Positions 1-64,000 of a stretch of DNA of 64,000 bases are shown piece by piece. The stretch is from Lotus japonicus. Taxonomy: Eukaryota; Streptophyta; Magnoliopsida; Fabales; Fabaceae. Numbering within the stretch: position 1 is the stretch's first letter; each line of letters begins with the position of its first letter. The stretch spans positions 64,535,920-64,599,919 of the forward strand of contig NC_080043.1 in NCBI RefSeq assembly GCF_012489685.1. Reading direction: 5' to 3'. Below the pieces are notes generated by a model. That model searched no databases. It saw nothing but the letters and a program-made list of their open reading frames with translations, and had not been told where the DNA came from. A program made the translations under genes and the position numbers.

Positions 1-2
1 GA

Positions 3-476
3 TTTAAGAGGCTAGTTACAAGCTGCCCTCAACACCAGATCAGTGAACAATTACTCATCCAGTACTTTTATGAGGGATTGTTACCAATGGATAGAAACAT
101 TCTTGATGCTTCTAGTGGTGGAGCACTTGTTGATAAAACCCCAGCTGCTGCCAGGGCCTTGATTGAAACACTGTCTCTAAACTCCCAGCAGTTCACCACT
201 CGACGCACTCCTGTCCAAACCAAGGGTGTGAATGAAATTCAGGTTTCTTCCAACAAAGCTGTAGAAACCAGAATTGATGAGCTTACCTCTCTGGTGAAAA
301 AACTGATAGCAGGCACATCTCAGCCAGCTAGAACAGCTCAGACAAAACAGGTGTGTGGTATTTGTACTTCTCACGAGCATCCAACTGACATTTGTCCTGT
401 CCTGCAAGATGAATCAGGTGCTGAGGTGCCCCAGGCCTATGCAGCAAACCTTTACAACAATCCTGACCTCTCATAA
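3..476 (+). pseudogene. gag C-terminal part of Athila element, ends at in-frame TAA
   Basis: The frame is open from the window edge and encodes the end of a plant gypsy Gag. It contains a short zinc-knuckle-like CxxCx4HxxxxC cluster (CGICTSHEHPTDIC) at about nt 354-395. It stops at TAA 474-476 inside an A-rich run. The pol frame resumes immediately downstream in the same phase, so in related elements gag-pol would be a single frame. The TAA is therefore most simply a nonsense mutation, though stop-codon readthrough cannot be excluded from sequence alone. The true start lies upstream of the window. Confidence 0.75.
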
Positions 477-3400
477 AAAAAATACCATCCCAGTTGGAGA
501 AACCATTCAAACCTGAGATATGGAAACCAACAGTCCAACCAACAACAGAATCCACAACAAGTGGCTGCTCCTGTACCCTCTAGACCTTCCTTACAGGACA
601 TTGTCAAACAAATGGCTGTCAACAATCTCCAGTTCCAACAGAGAATTGACTCTAGCATCCAGATCATCAATACACAGATTGGACAGCTTGCTACTCAAAT
701 AAATACCATGCAGTCCCGAGGATCAAGCCAACTTCCTGCACAAACAGTTGTCAATCCAACTGGTCCTGCTAATGTGAGTGCAATTACCCTGAGATCAGGT
801 AAAGTTGCAGAAACAACCACCAAAAAAATTCCTGAGGTAACATCTGAACCTTTTTCATCCGTGGTAGAAACTGAAAATGTTCCTGAAAAATATGCACCAC
901 CAGTTCCCTTTCCAAACAGAATTCAGAAAAATAAAAGGTTTGATGAAGGGGATAAAGAAAAAGAAATTCTAGATGTATTCAATAAAGTTGCAGTTAACAT
1001 TCCGCTTCTTGATATCATTAAGCAGATTCCAAAGTATGCAAAGTTCCTGAAGGATTTGTGTACAAACAAGAGGAAATTGAAGGGAAGTGATAGAGTAAGT
1101 TTGGGAAGAAATATCTCTGCCTTTATTCAGCCCAAACCTTCATCTGAAAAGGTTACAGGCGAGCAGAATGTTTCATCCCTCACTCAGGTCCTGCCACAGA
1201 AACAGAAAGATCCAGGAACTTTTGCTATCCCTTGTACCATCGGGGATAATAAATATGAGAACTGCATGCTTGATTTAGGAGCTGGCATTAATGTTATGCC
1301 TACTTCTATTTATAACATCCTTAATCCTGGCCCTTTGCAGCATACAGGTTTAATTGTCCAGCTGGCAAACAGGAGTAATGCTCGGCCTAAAGGAGTGGTG
1401 GAAGATGTTCTTGTTCAAGTTAATGAATTAATCTTTCCTGCAGATTTTTACATTCTGGACATGGAAGGAGAAACTAAATCCAGCAGGGCTCCCATCATTT
1501 TAGGCAGACCATTCATGAAAACAGCAAAAACAAAAATTGATGTTGACAATGGAACCATGTCCATGGAGTTTGGTGACATTATTGCAAAATTCAACATTGA
1601 AGATGCCATGAAACATCCCTTGGAAGATCATTCTGTATTTCATATTGGAGTGATCTCTGAGTTGGTTGATGACACTTTTTCTGAATTATTTTCACCTGAA
1701 TGGCCATCCTTATCTGGTTTTGATGATACTTACTCATGTATTCATTGTACTGACACTAACCTTTGTGTTGTTTGTGCTGAGATTGATACTGCTTTGCAGG
1801 GTGATATGTTAGCTACAGGTGAAGTTCTTGTTAGTGAAGATGTTTATGCAGCTGAAGCTCTTGACATCCCAGCTTCCCCAAACACTCCCTCCATCGAGCA
1901 GCCCCCATCCTTAGAGCTGAAGCAGCTCCCGGATAATCTGAAATATGCTTATTTGGAGAGTGATGAGAAACTCCCTGTTATTATTTCTTCTAACCTTGAT
2001 TTAGAGCAGGAAAATAAACTTTTGCAGGTTTTGAAGAAACACAGAAAGGCAATTGGTTGGACATTAGCTGACATCCCAGGAATTAGCCCTTCCATGTGCA
2101 TGCATCGGATTTTACTTGAAGATGGTGCGAAAACAGTGAGGCAGCCCCAAAGGAGGCTTAATCCTTTGATTCTTGATGTTGTGAAGAAAGAGGTAACCAA
2201 ACTGTTGCAAGCAGGTATCATTTACCCTATCTCTGACAGCAAATGGGTAAGCCCAATACAGGTTGTACCTAAGAAATCTGGACTCACAGTGGTGAAAAAT
2301 GAAAATAATGAACTTGTTCCCACTAGAGTTCAGAACAGTTGGAGAGTTTGTATTGATTACAGGAGATTGAACCAGGCTACTAGAAAGGATCACTTTCCTT
2401 TACCATTCATTGACCAAATGCTTGAAAGACTTGCAGGGAAATCACATTACTGTTTTCTTGACGGTTTCTCAGGTTACTTTCAGATTCATATTGCACCGGA
2501 AGATCAAGAGAAGACCACTTTTACTTGTCCATTTGGTACTTTTGCTTACAGGAGGATGCCGTTTGGTCTCTGCAATGCTCCTGGCACCTTCCAGAGGTGC
2601 ATGATTAGCATTTTTGCTGATTTTATTGAAAAGTGCATGGAAGTTTTTATGGATGATTTCACTGTTTATGGTTCTTCTTTTGATGATTGTTTGAAGAGTC
2701 TGAGCTTGGTTTTACAGAGATGCATCGAAACTGACCTTGTTTTAAATTATGAAAAATGCCATTTTATGGTTGAGCAGGGAATTGTTCTTGGTCACATTAT
2801 TTCAGAAAAAGGAATTTCTGTTGATCCTGCTAAGCTTGATGTGATTTCTACACTACCTTACCCTTCTTGCATTCGCGAGATTCGTTCTTTTCTTGGTCAT
2901 GCAGGTTTTTACAGGCGTTTCATTAAGGATTTCAGCAAGATAGCCCTTCCGCTGTCAAACTTGTTGAAAAATGACGTCCCCTTCAACTTTGATGACAAAT
3001 GCAAGCAAGCGTTTGACTTCTTAAAGAAAGCATTGACCTCCACTCCCATCATCCAGCCCCCTGACTGGACCCTACCCTTTGAGCTCATGTGCGATGCTTC
3101 TAATTATGCTGTTGGGGCTATCCTTGCACAAAGAATTGACAAATCTGCCCATGTTATTTCCTATGCTTCTAGGACTTTGGATTCTGCACAGTCAAATTAC
3201 ACCACCACTGAAAAGGAACTTCTAGCCATTGTTTTTGCTCTTGATAAATTCAGATCATATTTGCTAGGTTCCAAGGTTGTTGTTTTTACTGACCATGCAG
3301 CATTAAAATACTTGTTGAAGAAGCCTGATGCTAAACCGAGATTGATTCGGTGGATGTTGTTGCTCCAAGAGTTCAATGTCGAGATTAAAGACAAAAGTGG

Positions 3401-4877
3401 AACTGAGAACTTAGTAGCTGATCATTTAAGCAGGATAGAGAAAGATGAAGATCATTTTCCTATTCAGGATGACTTTCCTGATGAACAGCTTTTACTTGTG
3501 CATGGAATTACTCCCTGGTTTGCTGACATTGTTAATTATCTTGTTGCTGGTGTTTTTCCCACAGGTGCATCTAGGTCACAGATTAACAAACTCAAGAGTG
3601 ACTCCAAGTACTATGTTTGGGATGATCCATATCTTTGGAAATTTGGTAGTGATCAGGTGATAAGGAGATGTGTCCCTGACTATGAGATTGGATCTATTTT
3701 GAATTTTTCTCATGCATCTGAAGTGGGGGGACACTTTGGTCCTCAAAGGACTGCCAGGAAAGTCCTAGATTCTGGTTTCTATTGGCCTACTGTTTTTAAA
3801 GATGCTTATGAGACCTACCGCACTTGTAAAGAGTGCCAAATAGCAGGTACAGCCATCACTCGTAAGAGTGAAATGCCTCAGCAACCTATGCTCTTTTGTG
3901 AGGTCTTTGATGTATGGGGAATTGACTTCATGGGTCCCTTTCCTGTGTCCTTTGGGTTTCTCTACATTTTACTTGCTGTTGATTATGTGTCAAAGTGGGT
4001 GGAAGCTATTCCCACTAGGACTAATGATTCTAGAGTTGTTGCAGATTTTGTCCGGTCTAATATCTTTTGCAGGTTTGGAATACCGCGAGCTATCATAAGT
4101 GACCAAGGCACTCATTTCTGTAACCGCACCATGGAATCTTTGCTCCGGAAGTATGGAGTTGTGCACCGAATCTCTACTGCATATCACCCCCAAAGTAATG
4201 GGCAAGCTGAGATCTCAAATAGAGAGATCAAACAGGTGTTAGAGAAAATGGTGCAACCAAACAGGAAGGACTGGAGTCGCCGTCTAGAAGATGCACTTTG
4301 GGCTCAAAGAACAGCTTTCAAGACACCCATTGGGATGTCTCCTTATCGACTTGTTTTTGGTAAAGCTTGTCACCTTCCTGTAGAGATAGAACACCGTGCT
4401 TATTGGGCGGTGAAAAGTTGTAATTTGGAGATGCAACAAGCAGGTATTGAAAGAAAACTCCAATTACAGCAGCTTGAAGAATTGAGACTAGAGGCTTATG
4501 AAAGCTCTAGGATTTATAAAGAGAAAACTAAGCACTTCCATGATAAAATGATTTCTAGGAAGGAATTCTCTGTGGGCCAACAAGTTTTACTGTTTAATTC
4601 CCGCCTTAAGCTTATGGCGGGGAAACTTCGATCCAAATGGATTGGCCCTTTTGTTGTTACTAATGTTTTCCCTCATGGTGCAGTAGAAATTAAAAGTGCA
4701 GGTACTGACAAAGTTTTTAAGGTCAATGGACAGCGGCTGAAGCTGTTTCATGCAAATCTACCACCAGAAGTGGAAACTGTTGAAGAGCTCTCCCTGGAAG
4801 AGCCTTCCTATCATCAAGCTGCTACGCCTTGTGTAACACCCCGATTTCGGTGGCGTCACTTTAGTAACCAAAAGTAA
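477..4877 (+). CDS. pol: Athila pol polyprotein (PR-RT-RNaseH-INT), C-terminus altered by LTR insertion
   Basis: A single long open frame without an ATG near its start; the first recognisable residues continue gag. Counting residues from nt 561: aspartic protease with LDLGAG at about 236, reverse transcriptase from about 590 with FMDDF at about 696-700, RNase H from CDAS at about 843 through [10 protein letters not shown] at about 909, integrase HHCC zinc finger at about 1050-1090, and the catalytic core with DFMG (about 1121), SDQGTH (about 1178) and [10 protein letters not shown] (about 1206). It would have stopped at a TGA formed by 4830-4831 plus 8844. The solo LTR inserted at 4832 destroys that stop, and the frame runs 15 codons into the LTR. 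Apart from this tail and the upstream TAA the enzyme domains look intact. Confidence 0.9.
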
Positions 4878-5020
4878 ACTTAATGCGGAAATACGTGAAT
4901 ATTTTTTTTTTCGATATAATAACTAAGACAAGACTGAATTAAATAAAACCCAAATGCGAAAAGCAATAAAACTATTATACAATATATATATTTACAACCC
5001 CCGCTGTAAGTACCCAACCT

Positions 5021-5044
5021 CGTCACGAGTAACCTCCAGTGACG
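5021..5044 (-). promoter_or_regulatory. Conserved terminal hairpin of the LTR
   Basis: CGTCAC and GTGACG face each other over a 12-nt loop, about 190 bp from the LTR edge. The same inverted repeat is kept in every A-type LTR seen here (for example 23553-23576, 38782-38805, 44583-44606; variant GTCAC/GTGAC at 49016-49036). Its place just before TGTA-rich sequence suggests a role in 3'-end formation, but this is inference. Confidence 0.5.
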
Positions 5045-5299
5045 GAAAGTAGTAGAAAAGAACGCCCGTAGGCAAAAGGTATAATCCAAAAGAAAGGTCA
5101 GGTGTCTGCAACACTGTCCCTCAAAATAAGAATAAGTCAGCCCAGATGGCCTAAAACAAGACCTCTTAAGTCCAACCAACTCTCTGTGATTCCCGTAAAG
5201 GAACCACACAAAAAGCTATAGGTGGGAAACTACCCTGTCCCCAAAGAAAACAAATGATGTTCAGAGCTAAGACTCTACTCCTACACTAATCCCATCTCG

Positions 5300-5486
5300 A
5301 GGAGCTCACACCAGCACTAAAACCTACATGCTAGCATGATCGTCGTCCGAATTCGAAATCCAGAACGACCTAGTCTATGTACACCATCCGTCCTCCGCTC
5401 GCTATCGCGATGCGCTCCTGTTCCAGCATCCCAACTCTAGTTTCCCCCGAAGGGTGAACCGTCGTGAACCAGTCCGCCAAAGACAT
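5300..5486 (-). pseudogene. Decayed LTR-resident ORF (short form)
   Basis: Starting at the conserved CAGATG (Met near 5486), the frame encodes MSLADWFTTVHPSGET, then jumps to the region homologous to the C-terminal end of the longer LTR ORFs. A stop falls just before the acidic tail. Compare 44883-45074, where the same short form is still open. Confidence 0.5.
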
Positions 5487-6000
5487 CTGACAAAGGGCGT
5501 TTGTCCGCCAAAGCACACACAGAAGACGCGAGGGTCAACTCCAAAGAATTACATAAATAATAGCACCAATAGATATAGATAAGAGAATAGCCACTTAGGC
5601 TTATAGCTAGGGATAACATCCTAGGGTTGCATATTCCATAATGAACTTAACAGCAATAATAACAATTAACATGTTCCAAATAGGATTAACAAATAACAAT
5701 CACACTCGACAACTAAATCAGTATGCATGAATGCAGGATGATTAGTCAAACAACGTCTCCGACTCTCACTCGACACGTCGCCACGTGTTCTAGGTAAATT
5801 AAAGTCTCTAAAAGCTTACCCTAAGGTAAAGTCGATTCTGCGACAAAAGACACTTCTTCACATCAACATAGTAACTCATGATGATCTCCGGATCATCCGA
5901 CTCATCTCAATCCGATGGTCACAACTGCTCAACAAGCAAAGAGTATCACATACTCGGAAACTACCGGTTTCCCGGACTTATCCCCAGGATAGCCCAACAA

Positions 6001-6487
6001 TTAGGCATGTCAAGTCGATCCAACCCCTTGGGTTGAACATACGGACTCGCACACACAACTCCCACAATTAGGCATGTCGAGTCGATCCAACCCATCGGGA
6101 TGGACATACGGACTCGCACACGCAACAAATGACAACGCCAAGTTGATTCACTCAAAGGAGTCGAACATACAGACGTTGCGCGTGTCCAATGACTATCGCC
6201 GAATCGATCCAATCCATCGGATTGAACATACGGATCCGCGCGTGTCGAAAAGTTGTCGCTGAATCGATCCAATCCCTCGGATTGAACATACGGATTCACG
6301 CGAGGTAAAATGGCAATCGCTGAATCGATCCAATCCCTCTGATTGAACATACGGACTCACGCGTGCCTGAGTGACTACCGCCGAATCGATCCAATCCATC
6401 GGATTGAATATACGGATTCGCGCGTGTCAACAATTATTGCCGAATCGGCCCAACCCGTCGGGTTTGGACATACGGATTCGCGCCGCA
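6001..6487 (-). repeat. 60-bp stem-loop minisatellite inside LTR (8 units)
   Basis: About eight units of roughly 60 bp. Each has a short palindrome (CAATCCnnnGGATTG or a variant such as CAACCCnnnGGGTTG) followed by a conserved ACATACGGA(T/C)TC(G/A)C segment. Matching arrays occur in LTRs at 13397-13880 and 17580-18060. The arms change together between units. Confidence 0.85.
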
Positions 6488-8134
6488 AAGTCGAAGATAC
6501 ACCCAACAACATAGCTACTCCAACAGCACAACAACAATAGCTGCTCCAACAGCACAACAACAAACGCTGCTCCAACAGCACCACAACATCTACATACTCG
6601 AAGCCTCTCAACTTTCTCAATGCTGGGATCCGACGACACTTCTCGTTTTCCAAAACTATGATTTGCATCCAAAGCTTCCTTCCGAGATTATTACCATTAC
6701 TTAAAGATTTAGAGGTTGTTAATGTCTTATGAGTTTTCTTTACAAAATAATTATCCTTTTAGTCTTATCGCAAATCCTATAAGTTCTCGGGATCTCCTAA
6801 TCCCCAAATGACTCCAGAGAATGTCTCGATCCATAAACATCATAACAAGGCCCGAATCTCATTCGTCCTTTCAAGCTTCCTCAAAACTCTCAAAATAAAA
6901 TCGGCATGACCTGCCCGCTTTTCTCACCGTTCAGAAACTCAGATTCCAGTACAGAGCATATTCAATTCATCACAATCAACAACATGTCATATATCGATAA
7001 ATCGCATCATAAACACTTAGCACTTAGCATATAAAGCATGCACCACACATCCTAGATTACCCACATAACACATAGCATGTAAGTCAATCTCAAAAACATT
7101 CAGTAGATGAATCATCTACATTGTCAGCCGAAGCCTCAGAAAACATTTTCCAATCACACACAATTCCAGTGCATAAACAGTAAACAATGTCGAAACATCG
7201 ACCCTAAGCATTAACTAGAGATTCAGTGAGAAGCCCTCACCTGAAAGTTCTCCAGTATGAGCGTCAAACGCTTCCTCACACTCAAAGTGTTGCTCCTCAG
7301 GAAATTCCTCAAAAGTTCCTTTAAAACAAAATCACAGAAATACTATCAGAATCTATCGAAAACTAAGTTATCGATACTTACTAAGGTTACTCGAAGTAAT
7401 CTATACTCTAAGGTACGATAATCTAGCGCGAAAGACAAGTTTTCGGAAAAATGAAATTTCCTCCTCCCCCCCTAATAGGGCTCGGCCACTTTTCACAATT
7501 ATGGGGCTCGATTTTTCTTCGATCAAACTTGGTTCCTATGCTATTATAAGCCGTAACTAAGGGTATTCTGAACTCAGAAAAATTATCGGATCAAAAACTG
7601 TCGCAGGGGTATTTTGGTCATGATTTTTAACTTAGAATTTTCAAAACTGAAATCCCAAAAATAAAATTTTGCAGGGACGTCACCAACGAAGTTTATGACA
7701 ACTAATCCTACTAGCACTAAGCTAAGGCGATAGTTTTCAGCCTAAAGGTTGAAGCTTTACACCAAAAACTCCAAAAATGGGTATTTTAGGTTCAAATTGG
7801 TTCCGGCGGAATTCCGGCGACATAACGGAAAATCTAACCCGGCAGAAGTGATCTTGGGCGCATAAGGAAGAGGTTTAGAATCAGAAATGAAAGATTCAGG
7901 ATAGTTTTGCAAAAACCCATAAACTATCCGCTCAGAAAACTCGACAGAAAAGCTATGGAAAAAGCGATCAGAGGTAAGGATTAGCGACTATACCTCGAAG
8001 CCTTGAAGTAGCAACTAACGGATCAACGATCAAGCAAACGATGAAGAAAAACTCTTCTTCCTTCTTCCTTGTTCTTGGCCGCGGTTTTGGGAGAGAAAAT
8101 GGAGGAGAATTTGTGTTTTTCTTCCTTTCTTTGC

Positions 8135-8142
8135 TATATATA
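8135..8142 (-). promoter_or_regulatory. TATA box of solo LTR
   Basis: TATATATA lies about 0.7 kb inside the LTR start. The same position in sister LTRs carries a TATA box (20672-20679, 41902-41909). Transcription from here would make most of the LTR, including array and ORF, part of the RNA leader. Confidence 0.6.
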
Positions 8143-8843
8143 AAGGTTGGAAATTCGCGGGAAAATGAAAGTTTCGCGAATCTGATTTTTCCGGCTTCAT
8201 TCTCCATGAATTAATAGATATGTTTTGGCCAAAGAATTCCAAAACTATAAAGAGGTCTCCTTGTATTTTTGGCAACTAAAGCATAGTCGGTATAAAACTA
8301 TTTTACCCGATAAGTTGCTTTTTGCATCGAATGTCGGAATAGAAAACTTCCTTCTGAAGAAAGATTTAAATCATCAAGAGAAATGGGTGTACGCGGGTAG
8401 AATATTCATTTGAAGCTCTGAATAGAAAAAGTCTTCATTGTCGAGAAATTCTAGGGTTTTGAAATACCAGGGATTCGGTTTCGGCAAACTTCCGATGATT
8501 GGAATCGGACGTTCGTAGATTCTAGAGTTTCGCCTCGAAACAATTGTGATATATGGAAAAAGAGAAGTTCTAACATTTCTCTGAAGATTTTTGGAATTAA
8601 CTTCCGTCGTGCCTAAAAGTGAAAATTAGCTATATACTAGGGTTTCTGACCTAGGTTTAAGCGTAAAACGATCGTGCTATAACTTTTATCGATCATAATG
8701 CAATCCTTGAACTTTCTCCTTCATAAATATATTTCATTTAATAAACTTTCGTTCAGGTTTCCCTTCACATTACATCAACCCTAATCGTGAATAGGAAGTT
8801 TATTCACTTAGCATAAGCTTAAAAACTTGGGCCTTACACCTTG

Positions 8844-10101
8844 AACCCTCGGGTGTGCTCCTTCCTTATTCTCACTTTATGCTTATTGATCCATTGCGGA
8901 CAATGTCTGATTTAAGTGTGGGGGGGAGAACATGCTGACCTTGTTTGTTTTGATTTATTTTGTTGTTTGTTTTTGTTTTGGTATGCATGCAACTGTTATG
9001 AGTAGTTTTTTTTTTTTTGTGTTCTAAGTCTAGAGATGTATGGCATATTTTTGACAACTTGTTGTTCCTTTTTAAAGAGTATTGTGATAAGTTGGCTTGA
9101 TACTGGATGGATTGTGCATCTTTATGATTGAACATGAAACCCTGTGAGCTTTTGAACCTTCAACAAATTCATTGTTTCTTGTGTGATTCACTCATCTTGT
9201 TGGTTACTTCTAGAACTTGACTTGACTCTTGAAGCACTTGTTCACATGCATGTACATGAAATGATCTAGGCATTTGTTTTTTTTAAGCTACTTTTAGCCA
9301 AATGAGCCTACCATGATGATTTAACCTTTGATAAGCCCCTTTGAGCCTATTTACCCCATTCTTTGTTTATAAACTCATTACAAGCCTACTAAGCCTTTGT
9401 TTTATCCAGCCTTTGAATGAGCTTGAATTATAAATTTTGGATAAGTGTGGGGGTGCTCAATTGAATGATCTGTGAAAGGGAATTTCTGGTTATGTTACTA
9501 TTTCCAAAAAAAAAAAAAAAAAAAAAAAAAGAAAAAGAAAAAAAATGAAGAGAACAAAAAAAAAGAAAAAAAAAATGTTGTTCTGTGTGAAGATTTGTTG
9601 AGCAAATTTAACCCTCATGCTTATCTTAACATGAATTTCATGCTTCCTTCCCTCTCTCTTTTTTTTTAGCCTAGTACCCTTAGGATCATCCCACCTACAC
9701 CTTGGCCCCATCACAACCTTAATAAAGACCTTTTGATCTGTGCGTGCATGTGCTTCGTTGTGTTGAATTCCTCTATCTTTGTGGATGTTAGAGTCTTGTC
9801 AAGCCTATGGCAGTGCTAATTTGATGATGTGCTTTGAGTGCAAACACAAACCCTCATGAGTGATTGAGTGTACCTTATATATATATTTTCCGTGAGGTTC
9901 TGTCACTTTTGATGCACTTTTCAGTCGGATTACCATCTTGTCCATTACAATTTTTATTAGATGTTGTCCATAATTGCTATACTCCTTGAATCTTAGAATA
10001 TGTAAAAATTGCTTGTGACTTTGCATCATGCTTTGTTTCCTTATATCAATCTTTGATTCTGGGTTTTGCTCGGAGTGCAAAAGTTCAAGTGTGGGGGAAT
10101 T
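8844..10101 (+). other. Athila non-coding 3' region with three polypurine motifs
   Basis: No gene is seen. The stretch carries three copies of an AAGTGTGGGGG polypurine motif (near 8914, 9442 and 10087); only the last directly precedes the 3' LTR and is the probable priming tract. A long A-rich run (about 9507-9575) interrupts the middle. Confidence 0.65.
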
Positions 10102-11694
10102 TGATCAGTGCATTTTGGCACATACTTTCTTGCTTTGTAAGATAACATGTTGAAAGCTTTTCTCACCTAAGATTAACTTTTTATCATGTTTCTTAACATT
10201 GGTTCATAGTTGAGCTTTAAAGTAATTCTTTGCCTACACTACTTGTTCTTGCAGAATAAATTAAGAAGCCAATGGTCTCCATGAATTTTCTGTCTGGAAC
10301 CAGCCCATAAACCAAGACAAGCCAAACAAGTCCTTCATCAACTAATAGCAAAAACACTTGAAGGGAGTTTGGACAATAAAGAAGGACAAGATGATCATTC
10401 AAGCCCGAAATAATAGGAAATGCCACACCTAGGGGCTGCCATGTTGTTTGTTTCATTAAATAAAAATACATAAACAATTCAGATTGCAAAGTTGAGAGTT
10501 TGTAATATTATAAGTTTGTGTTGGTGTGTTTTTAAAGTTGTATGGGCGCAGCACTTGATGGGAGTTGTCTTTCCATTATTCTAATTCATGTTGATTGTTT
10601 AATTAAGCACTAAAAGGCTGCCAAGAAGATGCTTATGGAAAGCTGACTAGATTTCAGCTAAGAGGCAAGTGACTTGTTAGGTTCTTGTGGCTAAAAGGAA
10701 GACAATTGGAATAAAGAAGAATGGGCACAAGTTCATGGTAGGTCCTGGACAATTCAAGCAGTTTTTCCAGCAAACATGGCACAAACTTGGCTGCACTTTT
10801 CCACTAAACTTGGCTGGACAATCAATTGAAATTCGGTTGGGACTTAATGGAGACATGGAGTGGAATCCTTGGCTGGAAAAGCACTACACTTGGCTGGATA
10901 TTCAATGGAAATTCGGTTGGACTTTGGAGTGGATTTTTGGAGCCTATAAATAGCTTATCTTTGTATCAAATAAGCATATCATATTTTCCTTCATTCTGAA
11001 CCAGCTCCTTTCTCTCTTTGTACCATATTATGTTTATGTTCTTAGAACTCTTAAGAGTTAGGATGGAAGCCATGAAGAACTAAATTTCATAGATTGATCT
11101 GCTGTATTCAGGTTCCATCACAACTTTGAGATTGTTAATGTTCAGTTTAAATTCATTTCCTTTGCAATCTTTCGTATGTTTCTCATTTGCTTAATCTGAG
11201 TTGTTATAGGAAAGATTGTATTTATTTCAATTGATGCATGTTCTTAATACTTGGATTGCATTTAACTTAGCTTATTTGTTAAATCGCATAAGCTATAATC
11301 AGATAAGTTTTGAGCCGCTTAGGTTTTCCAATTCAATACTTATCTGACAAACAAGAACATGAATCAGTTAGTGTTGAGCCACTTAGGTTGTTAAAATCAA
11401 TGCTAGAGTTGAAAAGGGATTGAACCTGCTTAGGGAATTGTCATGTTAACAATCAATGATAAGTTGGAACCGAATCAGTAGATTGATCTATTTTCCATAA
11501 CTGTTTATAATCTGTTATACTGTTTTCTGTTTTATATTTTATGCTCTCTGAACAAATCATAAACCCCCCCCCCCAAATTTGTTGTAACTCTTGATTCTAA
11601 TAATAGTAAACATTGATAAGAGTCCTTGTGATACGATAACCGAGTGTCGCTTCCCTGAACTACAGTTTTTACTCGTTTTGACCCGTGTGCGACA
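10102..11694 (+). mobile_element. Athila 3' LTR
   Basis: It starts TGATCAGTG right after the polypurine tract GTGGGGGAATT, and probably ends at GTGCGACA. That gives about 1.59 kb with the usual TG...CA ends. The right boundary is less certain because no 5' LTR or TSD is available in the window. Confidence 0.6.
10945..10953 (+). promoter_or_regulatory. TATA box of the Athila LTR
   Basis: TATAAATAG sits 0.84 kb into the LTR, in a suitable place for the U3 promoter. Confidence 0.55.
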
Positions 11695-12350
11695 GCGGAT
11701 CACCTCCTTCCACGCGAGCCACCACCTCTTCTAGTTCAAGGTCGCAAGCAACAGCCACCAACCGAGAGCACCATGGCGAGCTCCATGAATAAGAACAGAG
11801 GAAGCAAGACGTGAAAACAGAGTATAATGACGCGCCGACGTCGCCGATGTCGCAAACTTCGACATTCGATTCTGGTGTCCTCATGCCTCCGTTCACAGCG
11901 AGCTTAGTACCGTTGGAACCCTTGCGCAGCCCCACAACAGAACCCATATTCCGGATCATCGTTCCGTCGCCGTCGACCGCCGCCGCTACCGCCTTCGGGA
12001 GCTTTTTCCGGTCAACTCCGTCGACCAATGACCCCGACGACCACCGTCGACCTTCGGCTGAACTTTCTGGGCAAACCGTCAACTCTTTGGTGAAACAGAC
12101 AGCGTCGTTGAGTTCCTGGCCGCGAAAGGATGAAGGAACACCCTTCCTTTGTGTCTCCGGTGATAGTTCCTCTGTCGACCCCCGTCAGCCACGACTTTCT
12201 CCGGCGACTCTTCGCCGACAAGTTTCTTAAACTGGATTTTCGGTATGAATAACGGAAGCACTATGCACTGAAGCTACAAAATGGAAGGAAGCGAGCTGAT
12301 CAAGATGTGATTGATTTGGAGGTGCAACCTAGGAAAGAAAACGCCGAAGG
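11695..12350 (+). other. GC-rich orphan segment, unidentified
   Basis: This stretch is clearly more GC-rich than its neighbours and is open on both strands: 139 codons at 11811-12230 plus, and 137 codons at 11669-12082 minus. The plus-strand product is Ser/Pro/Thr-rich with no motif I recognise. It sits between the Athila LTR end and the point (about 12350) where similarity to other A1 LTRs begins. It could be a captured host fragment or a divergent 5' part of that LTR. Confidence 0.35.
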
Positions 12351-14657
12351 CGATGGCAACTTACTTACTAGCTATTGCTTTGTAGGCGTCGATAACTTCG
12401 ACTTGTTTATTGTTTATGCTTATGATTGTTTGAGCTGAACTGTAAAATGTTTTCTGGAGGCTTCGGCCGAGTGAATTGATTGAGACGTGTGTTTCCGTTT
12501 TCTGGGGCTTCGGCCGACATTGGTGATTGAGTTTATTTATCGCATTGATTGCTATTGATTGATTCATATGTTATACTTGCTAAATGGATAATCATAGGCT
12601 ATGTGCATACTTGTGCACATGATTTGTTGGATTATATTGATTATATTGTGCAATTATACGAATATTTGAGGAACGTTAGAGTGTGGGGAAACGGGTAGTC
12701 ATGCCATACTCATGATGAGATTTTGGAAAGTTTGACGGGACGAACCAAAGTTCGAACCCTTATTATTGTTTACTGGATCGAGACCTTCTCTGGGAATTAT
12801 TTGGTATTATGGGATCTTTTGAAACTTATAAGGTTAGAGACAAACTTAAATGGAAACTATTTTACAAGGAAAATTCATAATATACTAAACAACCTCTAAA
12901 CCTCTTAAATAATGATAAAAGTCTCAGACGAAAGCTTAGGGCTTGGACATTAGTTTTGGAAAATGAGAAGTGTTGCGGAATCCAAGTTTTGGGGAAATTC
13001 CTTGTGCTCTGCACTTTGCTCAATGAGCAGTTTTATTTGTTTGGCTATCTCAAAGATAAGTCGGGGAACTATAAGTTTCTCAGTACATTGGTACTTCTTC
13101 GCTCTCTGAGCAACTTTTGACTATCGATTTTAGATAGTCTGATGATTCAATAAATCATCAAGGGTGATTGCACTCTTTTTATATAAATTATCTTTTCTCG
13201 TAAAATTGACATTTACCTTCGGGTATTCTTGGAGTTAATATTCTAATTGGACACGTGTGAGTCCGTAAATTCGACCATGCAAGGTTGAATCGACTCGACG
13301 ATGTATTGTAGAGATAATGGGTTCTAGTTAGGCACGAATCTGGGCAAGGACGAATCGTTGTCTGACTAACCATATTGCATCATGCATTCATACTTTTGTC
13401 ACGCGCGAATCCGTGTGTTCAACCCGATGGGTTGGACCGATTCAGCAATAGTTGTTTTGACACGCGCCAGTCCGTATATTCAATCCGATTGATTGGATCG
13501 ATTCGGCGGTAGTGACTCAGGCACGTGTGAGTCCGTATGTTCAATCTGATGGATTGGATTGATTCAGCAATAGCCATTTAAACCCGCATGAATCCGTATG
13601 TTCAATCCGATGGATTGGATCGATTCAGCGATATTCTTTTGACTCGCGTGAATCCGTATGTTCAATCCGATGGATTGGATCGATTCAGCGATAAGCTTTC
13701 GACACGCGCGGATCCGTATGTTCAATCCAATGGATTGGATCGATTCGGCGATAGTCATTGAACACGCGCAATGTTCGTATATTTGACTCTAATGAGTCGA
13801 ATCGACTTGGCGTTGTCATTTGTTACGTGTGCGAGTCTGTATATTCCACCCAATGGGTTGGGTCGACTTGACATGCCTATTCGTTGGGATCATCTTTTGA
13901 ATTGACATTGCATTCATATATGCACCCTAACTTGAATTGTTGAGATATTGCTTATTGAATTGTTGAGATATTGTTTATTGAAATGTTGTTAGAGGTTCGA
14001 TAACCTGCTATGTATATACCTTAGGGTAGGCAATTCTGAACTTATATGTATATATACAACATATATATATATCTATATACCCCCTTATTCTTCACATGTT
14101 GCTTGTATTATCTATTGATACTGTGAGTTGACCCTCACGCCTTGGCTTTGTGTGTATGTTTGTGTTTGGGCGGTCGGCCTGCTGCCAGACGTCCAACAGA
14201 TGATTCGAGTTGATCCACCGCTCGGGGAGGATCCTGAGCGAAATGTCTACTACTGAGCCTTCGACGCGGACCCGAACTTCATGCTGGATCATATGAGGGT
14301 CGATGTTAGGGGTGTAGTATATGGGGTGTTGTTGTCATAGCTCTGATTGTTATTTCTCTTTTAGGGCAGGGTAGATCCCCGACCATTAGCTTTTTGTGTG
14401 ATTCTCTTCCAAGAGGATCACAGGGAGTTTGTCGGACGTAGGAGGTCTTTTGGAGGACTCTATTTATAAAACTTTGACTCGTACTTTGGGTTTGTACTTA
14501 TTTGCCTTCGGGCACCAATTTCAGATATTTTCTGCTACTTTTCCGTCACTGGAGGTTACTCGTGACGTGGTTTTTCCTTACAACGGGGGCTGTAAATATA
14601 TTTTACATTAGTTATGTTTATTGATGTTGGGTTGAGTCTTTATTTTGACAGATATTT
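12351..14657 (+). mobile_element. A1-type LTR, first part (5'-truncated, split by insertion)
   Basis: From ACTTACTTACTAGC onward the sequence parallels the LTR at 14658-18978 (equivalent start near 16725). The U3 and promoter part is missing. It breaks off at 14657, where another LTR begins, and resumes at 18979. It contains the 60-bp stem-loop array, a decayed LTR ORF region near 14150-14330 and the terminal hairpin at about 14544-14567. Confidence 0.75.
13397..13880 (+). repeat. 60-bp stem-loop minisatellite (8 units)
   Basis: In LTR sense each unit reads GTTCAAYCC-GAT-GGRTTGGAY or a variant, giving 8-9 bp stems if G-T pairs are allowed. Arms covary: CAACCC/GGGTTG (about 13420), CAATCC/GGATTG (several), GACTC/GAGTC (about 13780). 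Confidence 0.85.
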
Positions 14658-15651
14658 TGTGAGACCCAAGGTTTTAAGCTTAGAATAAATTAATTAAATT
14701 CATATTCACGATTAGGTTTCGATGTATCGTGAAGGAAACCTGAACAAGTGTTTACCAAATGGAATAAATTTATGAAGGAGAAAGTTCAGGAAAAGACTAA
14801 GAATAGTATTGAAGTCGATATAAGTTATAACGCGAGTCTTATTCGCTTACGCCTAGGGCAAGAGCGTTAGTAAACGATTAATTTACCCTGAAGAGCACTA
14901 TAGAAACTAATTCCAAAAATTAGAATTTCTCTTAATCCTTTCCATGACAAGCGTTTCGATCCGAAACCCTGGAAGGTACGAACGTCCGATTCCAATTCTC
15001 GAAAGTTTGCCGAAACTGAATCCCTGATAGCTCAAGAACCTTAAAATAAACTGTCGATGAAGACTTTTTCTATTCGGAACTTCAAACGAAGATTCCACAC
15101 GCGTACACCCATTTCTTTCAATGATTCCAACCTTTCTTCAGAAGGAAGTTTCTCCATCCGACGTTAATTGCAAAAAGTAGTTTTGCGGCATATTTTGAAG
15201 CAGACTGCGTTCAAGCCATTTTCTCATTTAAAAATATTCCAGAGTAAGTATCGACCTTTTATGGAATGATACTTAGCTTAATTGTATAATATGACAACGT
15301 CATATTTGTTCTAATTATCTAACGATTATTCTTTAGCTTAATTTCTACTCATTTCTTGGTTCATGGATCATTTTAATTTGCTCAAAGTGATCATAATTTA
15401 TATTTTACTATTTCATAAAGTTCCTCACAATTTTTAATATAGTTATATATCCATTATATATTTTTCTCTTAACTCTGTGAGCTAAATTCTTCAGTGTCTA
15501 AATCAATTCATACCAATTTTAAAAATATCTTTTCAAAATATCAATCCAACCTTCTCACTCCACGTCCCTCCAGCTTTGCCCCACCACATGTTAATATATT
15601 TTCCAAGCCCCTGAACACCATCCGACAAGGCAATGTACAAAGCCACAAACA

Positions 15652-15660
15652 TATATATAA
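15652..15660 (+). promoter_or_regulatory. TATA box in a replaced U3 segment
   Basis: TATATATAA is followed by a pyrimidine-rich leader. It lies in a ~690-bp block that replaces the usual core promoter of A1 LTRs. Confidence 0.45.
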
Positions 15661-17579
15661 GGAAACTCAATTCCTTTCCTTTTCACGCACAAGCATCTGA
15701 TATTTCTTTCTTGTTTTCTTTTTTTCTTTTTCTTCTTCTTGCTGCAGCAACAACACGCACACCATGCCTTCTAATTCTTCTCATTACCAATTTCTTCTTC
15801 ATTTTTCCTTGTTGCAACAAACGACCCACGCACCATAGTCATTCATCACCATGACAAATTTCTCATCACCCTTCAAGCACCAAACCCGCGAGCACAAAGG
15901 GAGAGAGGGAGAAGAAGTTTTTTCGCCGTTTCTTGCCTGATCGTTGCACCGTTCGTTGCTACGCGTAGACCTCGAGGTATAGATGCTATTCCATACTTCT
16001 GATCGTTAATTCTGTCTCTTTTCTCTATGTCTTTCTGTGCTCTTAGTTTTGAGGTTTTTGCAAAACTATCCAGATAACGTCATCTTTCTATCTAAACATC
16101 TTCCCTACGTGCCCAAGATCATGTTTAGCGAATTATATTGCGCCGATTCTCGAAAAACTACCGTCGAGTTTCAATTCTGCTCCAAATACCCATTTTTGGA
16201 CAAAGTTCCGTCCTTTAGGCTTAAAACTCTCGACTGAGCTTAGTGTTAGTAGGATTAGTTGTCATAAACGTCATTGGTGACGTCCCCATCCAATTTGTTT
16301 TTCGAATTTCCAATTTTGAAATTCTGAGCTAAAAATATTGACCAAAATACCCCTGCGACAGTTTTCGATCCGATAATTTTTCCGAGTTTAGATTCGCCTT
16401 AGTTACGACTAATGATAGCCTATGAACCAAGTTTGATCGAAGAAAAGTCGGCGCACACAATTAATGTGTGTGGCCGTGAGCACCCTAAGGGGAGGAAGAA
16501 AATTCTCTTTTTCGAAAACATGTCCGATCGCGTTAGATTATCGTACTTCAGAGTTTATTATGCTCCATGTAACCTTAGTAATTATTGTTTGCTGAGTGCT
16601 GACTGTTTGAGATTGAATTCTGTGGTTTTCGCTCAAAGGTTCAACTGTGGAAACTTTGGGGTTGACTGAACAAGCTTGTGAGGGAGACCTACACCGCGAG
16701 ATTGGAACAACTCGAGGTTAGGGAAACTTACTTACTAGCTATTATACTGTAGGCGTCGATAAATTCGACTTGAATATTGCTTGATATTGAAGATTGCTTG
16801 GATATTGTTTATCGCTTGAAACTGTGAATTATTTTCTGGAGGCTTCGGCGTAGTAAAACTTATATGAGACGTGTGTCTCCGTTTTCTGAGAGGCTTCGGC
16901 CGTTTACTGGTTTCTGTCTTATGATTCCCGCACCGTATTATTGTTTCATCGCTTATTGGAGCATGATATTGTTGAATTGATGTTGAATTGTGCGTGTTGA
17001 CGCGATTGCGGAGCGTAGGACATTTGAGTTGATTTTGTTGATTTTTCGGGTTGAAAGAATAACCCTAGGCGGGCTCTGACGGAGGTCTGAGACCTAGCCC
17101 TTCTTTTGAAAAACTTAGACTTTTCCCGGGGATTATATTTGGGAGATTTGGGGAACTTTGAATAGTTAGAATATGGAACTTGGATTTCGATAATAAACCT
17201 CATAACTTGATTAACTCAACTTGAAATGCTTTGATTAATTAACAAAACCTTTAGGGATACTTAAGAGTTGGAAATGATTGTGAAAAACGGGAAATAGTCG
17301 AAAAGCCTTGAACCTTAGATGATTTGATGGTCGCCACGGGGGTGAACCATAGTGACAAGGGAAATGGCACTGAGTGCAATATGTACTCCGGCTTATCACA
17401 GCCTAGTCGCAAAGACGACTTTGACCTTCTGCTGTTACATTTAAGTTGAGATTTGTAGTTAAACACGTACGAGCGAGGGTGACTCGATGTTTAGCTAACC
17501 GTATTGCATCATGCATATACTCGGGGTTAGGACGGTCGAAAGACTGAGCCTTCACGAAGAACACTGAGAGTGTATCTTC

Positions 17580-18060
17580 GACTTTGCGACGCGAATCCGT
17601 ATGTCCGAACCCGATGGGTGGACCGATTCGGCAATAATCGTTTGACACGCGCGAGTCCGTATATTCAATCCGATGGATTGGATCGATTCGGCGGTAGTCA
17701 CTCAGGCACGCGTGAGTCCGTATGTTCAATCCGAGGGATTGGATCGATTTAGCGATTGCCATTTTAACTCGCGTGAATCTGTATGTTCAATCTGAGGGAT
17801 TGGATCGATTAAGCGATAACCTTCTAACTCGCGTGAATCTGTATGTTCAATCCGATAGATTGGATCGATTCAGCGACGACCTTTCGACACGCGCGGATCC
17901 GTATGTTCAATCGATGGATTGGATCGATTCGGCGATAGACATTGGATGCGCGCAACATCCGTATGTTCGACTCTATTGAGCGAACCGACTTGGCGTTGTC
18001 ATTTGTTGCATGTGTGAGTCTGTATGTTCAACCCGATGGGTTGGATCGACTTGACATGCC
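17580..18060 (+). repeat. 60-bp stem-loop minisatellite (8 units)
   Basis: Same family as 13397-13880. Units include CAATCCGATGGATTG and a divergent GTTCGACTC...GAGCGAAC unit that still folds. Confidence 0.85.
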
Positions 18061-18978
18061 TAATTGTTGGGATCACCTGTTGACTTGACATTGCATGCAT
18101 ACATGCACCCTTATTGAATTGTTGAGCCACTATTTATTGAACTGTTGAGATAGCAGATATCGAATTGTTTATTAGAGCCTTGATGACATGCTAAGTATAT
18201 ACCTTAGGGTAGGCAATACATAGGTTATACGTCTATATACAACATATATATATATATATCCCCTTATTCTTCAAATGTTGGTTGTATATCAATTGTATAC
18301 TGTAAGTTGACCCTAGCGCCTTGGGTTTGGTTGCATGTTTGTGTTTGAGCGGTCGGCCTGCTGCCAGACGTTCAACGGCTGATTCGTGATGGTTCGCCGT
18401 TCGGGGAGGACCCGGAGCGAAATGATCTCTACTGAGCCTTCGACGTGGACCCGGACCGAATGCATGACCAGATGAGGGTCGATGATGGAAGTATAGGGTA
18501 TGGGTGTTTAGAGCCTATTAAGGTTGGGTGTTAGTGTCATAGCTCTGACTGTCATTTCTCATATTGGGGCAGGATAGGTTCCCGACTATTAGCTTTTCGT
18601 GTGGTTCTCTTCCATGGGGATCACAGGGAGTTGTCGGACGTAGGAAGTCTTTTGGAGGCCGTTTTGGGCTGACTTACTTTCTTGGAGGAATGTATTCATA
18701 AAACTTATGACTTTGCCTATGAGTCGCACTTGTTTGCCGTTGGGCAACACTTTTAGTTACTTGTTGTTACTTTCCGTCACTCGAGGACACTCGTGACGAT
18801 GTTTTTAGTTGCAGCGAGGGCTGTGCTTATATTGTATATTAATCGCTGTTAATCACGATTGGGTTGAGTCTTTATTTCGACAAGTCTTTTATTTAAACAA
18901 AATGAAAAAAAATACCTACTTTTCCGCTTTACTTGAATTTGGTTACTAAAGTGACGCCACCGAAATCGGGGTGTTACA

Positions 18979-19078
18979 TCTTTTATCTGGAAAGAAAAAC
19001 GAAAAAAAAATATACATGATTTTCCGCTTTATTTTGATTTTGGTCTACTAAAGTGACCCCCAGAAATCGGGTGTTACA
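18979..19078 (+). mobile_element. A1-type LTR, terminal part of the split host LTR
   Basis: It resumes the LTR broken at 14657 and ends CGGGTGTTACA. The usual run of A's before the conserved TACTAAAGTGAC end is present. Confidence 0.75.
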
Positions 19079-19179
19079 CATAGTAATGTTGGTCTTGGTT
19101 GACCTTCTCTCTCCTAGTTTTCACGCTTCAACAGTCGGCTTTCTCCCTTCATGGTCAGTCTTCTCTCTCTCTCCTGGTT

Positions 19180-19600
19180 TGTGTACTTCACCGATCGACC
19201 TCCTCCTTCCACACCGGTCGACCTCCTCCTCTACCGCACCGGTCGACCTCCTCCTATACCACACCAGTCAACCTCCTTCTTCCCTGGTCGGCGTTCTCTC
19301 TCTTGGTTCGTGCGCTTCACCGGTCGAACTCCTCCTCTACTGCACCGGTCGACCTCCTCCTCTACCGCACCAGTTGACCTCCTTCTTCCCTGGTCGGCGT
19401 TCTCTCTCCTGGTTCGTGCGCTTCACCGGTCGACATCCTCCTCTTCCACACCGGTCGACCTCCACTTTCTACAACCAGCCTTCTCTCTCCTTACTCATGT
19501 GCTTCATCCCTTCTTTCCTTACTTGGTCTTCTCTCTCCTCTTTCATGTGCTTCGCCGGTCGACTTCCTCCTTCTACGGTCGGCACCAGTCCACTTCATCT
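19180..19600 (+). repeat. Pyrimidine-rich higher-order minisatellite
   Basis: Units of about 24 bp with core CACCGGTCGACCTCCTCC are grouped into a ~125-bp higher-order repeat that includes CTGGTTCGTGCGCTTCAC. Strand asymmetry is strong. The periodicity keeps frames open, but I see no gene. Confidence 0.8.
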
Positions 19601-19789
19601 CTCCTTTTTTCATCCTTTTTTCCTTCTTCTTTTTTATGCTTATCAGTTGTCTTCATTTATTTATTTGAAGTTTTCCCTTAAGCAAGTGTTGAAATCTCCG
19701 CTTGCGCATTTGGCAACGGCGTGGCAGGCTTGGTTACTCGACCCAGCATGCGTGACATGCTTATTTGAGTAAAAAGGTGATGTAATTTC

Positions 19790-19950
19790 GGCGGATAAGT
19801 GATGCACTTGGTAAAGTAACCAAGTGGTGTGACCTCGATGCCAAACATGGAGTTGGCGGAGAAGCGACGTACTTGGTCGAGAAATCAAGTGGTGGGACCT
19901 CGTCGCCGAACATGAAGTTAGCGGAGAAGCGACCGCTTGGTTGAGGGAAA
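19790..19950 (+). repeat. 65-bp hairpin minisatellite, left part
   Basis: Units contain ACTTGGTnnagnAACCAAGT-type inverted repeats and GTTGGCGGAGAAGCGAC. They match the array that restarts at 23756 on the other side of the inserted LTR. Confidence 0.75.
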
Positions 19951-20671
19951 CCTGAATAAAATGGACAAGACCCAAGTTTTTAGTTTACACCAAAGTGAAT
20001 AAAATTCTTATTCGCGATTAGGTTTGATGTATCGTGAAGGGAAACCTGAACAAGAGTTTATCGAATGGAATATATTTATGAAGGAGAAACTTCAGGAAAA
20101 GTATAAGGATTGCATCAAAATCGATAAAAGGTATAGCACGATCGATATACGCTTAAATCTAGGGCAAAAACACTAGTGAATAGCTAGTTTTCACTAAAAG
20201 GCACGATGGAAACTAATTCCAAAAATCTTCAGAGAAATGTTAAAACTTCTCTTGATCGTCTATAAACAACCGTTTCGTTACGAAACCTTTGAATGTACGA
20301 ACGTCCGATTCCAATCCTCGGAAGTTTGCCGAAACGAAAACCCTGATAGTTCAAGAAACCTAGAATCAACCGACGATGAAGACTTTTTCTATTCGGAGCT
20401 TCAAATGAAGATTCCACACGCGTACACCCATTTCTCTTGATGATCTCAATCTTTCTTCAGAAGGAAGTTTTCTCTTCCGACAATCACTGCAAAAAGTAAC
20501 TTATCGGGTAAAATAGATTTACACCGACTTTGCATTATTCACTTTAATTCCAAGAAAACCTCTGTTGAGTTTTGGAATTCTGTAGCCAAAACCTATCTTA
20601 GAATTCACGGAGAATGAAGCCGGAAAAATCGGAATCGCGAAACTTTCATTTTCCCGCGTTTTGCCAACCTC

Positions 20672-20679
20672 TATATATA
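20672..20679 (+). promoter_or_regulatory. TATA box of A1-type LTR
   Basis: TATATATA lies 0.71 kb after the LTR start, in the context CCAACCTC-TATATATA-GCAAG. The same context occurs at 41902-41909 on the minus strand. Confidence 0.6.
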
Positions 20680-22268
20680 GCAAGAAAATGAGAAAAAATG
20701 GCAAAACTTCACCATTTTCTCTCCCAAAACCCGCGAGCTTCACCAAGAGGAGGAGGAGAAGACATTTTCGCCATTTCTTGCTTGATCGTTGATTCAACAG
20801 TTGCTACTTGAAGGTATCGAGGTATAGTCGCTAATCCTTACCTCTGATCGTCGTTTCCGTAGTTTTTCACTATGTCTTTCTGTGCTCTTAGTTTTGAGGT
20901 TTTTGCAAAACTATCCAGATAACTTCATCTTTCTATGTAAACATCTTCCCTACGTTCCCAAGAGCATGTTTAGCGAATAATATTGCGCCGATTCTCGAAA
21001 AACTACCGTCGAGTTTCAATTCTGCTTCAAATACCCATTTTGGGACAAAGTTTCGTCCTGTGGGCTGAAAACTATCACCTTAGCTTAGTGCTAGTAGGAT
21101 TAGTTGTCATAAACGTCGTTGGTGACGTCCCCATCCAATTTGCTTTTCGAAATTCCAATTTTGAAATTTTGAGCTAAAAATATTGACCAAAATACCCCTG
21201 CGACAGTTTTCGATCCGATAATTTTTCTGAGCTTAGATTCGTCTTAGTTACGACTAATAATAACCTAGGAACCAAGTTTGATCGAAGAAAAATCGACCCA
21301 CCTAATTGTGCATAGTGGCCATGAGCTACCCTAGGGGAGGGGGAAAATTCCTTTTTCGAAAACTTGTCCTTTCGCGCTAGATTATCGTACTTCAGAGTAT
21401 ATGCTACTTCGAGTAACCCTAGTATCTATTGTTTGCTGAGTTTCTGACTCATTGTGATTGATTTCTGTGGTTTTGCTCTAAAGGTTCTTTTGAGGAATTT
21501 TCCGAAGATCAAGGAGCTGAGTGTGAAGGAGCATTTGAAGGGAACCCTGGAGAATCTACAGGTGAGGGCTTCTCACTGAACTACTAGTTAATGCTTAGGG
21601 TCGATGCATTCGACTTGATTTACTGTTTATGCACTTGTTTGTGTTTGATTGGGAAAAGTTTTCTGAGGCTTCGGCTGACAATGTAGATGATTCATCTACT
21701 GATTGTTTTTGAGATTGAATTACATGGTACGTGCTAAATGGTTAATCTAGGATGTGTGATATATGCTTTAAATGCTAAGTGCTACGTGGTTATTCTAGGA
21801 TGTGTTGATATATGACATGTTTGTTGATTGTGCTGATTTAACTGTGCCATTTCACATTTATTTGTGGTACTGAGGAGTGAGAATAACGGGCAGGTCATGC
21901 CGATTTTATTTTGAGATTTTGGGGAAAGTTTGATAGGACGAACGAAGATTCGGGCCTTGTTATGGTTGTAGTGGATCGAGACATTCTCTGGTAATTACTT
22001 GGGAATATAGAATCTTCGAAAAACTCATAAGAAATACGATAAGACTAAATGGAAGCTATTTTTACAATGAAAACTCATAAGATATTAAACAACCTCTAAA
22101 CCCTTAAATAATGATAACACTCTTGGATGCAAGCTTTGGAATTGAATGTCAGTTTTAGAAAATGAGAATTTTCGTCGAGTCCAAGCTTTAGGAAAACTGT
22201 AAGTTCTGAGTATGTTGATACTCCTTCGGTCTTTGAGCAGTTTGTTTAGCCATCCAAGGGATGTGCCG

Positions 22269-22483
22269 AGAATCTTCACTGAGGCGTGAGACCTCGTGAA
22301 AAGCATGGATCTTCACTGAGGCGTGAGACCTCGTGAACAGCATGAAACTTCATTGAAGCGTGAGACTTCGTGCAAGTGTGTAAATTCACTGAGGCGTGAG
22401 ACCCTGTGAAAGCATAAAACTTCACTGAAGCGTGAGACTTCGTGATGGTATAAGACTTCACTGAAGAGTGAGACTTCGTGAGA
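22269..22483 (+). repeat. 35-bp stem-loop minisatellite (6 units)
   Basis: The core is TTCACTGAGG-CGTGAGA-CCTCGTGAA. In other units the inner arms read GAAG/CTTC instead of GAGG/CCTC while the loop stays CGTGAGA. The array occupies the LTR slot where other copies have the 60-bp array. Confidence 0.85.
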
Positions 22484-23149
22484 GCATTGATGACTCGAAG
22501 AGTTATCGTGAGTGATTGTACTCTTTTTATGATTAATTGTATTTTGTCGCAGAATCGACTTTTACCTTAGGGTATGCTTTTAGAGACAATAAGTTAGCTA
22601 GAACACGTGGCGACGTGTCGAGTGAGGTCGGAGACGTTGTTTGGCTAATCATTTTTGCATTCATGCACTCATTTTGAGGTATTAACACGGGAATGGTCAT
22701 AAGACCCGGATTTCCGCGTAAGAGCGCTATTAGGCGACTCTTAGTAGCAGACCGAAATGGCAGGCCTTCGGGTTTTATGCTGATCTGGCTACCTTTGTGT
22801 GGTGTAAGAGGTACGCGGGCCGAAATGGTCCCACCGTGGCTGGTGCTGGGGCTGATCCGTTGATGTCCATCCTTTCCGGAATGCATTTTGGTTAACTGGG
22901 TTAACCGACATTTGCATTTCATGCAACATGCATACTGACTTAGTTGTTGAGTTGTTGAGTGTGTTTGATACTTGTTAATCCTATTTGATGCATGCTATTT
23001 GCTATTACTGCCGTTTTATATTCATTGTGAAATATACAACCCTAGGATGCTATCTTTAACTTATAAGCCTAAGTGGCTATCTCTTATCTTTACCTATTGG
23101 ATTTATTATTTACGTAATTCTTTGGAGTTGACCCTCGCATCTTCTGTGT

Positions 23150-23332
23150 GTGCTTTGGCGGACTACGCCCCTTTGTCAGATGTCCATGGCGGACTGGTTC
23201 ACGATGGTTCACCCTTCGAGGGAAACTAGGTTGGATTGCTTGATCAGGAGGACTACGGCTCATGGGTGGTCGACCCCGCAGGCCACCGAGCGACTTACTC
23301 GAGAGAGGATTAGTGTAGGAGTAGAGTCTTAG
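23150..23332 (+). pseudogene. LTR-resident ORF remnant, frameshifted
   Basis: It encodes LCQMSMADWFTMVHPS, clearly the N-terminal part of the LTR ORF seen in full at 49301-49996. The next conserved block (GSWVVDP, then HRATYS) lies in another frame, so an indel separates them. There is no acidic tail. Confidence 0.55.
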
Positions 23333-23552
23333 CTCTGACCGTCATTGTTTTCTTTGGGGACAGGGTAGTTTCCCACCGATAGCGTTTTGTGTGGTTTCTC
23401 TACGGGGATCACAGAGAGTTGGTTGGGCTAAGATGTCTTGTTTTAGGCCGATTGGGCTAACTCATTCTCATTTTTGAGGTTTGTGTTGTGGACACTTAAC
23501 CTTTACTTTTGGACTGTACATTTGCCTACGGGCGTTCCTTTCTACTACTTTC

Positions 23553-23576
23553 CGTCACTGGAGGTTACTCGTGACG
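23553..23576 (+). promoter_or_regulatory. Conserved terminal hairpin of the LTR
   Basis: CGTCAC - TGGAGGTTACTC - GTGACG, 180 bp before the LTR end. It is followed by TGTAAT and TGTATATTA, which resemble plant polyadenylation elements. Confidence 0.5.
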
Positions 23577-23755
23577 TCGTTTGCTACTTACAGCGGGGGC
23601 TGTAATTATTATTGTATATTAGTTCTGTTATCTTTTGTTGTTGAGTTTCATTTCTTTCAGTTTCTAATTCTTTTATGGAAAAAAAAATTCACGTTTTTCC
23701 GCATTAAGTTTCTTTTGGTTACTAAAGTGACGCCACCGAAAATCGGGGTGTTACA

Positions 23756-24100
23756 ACACGCTTGGTTGAGAAACCAAGTGGTGCAGTGTCGACACCGAAC
23801 ATGGAGTTGGCGGAGAAGCGACACACTTGGTTGAGCAACCAAGTAGTGCGGTATCGACGCCGAACATGGAGTTGGCGGAGAAGCAACGCACTTGGTTGAG
23901 TAACCGAGTGGTTTTGGACCTCGACGCCGAACGTGGAGTTGGCGGAGAAGCGACGCGCTTGGTTGAGTAAGCAAGTGGTGCGGTGTCGACGCCGAATATG
24001 AAGTTGGCGGAGAAGCGACGCGCTTGGTTGCTCAACCAAGTGGTGCGGTGTCGACGCCGAACATAGAGTTGGCGGAGATTGAACACACCTGGTCGAGGAC
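23756..24100 (+). repeat. 65-bp hairpin minisatellite, right part
   Basis: Five to six units with CACTTGGTT-GAGT-AACCAAGTG (9-bp perfect arms in the best unit) and the conserved GTTGGCGGAGAAGCGAC. This continues the array at 19790-19950. Confidence 0.8.
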
Positions 24101-24829
24101 CGGGCGGTACGACCGGAGTCGGCGGAGGTTCAATGCACCAGTCGGGGACTAGGTGATTAGGCTCGACGCCTGACCGTAGTCGGCGGAGATCCTGAATGCA
24201 TGATTGTTTTACTTCTTAGTATCCTTCAAAATTGCATGTTCCTCGTTTGTTTTCTGGGCGTTTATTATACTCAAACCAACGGTTGGACATGGATTTGGTC
24301 GAAATATGAAGGTCCTTCGAAGGATCACAACGTTGCTCTGTTCCTGTGCTCAAATGAAAACACTATCTTACCAAGTTAGTTTACCTTGTAGGCGGATGGA
24401 AGATCTTCATTGTCGGTTATCGTCTCCGGCATACCCTCATTCTTTTCCTGCTCTTAAACCGAAGTGCGAGCATGCTCTGAAATTCCTCCACGGTTGTGTA
24501 TCGGGATCAATCGGTCGGCATCCACCCGGTGGACTTCCTTCGTCCTTATAGGTCGTGATCGTAGCGACATACCTTCTCGACATCGACATACCTATTGTCG
24601 ACGAAAGTCTTACTGCAAAACAAAGTAAATATTTTGACGGTAAGAAGTTTGGTGTTATACTTACATAGTGTTTGCATATCTTCCCTCTAGATTTACGGAT
24701 AGCCTTCAGTTCCAGACTTGCTGAGATGAGCGATGTCCCAGACAGCACCCTTCGTAGCCTTGGGCGGCTAGGCTGCGGTGGTAAGGCAGGGGATGGAGAA
24801 ACTCTTGTAGAAGCCGGAATTTTTTACCA
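24101..24829 (-). other. Leader of Tat-like element, no gene seen
   Basis: Unique-looking sequence between minisatellite and primer site. Short frames only. A GTAAGTATAA...TTTTGCAG pair near 24670-24600 on the minus strand could be an intron, which some Tat/Ogre elements have, but this is speculative. Confidence 0.3.
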
Positions 24830-25045
24830 GGCCCCACGGTGGGCGCCAATGTTCCTAATATAAACCCTAAGATCTAGATAGATGACCAAAAGACTTAGAG
24901 TGTTATTCCACTGTGTAAAAGCTAATCTACATAGAAGGCGAAAGTCTTCCTTTTATAGCAGGTCGACCTCTGAACCCTTATCGACGTATTTATTACAATT
25001 GACCAATCATGCCCGTTAATGGGGCGTAATCACTACCGTGTCGGT

Positions 25046-28000
25046 TGTAAGACCCTAACCTTGCTTAAGTGATTTATTGAATAAAAGTGAAATTTCTAGT
25101 GAAGTTTGATTTAATTGCTAATCTGTCCGTGACCTTTTGTGAATTTTTGAGAGGTCTTAAAGACCTAATCTTGAAAAGCTTCCTTCATGAGATTGTATCT
25201 CTCTGAGTTAGCTAAATTCTCTCGTAGGTTTCAGGTCATTCCGACCTCTGTAGCCCGAGATAGTCATGTTTTAGTGACGGAAGGTCAGGCTGTATTGTAC
25301 TAGCAATTTTGCTAGAAGAAAGTCTCTTAATTCCGAATTTATTTCTTTAATATCAAGGGAAGGAGTTTGCCTTGATTTATTTTATCCTCTTAATCAGTAG
25401 TTAGGAGAGTAATTAGTTGGACTTGGGCCAAGTTATGAGGGGAGAAGAGAAAAGGAAAACCTAGCCCATGATGTATGCTAGCCGAATTCCATGAGGAAGG
25501 AAGGAAGGGAGACCTTTGGTTGACTTGTTATGCTAGAATCAAGGGGCTGATGGGGGTTATGTTTCCTTGATTAATAAAAATCAGTTTTCATTGAGAGGAT
25601 TAAGAGCTAATGATGAGCATTGAAAACCTTGTCTCCATTTGAATTTGAAGTTTTTGTGAATGCTTTGAGGGAGGGTGTTGGGCCAGGAATTGGAGGGCAA
25701 AATGGGAGGTTTGCTGCAGCTTTGTGAGACCTAATAAGGCTAAGTTAGAAACCTAACCACATACTCTCATTTTCCCACACAAATTCAGAAGAGAAAAGAA
25801 AAGAAAACAAGAGAGATAGAGTGAGAGAGGGTGGCGGCTAGAGAGAAAGAAGGAAGAAGAAGGAGAGAAACCAAGAGAAGATCAAGAGAGAAAGAAGGAG
25901 AGCAAGCAAGGACTGTGAGGAGCAGCAAGGAGAGGGCTTCTTCATTCATCCTTTTCATCATCTCTTTCATTCCAATCAGCCAAGATAAGGGTAGAGCCTA
26001 GGATTCTTTATGTTGGAGGCTTTCTAGATTAGCTTGTCCTTGATCTGAATCTGGTTAGTTTGATGATGTATGAGGGCTGAGGGTAGAGAACATGCTTAGG
26101 GTATTTGATATGTGCAGCCATGAGATTGATCAAAGCTTGATGCCATGCTTATGTGTCCTAGTTGCAAAACTTGTCCAATTTGCTATGAGTTTTGCTTAGA
26201 TCCGATTCATGATGATTCATATGCCTAAGATTGATTAAATTCTTAATGATTATGATGAGATGTTGCTACTGGAATTTAGAGGAGGAATATGTTCTGTATG
26301 TTTGCTGGAACATGGCCTAGAAACCTTGGACTCAAATGGTTAGAAATTAATTTGAGGGTAAACGTATCACTGCCAGTTTTCTGTACTGGACAGCGAGCTT
26401 CAGAGCCTAATATGACCTAATTCTGTGTCTCAGATGAAACAGTGATAAACTAAAAAGTTGTAGATTTTTAAAATAGCTTTCCAAGCATGTATAGTATGTC
26501 AATTTCGGCTGAGAAATGAATTCTGGAGACCAGTTTTAATGCACACTGTTCCTTCTGTCTAAATGCTAGGGTTCGAGTAGAAGAGGAACTTGGACAGCAA
26601 GGAGCAGATTATCCAAGCTTCATTCTTCCATTCTTTTCAGATCAAGAAATCAAGGTAAGGGCTGATCTCTAGGACATGGGTAGGGTTTAGGGATTTCTAT
26701 GTGAAAAGCTATGATTTCATGTGTACAAAAATGCGGTTTTGGTGGATTTTTCTTTAGCTTTTTGATGTATTGATTGTTGCTGAATGCTTCTGGAATTTTT
26801 ACCATATTTGTGAGGCTTGTGTGATGCCATGATCAGTAGGTTAATGTTTGGCAAATGACCCTAGGTTTTATGTATGAAAACCATGATTTTATGCTAAAGT
26901 TGTCTAGGTTTTCACATGATTTTAACATGCAATTTGTAACATGATCAATTCTGGATTTTTGGAGGGTATATGCTTATTGTTGTTGGCTGGACAATTACTT
27001 GTGAAGTTGAGATGGAAGGAAGGAAGAGTTTTAGAAAACCTTGGACCCTTTAGGGTTTGGCTAAGCCACTTTTGTGGTTGTTGGCAAGTTTGCTTCCTTC
27101 CGATTCGTGCACAAGTTTATGTGATGGCTTGATTGATGAAGTTGCCATGCCTTAAGTGTTGATGTGCATGAGAATATGACTATGTGCTTGATATTGCTTA
27201 TTTGATGCCTGATTTGAATATTGCCAAAAGGTCGCTCATCCAGCTGTAATTCCTTTTGGTGTTGTGGTTATTATTGTGATTATGATGTATAAGTTTTGTG
27301 AAAATGTTAAGACTCTAGGTTGACTCAATAGAGCCTTTAACAAAGATAAATGAGAACTTAATCGCTTGCAAGTAAATGTGAATAATTGGAAATAGGTGTA
27401 GTGAAGACTATGGGCCATGAGAACGATGGTACCGTTAGAGACAAATGGTTACTTGCACGCGAGGGTGTTTTGTGGGTTGTACGGTGTATCCCCACGTGAT
27501 TGGTTGACCGCGGTCACCTTGTGATTCTGTGGATGGGCGGTGTGTCCCCCCACATGAATGAGGGTTGTGCGGTGTGTCCCCTCCGAGAATTGTTCATCTG
27601 CGGATGATCGTGAATATGGCCATTGGTGTTGAGGTGGTTGTGTGAATGGTGAGGTCGTTAGCCTAACTGAACTTAGGTGACTGACTGTGATATAACGTAA
27701 AGATTATGCTTATTATACTTTGTTATTTATGAGAATACATGAACATGTGAATGTTTCTATGAGAACATGTGATCTGACCCTTGCGCTTCTTGTTTATGTG
27801 TTTATTTTGGGGGGGGGGGTAGATGGTCGTGAAGATAACGACGACGACCCATTCTTGGGAGCTGATACTTTGCGACGAGCCACTACCGGATGACGACTAC
27901 ACTTCAGATGAAGAGGAAGAACATAAAGAGGAAGAGGCCAAGGATATGGATGGGTTGAGAGACATCCATTTTTCCTTTTGGGTTGAGAGTACCGAGTTGT

Positions 28001-28276
28001 GGAAGCATTGAACCATTACTTTATTTTAGATGGGATATTTTAACTTGATATAATTTACTTTGAAGTTTTCTTTCGGATATTTATTTCATACTCTTTTCAA
28101 TGATTAATAAAGCTTGAGGTTTACGTTGATGATTATTTCCGCAAGTTCGAAGTGGTTAAGTTTCAAGAATTTTGTAAAATTGAACTTTTGTCACTAATTG
28201 AAGATTAATTAATTAAACGATGAAAATTTACGACGTTTTGGTTACTGTGTGACACTCGAGAAATCGGGGCATTACA
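25046..28276 (+). mobile_element. 5' LTR of non-autonomous gypsy element (family B)
   Basis: It starts TGTAAGACCC and ends GGGGCATTACA (3231 bp), followed at once by an initiator-Met primer site. The matching 3' copy is 31086-33166. The last 300 bp resemble the A-type LTR layout (CTGACCCTTGCGC, a short acidic ORF, TTACTG..GTGACAC), pointing to distant common origin. Left flank TCGGT; the partner TSD is lost. Confidence 0.88.
27823..28011 (+). CDS. Short acidic LTR ORF (62 codons), function unknown
   Basis: ATG-initiated frame near the LTR end, just after a G-run. The middle is strongly acidic (DDDYTSDEEEE, then EEEAKDMDG). It lies at the same LTR position as the acidic-tailed ORFs of A-type LTRs but shares no clear residue motif with them. 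It may be a remnant or a chance frame. The 3' LTR is truncated before this point, so conservation within the element cannot be judged here. Confidence 0.35.
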   Translation: MVVKITTTTHSWELILCDEPLPDDDYTSDEEEEHKEEEAKDMDGLRDIHFSFWVESTELWKH

Positions 28277-28279
28277 TTG

Positions 28280-28292
28280 TGGTATCAGAGCT
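28280..28292 (+). other. Primer binding site (initiator Met tRNA) of family B
   Basis: TGGTATCAGAGCT starts 3 nt after the LTR end. This is the usual complement of the plant initiator-Met tRNA 3' end. Confidence 0.85.
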
Positions 28293-28499
28293 CCGGTTGA
28301 GAAACTAGAGTACTAAGGGTTTTGGGCTTACGAGTTTCCGAACTCGTTGTGTTTTGTTTTTGATAAAGGTGTTTTCAAAGCTTCGCGGTGAGATTTGGGT
28401 AGACTTGATTGCTAAGATGTTTGTTTGACTGTGAGATTGTCTGTGATTAGTATCATTGCCGTGATACTTGGGATTAAGTGTTTGACTTTATGTCAAGAT

Positions 28500-28690
28500 A
28501 TTTTGAGGAAGTTGATCTTGGATGAGGGTCATAAGAGTAGATTGAGTATTCATCCGGAAATGACGAAGATGTATCAAGACTGAAAACTTCGTTTTTGGTG
28601 GCATGGGATGAAGAAACGAGTAGTCAAGTATGTATCAACGTGTTTGACGTGTCAAAAGGCGAACGTAGAAGCTAAGGATGAATCTTAGTG
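28500..28690 (+). pseudogene. Integrase zinc-finger relic
   Basis: Translating this stretch gives LDEGHKSRLSIHPEMTKMYQ, a stop, then a WWHGMKKR...CLTCQKA pattern. This is the HHCC region of a Tekay integrase (compare 43750-43900 minus). Flanking pol is missing. Confidence 0.75.
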
Positions 28691-30118
28691 GAATGACATA
28701 TGAATTCCAGAGATGAGATGTCAAGGGTACATAATTTTGAGGTTGAAGTATTGGAAATTGAATCGATTGGATGGGACCTCAATTTATGTGACTACTGGAT
28801 GATAGGGACTCATTGACCTTTCCAGTGGTTTTTCTAAATTTTCATCATCTACATATTAAGCCTAATCGACTTAATATTGAGGGCTGTGATATTCAGAATT
28901 ATAGCTGGTGATGGACCATGATAGAAACGTTGATAGGAATTGATAGATGTTGGTCAAATCTGAGAGATGAGTTTTGTTAGGTATTTGATCCCTCTGTGAA
29001 GTTGTCGTGGTGCTAAGAAATGAATATTCATCTAAAAAGTGTTGAAGAATTAGAGGACATTATTGTGCAAACTCGGTGCAGGTTTAGATTTTAAGTCCAT
29101 AAATTCTTGTCCTAATTGTGTAGGCCTTAAAGTTTGTTAGAATTGGATTAAGAGCTTAAGAAGTTGATTGGTGTGATAGTGATCAAGTTAGAGAGAGAAA
29201 GTTTTAGCATAAGTTGAATACATGAGAGTGTTGATATGGATTTCAGAGAAATGTGCTAGGATTACTAAGTGAGATTTACTAAGCTGGATTAAAACCTTAG
29301 GGGTTAAGATTGTCCTTGAGAGTTGGGAGACAGGTATGAATAAGAGATTTAATGGTTTTAGTTGTGACGATAGCAGTTGAACCTTTGAAGATTAAAATCT
29401 AGGGAGCGAAAGTTGGGCTAAGTCCCTAGAGGCACAGTATATGATTTGATCTCGAAGGGAATGAATTATGAGTTATGCAGAGATTTCAGACTTAAAATAT
29501 TCTATAATTTGACTTGTGGATAAGTGAAAGATTGATTTAAGGTCTGAGTGAGGATAGTTCTGAAACAAGAGATGACGTATGGATTGTTAGGTATTGAGAT
29601 GATGATTAGCTTATAAACGGTTGATCAATTGGACTTGGATTTGGCGCCTAGTGCCCTAGTACGAGCGTGATATCTAGGTCTATCTGAAGATGATTGCTAG
29701 ATATCTAAGGGTTGATGTTGCCTTGTATGTCACCCTTGAGGTGAACTTGCATGACGTCTCCCAGGTTTTTGGATGCATGCTGACACTACTTGTAAGATCG
29801 AAGAAAAGTGAGGGATTGAAAGGATGTTTTAATTAAGGGTTGTTACTTACCCAAGGATTGAGATTGGAATGGACGCTCCAAGTAGGACACGCCTGACCAC
29901 ATCGAGACTTTGTGTCAGAGTTGGTAAAATAAATAATAATTGGTATTATCTCATTTTGTGAATGGTTTGTGATTTATGTGTGTGATATGATTTGGTGTGC
30001 TGAATGCTCATTATTGAGTCATAGAGTCGGGGAAGAACACTGACCGAGTCAATGTCTTCCTTACGTTTTGTGGTGTTTTGTGTGACTGTGTTACACTCTC
30101 GATTTTGTTTTTCCTTAC

Positions 30119-30520
30119 TTAGCAAAGGTGGTGAATGGAACCATCGGCTAAGAAAGGATGGCGGATGGAGCCAGTGAACGGAGTGCGTCGATCAAGATGG
30201 TGGATGGAACCATCAAGGTCGATGAGATGGCAGATGGAGCCAGTGAACGGAGTGCGTCGATTGAGATGGTGGATGGAACCATCAAGGTCGATGAGATGGT
30301 GGATGGAACCATCGGTGAAGCAGGAATGGTGGATGGAACCATTGGTCAGACCGAGATGGTTGATGGAACCATCAGGAAATACGGGATTGGTGGATGGAAC
30401 CAACGATCGTATATGGTGGATGGAACCATAGATCGGACAAACCAGATGGTGGATGGAACCGTCGAATGGACTAAGTGGTGGATGGAACTACTGAACGAGT
30501 GAATTAGTGGATGGAACCTT
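30119..30520 (+). repeat. 30-bp hairpin minisatellite (about 13 units)
   Basis: Period 30 bp. The core is GATGGT-GGATGGA-ACCATC followed by variable sequence. Arms covary around the constant GGATGGA: AATGGT/ACCATT, TATGGT/ACCATA, TTGGT/ACCAA, TGGC/GCCA. Because 30 is a multiple of 3, frames of 94-114 codons stay open on both strands; these are not genes. Confidence 0.9.
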
Positions 30521-31071
30521 TGAGCTCGGTGTCCGGAAAGTTTGTTTTCCCGTGTCTGAGTTGTTGATGTTGCATCCGGATCACCTGGGCGGGACGCCGA
30601 CCAACGTGTACCGGCATGAGCATAACACCTGTTTGACTTAAACTTTTGTTGTTTTGTGTGACTGCAGTGAGGCAGTTTGAGTCGTGTTCTAACAGAAGAT
30701 TTCTGTGAGGTTCTACGACGGGTGTCTAGGTTATAGACAGTGAAATGAGAGTGACTTGAACATCCTTACCAAATATTTTTCCTGATTGCCATCTTTTGGA
30801 TATTGAGCCTGATCAACTTGATATTGGAAAATGGTGATCGGAATGATAGTTGGTGTTGGACTATGAAGGGAACGTTAAGGAGAGACGGATTCCCTTTGTG
30901 AGAATGATGTGGAGCTAGACCATTAGAGATGTCACGTGAAGACCAGAAAGATGAGACTAAGGACAATAACCTATGCGTCGAGACGACTGGGAAATTTGTA
31001 GGGAATATCAAAGTGCGCAGTGGAAGCGTGGTATGTTTTCCTATAGTAGTTTCGAGGACGAAACTATTTTT

Positions 31072-31085
31072 AAGGAGGGTGGTAT
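31072..31085 (+). other. Polypurine tract of family B
   Basis: AAGGAGGGTGGTAT directly before the 3' LTR, preceded by TTTCGAGGACGAAACT as in Tekay elements. Confidence 0.8.
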
Positions 31086-33166
31086 TGTAAGACCCTAACC
31101 TTGCTTATGTATTGCTTAAGTGATTTTTTGAATAAAAGTGAAATTTCTAGTGAAGTTTGCTTTAATTGCTAAGCTGTCCGTGACCTTGTGTGAATTTTTA
31201 AGAGGTCTTAAAGACCTAATCTTGAAAAGACTCATTCATGAGAGTTGTAGCTCTCTGAGTTAGCTAAATTCTCTCGTTGGTTTCAGGTCATTCCGACCTC
31301 TATAGCCCGAGATAGTCATGATTTAGTGACGGAAGGTCAGGCTGTATTGTACTAGCAATTTTGCTAGAAGAAAGTCTCTTAATTCCGAATTTATTTCTTT
31401 AATATCAAGGGAAGGAGTTTTCCTTGATTTATTTTATCCTCTTAATCAGTAGTTAGGAGAGTAATTAGTTGGACTTGGGCCAAGTTATGAGGGGAGAAGA
31501 GAAAAGGAAAACCTAGCCCATGATGTATGCTAGCCGAATTCCATGAGGAAGGAAGGAAGGGAGACCTTTGGTTGACTTGTTATGCTAGAATCAAGGGGCT
31601 GATGGGGGTTATGTTTCCTTGATTAATAAAAATCAGTTTTCATGTAGAGGATTAAGAGCTAATGATGCGCATTGAAAACCTTGTCTCCATTTGAATTTGA
31701 AGTTTTTGTGAATGCTTTGAGGGAGGGTGTTGGGCCACGAATTGGAGGGCAAAATGGGAGGTTTGCTGCAGCTTTGTGTGACCTAATAAGGCTAAGTTAG
31801 AAACCTAACCACATACTCTAATTTTCCCACACAAATTCAGAAGAGAAAAGAAAAGAAAACAAGAGAGATAGAGTGAGAGAGGGTGGCGGCTAGAGAGAAA
31901 GAAGGAAGAAGAAGGAGAGAAACCAAGAGAAGATCAAGAGAGAAAGAAGGAGAGCAAGCAAGGACTGTGAGGAGCATCAAGGATAGGGCTTCTTCATTCA
32001 TCCTTTTCATCATCTCTCTCATTCCAATCAGCCAAGGTAAGGGTAGAGCCTAGGATTCTTTATGTTGGAGGCTTTCTTGATTAGCTTGTCCTTGATCTGA
32101 ATCTGGTTAGTTTGATGATGTATGAGGGCTGAGGGTAGAGAACATGCTTAGGGTATTTGATATGTGCAGCCATGAGATTGATCAAAGCTTGATGCCATGC
32201 TTATGTGTCCTAGTTGCAAAACTTGTCCAATTTGCTATGAGTTTTGCTTAGATCCGATTCATGATGATTCATATGCCTAAGATTGATTAAATTCTTAATG
32301 ATTATGATGAGATGTTGCTACTGGAATTTAGAGGAGGAATATGTGCTGTATGTTTGCTGGAACATGGCCTAGAAACCTTGGACTCAAATGGTTAGAAATT
32401 AATTTGAAGGTAAAAGTATCACTGCCAGTTTTCTGTACTGGACAGCGAGCCTCAGAGCCTAATATCACCTAATTATGGGTCTCAGATGAAACAGTGATAA
32501 ACTAAAAAGTTGTAGACTTTCAAAATAGCTTTCCAAGCATGTATAGTATGTCAATTGCTGCTGAGAAATGAATTCTGGAGACCAGTTTTAATGCACACTG
32601 TCCATGCTGTCTAAATGCTAGGGTTCGAGTAGAAGAGGAACTTGGACAGCAAGGAGCAGATTATCCAAGCTTCATTCTTCCATTCTTTTCAGATCAAGAA
32701 ATCAAGGTAAGGGCTGATCTCTAGGACATGGGTAGGGTTTAGGGATTTCTATGTGAAAAGCTATGATTTCATGTGTACAAAAATGCGGTTTTGGTGGATT
32801 TTTCTTTAGCTTTTTGATGTATTGATTGTTGCTGAATGCTTCTGGAATTTTTACCATATTTGTGAGGCTTGTGTGATGCCATGATCAGTAGGTTAATGTT
32901 TGGCAAATGACCCTAGGTTTTATGTATGAAAACCATGATTTTATGCTAAAGTTGTCTAGGTTTTCACACGATTTTAACATGCAATTTGTAACATGATCAA
33001 TTCTGGATTTTTGACAATTACTTGTGAAGTTGAGATGGAAGGAAGGAAGAGTTTTAGAAAACCTTGGACCCTTTAGGGTTCGGCTAAGCAACTTTTGTGG
33101 TTGTTGGCAAGTTTGCTTCCTTCCGATTCATGCACAAGTTTATGTGATGGCTTGATTGATGAAGTT
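31086..33166 (+). mobile_element. 3' LTR of family B, truncated
   Basis: Collinear with 25046-27150 with few substitutions and one ~35-bp deletion (near 33012). It stops abruptly after GATGAAGTT, where Sirevirus sequence begins. About 1.1 kb of LTR end is missing. Confidence 0.88.
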
Positions 33167-33735
33167 TCTTATTGCGCAAGTAAAGATAGAAATCAATCTT
33201 TTAACAAAGATTGTTTCAACAAATAACAACCCAACAATTAAAACCCTTCTGGAATAGCTACTTGCTCCTCAAGTAACTCAAAAACATAACTTCGGTAAAT
33301 CTTCAAAGGGCCCACAACATAAACACAAGCTGAGGACTGATGCCCTAGCTTCACGGAATCAGATGCCACGACATCTACTTCGACAATCAGTTGTTTTGAC
33401 AAAATGCATGGCAAGATGTTCCAACAATCTCCCCCTTTCTCAAATTTTGTCTAAAACAACTCACAACCAGAGAGGATAAAAAAATAGAGAATCAATTCTC
33501 CCCCTCAAGCATTACTCCCCCTCACATGATGCATCCATACCAACAACTTAGCATAGTTGGAACAAAACACTTAGCAACAAAAGCACAAACAGAAGTACTA
33601 TCAATTCTTAGCATATGATGACTTCACAGTTGATCAGCTTGAATCAAACCAGAAAACACTATCAGAAGTTACTTGCACATAAGCTAACCACATAAAATGA
33701 GACTAGCTACATAAACCAGAAAAAGCAACAACACC

Positions 33736-34023
33736 ATGACAAACCGGCTATTAGGCATGAGCCTAAGTCCAGAAATGGAAAACATCCTCAGATGCTTCCT
33801 CAGATTCATGGAAGAAATGCAATTTTTCTTCCAGAAGGAATTGGAGCTGTCTAAGGAAATCAGAGCAACAGAGGCGGCTCTGGAGACGGTGGCGGAGGAT
33901 CCTAAGAGGCAAGAGCTGCACCAGAGCTTAGTCCTCTTAGAGCATAGGCAGCATCGTCTGGAGCTTGAGAAAGCAGCGATGCGTAGGCAATGTATAGAAT
34001 TGAGGAAAAATCCTCCCTTTTAA
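33736..34023 (+). CDS. Small coiled-coil protein, antisense within the Sirevirus relic
   Basis: ATG at 33736 in an A-rich leader (CAACAACACCATGAC), 95 codons, TAA, then AATAAA-type signals (GAATAAAAAAG) about 40 nt later. The product is highly charged and heptad-like from residue 35 on (ELELSKEIRATEAALETV; HRQHRLELEKAAMRRQ). It runs opposite to the host relic, in the gap between extra ORF and 3' LTR. Antisense accessory ORFs have been described in some plant LTR elements; this may be one, or a fragment of a captured gene. Function unknown. Confidence 0.45.
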   Translation: MTNRLLGMSLSPEMENILRCFLRFMEEMQFFFQKELELSKEIRATEAALETVAEDPKRQELHQSLVLLEHRQHRLELEKAAMRRQCIELRKNPPF

Positions 34024-34278
34024 GTGTATCAACCATTGTATGAAGTTTCTTATTAATGAATAAAAAAGTGTGTTTGTTGGTTTGTGTGTAGAGCGAAAAT
34101 TAACTGTATGATAAGCTAGTATTGTGCAACACATAATGAAAACGATAATTAAATATACAGAAAATAGATAAGGGAACATAGTTCAAAGAGAAAACACATA
34201 AGCATAGATAAAGAAACATAGTTCAAAAAGAAAATAAATAAGCATAGATAAAGACAGAAGAGAAGAGAGTTCCTAAAA

Positions 34279-34482
34279 CTATGGTTTAGGTGTCCTTCTT
34301 AGAAGCTCGGTGCACATTTCTTTCAAACTCTGAAGAAGAACTTCATGAGAATCAAGCCTTTGTTCAATGATATCAATCCTTGAATCTGACTGATGTTGAG
34401 CAGACGTTGTAGCTTGATCAGAGTGAGGAACTTGAGCAGATGTGGAGGCAACATCAGTAACTGGAACAATTCTAAGTGCTTG
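34279..34482 (-). pseudogene. C-terminal end of Sirevirus extra (env-like) ORF
   Basis: 68 codons, open from the insertion point to TAG. The product has a Ser/Thr/Gln-rich segment, then a short predicted coiled coil (IDIIEQRLDSHEVLLQSLKE). Sireviruses often carry an extra coiled-coil ORF after pol; this fits by position and character. The N-terminal part is cut off by the LTR at 34483. Confidence 0.5.
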
Positions 34483-35166
34483 TGTAAGACCTGGATTTAC
34501 AGAACAAGTTTAATTTCCGACTCAAATCAATGTAAGCGTGACAGGAGTTTGATGTTTGGGAAAGATTAATGAAGACGAAAGTTCAGAAATTGCTTGAGGA
34601 ATGTTTCATAGTCGTTTAGGAATTAGTGCGAGTCGTCTGCACACCTGCCTTATGGCGAGAGTGTCCAGAATAGGCTAATTTCGCTCTTAAAGCAACGTTT
34701 AAGTGAGATTTCAAATCCTTGGGAAAATAAGAAGTTCTCTTTATTTTTCCTTCGACCAGTGTTTCATTTCGGAACCCTGGACTGTATGCATGATGGTATT
34801 CACTTCTCGGAAGTCCGACGACGCTAATTTCTTTGCTTCAAAACCCTAAATACAATCACTGAATGAAGACTTTTTCTATTCGGAGCTTTTAACGAAGTTT
34901 CCGTCTGCGTTGCCAGATTGGTTTTGATGTTTACAATCTTTATTCAGAAGGAAGTTTTGTCGTCTGACCTTCACAGCAAAAAGTAGTTTTTCGGGACAGA
35001 TTAACTTACACCGCTTTTGGGGTTTTAGAGATCGTTTTTCCCAAATGTTAGAGATTTGTTTTGAGTTCTGGAATTCTGTCGCCATAATCTCTCTTAGAAT
35101 TCATCGGTGAATGTGCTGCAAAAATCGGAATCGCGAAATTTTCATTTTCCCGCGATTTCACCTTCC

Positions 35167-35174
35167 TATAAATA
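35167..35174 (+). promoter_or_regulatory. TATA box of A2 LTR
   Basis: TATAAATA at 0.68 kb. The sister LTR has the same motif at 52160-52167 (minus strand). Confidence 0.6.
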
Positions 35175-36769
35175 GTAAAAAAATCAAAATATCTCCCATA
35201 ACTTCCATTAGTGGCCGCGGGTTTGAAGAAGAGGAGAGGAGAGGAGAATTTCGCCGAAACTCGACCGATCTTCGAGCAGTTTGTCACTACTTCAAGGTAT
35301 CAAGGTAGCTAGCTTGATTCTTACCTCTGATCATTCTTTTCGTCGTGTTTCTTTAGCTATTTCTGTGCTCAAAGTTTCGAGCTTTTCATAAAACTATCCG
35401 TTTTTCTTGATTTTTCGCTTGGGATATCTTCTGTACTTGCCCAAGAGCCTAGAACACTCGCCGATATTCGCCGATTTTGATTGAGTTGTCAAGGATCTGA
35501 AAAACTGATTCAAAACCCTTTTTGCGCACATTTTGAAACTTTAATGTTGAAAAGTCGCAATCCGACTTCGTGCCTTTAGGATTAGTTGCTACAAATGTCG
35601 TTAGGAACATCGCTGTCAAATTTGTTTTCCGAAGTTTTAACTTTGAGGTTTTCAGCTTTTATTTTGGACCAAAACGACCCTAAATAGCCGTATTTCGATC
35701 CGACCGTCCGAAATTTTTTCCGACAGTTTCTTTGCCTTAGTTTTACCCTAAAACTACCTTGTAATTAATTTAGATTGAAGAAAAATCGGCCCACCTAATT
35801 GTGCATAGTGGCCGAGAGCATGTTTGTGTGGGGGAGAGTTTTTCATTTTCGAAAACTTGTCTTTTCGTACCCGATTGTTGTATTCTGAAGCTTCAATGCT
35901 TTGTCTATCGTTAATTAGCTGTATTGTGATCGAGCTAATCGATTTTGTTTGGATTTCTGCTTTGTTTTCTCCGAGGTTCAGTTGAAGGAACTTTGGGTTT
36001 CTCAGAGAAATTGTGTGAAGGAAACTTAGACCACGAGGCTGGAGCAACTCGAGGATAGGGCAACCTACTATTAGCTAAGACTGCATGATAGGCGTCGATA
36101 AATTCGACTTATATTTTACTTTGATATTGATTATGATGATGAATTAATGTTACTACGTTTTTCATGACTTATGATATTGAGATGTTATTGAATTGTGCGT
36201 TTTCACGCGACTTCGGAGCGAAGAATCACTAAACTGATTCCTTTTGATCTTTCGGGTTGAATGAACAACCCTAGGCAAGTCCAAACTCAAGGTTTGGGAC
36301 TTAGCTATCGTTTATATACTTAGACTTTCCCCGGGGGATACATTTGGTGGGATTTTGGCAAACTTAGCATGAATAGAATCTTGGAAACTAAAGACTTTAG
36401 GAAACTTAGACTTCAAAAAATAAACTCACAACTTGACTAATCCAATTCGAAATGTTTTCATTAACGAATAAACCATAGGGAATCTCAATGGGAAAAAGAT
36501 TGCGAAAGACGGGGAAAAGTCGACTTTTGTTGTGGGTTCTGAAGAATTGTTGGACACCAGGGAGGGGGGTGAGCCACGGTGATGATTGAAAGTCACCGAG
36601 TACTCTAGTACTCTTGTTGTTGGAGTTTGTGTTGTATTGACCGACACTAACTCTTGGGTTTTGGAATTGGGTTTTAAGCTAAAAACTTGTGTTGTGAGGA
36701 CGATTCGATGTTTGGCTAACCATATTGCATCATGCATCATTCGGGGTTTGTACAATCGAAAGATTAGGC

Positions 36770-36850
36770 TCCGGTGAAGAACGGGAATGCTTCACGAATG
36801 GTGAAGAACGGGAATGCTTCACTAGTGAAGAACGGGAATGCTTCACGAAG
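36770..36850 (+). repeat. Short hairpin array of A2 LTR (3 units)
   Basis: Units GTGAAG-AACGGGAATG-CTTCAC; the minus-strand equivalent of the loop is CATTCCCGTT, as in the longer arrays at 50200-50450 and 58890-59140. Confidence 0.8.
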
Positions 36851-37203
36851 GTTGGGGAATTGCCTTCATCGAAGAACACAAAGATGTATCTTCGGCATAG
36901 CGGGCTGATCCGACTATGCATGGGTTTGTAAGCGACACCCGAGCGGAAATGGTTAAACACTAGGCCGGTGATAGGACTGACTCGATGGTGCCCATCCCAA
37001 ACAACTATCCGGATCATATTGAATTGCATTTCACGCATACATTTACTCTGACTGGAATTGTATGCTGTTTGAATTATTGAAGCATTGTTAGAGCCAATAA
37101 CATGCTAGGAATATAATTATATATATATATATTCCCCAATCACATGTTGTATGTATATTTACTTTATTCCGTGAGTTGACCCTAGCGCCTTGGCTTTGGT
37201 TTC

Positions 37204-37488
37204 ATGTTTGTGTTTGGACGGTCGGCCTGCTGCCAGACGTCGACGGCGGATTGGGTTTCGATGGTCTCTCCCTCGGGGGGGATCAGGTTTGAGCTGGTTG
37301 ACCGACATGCCCCCACCGCTTGGGTGATCTATCTTGTGGGTCATCGGGCGACGTACCGGGGAAGGGTCATGGAGGACCGGACTGACGAGCATGGACGTCT
37401 GACGAAGGGAGTTTTACGACGCATGGAGTTGAGCTTTAACTTGCCAACTTCAGTTCGCTGTGGACTCGGTACTGGGAGGGTAGGTTAG
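37204..37488 (+). pseudogene. LTR-resident ORF, truncated A2 copy
   Basis: 94 codons matching residues 1-94 of the 231-aa LTR ORF: FGRSACCQ, DWVSMVSPSGGI, HRATYRGRVMEDRT, GVLRRMELSF. A stop follows GTGRVG, so the Pro/Ala linker and acidic tail are absent. Confidence 0.65.
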
Positions 37489-37935
37489 GCAGGCGTCATA
37501 TAATGTGTAGAGCTCTGATTCGTTTTGCTTTTGGGACAGGGTAGGTTCCCGACGCATGACTTTTGGTGTGGTTCTCTTACTGAGGGATCACAGTGAGTCA
37601 GTCGGACCATAGGGGTCCTTGCCTAGGCCATTTTGAGGCCGACTTTCTCCTAGTGAATTGTAATTATAACTTTCACACTCACACTTCTGGATCTGTATAT
37701 ATTTGCCTACGGGCACACTACTTTGGAGTCACTGCGAGTGCGCGTGACGTGGGAGTGCAGCTGAGGCTGTACATGTAAATATGTTTGTACGTCGGTTAGT
37801 TTAGTTGCTGGGTTATGTCTTTATTTTCTTTCACTTTAATTAAAAGGAATCAAACGAAAAAAAAATTACCTGTTTTCCGCGTAAAGTTTATTTTTAGTTA
37901 CTAAAGTGACACCTGGAAATCGGGGTGTTACATTG

Positions 37936-37950
37936 TGGTATCAGAGCTTA
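37936..37950 (+). other. Primer binding site of A2 element
   Basis: TGGTATCAGAGCTTA, 3 nt after the LTR end, complementary to initiator-Met tRNA. Confidence 0.88.
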
Positions 37951-38142
37951 GTCGAGTCTTTTGGGAGTCTTTGGGGAATAGGTCTTCTATGCTAGGTTGT
38001 GTGACTCTGCAAAGAGTGAAAATTGATTGTCTGCAGAGCGATTTTCGCTCTAATTGTTTGCGTTACTACTTAAATCATATTGAATGGTTTGTCTGGTACT
38101 ACCTTATGGTTAGTACTAATTGGACGTTTGATGAGATATAGG

Positions 38143-38603
38143 ATGGTGGACCCTAACCGGATGGCGGAGGCAATAGCTACACTGATCGAGGTAATGATGA
38201 ACCAGGCTGCGGAAGACGCTTACATGCGCGCTGAAGAGGCTGCACGTGAGCATCACCAACGACTGATGGCGACGGCAATGTATCAACAAAGAGGAATGAA
38301 CCGAACAGGAGCTGGGGGACCAATGAGGTCAGGTTCCCAAGGCTACAACGGAAAGGAGAGCTACCATCAGTGGGGACCGTATCAGCGTCCCGAGGGAAGA
38401 GATCTTATCTCAAGAGTGTACAAACCAATGACTGCTGATACTGGAGGGAAGCCAGTTGGTGACAAAGGTGTGACGTGTTTTCGTTGCGGAAAGTTTGGGC
38501 ATTTTGCTAACAAGTGCTCAGCGATTGGACGGATTTGCTTCAAGTGTAACCGAGAGGGGCATCTAGCTGTGAACTGCAAGACACTCCAGGGCGGAACGTC
38601 TGA
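38143..38603 (+). pseudogene. gag: gag with capsid core deleted in frame, cut by LTR insertion
   Basis: ATG at 38143. The N-terminal ~45 residues match the start of the full-length Gag (53021-57313). The frame then skips directly to the [12 protein letters not shown] linker and two zinc knuckles, CFRCGKFGHFANKC and CFKCNREGHLAVNC. About 175 codons covering the capsid-like core are missing without loss of frame. It breaks off at 38603, where an LTR begins; the frame by chance continues into that LTR. A non-autonomous variant is likely. Confidence 0.8.
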
Positions 38604-38781
38604 TGTAACACCCCGATTTCGGTGGCGTCACTTTAGTAACCAAAATAAACTTAATGCGGAAAAACGTGAATATTTTTTTTTCGATAATATAAACAAGACT
38701 GAAATAAATAAAACCCAACAATAACGATAAGAAGAAACTAATGTACAATATATATAACAGCCCCCGCTGTAGTAGCAACCT

Positions 38782-38805
38782 CGTCACGAGTAACCTCCAG
38801 TGACG
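38782..38805 (-). promoter_or_regulatory. Conserved terminal hairpin of the LTR
   Basis: CGTCAC/GTGACG with 12-nt loop, identical in layout to 5021-5044. Confidence 0.5.
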
Positions 38806-39091
38806 GAAAGAAGAAAAGTGTAGCGCCCGTAGGCAATATATACAAACCAAATATAAAGGTGAAGTGTCTGCAACACCATCCCTCAAAACTTAGAATAAGC
38901 TGGCCCATCGGCCTGAAACAAGACCTCCTAAGTCCAACCAACTCTCTTTGATTCCCGTAAAGAAACCACACAAAAAGCTATAGGTGGGAAACTACCCTGT
39001 CCCCAAAGAAACAAATGAAGCAATGACTGTCAGAGCTAAGACTCTACTCCTACACTAATCCTATCTCGAGGAGCTCACACTAACACTCAAA

Positions 39092-39571
39092 CTATGTGTC
39101 AGCATGATCGTCGTCTGAATCAGAATCCAGAACAACTAAGTCTACCAACCCTATCCGTCCTCCCCTCGCAACCGAAATGCGCTCCGATGCTGGACTCACG
39201 GGCTTAGGGCCCGAACCCTGATCATCAATGATCGCAACGGTGGGTGTGCTGGACTCTGATGAATGCACTCCCACAGGCTCCTCCTCGGAGGGGTCCTCCT
39301 CATCCGAAGACGAAGGTGGCGGTGGTGCTCCTCCTGCTCCGGGTCCGCAATGCACTCCTGGCGGCAGGTTGAAACTGACAGAGCATCTCCTCATCACTCC
39401 TGACGTCAAGACTCCTACCCTATCTACATGGTCCTCCATAATCCGCCCCGAGTACGTCGCTCGATGGCTGGCGGGGTCAACCACCCACGAACCGGGGTCG
39501 TCCTAGTCAATCATCTCGTAATCGATTCCCCCCGAAGGGTGGACCATTGTGAACCAGTCCGCAAGGAACAT
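39092..39571 (-). pseudogene. LTR-resident ORF, A1 long form with one internal stop
   Basis: From the conserved Met (39571) the frame encodes FLADWFTMVHPSGGI, a TAG at 39505-39503, then in the same frame GSWVVDPASHRATYSGRIME, GVMRRCSVSFNLPPGVHCGP, a Ser/Asp/Glu-rich linker, and LVDLVVLDSDSDDDHADT before the final stop. It aligns along its whole length with the 231-aa A2 ORF despite strong divergence. Confidence 0.65.
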
Positions 39572-41901
39572 CTGACAAAAGGCGTTGTCCGCCAAAACAC
39601 ACACAGAAGACGCGAAGGTCAACTCCAAAGAACTATGTAGATAATAAACCCAATAGGTACAAATAAGAGATAGCCACTTAGGCTTATAGCTAGAGATATC
39701 ATTCTTAGGGTTGCATGTTCCACAATAACATAAACGCAATAATAACAGATAGCCTGTTCCAAATAGTATTAACAATTACCAATCACACTCAACAACTAAA
39801 TTAGTATGCATGTTGCATGATATGCAAATGACGGTTAACCCAGTTAACCACATGCATTCCGGAACGGATGGACATCAAACGGATCAGCCCTAACACCAGC
39901 CACGGTGGGACCATTTCGGCCCGCGTGCCTCTTACTCCAACAACAGCTGTAGTCAGATCAGAAGTAAACCCGTAGGTCTGCCATTTCGGTCTGCTACAAG
40001 AGTCGTCTACAAACGCTCTTACACGGCATTCCGGGTCTTATGACCATTTTGGAAACCGACGAGGTCCAGAGTACGTCCTGTGTTAATACCTCATTAATGT
40101 TGCATGAATGTAGGATGATTAGTCAAACAACGTCTCCGAATCTCACTCGACACGTCGCCACGTGTTCTAGGTAAATTAAAGTCTCTAAAAGCTTACCCTA
40201 AGGTAAAGTCGATTCTGCGACAAAAGACACTTCTTCACAACAACACATAACTCGCAATGATCTCCAAATCATCCGACTCATCTCAATCCGATGGTCACAA
40301 CTGCTCAACGAGCACAGAGTATTACACTCTCAGAAACTAACGGTTTCCCGGACTTATCCCCAGGATAGCCCAACAACACAGCTGCTCCAACAGCACAAGA
40401 GCATCAACATACTCAAAACTTATCAACTCCCCAACACTTGGATCCGACGACACTTCTCGTTTTCCAAAACAAAGATTTGCATCCTAAGCTTCCTTTCGAG
40501 TTTACTATCATTATTTAAGAATTTAGAGGTTGTTTAGTGTCTTATGAGTTTTCTTTACAAAATAATATTCTTTTAGTCTTATCGCAAAATCTTATAAGTT
40601 CTCGGGATCTCCTAATCCCCAACTGACTCCAGAGAATGTCTCGATCCATAAAACACCATAACAAGGCCCGAATCTCATTCGTCCTATCAAACTTTCTCAA
40701 AACTCTCAAAATAAAATCGGCATGACCTGCCCGCTATTCTCACTATCAGAAACTCAGATTTCATTGCAAGAGCATAATTAACTCAGCACAATCAATCAAC
40801 ATGTCATATATCAACATATTAAGCAATAACCACGTAGCAGTTAGCATATAAGGCATACCTCACACATCCTAAATTACCCAATTAGCACTTAGCATGTAAT
40901 TCACTCTCAAAAGCATTCAGTAGATGAATCATCTACATTGTCAGCCGAAGCCTCAGAAAACATTTTTTCAATCAACCACAAACAAGTGCATAAACAGTAA
41001 ACAATGTCGAAAGCATCGACCCTAAGCATTATCTAGAGATTCAGTGAGAAGCCCTCACCTGAAGATTCTCCAGGGTGATCTTCGAACTCTTCCTCACAAG
41101 CAAAGCGTTGCTCCTCAGGAAATTCTTCAAAAGCACCTTTTAAGTAAAACCACAGAATACTATCAGAATATATCGGAAACTAAGCTATCGATACACACTA
41201 AGGTTACACGAAGTAGTATATACTCCGAGGTACGATAATCTAGCGCGAAAGGACAAGTTTTCGGAAAAGGAAATTTTCCTCCTCCCCCCCTAAAGGGCTC
41301 GGCCACTTTTGGTAATTGTGGGGCTCGATTTTTCTTCGATCAAACTTGTTTCCTATGCTATCATTAGCCGTAACTAAGGGTATTCTAAACTCGGAAAAAT
41401 TATCGGATCGAAAACTGTCGTAGGGGTATTTTGGTCATGATTTTTGACAGGGACGTCACCAACGACGTTTATGACAACTAATCCTACTAGCACTAAGCTA
41501 AGGCGATAGTTTTCAGCCCAAAGGTTGAAGCTTTACTCCAAAAATGGGTATTTGAGGCCTAAATTGATTCCGGCGGAAATCCGGCGACATTACGGAAAAT
41601 CTAATCCGGCAGAAGTGATCTTGGTCACGTAAGGAAGATGTTTAGAATCAAAAATGAAGTATTCAGGATAGTTTTGCAAAAACCTCAAAACTATGAGCAC
41701 ATAAAAGTCTAGAGAAAAGCTATGGAAAAAGCGATCAGAGGTAAGAATTAGCGACTATACCTCGACACCTTGAAGTAGCAACTGATTGATCGACGATCAA
41801 GCAAGGATTGAACAAAAACTCTTCTTCCTCTTCCTTCTATGGAGCTCGCGGGTTTGGAGAGAAAATGGGTAAGATATTTGCCATTTTTTCTCCTTTCTTG
41901 C

Positions 41902-41909
41902 TATATATA
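41902..41909 (-). promoter_or_regulatory. TATA box of A1 LTR
   Basis: TATATATA in the context CCAACCTC-TATATATA-GCAAG on the minus strand. Confidence 0.6.
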
Positions 41910-42584
41910 GAGGTTGGAAAAACGCGGTAAAATGAAAGTTTCGCGAATCTGATTTTTCTGGCTTCATTCTCCATGAATTCTAAGATAGGTTTTGGCGACA
42001 TAATACCAAAACTCAATAGAGGTTTCCTTGTATTTTAAGTGACTAATGCAAAGTCGGTGTAAAAACTATTTTACCCGATAAGTTACTTTTTGCATCGGAT
42101 GTCGGAATAGAAAACTTCCTTCTGAAGAAAAATTGGAATCATCGAGAGAAATGGGCGTACGCGTGTAGAATCTTCATTTGAAGCTCTGAATAGAAAAAGT
42201 CTTCATTGTCGGGTGATTCTAGGGTTTTGAAATACCAGGGTTTCAGTTTCGGCAAACTTCCGATGATTGGAATCGGACGTTCGTAGATCCTAGAGTTTCG
42301 CCTTGAAACGATTGTCATATATGGAAAAAGAGAAGTTCTAACACTTCTCTGAAGATTTTTGGAATAAAATCCTACAGTGTTCCAAGGGTGGAAGATTATT
42401 GGAAATTTTATTCCTATAGTGTTCCAAGGGTGGAACATAGTCTTTTCCTGAACTTTCTCCTTCACAAATTTATTTCATTAAATAAACTCTTGTTCAGGTT
42501 TCCCTTCACCATACATCAACCCTAATCGTGAATAAGAAGTTTATTCACTTAGCATAAGCTTAAAAAAACTTGGGTCTTACATTA

Positions 42585-44404
42585 CTACCCTCCAAAAAGA
42601 AAGTTTCGACCTCGAAACTTAAGTTCTGGATACTGTTCTTGAATCATCTCCTTCAGCTCCCATGTCGCATCACCGGTGTCTTTGCTCCATATGACCTTCA
42701 CTAACTCGATCTCTTTTCCTCGTAACTGTTTTATCCTGGTGTCACCAATGCTAATTGGCGGTGTCTCGAAAGAAAAATCATCCTTCAACTCAATGTCATC
42801 CAGCTCGATAACATGTGTCGGATCCGCAATATATTTCCTCAGTTGTGACACATGGAATACATCATGAATGTTTGATAGAAATGGAGGTAGTGCAATCTGA
42901 TAAGCGACTGGTCCTATTCGACGAGTGATCTGATAAGGTCCAATAAACTTCGGCGTAAGCTTCTTTGACTTAATTGCTCGACCAACTCCCGTTGTTTGAG
43001 TAACTCTCAAAAATACATGATCTCCTTCTTCGAATTCCAGAGTTCTGCGCCTTTGATCTGCATAGCTCTTCTGTCTACTCTGAGAGGTCTTCATTTTCTC
43101 TCTGATCTGTTTGATCTTCTCGGTTGTCTGTTGCAGAAGTTCCGGTCCTACTAACAGATTTTCTCCGTTTTGGTACCAACACAAAGGTGTTCTACACTTG
43201 CGGCCATACAAAGCCTCATATGGTGCCATACCTATGCTGGTATGAAAACTGTTGTTGTATGTGAACTCAATCAAAGGCAATAAGTTATCCCAACTGCCCT
43301 TGTTGTCTAATACGCAAGCGCGTAGCAAATCCTCCAACGACTGAATAGTTCTCTCAGTCTGTCCATCAGTCTGTGGATGATAAGCAGAACTTAGTCTCAG
43401 CCTCGTTCCCAAAGCCTCTTGTAAAGTTCCCCAAAAATGTGATGTAAACTTCGGGTCTCGATCGGAAACAATACTTGTTGGCACTCCATGAAGTCGTACA
43501 ATCTCGGCTATATAAATCTCTGATAGTTTCTCCACATTGTACGTAGTCCTCACAGGTACGAAATGAGCCGACTTAGTCAATCGATCCACTATTACCCATA
43601 TGGAATCATATCCCTTTTGAGTTCTCGGCAAAGCCACGACGAAATCCATTGATATGCTATCCCATTTCCATTCTGGTACATCCAAGCTTTGTAGCATACC
43701 TGAAGACTTCTGATGCTCCACCTTTGCCTTCTGACATGTCAGACATGCAGCTACATACTCAGCCTCTTGTCTTTTCATTCCTGGCCACCAAAAATTCATC
43801 TTCAAGTCTTGGTACATCTTTTTCATTCCTGGATGAATGCTCAACTTGCTCTTGTGACCTTCATCCATAATCAGTCTTCTCAAGTCAGGGTTGTTAGGCA
43901 CACAAACCCTATCCTTGCACCGTAGGATATTGTCACTTCCTACCTTGAATTCTGGGTCTTTACCTTGACTTACCAAATTCCTTTTCCCGAGCAGAAACTC
44001 ATCTTGTAACTGTTGGTCTCGGATTTCTTCCATCAGTCCATTGGTAATTCTGACCATTCCGAACTTCAGTTCTCCTTCGGACAATCTCACATCTAAGCTC
44101 AAATCTCTAAATTGTTCCAGCAATTGCAGCTCTTTCACCATCATCGACGAGATGTGCATCTTCCTGCTCAAGGCATCAGCAACAACGTTCGCCTTTCCAG
44201 GATGATATTGCAGGGTGAACTCGTAATCTTTGAGAAATTCCATCCACCGACGCTGTCTCATGTTCAGCTCCTTCTGCTCAAACAAGTACTTCAAGCTCTT
44301 ATGATCACTGAATATGGTAAAGTTGCATCCATATAAGTGATGTCTCCAAATCTTCAGCGCAAATATGATGGCAGCTAGCTCTATGTCATGAGTTGGATAA
44401 TTCT
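42585..44404 (-). pseudogene. pol: Tekay pol fragment: RNase H end, integrase, chromodomain
   Basis: About 606 uninterrupted codons beginning in RNase H ([11 protein letters not shown]), broken on the N-terminal side by the LTR at 44405. It holds the RNase H end with [10 protein letters not shown], the integrase zinc finger with the complete CLTCQKAK, the DDE core ([26 protein letters not shown]), the [10 protein letters not shown] motif, and a C-terminal chromodomain ([18 protein letters not shown]). The stop lies inside the polypurine tract (GGAGGGTAG). Lost: gag, protease and most of RT. The open frame also extends by chance into the neighbouring LTR. Confidence 0.88.
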
Positions 44405-44882
44405 TGTAACACCCCGATTTCGGTGGCGTCACTTTAGTAACAATAATAAACTTAATGCGGAAAAACGTGAATATTTTTTTTTCGATAATAACTAAACAAG
44501 ACTGAAATAAATAAAACCCAACAATAACGATAAACAGAACTAATATACAATATATAAACAGCCCCCGCTGTAGTAGCAACCTCGTCACGAGTAACCTCCA
44601 GTGACGGAAAGAGAAAGATGTAACGCCCGTAGGCAATATGTACAAACCGAATATAAAGGTGAAGTGTCCGCAACACCATCCCTCAAAATTGAGAATAAGC
44701 TGACCCAATGGCCTGAAAATAAGACCTCCTAAGTCCAACCAACTCTCTGTGATTCCCGTAAAGAAACCACACAAAAAGCTATCGGTGGGAAACTACCCTG
44801 TCCCAAAAGAAGCAATGACTGTCAGAGCTAGACTCTACTCCTACACTAATCCTAACTCGAGGAGCTCACACTAACACTCAAA

Positions 44883-45074
44883 CTATGTGTCAGCGTGATC
44901 GTCGTCCGAATCTGAATCCAGAACGACCAAGTCTATGTACACCATCCGTCCTCTTCTCGCTACCGCGATGCGCTCCTGTTCCAGCATCTCAACCCTAGTT
45001 TCCCCCGAAGGGTGAACCGTCGTGAACCAGCCCGCCAAAGACATCTGACAAAGGGCGTTTTTCAGCCAAAGCAC
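44883..45074 (-). CDS. LTR-resident ORF, open short form (about 54-64 codons)
   Basis: From the conserved Met near 45044 it encodes MSLAGWFTTVHPSGET, then ERIAVARRGRMVYIDLVVLD, then SDSDDDHADT and a stop. It aligns with the first ~25 and last ~35 residues of the long form at 39092-39571. The middle ~100 residues are missing without loss of frame, so the N-terminal block and the acidic tail remain joined. The tail has a hydrophobic run followed by Asp/Ser (VVLDSDSDDD), like SUMO-interacting motifs. Whether it is expressed is unknown. Confidence 0.5.
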   Translation of the reverse strand: MLWLKNALCQMSLAGWFTTVHPSGETRVEMLEQERIAVARRGRMVYIDLVVLDSDSDDDHADT

Positions 45075-45873
45075 ACACAGAAGACGCGAGGGTCAACTCC
45101 AAAGAATTATGTAAATAATAGCACCAATAGATACACATAAGAGATAGCCACCTAGGCTTATAGCTAGGGATAACATTCCTAGGGTTGCACGTTCCACAAT
45201 AACATAAACGCAATAATAACAGGTAGCATGTTCCAACTAGGATTAACAATTACCAATCACACTCAACAACTAAATTAATATGCATGTTGCATGATATGCA
45301 AATGACGGTTAACCCAGTTAACCACATGCATTCCGGAACGGATGGACATCAAACGGATCAGCCCTAGCACCAACCACGGTGGGACCATTTCGGCCCGCGT
45401 GCCTCTTACACCACACAAAGGTAGTCAGATCAGCCGTAACCCGTAGGTCTGCCATTTCGGTCTGCTACAAGAGTCGTCTACAAACGCTCTTACACGGCAT
45501 TCCGGGTCTTATGACCATTTTGGAAACCGACGAGGCCCAGAGTACGTCCTGTGTTAATACCTCATTAATGTTGCATGAATGCAGGATGATTAGTCAAACA
45601 ACGTCTCCGAATCTCACTCGACACGTCGCCACGTGTTCTAGCTAAATCAATGTCTCTAAAAACTTACCCTAAGGTAACAGTCGATTCTGCGACAAAAGAC
45701 ACTTCTTCACAACAACACATAACTCATGATGATCTCCAAATCATCCGACTCATCTCAATCCGATGGTCCAAACTGCTCAACGAGCAAGAGTATCAACATA
45801 CTCGGAAACTATCAATTTCCCGGACTTATCCCCAGGATAGTCCAACAACACAGCTGCTCCAACAGCACAAGAG

Positions 45874-46022
45874 TATCCCGCATTCACAAGGTCTCACGCC
45901 TCAGTGAAGCTTCATGCTGTTCACGAGGTCTCACGCCTCAGTGAAGATCCATGCTTTCCACAAGGTCTCACACCTCAGTGGAGTATCACGCATTCACAAG
46001 GTCTCACGCCTCAGTGAAGCTT
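45874..46022 (-). repeat. 35-bp stem-loop minisatellite (4 units)
   Basis: Units with GGTCTCACGCCTCAGTGAAG, the complement of the array at 22269-22483. Confidence 0.85.
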
Positions 46023-48307
46023 CTCGGCACATCCCTTGGATGGCTAAACAAACTGCTCCCAGAGCGAATGAGTATCAACATACTCAGAACTCACAATCTT
46101 TCTCAACACTTGGATCCGACGACACTTCTCGTTTTCCAAAACTGATATTTGCATCCTAAGCTTCCTTTCGAGTTTATTCTCATTATTTGAAGATTTAGAG
46201 GTTGTTTAATGTCTTATGAGTTTTCTTTACAAAATAATATCCTTTTAGTCTTATCGCAAATCCTATAAGTTCTCGGGATCTCCTAATCCCCAACTCACAC
46301 CAGAGAATGTCTCGATCCATAAAACACCATAACAAGGCCCGAATCTCATTCGTCCTATCAAACTTTCTCAAAACTCTCAAAATAAAATCGGCATGACCTG
46401 CCCGCTATTCTCACTACTCAGAATCTCAGATTTCATTGCAAGAGCATAATTAACTCAGCACAATCAATCAACATGTCATATATCAACATATTAAGCAATA
46501 ACCACGTAGCAGTTAGCATATAAGGCATACCTCACACATCCTAAATTACCCAATTAGCACTTAGCATGTAAGTGCATTCAGTAGATGAATCATCTACATT
46601 GTCAGCCGAAGCCTCAGAAAACATTTTTTCAATCAACCACAAACAAGTGCATAAACAGTAAACAATGTCGAAAGCATCGACCCTAAGCATTATCTAGAGA
46701 TTCAGTGAGAAGCCCTCACCTGAAGATTCTCCAGGGTGATCTTCGAACTCTTCCTCACAAGCAAAGCGTTGCTCCTCAGGAAATTCTTCAAAAGCACCTT
46801 TTAAGGTAAAACCACAGAATACTATCAGAATCTATCGGAAACTAAGCTATCAATACGCACTAAGGTTACATGAAGCAGTATATACTTCGAGGTACGATAA
46901 TCTAGCGCGAAAGGACAAGTTTTCGGAAAAGGAAATTTTCCTCCTCCCCCCTAATAGGTTCGGCCACTTTTGGTAATTGTAAGGTTCGATTTTTCTTCGA
47001 TCAAACTTGGTTCCTATGCTATCATTAGCCGTAACTAAGGGTATTCTGAACTCGGAAAAATTATCGGATCGAAAACTGTCGCAGGGGTATTTTGGTCATG
47101 ATTTTCGAAAACTGAAATCCCGAAAAGCAAATTTTGCAGGGACGTCACCAACGACGTTTATGACAACTGATCCTACTAGCACTAAGCTAAGGCGATAGTT
47201 TTCAGCCTAAAGGTTGAAGCTTTACTCCAAAAATGGGTATTTAAGGCATAAATTGATTCCGGCGGAATTCCGGCGACATTACGGAAAATCTAATCCGGCA
47301 GAAGTGATCTTGGGCACGTAAGGAAGATGTTTAGACAGAGAAATCAAACTATTTGGACAATTTTCCAAAAACCTCAAAACTAAGAGCACAGAAAGACATA
47401 GGAAAAAGCTATGGAAAAAGCGATCAGAGGTAAGGATTAGCGACTATACCTCGAAGCCTTGAAGTAGCAACTGATTGATCGACGATCAAGCAAGGAATGA
47501 ACAAAATCTCTTCTCCTCCTCTCCTATGCAAACTCGCGACCTTGAGTGGGTTTTTGGGTGAGTTTTTGTGTTTTTTCTTCCTTTCTTGGCTATATACAGG
47601 GGTTGGCAAAACGCGGTAAAATGAAAGTTTCGCGAATCTTATTTTTCCGGCTTCATACTCCATGAATTCTAAGATAGGTTTTGGCGACATAATACCAAAA
47701 CTAAAATGAGGTCTCCTTGTATTTTTGGTAACTAATGCAAAGTCGGTGTAAAACTATTTTACCCGATAAGTTGCTTTTTGCATCGAATGTCGGAATAGAA
47801 AACTTCCTTCTGAAGAAAGGTTGAAATCATCAAGAGAAATGGGTGTACGCGTGTGGAATCTTCATTTGATGTTCCGAATAGAAAAAGTCTTCATTGTCGG
47901 TTGATTCTAGGGTTTTGAAATACCAGGGATTCGATTTCTGCAAACTTCCGATGATTGGAATCGGACGTTCGTAGATCCTAGAGTTTCGCCTCGAAACGAT
48001 TGTGATATATGGAAAAAGAGAAGTTCTAATATTTCTCTGAAGATTTTTTTGGAATTAACTTCCATCGTGCCTATACGTGAAAACTAGCTATCTACTAGGG
48101 TTTCTGACCTAGGTTTAAGCGTGTAACGATCGTGCTATAACTTTTATCGACTTCGATACATTCCTTAGACTTTTCCTGAACTTTCTCCTTCATAAATATA
48201 TTCCATTCGATGAACTCTTGTTCAGGTTTTCCTTCACGATATATTAAGCCTAGTCGTAAATGGACATCTCTTCCACTTTTTCTAAGCTTAAAAACTTGGG
48301 TCTTACA

Positions 48308-48832
48308 TTACTACCCTCCAAAAAGAAAGTTTCGTCCTCGAAACTTAAGGTTCAGTAAAAATTCCGGATATTATTCCTTGATCTTTTCCTCTAATACCCA
48401 TATAGTACCGTCCGTGTCTTTGTTCCAAATAACTTTCACTAAAGCACTCTGCTTTCTCCTTGATCATTTCACTATTCCAGCCCCAATGCGGACCGACGGC
48501 GTCTCAAAAGACATATCATCTTCCAACTCTATGTTGTCCGGTTCAACCACTTGCATCGGATCTCCGTTGAAAATAATATTTGTTGGCATTCGTGCATTCG
48601 CACAGCCTTTACCACTTATTCCTTTGCTTTTGTTCATCCAAAATGTTGATTAGAAGCTCGGTACATCTCTATGCTCCGGAGTGAATGCTCAACTTGAGTC
48701 TTAATACCTTGTGCATCACAAGACTCATTCCCTTTAACATTAACTTATCAACAACTTATAAGCTAAACTTCATCTTAATATCTAACAATTCATTATTATC
48801 GTCTTCGTCCTCAAAACCTTCCTCACTCAAAC
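48308..48832 (-). pseudogene. Decayed pol 3' end of the second A1-type element
   Basis: Next to the LTR are a polypurine tract (GGAGGGTAGTAA on minus), a decayed chromodomain region, then scrambled integrase pieces: a GVPTNI-like segment near 48580 and the zinc-finger stretch near 48640-48700. Large internal deletions and stops are evident. An A2 element interrupts it at 48833 after CAAAC. Confidence 0.75.
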
Positions 48833-49300
48833 TGTAACACCCCGATTTCCAGGTGTCACCTTAGTAACCAAAAATAAACTTTACGCGGAAAACAGGTAAT
48901 TTTTTTTTCGTTTTCTTTCCTTTAATTAAAGCGATAAAGAAGTAAAGACAACACCCATCAACTAACTAACCGATATACATCATATACAAAGGTACAGCCT
49001 CAGCTGCACTATCCCGTCACGCGTACACGCAGTGACTCCAAGGTAGCATGCCCGTAGGCGAATATACACAAACCATCACTGTAACCAAGAGGTATCAAAA
49101 TACAGTTATCCAGAGCAAGTCGGCACTCAAAAATGGTCTGAAAGAAAGACCCCTATACTCCGACAGACTCTCTGTGATCCTCCTCAAAAGAACCACACAA
49201 AAAGCCACAAGTCGGAACCTACCCTGTCCCAACAAAAGACTGACGATCAGAGCTCTACACAAAAAATGTCGCTAATCCTAACCTACCCTCCCAGCTCAGC

Positions 49301-49996
49301 TCACCAATCCTCCTCCTCCTCATCGCTGCTCGGCGAGTAGCTCTCCCCACTGCTCTCGGAGTCAGAGTCGGAATCCACCGTAATCATCTCGGTGTCCAAA
49401 TCCATAACCTCCTTCCTCACTGTCCTGCGCACCGCCCTAGTCGAGCCGGTCTCCACGTCTACCTCTCCTGCAAGAACATCCTCCTCCACCACCCTCATCA
49501 AGGGGTCCACACGGTAGCCGTGCGGTGAAGAGAAAGACAAAAGACGTGAGGCAGATGGGACGACAGACTCCCTCCTCGGCTGTACGAGCCTAGAGGACGA
49601 CGCCACGTCGGTAGAAGCGATGGCAGTAGCCGGAGGTGGCACAACAGGTGTAACAGCAGCAGCAGCAGGCTCGATCTCCTCTGGGTCCTCCTCAACAGAA
49701 GGTGAAGTCGGAGGTGGTGCATGTCCAGTGCCTGGTCCACAATGAACTGAGGGCGGCAAGTCAAAACTCAGCTCCATACGCCGTAGAACTCCGCTCGTCA
49801 GGCGTCCTCGCTCATCCGTCCGGTCCTCCATGACCCTTCCCCTATAAGTCGCCCGGTGATCAGCTACGTCGATCACCCAAGCGGTGGGGGCATCCCTATC
49901 CAGCAGCTCATATCTGATCCCCCCCGAGGGAGAGACCGTCGAGAACCAGTCGGCCATCGACATCTGGCAGCAGGCCGACCGCCCAAACGCAAACAT
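49301..49996 (-). CDS. LTR-resident ORF, 231 aa, function unknown ('ORF0'-like)
   Basis: ATG at 49996, uninterrupted to TAG-region stop. Features by residue: Cys-rich start (GRSACCQMSMADWF, 5-18), a conserved block (WVIDVADHRATYRGRVMEDR, 40-59), VLRRMELSF (70-78), HCGPGTG (85-91), an acidic then Ala/Pro-rich linker (100-125), Ser/Arg segment (130-155), and an acidic tail with MITVDSDSDSE (204-214) and SSDEEEEDW (223-231). I recognise no known domain. It lies about 2.1 kb downstream of the TATA box and upstream of the primer site and gag, so it would sit in the RNA leader. Homologues, mostly broken, occur in five other LTRs in this window. The copy at 57990 differs at three residues and is also open. 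Confidence 0.6.
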   Translation of the reverse strand: MFAFGRSACCQMSMADWFSTVSPSGGIRYELLDRDAPTAWVIDVADHRATYRGRVMEDRTDERGRLTSGVLRRMELSFDLPPSVHCGPGTGHAPPPTSPSVEEDPEEIEPAAAAVTPVVPPPATAIASTDVASSSRLVQPRRESVVPSASRLLSFSSPHGYRVDPLMRVVEEDVLAGEVDVETGSTRAVRRTVRKEVMDLDTEMITVDSDSDSESSGESYSPSSDEEEEDW

Positions 49997-50203
49997 ACAA
50001 ACAAAGCCAAGGCGCCAGGGTCAACTCACAGCAATAAGTACATATACACTCAACATGTGACAGGGTATATTTATAAGCTGTTATATAAGCATATAAGTAA
50101 TCCTAGCATGTTATGGCTCTAACATTGCTTCAATAAACAAACAGCACACAATCTCAGTCAGCATGAATGTATGCGTGAAATGCAATTATGAATCCGGATG
50201 TGT

Positions 50204-50450
50204 GACGCGTTCCCGTTCGCCACAAGTGAAGCATTCCCGTTCTTCACTATGGATGGACCATTCCCGTTATCCATCCTGGATGAAATCCATCCTGGATGAA
50301 CCATTCCCGTTATTCATCCTTGGTGAACCATTCCCGTTATTCACCATATGATGAACCATTCCCGTTATTCATCATTTATGCAAGGTGAACCATTCTCGTT
50401 ATTCACCATGATATGCACAGGTGAACCATTCCCGTTATTCACCCGATTGA
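50204..50450 (-). repeat. Hairpin array with constant CCATTCCCGTTA loop (7-8 units)
   Basis: Plus-strand units with arm/arm pairs: AGTGAAG/CTTCACT, GGATGGA/TCCATCC, GGATGAA/TTCATCC, TGGTGAA/TTCACCA, ATGATGAA/TTCATCAT, GGTGAA/TTCACC (twice). The loop is nearly invariant while arms differ yet stay complementary. Confidence 0.92.
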
Positions 50451-50530
50451 ATGCAACGTGATTAGCCAAACAACGAATCGTCCTTACCACGAGAGTGTCT
50501 AGCTCACAACACAATCTCAAACAACTCAAT

Positions 50531-50683
50531 GAGTTAGTGTCGGTCAATACAACACAACTCGGAGTAAGTGTCGGTCAATACAACACCACTCCCTCAACAA
50601 GAATACACAAGGGTCTAGTGTCGGTCAATACAACACAGCCCAAACAACGAGAGCACTAGGTGTCGGTCAATACAACACGGCTC
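50531..50683 (-). repeat. Second hairpin array with constant GTGTCGGTCAATACAACAC core (4 units)
   Basis: Inner stem GTGT/ACAC around CGGTCAATACA is constant. Outer arms covary: GAGT/ACTC, GGAGT/ACTCC, GGGT/GCCC, GAGC/GCTC. A further palindrome GAGTACT-AA-AGTACTC follows near 50700. Repeated in the other LTR at 59220-59380; one unit remains near 36610-36655. Confidence 0.9.
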
Positions 50684-52159
50684 CACAACATTCCCCAAGA
50701 GTACTAAAGTACTCAGTGACTTTCACTCATCACCCTAGCTCACCTTAGTGGCTTTCCCCAATTCCGATAGCTCTCCAAACCCACAACAAAGTCGACTTTC
50801 CCCGTCTTTCGTAAATATTTTCCCCATTAATTCTCCTATACTTAAACATTAATAAAAATGATTACAATTCAGATTAGTCAAGTTATGAGTTTATTTCTCA
50901 AAATCTAGGTTTCCCAAGTCTTTAGTTTTCGAAATTCTAATCCTTCTAAGTTTTCCGAAACTAACCACCCAAAGAAGTTTCCCGGGGAAAGTCTAAGTTT
51001 TTCAACGATTCCCAACAAATGGCTAAGTCTCAAAACCCTCATTTGGACTTGCCTAGGGTTGCTCCTCCAACCCGAAATATCAAAGATCACCAGATCAATG
51101 AATCTCCACTCCGAAGTTGCGTCAAAACGCTCAATTCAACACATCATCAATATCATAAGTTATGAAAACATTCATAGCAATAAACCATTATCATAATCAA
51201 TATCATAGCAAAACATAAGTCGAATTTATCGACGCCTATCATGCAATCATAGCTAATATATATGTAAGTTGCCCTAACCTCGAGCTGTTCCAGCTTCGCA
51301 ATCAAAGTTTTCCTCAAACACTTGCTCTGAGTATTCCAAAGTTCCTTCAACTGAACCTCGGAGAAAAACAAAGCAGAATCCAAACAAAATCGATTAGTTC
51401 GATCACAAAACAACACATAAACGATAGACAAAGCATTAAAGCTTCAGAATAAGACAATCGGGTATGAAAAGACAAGTTTTCGAAACCGAAAAACTCCCCC
51501 CCCCTAAGGAATAGCCCACGGCCCTAAAGGAGAAAAGGGCTTCGGCTCTTTTTCTTCGATCAAATCAATTCACAAGGTAGTTTTGGGGTAAAACTAAGGC
51601 AAAGAAACTGTCAAAACAATTTTCGGACAAACGGGTCGAAATACGACTACGCAGGGGCATTTTGGTCCAAAATAAGGCTCAAAACTTCAAAGTTATCAGT
51701 TCTGAAAACAGATTTGACAGTATTGATCCTCATGACATCCGTGACAACAAATCCTAAAGGCACGAAGTCAGATTATAGCTTTACGACAATAAAGTTTCGA
51801 AATGTGAGCAAAAAGAGTTTTGAATCAATTTTTCAGATCCTGGACAACTGAATCACAATCAGAGTTTACTGACAGAGATTTTAGGCTCTTGGGAACCTAG
51901 AGAACATAACCCAAGCGAGAAAACAGAGAAATCGGACAATTTTAGAAAAAGCTCAAAACTTAGAGCACAGAAACGGCGTCAGAAACGCAACAGAAACAAC
52001 AATCAGAGGTAGGAATCGTGTTAGTTACCTTGATACCTAGAAGTAGGGACGAACTGCACGAAGATTGGTCAAGGTTTCGCGAAAATCTCTTCTCCCCCAA
52101 GCTCTCCACAATTCTAGGCCAAGAAGAAAGAAATGAAGAGGATTTTTGCTTTTTCGTGC

Positions 52160-52167
52160 TATTTATA
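52160..52167 (-). promoter_or_regulatory. TATA box of A2 LTR
   Basis: TATAAATA on the minus strand, 0.69 kb from the LTR start. Confidence 0.6.
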
Positions 52168-52858
52168 GGCGGGTGAAATCGCGGGAAAATGAAAATTTCG
52201 CGATTCCGATTTTTGCAGCACGATCACCAAAGAATTCTAAGAGAGATTCCGGTGTCAGAATTCCAGAACTCAAAACCAATATCTAAGATTTGGGAAAAAC
52301 GATATCGAAAACGCCAAAAGCGGTATAAATTAGTCTGTCCCGAAAAACTACTTTTTGCTGTGATCGCCGGATGACAAAACTTCTTTCTGAAGAAAGGTTG
52401 GAAATGTCGAAAAAAATCTGGCAACACGGACGGAATCTTCGTTAGAAGTCCCGAAAAGAAAAAGTCTTCATCCACCGCTCGAATCTAGGGTTTCGAAGCA
52501 AAGAAATTAGCGTTGGCGGACATCCGAAAAGTGAATACTATCGTGCGTACAGTCCAGAGTTCCAAAATGAAACGCTGGTCGATGGAAAAATAAAGAGAAT
52601 CTTTAAATTTTCCAAGAGTTCGAAATCTCACTTAAAACGTTACTCTAAGAGCGAAAAAGCCTATTCTGTACACGCTCGCCATAAGGCAAGGGTGCAGACA
52701 ACTCGCACTCGCTCCGAAAACAACGACGCAACATTCCTCAAGCAATTCCTGAACTTTCTTCTTCATTAATCTTTCTCAAATATCAAACTCCTGTCACGCT
52801 TACACTGATCCTACGCGTGAGTCGGAAATTAACTTGTTCTGAAAATCCAGGTCTTACA

Positions 52859-52870
52859 ATACTCCCCTCC
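52859..52870 (-). other. Polypurine tract of youngest A2 element
   Basis: GGAGGGGAGTAT (minus) directly before the 3' LTR start TGTAAGACC, preceded by TTTCGAGGTCGAAACTTTC. Confidence 0.88.
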
Positions 52871-52895
52871 AAAAAGAAAGTTTCGACCTCGAAAC

Positions 52896-53041
52896 TCAGA
52901 GTTCTGCAAACAGTCCGGGGTACAGTTCCTTGATCTTATCTTCCAATTCCCATGTAGCATCCCCCGTATCCTTGTTCCATATCACCTTTACCAACGAAAT
53001 CTGCTTTCCCCTCAGCTGCTTCACTCTTCGATCCCCAATAC
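52896..53041 (-). pseudogene. Chromodomain end of pol, separated by a frameshift
   Basis: In a different frame from the main ORF this stretch encodes [35 protein letters not shown] and ends LFAEL-stop. It is homologous to the in-frame C-terminus of the fragment at 42585-44404. A small indel near 53040 (between ETP and SIGD) throws the main frame into a stop, so the polyprotein would lose its chromodomain. Confidence 0.85.
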
Positions 53042-56000
53042 TCGCGGTGTCTCAAAAGTCAAATCATCCTTCAGTTCAACATTGTCTGGCTCGATGACAT
53101 GAGTCGGATCTGGAATGTACTTCCTCAACTGCGATACATGGAACACATCATGAATGTTGGAAAGAAATGGTGGTAGTGCAATCTGATACGCAACTGGTCC
53201 AACACGTCGCGTGATTTGATAAGGCCCAATAAACTTTGGCGTGAGCTTCCTTGACTTAATAGCTCGTCCAACCCCCGTAGTTTGAGTAACTTGTAGAAAC
53301 ACATGATCACCTTCCTCAAACTCTAGGGTTCTACGTCTCTGATCAGCATAACTCTTCTGTCTGCTTTGTGAAGCTCTCATCTTTTCTCTGATCTGCTTGA
53401 CCTTCTCAGTCGTCTGTTGCAGCATTTCCGGCCCAATCAACAAACTCTCCCCATCTTGATACCAACACAACGGTGTCCTACACTTTCGACCATACAAAGC
53501 TTCATACGGTGCCATCCCAATGCTCGCATGAAAACTATTGTTGTAGGTGAATTCAATCAATGGTAGAAGATCATCCCAGCTTCCTCTGTTATCCAACACA
53601 CAAGCCCGTAGCAGATCCTCTAGCGACTGAATAGTTCTCTCTGTTTGTCCATCGGTTTGTGGATGATACGCCGAACTCAATCTCAGCTTGGTTCCTAACG
53701 CATCATGAAGAGCTCCCCAAAAGTGCGAAGTAAACTTCGGATCCCGATCAGACACAATGCTTGTCGGAACCCCGTGTAGTCTCACCATCTCCGCCACATA
53801 AATCTCAGCCAACTTCTCCACATTGTAGGTAGTTCTCACCGGTAGAAAATGCGCTGACTTGGTCAAACGATCCACAATCACCCAAATCGAATCATGTCGC
53901 TTCTGTGTTCTTGGCAAAGCTACCACAAAATCCATGGATATACTATCCCATTTCCACTCTGGCACGTCTAAGCTCTGTAGCATACCAGCAGGTCTTTGAT
54001 GCTCTACCTTCGCCTTCTGATAAGTCAAACATGCAGCTACATACTCAGCTACTTGCTTCTTCATTCCCGGCCACCAGGAATTCAGTTTCAAATCTTGATA
54101 CATCTTGGTCATTCCCGGATGAATACTCCATTTGCTCTTGTGTCCTTCATCCATGATCAGCCTTCTCAATTCCGGATTGTTGGGTACACACACTCTGTCC
54201 TTGCATCTTAAGACATCATCCGTTCCGATCTTGAATTCCGGGTCTTTCCCTTGAATTACCAAGTTCCTCTTCTCCAGCAGAAACTCATCTTGCAGTTGTT
54301 GCTCTCTAATCTCCTCCATCAGTCCACTGGCAATTCTGATCATTCCGAATTTCAGTTTTCCCTCAGACGGTGTCACGCCTAAACTCATATCTCGAAATTG
54401 CTCCAGTAACTCCAGCTCCTTAACCATCATTGACGAGACATGCATCTTTCTGCTCAAAGCATCAGCAACTATATTCGCCTTCCCAGGGTGATATTGCAAT
54501 GTAAACTCATAGTCTTTGATGAACTCCATCCATCTTCGTTGCCTCATGTTCAGCTCCTTTTGATCAAACAAGTATTTAAGGCTCTTGTGATCGCTAAATA
54601 TTGTGAAAGTACAACCATAGAGATAATGCCTCCAGATTTTCAGCGAAAACACAATGGCAGCTAACTCCAAATCGTGAGTCGGATAGTTCCTCTCGTGAGT
54701 CTTCAACTGTCTCGAAGCATAAGCCACCACTTTTCGATGTTGCATCAGCACACATCCCAAGCCTTGATACGAAGCATCACAATAGACCTCATAAGGTTCA
54801 TCCGGTTGTGGCAAAATAAGCACAGGTGATGTCGTCAACCGTTCCTTCAAAGTCTGAAAACTTGTTTCACACGCCTCTGTCCATGCAAAAGGTTGATCCT
54901 TCCTCGTCAATTGAGTCAAAGGTCCAACAATCTTGGCAAATCCCTCAATGAAGCGTCTATAGTATCCGGCCAAACCCAAAAAACTTCTGATCTCTGTCAC
55001 TGTCTTCGGTTGCTCCCAAGCCAAAACAGTCTCCACTTTCGCTGGATCCACAGTTATGCCTTCCTTTGAAATAACATGGCCTAAGAAATTGACTTCCTCT
55101 AGCCAAAATCCACACTTGGAAGGGTTCGCGTACAGCTTCTTCTCTCTCAATACTTGCAAAACTTGGCGCAAATGTCCTTCATGTTCCTTTGCGTCCTTCG
55201 AGTAGATCAGTATGTCATCAATAAACACCACCACAAACCGATCTAAGAACTCATGAAAGATGCGGTTCATGTAATCCATGAAAACAGCAGGTGCATTTGT
55301 CACTCCAAACGGCATCACTAGGTACTCGTAGTGTCCGTAGCGTGTTCTGAATGCAGTCTTTGGTACATCTTCAGTCTTCACTCTGATCTGATGATAGCCT
55401 GACTTCAAGTCTATCTTGGAAAATACAGCAGCCCCTCGTAACTGATCCATCAAATCATCTATCCTCGGCAACGGGTATCGGTTCTTGATCGTCGCCTTGT
55501 TCAACTGTCGGTAATCCACGCACAATCTCGACCTTCCGTCCTTCTTCTTGACTAAAAGCACTGGCGCTCCCCACGGTGAAACACTTGGTCGAATGAATCC
55601 TTTTGCCGATAGATCCTCCAACTGAGATTTCAACTCCACTAACTCCGCAGGTGCCATACGGTAAGGTGCAATCGAAATCGGTCCAGTTCCGGGTACAATG
55701 TCGATCACAAACTCTACATCGCGCACAGGCGGCAGTCCAGGTACATCTCCGGGAAAAACATCCGCAAAATCTCGAACCACCGGAATACCTTGAATATCCG
55801 ATTCCTTCTTTCCCTCCAGACTTAGCAACGAAAAGTACTTCTGAGTGCCCTCGCTCAACGATGCACTAATGTGGTTAGTAGAAAGATACTCGAAAAGATC
55901 CGAGTCTGGGAACACCACTTTCTTTCGACTATAGTCCAAAAGACAATGGTAGTGGGATAACCAATCCATCCCAAGGATTACATCTAGGTTTTTAAGGGGT

Positions 56001-57313
56001 AGACATACTAAGTTGGCATGAAAAGTTCTATCTTTATATACTACTGAACAGTGCATGCATGCGGCATTAGCAATTAGAGTCCTAGCAGGTGTAGTCACCA
56101 TAAGATCAAAACTCAAAGTAGTAATGGGCAGATGCAGTCTTGATACGCAATCCTTAGAGACAAAAGAATGAGTTGCACCAGAATCAAAGAGTACAGTTAG
56201 AAGATTACCGTCAATTTCACATTCTCCTCTGATCAAACCATCAGCTCCTTCAGCCTCTTCTCCATCCATGGTATACACTCTTCCCTTTGCCACTGGGCGC
56301 TTCCCACTAACAGCATTCACAGACGGTTCCACCTTTGGTGCCTTACATTCCGTAGCCAGATGCCCAGATTTATTGCAGTTGTAGCATCTTGGTGGTCTCG
56401 TGCAGTTGTTTGCATAGTGCCCGGTTCCTCCACACCGGAAACAAGTCACCTCACGGTTTGGGGTACGGCTTCCCGACCCTCCTGAAGTAGCAGCAGCAGC
56501 CATCGGCTTATAAGATCCCGGGGTAAACCCTCTCCCCGCAGGACGTTGATATGGCTTCCTAGCCTGAAACCTTCCCCTTCCTTGATAACTTTGTGGTGTC
56601 GACCTCACCGGTCCCCCTGTTCCAACCCTGTTATATCTCCGATTCTTCATCAATTCCACCTCAGTTGCTTTCTCCACCAATGCTTGGAACCTCGTGATCC
56701 CCAATGGTCTCACCGAGTCTTCAATATCAGGCCTCAATCCCCTCACAAATCTCTTGCACATGTAGGGCTCATCAACTTGGTCACGGAAAAACCGAAAGTA
56801 CTTCGCCAGAGACTCTAACTTGGCAGCATACTCCGGAATGGTCATGCTTCCTTGTTTCAGAGTCAGAAACTGTGATTCACGCTCATCACGAGCACTGTCA
56901 GGAAAATACTTCTCGAGAAAAGCTGCTCGGAAGGAATTCCAGTTCACTTCCACATGATTGGCTTCCATCATCCCTCTGGCGCCTCTCCACCAGTACTCAG
57001 CATCTCCCAACAACAGATAGGTTGCCAGCCCCACTTTGGCTCCCTCAGCAGTCTGTAACACACCAAAGATCTTCTCAATCTCTTCTATCCAAAGATCTGC
57101 TTTGTCCGGGTCAGTACCTCCCGAAAACTTAGGCGGATCCTGTCTCCTGAAGTCATTCAACCCTTTATTCTGATCCAGAGTCGCCTCCCTCTGACGCTGG
57201 TGTTGATCACGCGCTTCCTCCGCAGCACGTCTCAAAGCATTGTCATTCGCTTGGTTAGTCATTGCCTGGGCCATAGTGGCCATCATCTCCGCTAGCTGAT
57301 TCGTGTTCACCAT
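53021..57313 (-). CDS. gag-pol: Tekay gag-pol polyprotein, 1430 codons, chromodomain lost by frameshift
   Basis: ATG 57313, 209 nt from the LTR. Domains: Gag capsid-like region 55-225; two CCHC knuckles at 291-304 and 310-323; protease with FDSGATHSF at 376-384; reverse transcriptase with [20 protein letters not shown] and FIDD at about 696; RNase H from CDASYQG (about 842) with [11 protein letters not shown]; integrase with HHCC finger and DDE core (D about 1128, SDRDPKF about 1188, QTDGQTERT about 1225); [14 protein letters not shown] near the end. Two lesions: the second Cys of the integrase finger is Tyr (CLTYQKAK, versus CLTCQKAK in the older copy at 42585-44404), and a frameshift before the chromodomain ends the frame at VLGIEE. 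All other key residues I checked are present. Confidence 0.92.
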
Positions 57314-57506
57314 CGTCTGTTAGCCCCAAGAAAACTGTTAGTCCTAAACGTAGAATAGCACCAAAACTATTACATATGGTTAAGCAACCATGCAATCAAT
57401 TAGAACGAAAAATCGTTCTGCAGACAATCAATTTTCACTCTTTGCAGAGTCACACAACCTAGCACAGAAGACCTATTCCCCAAAGACTCCCAAAAGACAC
57501 GACTAA

Positions 57507-57518
57507 GCTCTGATACCA
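57507..57518 (-). other. Primer binding site of youngest A2 element
   Basis: TGGTATCAGAGC on the minus strand, 3 nt from the 5' LTR. Confidence 0.9.
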
Positions 57519-57989
57519 CAATGTAACACCCCGATTTCCAGGTGTCACTTTAGTAACCAAAAATAAACTTTACGCGGAAAACAGGTAATTTTTTTTTCGT
57601 TTTCTTTCCTTTAATCAAAGCGATAAAGAAGAAAAGACCACACCCATCAACTAACTAACCGATATACATCATATACAAAGGTACAGCCTCAGCTGCACTA
57701 TCCCGTCACGCGTACACGCAGTGACTCCAAGGTAGCATGCCCGTAGGCGAATATACACAAACCATCACTGTAACCAAGAGGTATCAAAATACAGTTATCC
57801 AGAGCAAGTCGGCACTCAAAAATGGCCTGAAATAAAGACCCCTATACTCCGACAGACTCTCTGTGATCCTCCTCAAAAGAACCACACAAAAAGCCACAAG
57901 TCGGAACCTACCCTGTCCCAACAAAAGACTGACGATCAGAGCTCTACACAAAAACTGTCGCTAATCCTAACCTACCCTCCCAGCTCAGC

Positions 57990-58685
57990 TCACCAATCCT
58001 CCTCCTCCTCATCGCTGCTCGGCGAGTAGCTCTCCCCACTTCTCTCGGAGTCAGAGTCGGAATCCACCGTAATCATCTCGGTGTCCAAATCCATAACCTC
58101 CCTCCTCACTGTCCTGCGCACCGCCCTAGTCGAGCCGGTCTCCACGTCTACCTCTCCTGCAAGAACATCGTCCTCCACCACCCTCATCAAGGGGTCCACA
58201 CGGTAGCCGTGCGGTGAGGAGAAAGACAAAAGACGTGAGGCAGATGGGACGACAGACTCCCTCCTCGGCTGTACGAGCCTAGAGGACGACGCCACGTCGG
58301 TAGAAGCGATGGCAGTAGCCGGAGGTGGCACAACAGGTGTAACAGCAGCAGCAGCAGGCTCGATCTCCTCTGGGTCCTCCTCAACAGAAGGTGAAGTCGG
58401 AGGTGGTGCATGTCCAGTGCCTGGTCCACAATGAACTGAGGGCGGCAAGTCAAAACTCAGCTCCATACGCCGTAGAACTCCGCTCGTCAGGCGTCCTCGC
58501 TCATCCGTCCGGTCCTCCATGACCCTTCCCCTATACGTCGCCCGGTGATCAGCTACGTCGATCACCCAAGCGGTGGGGGCATCCCTATCCAACAGCTCAT
58601 ATCTGATCCCCCCCGAGGGAGAGACCGTCGAGAACCAGTCGGCCATCGACATCTGGCAGCAGGCCGACCGCCCAAACGCAAACAT
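57990..58685 (-). CDS. LTR-resident ORF, 231 aa, second copy
   Basis: Same frame and length as 49301-49996. Three amino-acid differences by eye (Glu/Asp near 172, Lys/Arg near 195, Ser/Arg near 215) plus about three silent changes. Because the 5' LTR lost its promoter, this copy is probably silent unless read through. Confidence 0.6.
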   Translation of the reverse strand: MFAFGRSACCQMSMADWFSTVSPSGGIRYELLDRDAPTAWVIDVADHRATYRGRVMEDRTDERGRLTSGVLRRMELSFDLPPSVHCGPGTGHAPPPTSPSVEEDPEEIEPAAAAVTPVVPPPATAIASTDVASSSRLVQPRRESVVPSASRLLSFSSPHGYRVDPLMRVVEDDVLAGEVDVETGSTRAVRRTVRREVMDLDTEMITVDSDSDSERSGESYSPSSDEEEEDW

Positions 58686-58889
58686 ACAAACAAAGCCAAG
58701 GCGCCAGGGTCAACTCACAGCAATAAGTACATATACACTCAACATGTGACAGGGTATATTTATAAGCTGTTATATAAGCATATAAGTAATCCTAGCATGT
58801 TATGGCTCTAACATTGCTTCAATAAACAAACAGCACACAATCTCAGTCAGCATGAATGTATGCGTGAAATGCAATTATGAATCTGGATG

Positions 58890-59140
58890 TGTGACGCGTT
58901 CCCGTTCGCCACAAGTGAAGCATTCCCGTTCTTCACTATGGATGGACCATTCCCGTTATCCATCCTGGATGAAATCCATCCTGGATGAACCATTCCCGTT
59001 ATTCATCCTTGGTGAACCATTCCCGTTATCCACCATATGATGAACCATTCCCGTTATTCATCATTTATGCAAGGTGAACCATTCCTGTTATTCACCATGA
59101 TATGCACAGGTGAACCATTCCCGTTAATCACCCGATTGAA
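58890..59140 (-). repeat. Hairpin array with CCATTCCCGTTA loop, 5' LTR copy
   Basis: Same units as 50204-50450. Recent substitutions break single pairs in three units (for example GGTGAA with TCCACC). Confidence 0.9.
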
Positions 59141-59219
59141 TGCAACGTGATTAGCCAAACAACGAATCGTCCTTACCACGAGAGTGTCTAGCTCACAACC
59201 CAATCTCAAACAACTCAAT

Positions 59220-59380
59220 GAGTTAGTGTCGGTCAATACAACACAACTCGGAGTAAGTGTCGGTCAATACAACACCACTCCCTCAACAAGAATACACAAG
59301 GGTCTAGTGTCGGTCAATACAACACAGCCCAAACAACGAGAGCACTAGATGTCGGTCAATACAACACGGCTCCACAACAT
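59220..59380 (-). repeat. Second hairpin array, 5' LTR copy
   Basis: Same four units as 50531-50683; the last inner segment reads GATGTCGG instead of GGTGTCGG. Confidence 0.88.
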
Positions 59381-60486
59381 TCCCCAAGAGTACTAAAGTA
59401 CTCGGTGACTTTCACTCATCACCCTAGCTCACCTTAGTGGCTTTCCCCAATTCCGATAGCTCTCCAAACCCACAACAAAGTCGACTTTCCCCGTCTTTCG
59501 TAAATATTTTCCCCTTTAATTCTCCTATACTTAAACATTAATAAAAATGATTACAATTCAGATTAGTCAAGTTATGAGTTTATTTCTCAAAATCTAGGTT
59601 TCCCAAGTCTTTAGTTTTCGAAATTCTAATCCTTCTGAGTTTTCCGAAACCAACCACCCAAAGAAGTTTCCCGGGGAAAGTCTAAGTTTTTCAACGATTC
59701 CCAACAAATGGCTAAGTCTCAAACCCCTCATTTGGACTTGCCTAGGGTTGCTCCTCCAACCCGAAATATCAAAGATCACCAGATCAATGAATCTCCACTC
59801 CGAAGTTGCGTCAAAACGCTCAATTCAACACATCATCAATATCATAAGTTATGAAAACATTCATAGCAATAAACCATTATCATAATCAATATCATAGCAA
59901 AAATAAGTCGAATTTATCGACGCCTATCATGCAATCATAGCTAATATATATGTAAGTTGCCCTAACCTCGAGCTGTTCCAGCTTCGCAATCAAAGTTTTC
60001 CTCAAACACTTGCTCTGAGTATTCCAAAGTTCCTTCAACTGAACCTCGGAGAAAAACAAAGCAGAATCCAAACAAAATCGATTAGTTCGATCACAAAACA
60101 ACACATAAACGATAGACAAAGCATTAAAGCTTCAGAATAATACAATCGGGTATGAAAAGACAAGTTTTCGAAACCGAAAAACTCCCCCCCTAAGGAATAG
60201 CCCACGGCCCTAAAGGAGAAAAGGGCTTCGGCTCTTTTTCTTCGATCAAATCAATTCACAAGGTAGTTTTGGGGTAAAACTAAGGCAAAGAAACTGTCAG
60301 AACAATTTTCGGACAAACGGGTCGAAATACGACTACGCCGGGGCATTTTGGTCCAAAATAAAGGCTCAAAACTTCAAAGTTATCAGTTCTGAAAACAGAT
60401 TTGACAGTATCGATCCTCATGACATCCGTGACAACAAATCCTAAAGGCACGAAGTCAGATTATAGCTTTACGACAATAAAGTTTCG

Positions 60487-60787
60487 TCGTGGTTTTATTT
60501 TGTTAAGTGTTCATATTTATTTAGTCTCTTAATTTTAAAAGATAAAAAAATTGGAAATTTTCAAGTATATCAACTTTTTTTTTGGTATTTGCATCCGGTA
60601 ACCGGTAACCCTTTGGATGCCGCCAAATTCGGGATTTAGTCACAGTTAAGGCTCCTCATCCCTTCCCCAAAGTGTATTGTGTGGGGATCGAACCCGATAG
60701 TTCTTCACACTGAGCTACCATATGAATATACATATCTAAATAATAAGAACAAAATTCGCCGTGCAAAGCACGGGTAAGAAACACTAG
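60487..60787 (+). mobile_element. Helitron 3' terminus
   Basis: A 15-nt hairpin CCGTGC-AAA-GCACGG (60759-60773) is followed after 10 nt by CTAG (60784-60787) and then T. This is the standard Helitron 3' end and insertion context. The 5' TC end is not identifiable; the left edge is the deletion junction at 60486. Confidence 0.75.
60575..60728 (-). mobile_element. tRNA-derived SINE-like insertion
   Basis: On minus: TGGTAGCTCAGTGTG (box A-like), then GGGTTCGATCCCCA (box B), a ~110-bp body, and a run of 9 A's. The box spacing fits an RNA polymerase III promoter. No clear target-site duplication. Confidence 0.5.
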
Positions 60788-60793
60788 TATGAC

Positions 60794-61727
60794 CAGTGTT
60801 ATCAGACTCGACCCGGAGATCGACTCGGTCAGGGCACTGGGTCAATGGGTCACTGGTCTAACCATTGGGTCACTGGTTGAACCGTTTGACTCGGTTGACA
60901 CTAAAAAAAATGAAAAAATTCATAATCCAAAGACAAGCTTTTAGCATCTCTATATGTCTCAAATCCAAAGTTTCAGAAAAATGAATTTCAAAAGTTTAAT
61001 TGAAAGTTAGAGCTACAATTTTTTTTTCGTTCATATGTGTTTGACGTGAGCCCACACACAATGCAGCATATATATTATTTTTAATAACTACAAATGGGCC
61101 ATGATGGAAACTTTTGGCCCAACTTTTTTTTTACCCAACTTATACTAACCCTAATATTTTCCTTTACCCTCATTTACACTTCTCCAATATCTAACATAAG
61201 AAGCTGCAGCCGCACAACAGATATGAGACATTGATGTTGCAGGGTGAGAAAGGGGCAAGATAGAGGAAATGGAAAAGAGACAAGGCCAAAACCGATTCAT
61301 GAAATCCAAAGAAGAATCAACACACTCCGCTTTGCTTCTGTAACCATTCAACAGTTTCAACAACTTAGTAGTCTTATCCTTGGTACTCTCCCCACAACCC
61401 ACCTGAAGAAGAACGAGTAGCTTCTGAAAGACCCCAACTTGAAGCGCCTCAATCAACACCCATTCTTCAGTTTTAGAATTTTGAGCAGCACCCCTTCGAT
61501 CTGTTCTTCGTTTTGGATCATTTTGGAGTTATATTTTTTTTTTAAAAAGAATACCGGTCCAACCATAGCTCCGGGTCACCGGTTTTTATACTGACCCGGC
61601 CGGTTCAATCCGGTTCAAGGCGAGTCGATTGCATCCCCGATCCGTTGCTCGACTCAAACCGGTCAGGGGTCCGGTTTCCGGTTCAACCGATCAAACCGGC
61701 CGGTTCGAGCCGAGTCTGATAACACTG
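60794..61727. mobile_element. Non-autonomous hAT element with captured gene fragment
   Basis: 934 bp with perfect 17-bp terminal inverted repeats CAGTGTTATCAGACTCG / CGAGTCTGATAACACTG and an exact 8-bp TSD AGTATGAC (60786-60793 and 61728-61735). CAGNG ends with an 8-bp duplication define the hAT superfamily. The sub-terminal sequence is rich in GGTTCAA/CCGGT motifs in both arms. No transposase; it contains a U-box ligase fragment. Confidence 0.93.
61301..61459 (-). pseudogene. Fragment of a U-box E3 ubiquitin ligase (PUB20/21-like C-terminus)
   Basis: 53 codons: ALQVGVFQKLLVLLQVGCGE, TKLLKLLNGYRSKAECVDSS, LDF. I recognise this as the ARM-repeat C-terminus of plant U-box proteins of the PUB20/21 group. 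The parent's U-box domain and N-terminal ARM repeats are absent and the reading continues into unrelated codons, so this is a transduplicated piece, not a gene. Confidence 0.65.
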
Positions 61728-61735
61728 AGTATGAC

Positions 61736-61948
61736 TCTAAATCCAAACACATAGTGTTCATTAAGAAGCACAAAAATTCTCCATGAAAAAAAAAGGAGCT
61801 TCAAATAGAACAATTATTAAAAGTTAAAAAACAAAAAAAAATTCAGTTTACTAAAAGCAAAAAAAATTTCAGTTTACTTAAAACAACCAAGCGTGGTCGT
61901 TCTGCCATTCCGTTCCATTCTTCCTCTCCTCTCTCAACCCTACCCTCT
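61736..61948. other. AT-rich spacer, then gene leader; no gene seen
   Basis: A-rich sequence up to about 61880, then a CT-rich stretch (CCATTCTTCCTCTCCTCTC) that looks like a plant 5' leader continuing after the MITE at 62212. Confidence 0.35.
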
Positions 61949-62211
61949 GGGAGTTGGGTTTGGAGCCCCACCCCTTAGGCTTTGCACCCCACTAAAACAG
62001 ATACGGAATTTAAATTTCCGTATCAATACGGAAAATAAAATTCCGTATCTGTTTTAGTATATAATGAGTGGTTGAAAATGTGACACGCATGCTTAAATAC
62101 AGTACGGAATTTTAAGTTCCGTATTCAATATGGAGAATACGGAACTTTAAATTCCGTATTTGATAAAGTGGGGTGCCAAGCCCCATAGGTGGGGTGCCAA
62201 ACCCAACTCCC
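61949..62211. mobile_element. Mutator-type MITE with 9-bp TSD
   Basis: 263 bp. Long inverted ends begin GGGAGTTGGGTTTGG and stay similar for about 75 bp. The flanking repeat CTACCCTCT (61940-61948 and 62212-62220) is a 9-bp TSD, as in Mutator-like elements. The interior repeats ATACGGAATTT-type palindromes. Confidence 0.9.
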
Positions 62212-62241
62212 CTACCCTCTCCTCTCTCAACCGCCGCAACG

Positions 62242-62305
62242 ATGACGACGCCTCGCGCCTCCATTTTCAGCCCCTCCGCGTCTGTAATTCCAGACCACGA
62301 TTCAG
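62242..62305 (+). CDS. Exon 1 of a small gene of unknown function
   Basis: ATG 30 bp after the MITE's TSD, in the context CGCAACG-ATG-ACG. It encodes MTTPRASIFSPSASVIPDHD and ends in a GGTACAC donor (phase 1). The next acceptor is TTGATTAG at 62400. Together with exon 2 and a short third exon it could encode about 61 residues ending at TGA 62611-62613, or splice onward to the I29 block. Confidence 0.5.
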
Positions 62306-62400
62306 GTACACACCACCGTAAACCAAAGCACGATACGCAGCACAACCTATAATTTTTTACAAAATTAATTACAATGGATTTATTGTTTTCTTTTGATTAG

Positions 62401-62487
62401 TCGAGAATGAGAAGGATTTTGCTTCACCGTTAAAGAAATTCAAAGTTGACAAGGATTTAGTAGGAGAAGAGCACACCACTGATTCCG
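62401..62487 (+). CDS. Exon 2 of the same gene
   Basis: 87 nt, phase 1 at both ends, between TTAG and GGTACA. It encodes ENEKDFASPLKKFKVDKDLV followed by GEEHTTDS, charged and low in hydrophobics. A decayed copy lies at 63059-63120 (GAGAATGAGAAGGAAGATTAA), showing that this exon is part of the tandem duplication. Confidence 0.5.
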
Positions 62488-62613
62488 GTACAAACCCTAA
62501 ATCATATTTTCATGTTTTCTTTCTTTCTTATATATCTTGCCTGGTTTTGTTTTGTTTCTACATTCTTGTTTGGTGTAGATTCCGATCCTAAAGTAAACCC
62601 TAAATCATCTTGA

Positions 62614-62970
62614 ATGGCTGATTTGTCTGTTTTTGTTGCTGTAATTGTTGAAGAAGCTGCTGCCAATGAACTTATCTCCTTGGAGGCTTTCAAAATCTGG
62701 TGCAAAGTGTATGGAAAAGAATACGCTGACGAGAAGGAGAAACAATCGAGCTTCCAAATTTTCAAGAGGTCTCTTGAGACCGAGACCCCCTTCATCCCAG
62801 GTGCTCTGACTTTTCCGAGTTTGGCTGATCAAACCGAAAAAGAATTTCAGGAGTTTTGTGAAAAACATGACCTGCAGAAATATGACCAGCCGATGAATAA
62901 TAGTATATCCATCAAACACATCATATATCTCAGAAGGTACAAACCTGAATCATATTTTGAGTTTAATTAA
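62614..62970 (+). CDS. Stand-alone I29 (cathepsin propeptide-like) domain, copy 1
   Basis: Open frame of 118 codons from ATG 62614, possibly an exon of the gene beginning at 62242. It contains FKIWCKVYGKEYADEKEKQ, FQIFKRSL and FPSLADQTEKEFQEFCEKHD. These match the inhibitor I29 pattern of papain-family propeptides (Fx2W, GKxY, the RF-IF helix, and the LADxTxxEF element). No protease domain follows. Stand-alone I29 proteins can inhibit cysteine proteases. A donor GGTACAAAC follows CTCAGAAG at about 62936, so coding probably ends or splices there. Confidence 0.6.
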   Translation: MADLSVFVAVIVEEAAANELISLEAFKIWCKVYGKEYADEKEKQSSFQIFKRSLETETPFIPGALTFPSLADQTEKEFQEFCEKHDLQKYDQPMNNSISIKHIIYLRRYKPESYFEFN

Positions 62971-63282
62971 TTAATTAATTTCATGTTTTCTTTCTTTCTT
63001 TCTTATATATCTTCGCTGGTTTCCGTTCCAATGGTTTTCTTGTTTGTTTTCTGTTGATCAGTTGAGAATGAGAAGGAAGATTAAGTAGGAGAAGAAGACA
63101 ACACTCCCGTTCCAATGTCACTAGGTTCCAGTACAATCCCTAAATCATATTTTAATTAATTTCATGTTTTCTTTCTTATATATCTTGCCTGGTTTTGTTT
63201 CTACATTCTTGTTTGGTGTAGATTCCGATCCAGTAAACCCTTAATCATCTTGAGTTAATTAATTTCATATATCTGGGCTGAT

Positions 63283-63657
63283 TTGTCTGTTTTTGTTGCT
63301 GTAATTGTTGAAGAAGCTGCTGCTGCCAAGGAACTTGACTTCTTCGAGGCTTTCAAAATCTGGTGCAAAGTGTATGGAAAAGAATACGCTGACGAGAAGG
63401 AGAAACAATCGAGGTTCCAAATTTTCAAGAGGTCTCTTGAGACCGAGACCCCCTTCATCCCAGGTGCTCTGACTTTTCCGAGTTTGGCTGATCAAACCGA
63501 AAAAGAATTTCAGGAGTTTTGTGAAAAACATGACCTGCAGAAATATGATCAGCCGATGAATAATAGTATATCCATCAAACACATCATATATCTCAGAAAC
63601 AAGTATCTAATCTCAGAAGGTACAAACCTGAATCATATTTTGAGTTTAATTAATTAA
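63283..63657 (+). CDS. Stand-alone I29-like domain, copy 2
   Basis: Near-identical repeat of copy 1, offset 661 bp. It has RFQIFKRSL, the expected Arg of the propeptide helix, where copy 1 has Ser. The equivalent of the copy 1 ATG is lost (GGGCTGATTTG), so translation would need splicing from upstream. An 18-20 bp insertion (ACAAGTATCTAATCTCAG) precedes the donor. Confidence 0.55.
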   Translation: MSVFVAVIVEEAAAAKELDFFEAFKIWCKVYGKEYADEKEKQSRFQIFKRSLETETPFIPGALTFPSLADQTEKEFQEFCEKHDLQKYDQPMNNSISIKHIIYLRNKYLISEGTNLNHILSLIN

Positions 63658-63809
63658 TTAATTTCATGTTTTCTTTCTTTCTTTCTTATATATCTTCGCT
63701 GGTTTTGTTTCTTCTATGCTGATGAAGACAACACTCCCTTTCCAACCCATCTCTATTGATCCTGAAGTTAAACCTAAATCATATTGAGTTAAATTAATTA
63801 TTTAATTTC

Positions 63810-63998
63810 ATGTTTTCTTTCTTTCTTATATATCTTGGCTGGTTTGTCTGGTTTTGTGAAGTTCAATTCGTTGAAGAAAGCTCTTTTGAGGACCACCCGC
63901 AAGTCGTGCTAGGAGTTTTTCGGGTTTGGCTGATCGCACTGGAAAAGAATTTAATGAGTTTAGAGAATTTCATGCGTGTTGAGATTATGTCTAAGTAG
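63810..63998 (+). pseudogene. I29-like copy 3, partial
   Basis: In one frame the end reads SGLADRTGKEFNEFREFHA, matching the LADQTEKEFQEFCEKHD end of copies 1 and 2. The domain start with the Fx2W helix is missing. The preceding intron-like TATATATCTTGGCTGGTTT is shared with the other copies. Confidence 0.5.
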
Positions 63999-64000
63999 CT

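Follow-up and report, generated by a model that had tools for sequence, protein, structure and literature searches.

The two hairpin arrays in the LTRs of A2, a retrotransposon of Lotus japonicus, are probably RNA hairpins of its sense transcript that have been kept by selection, judging from how their arms differ among copies of the element. The sequence-only reading of this DNA had proposed either selection on RNA structure or a hairpin-templated copying process. Covariation of the arms and the occurrence of wobble intermediates favor the former, while one-sided differences between neighboring copies and the lack of inverted loops make the latter less favored.

Two arrays of hairpins in the LTRs of A2

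The window, i.e., the whole stretch of 64,000 nucleotides that was analyzed, lies within a 553.7-Mb assembly and contains A2 as a minus-strand element with a gag-pol frame between two LTRs. The 3' LTR (48833..52858, minus strand; 4,026 bp) was delimited by LTR alignment and by reading its ends, TGTAAGACC...GGTGTTACA on the minus strand. The 5' LTR (57522..60486, minus) was alignable up to 60486 only, its upstream part missing, and was 98.9% identical to the 3' LTR across 2,968 bp. The polypurine tract GGAGGGGAGTAT (52859-52870, minus) was read beside the 3' LTR, and TGGTATCAGAGC (about 57507-57518, minus), which we take to be an initiator-tRNA primer-binding site, follows the 5' LTR on the minus strand. 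Pfam searches with three pieces of the open frame (53021..57319, minus) identified gag, two zinc knuckles, protease, RT, RNase H, and integrase. Given this gag-protease-RT-RNase H-integrase order, the LTRs, the primer-binding site, and the polypurine tract, A2 is a Ty3/gypsy LTR retrotransposon. Its lineage name would presumably be Tekay/Del-type chromovirus; this filing was dropped because the open frame holds no chromodomain, none being found at the integrase end at E <= 0.001 (Pfam, three pieces), where the frame may stop early.

Array 1 (50201..50443, minus) was delineated by hairpin search and consists of eight hairpin units, in which variable arms of 6 to 8 bp enclose the sense loop AACGGGAAYG (AACGAGAATG in one unit). 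The five array-1 hairpins quoted in the sequence-only reading were all there with perfect arms, and the perfect-arm hairpins of the array occupy 50225-50248, 50251-50276, 50294-50319, 50321-50346, and 50348-50375. The remaining looped units are at 50201-50224, 50384-50407, and 50420-50443, and a loop-less unit is seen in the sequence at 50278-50292 (minus). For 50204-50683 with 20 nt added per side, five perfect hairpins with arms of at least 7 were counted, compared to a mean of 0.72 and a maximum of 4 in 200 dinucleotide shuffles. The loop, described earlier as constant, is indeed common to the units as CATTCCCGTT (10 nt), but the C and A quoted as its ends form a U.G pair in the sense RNA. 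When one mismatch was allowed, this 10-mer was found 23 times in the window vs 3.8 expected.

Array 2 (50528..50685, minus), located by core search, has four hairpin units with variable outer arms around the core GTGTTGTATTGACCGACAC (sense), with exact 19-nt cores at 50537-50555, 50568-50586, 50618-50636, and 50660-50678. The outer pair that was tested did covary, as had been claimed, but the outer arms were looser than stated: those quoted as GGGT/GCCC read GGG(T)CT(A)/AGCCC and contain bulges, and the last unit, GAGC/GCTC, includes an insert that does not pair. Among the 273 scorable of 324 cores (at most one mismatch, 118 loci), this outer pair was A-T in 206, G-C in 55, A.C in 9, and G.T in 3.

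Both arrays are also present in the 5' LTR. By LTR comparison, array 1 recurs at 58890..59132 (minus) with five substitutions relative to 50201-50443, flanks included, two of which are one-armed stem changes, and array 2 was found by core search at 59220..59375 (minus), with cores at 59226, 59257, 59307, and 59349. A motif search also revealed a related LTR in the opposite orientation (36629..36849, plus), which holds a single array-2 core at 36629-36647 and, at 36773-36849, three units of array 1. This LTR, at 34483-38285, has a pol end on one flank and a gag start on the other, an arrangement such as recombination between LTRs or tandem elements would leave. Elsewhere, three LTR copies were found in a row at even spacing in L043-L045 (about 11.4 kb) and L071-L073 (about 8.7 kb), suggesting tandem elements with common LTRs. 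No further array was found in the 40 kb adjoining the window.

Exact searches of the whole genome gave 8,857 matches for the array-2 core, 4,346 for one array-1 unit, and 1,457 for the stretch that separates the arrays, with a control of 0 in each case (reversed for the array-2 core). No Rfam family matched 48832-52858 up to E = 1. An exact 18-mer of an array-1 unit also occurred in contigs of a viral collection, with one match each in L035 and L036, possibly by chance. Thousands of copies in one genome amount to a natural mutational experiment, in which the comparison of neighboring copies gives the unselected input and the shared variants are the survivors of transposition. Such comparisons could tell RNA-level selection apart from copying by template switching and so bear on how hairpins keep their pairing.

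Covariation of the arms across genomic copies

We sampled 118 loci in 92 groups, joining loci within 13 kb. Three loci were from the window, and the others had been chosen by an exact array-1 unit (22), the flank between the arrays (83), or an array-2 core (10); these 115 genomic loci were all on one contig, among the matches listed. Array-1 units were present in 70 loci (56 groups), comprising 3/3 window, 22/22 unit-chosen, 45/83 flank-chosen, and 0/10 array-2-core-chosen loci. They gave a set of 481 units with 73 distinct pairs of 8-nt arms, of which 68 were used for the covariation count after leaving out two non-hairpin types and three types exclusive to the window loci. A tree of 25 LTR flanks was poorly supported and was set aside.

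Across distinct units, Watson-Crick pairing at stem positions 2 to 7 was 0.852, compared to 0.677 when the right arms were shuffled (largest of 2,000 shuffles, 0.726), and for types found in at least two groups it was 0.914 vs 0.702. In the 68 distinct units, 91.2% of cells were paired vs 74.0% with shuffled partners, and the covariation was 0.526 vs 0.226, with 0/500 shuffles as high in either case; arms slid against each other gave at most 0.117. Both-sided changes were seen in 8/8 stem pairs, a number reached by 13/500 shuffles. We also used a tree-based null for 92 units, a simple home-made one in which substitutions were re-placed on a tree built from the 46-nt units. Covariation again exceeded this null (0.523 vs 0.245; largest, 0.455; 0/500), as did the paired fraction (0.921 vs 0.717; 0/500), and the number of both-sided pairs was reached in 5/500 replicates. 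That both arms change together, as proposed from the window alone, thus holds above shuffled, slid, and tree-based nulls, and the absence of covariation above a phylogenetic null, which the sequence-only reading had named as evidence against itself, was not what we found with this simplified form of the comparison. Covariation above a phylogenetic null is asked of a conserved structured RNA element, and array 1 displays it with a simplified null on short units. On the sense strand, the closing pair was G-C in 37/68 and U.G in 31/68 and unpaired in 0/68, and the share of paired cells was 91.2% for the sense strand vs 82.2% for the antisense strand.

Stepwise change could be followed within the array. 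Among the units, stem positions 3 to 7 were seen in both Watson-Crick states and in the intermediate sense-wobble state. In one slot with the same neighbors (L025, L027, L029, L055, L093, L120, L124, L125, and L127), the stems included GACAAAG/CTTTGTC, GACAAAG/CCTTGTC, GACGAAG/CTTCATC (a wobble form), and GACGAAG/CTTCGTC.

Ordinary tandem-repeat turnover, in which conversion or duplication spreads pre-formed hairpins and the covariation reflects shared ancestry, is in our view highly improbable. Fusions, gains, and losses of units were frequent, and hybrid units were found in L016, L018, L071, and L119, as turnover would have it. However, the tree-based and slid controls were exceeded, all eight pairs varied on both sides, and both arms had changed within the same slot. 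Furthermore, hybrids with mispaired arms were rare, the commonest form having 33 copies vs 4,346 for the intact unit. The earlier dismissal of ordinary minisatellite decay, on the ground that both arms differ between neighbors, calls for caution, since neighboring units do fuse (L016, L018). Units that had lost the loop and retained the arms were seen in L012, L013, L017, and at 50278-50292 in the window, possibly through slippage across the hairpin.

Strand distribution of wobbles and changes between neighboring copies

Neighboring copies, i.e., those within 13 kb and mostly presumed LTR pairs, were compared 16 times (113 units). Stem differences were one-sided in 16 cases and both-sided in 0, with 760 pairs unchanged and 15 with gaps. 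By kind, the one-sided differences were sense wobbles (5), antisense wobbles (5), others (5), and a change between two unpaired states (1); two trios were counted three times, so that there were about 10 distinct differences (3 sense, 3 antisense, and 4 other). With wobbles at 5:5 and all differences one-sided, the changes between neighboring copies show neither strand bias nor compensation, and since none was both-sided, no arm-copying is visible after insertion.

Because the unit is palindromic, a stem transition yields a G.U pair in either the sense or the antisense RNA, and the sense share predicted from the mutation spectrum of the flanks was 0.486. Among unit types found in at least two groups, 12 sense wobbles vs 1 antisense wobble were counted at stem positions 2 to 7, once types having three or more unpaired positions had been set aside; the 12 types are not independent, as five of them are one unit with different neighbors, and the sole antisense form among the shared types resembles two neighboring units fused together. 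At position 8, outside the stem, the shared types had 3 sense vs 4 antisense wobbles. We also applied a fixed rule to 49 arm types with 11 references, dropping 6 types that no single step linked to a reference and keeping 5 ambiguous ones apart. Unambiguous steps were 13 sense vs 3 antisense (4:0 for shared types and 9:3 for single ones) and ambiguous steps 2:1; the one-sided binomial p for 13/16 was 0.008, with few independent events behind it. Types from single elements, where the neutral expectation is balance, also leaned to the sense side, although the 9:3 ratio was not significant. Genome-wide, wobbled forms of one unit numbered 108 sense vs 87 antisense (nominal p 0.03, copies not independent), and 33 of the 87 antisense copies were one form that unit fusion can create. 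Together, these counts suggest that the asymmetry between sense and antisense wobbles is real, though as evidence it is moderate.

Folding measures did not single out the sense strand. Minimum-energy z-scores were -3.26 (sense) and -3.96 (antisense) for array 1 and -2.03 and -2.04 for the two strands of array 2, and wobble-tolerant hairpins at array-1 loci numbered 6.31 vs 3.61 shuffled on the sense strand and 6.14 vs 3.28 on the antisense strand, so that the strands hardly differed. Folding energy was set aside as a strand test, since both strands beat their shuffles, the antisense strand slightly more. A conserved structured RNA element should tolerate G.U pairs on the transcribed strand alone; for array 1, the 13:3 and 12:1 counts stand on one side of this question, and the 108:87 copies of one unit and the folding energies, with no gain for the sense strand, on the other.

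The loops were nearly uniform, with two forms accounting for 452 of 481. Loop mutation after insertion does occur, having been seen at 29 of 1,130 loop sites in neighboring copies. In orientation, 475 loops were forward and 0 were inverted.

These data bear on hairpin-templated copying, by which a template switch during reverse transcription or replication would rewrite one arm from the other with no selection on RNA. According to the passages available from two reports, template switching creates and mends hairpins (PMC8794818) and homogenizes the arms of inverted repeats while inverting spacers (PMC8604942), and the template-switch mutations of the former would likewise explain paired arm changes. 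Some differences within the same slot span more than one pair, as copying allows, and LTR pairs, when compared, would show no sign of copying that preceded insertion. Nevertheless, we regard this explanation as rather unlikely, as none of the 16 neighboring-copy comparisons revealed a both-sided change and as template switching would be expected to invert some of the 475 loops. Neither loop inversion nor a change of both arms in a single event, the outcomes expected of such switching, was seen in the A2 arrays. Nor does copying of DNA predict intermediates that proceed step by step through wobbles and lean to the sense strand.

In the explanation we favor, the arrays would be tandem RNA hairpins in the sense transcript, with selection acting on the pairing of the arms and on the sequence of the loop. 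New copies of units would arise via tandem duplication, and after insertion one arm at a time would be mutated with no strand preference. Over cycles of transposition, the surviving lineages would be those that keep stem pairing in the sense RNA, directly or via a G.U intermediate, and such survival would let both arms drift in concert around an unchanged loop. Three of these steps are inferred, namely selection, folding inside the cell, and transcription from the motif at 52160-52167. Also in favor of this explanation are the conserved TATA motif upstream, the subfamilies with other hairpins at the array site, and the hairpin arrays of two sister families, all described below.

Position in the presumed leader, possible roles, and related arrays

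The TATA motif at 52160..52167 (minus; TATAAATA), the presumed core promoter of the LTR, was identified by LTR alignment and is present at an alignable place in 6/6 aligned LTRs of families A and B. In sense order, it is followed by array 2, array 1, and an open frame, and the arrays are about 1.5 to 2.0 kb sense-downstream of it. This agrees with the earlier placement of the arrays downstream of a TATA box, and because the motif is conserved, the arrays would be transcribed from it. A second AT-rich, TATA-like stretch closely follows the arrays in the sense direction, at about 50070-50090, and a promoter could also be located there. At about 52030 (minus), downstream of the TATA motif, the stretch AAGGTATCAAGGTA...TACCTCTGAT was strongly kept between families A and B (six LTRs). 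It looks like a splice donor, and if a leader intron exists, the final location of the arrays would change. The open frame (49301..49963, minus), taken from the ORF list, lies within the 3' LTR sense-downstream of the arrays and encodes 220 aa from the ATG at 49961-49963. Read stop-to-stop, it has 239 codons and is found in both LTRs (49301-50020 and 57990-58709, both minus). No Pfam family matched this frame, and 5 of its 7 relatives were Lotus japonicus gene models.

The arrays could alternatively act as DNA-level dyads, i.e., sites for host factors working as an enhancer or silencer, with the RNA irrelevant. The array-1 loop holds what we take to be a MYB-type core (AACGG) and array 2 what we take to be a W-box core (TTGACC), both of which count for this idea, as does the TATA-like stretch just downstream of the arrays. 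In Sirevirus LTRs, palindromic repeats upstream of the TATA box have been proposed to be regulatory, as stated in the part of PMC2829016 consulted. Even so, we find DNA-level dyads distinctly unlikely. Recognized arms should be conserved, whereas in these arrays conservation lies in the loop and variation in the arms; the asymmetry between sense and antisense imperfect pairs is unexpected; and the TATA motif conserved in the six aligned LTRs is upstream of the arrays. For this last reason, the arrays were also rejected as an upstream enhancer of the 50070-50090 stretch.

If selection does act on the sense RNA, the arrays may, as a tentative suggestion, serve as a multivalent platform for protein binding within the long leader, with Gag nucleocapsid the most likely partner and packaging or sorting of genomic RNA the role. 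The support for a Gag nucleocapsid role in packaging consists of the two zinc knuckles found in gag by Pfam. Should the loop bind a protein, the arrays would illustrate the way in which genomic RNA is marked by a retrotransposon. Similarly speculative is a replaceable "hairpin cassette" in the LTR leaders of this group of elements, made of multivalent hairpins that would be read through their loops by Gag or a host protein; families would differ in the loop but retain the array format, which would resemble an arms race or a family-specific packaging code.

To our knowledge, plant Ty3/gypsy retrotransposons have been little explored for cis-acting RNA structure. Our literature search returned no account of LTRs in this group with hairpin arrays that covary and no fixed-loop, variable-arm array in a Ty3/gypsy leader. 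The nearest known kind are the palindromic repeats termed RM boxes (repeated motifs), found in the LTRs of Ty1/copia Sireviruses, as described in passages of PMC2829016. Like the A2 arrays, these are many palindromic units clustered near the promoter of a plant LTR that change fast between families, and the Sirevirus palindromes have been reported as small-RNA hotspots with predicted secondary structure (Bousios 2016, as summarized in passages of PMC5311732 and PMC10760457). In those passages, however, the Sirevirus boxes retain CGG-CCG as the core of their arms, have little sequence between the arms, and lie upstream of the TATA box of Ty1/copia elements, while the A2 arrays have a fixed 10-nt loop with variable arms and lie downstream of the conserved TATA motif of a Ty3/gypsy element. 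With domain order, core, and TATA position all different, the A2 arrays were not classed as RM boxes. The leader of the plant retrotransposon BARE contains packaging and dimerization signals (PMC3735527, in part), structured cis-acting RNA with the same role as the putative one proposed for the A2 arrays; unlike in A2, a repeated-hairpin array is not described in the passages of that source.

Other hairpins occupy the same site in further loci. Beside the same flank, type D hairpins were found in 24 loci by a loose rule and 10 by a strict one, with arms AAAGC/GCTTT, GAAGC/GCTCC, and GAAAGC/ACTTTC around ATCTC, AGCAC, or TGCAC, and their imperfect pairs were sense-strand G.U except for out-of-register matches. 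Another 24 loci were neither array-1 nor type D by the rule used, with examples such as AACAC-CGGCCTA-GTGTT and CGACAC-AGGCCTA-GTGTCG. Hairpins with arms of at least 5 per 240 nt numbered 6.39 vs 2.36 shuffled at array-1 loci (36 groups), 4.38 vs 1.67 in the mixed class (13 groups), and 3.06 vs 2.27, a slight excess, in type D (16 groups).

In the window, hairpin searches also located arrays in two sister families, B and C, which are small samples counted with no null. In family B, hairpins around CGTGAGA have the sense arms GAGG/CCTC and GAGG/CCTT at 45882..46023 (minus) and GAGG/CCTC and GAAG/CTTC at 22270..22487 (plus). Family C has 61-bp repeats with the short palindromes CAATCC/GGATTG and CAACCC/GGGTTG at 13394..13759 (plus), with relatives at 5997-6483 and 17590-17968. 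Outside A2, perfect hairpins were dense in two bins within 61501-62250, at 4 and 7 per 250 bp. Finally, 65-bp repeats at 23754-24078 and 19790-19941 carry hairpins such as ACTTGGTT-GAGC-AACCAAGT, whose arms, unlike those of arrays 1 and 2, are constant.
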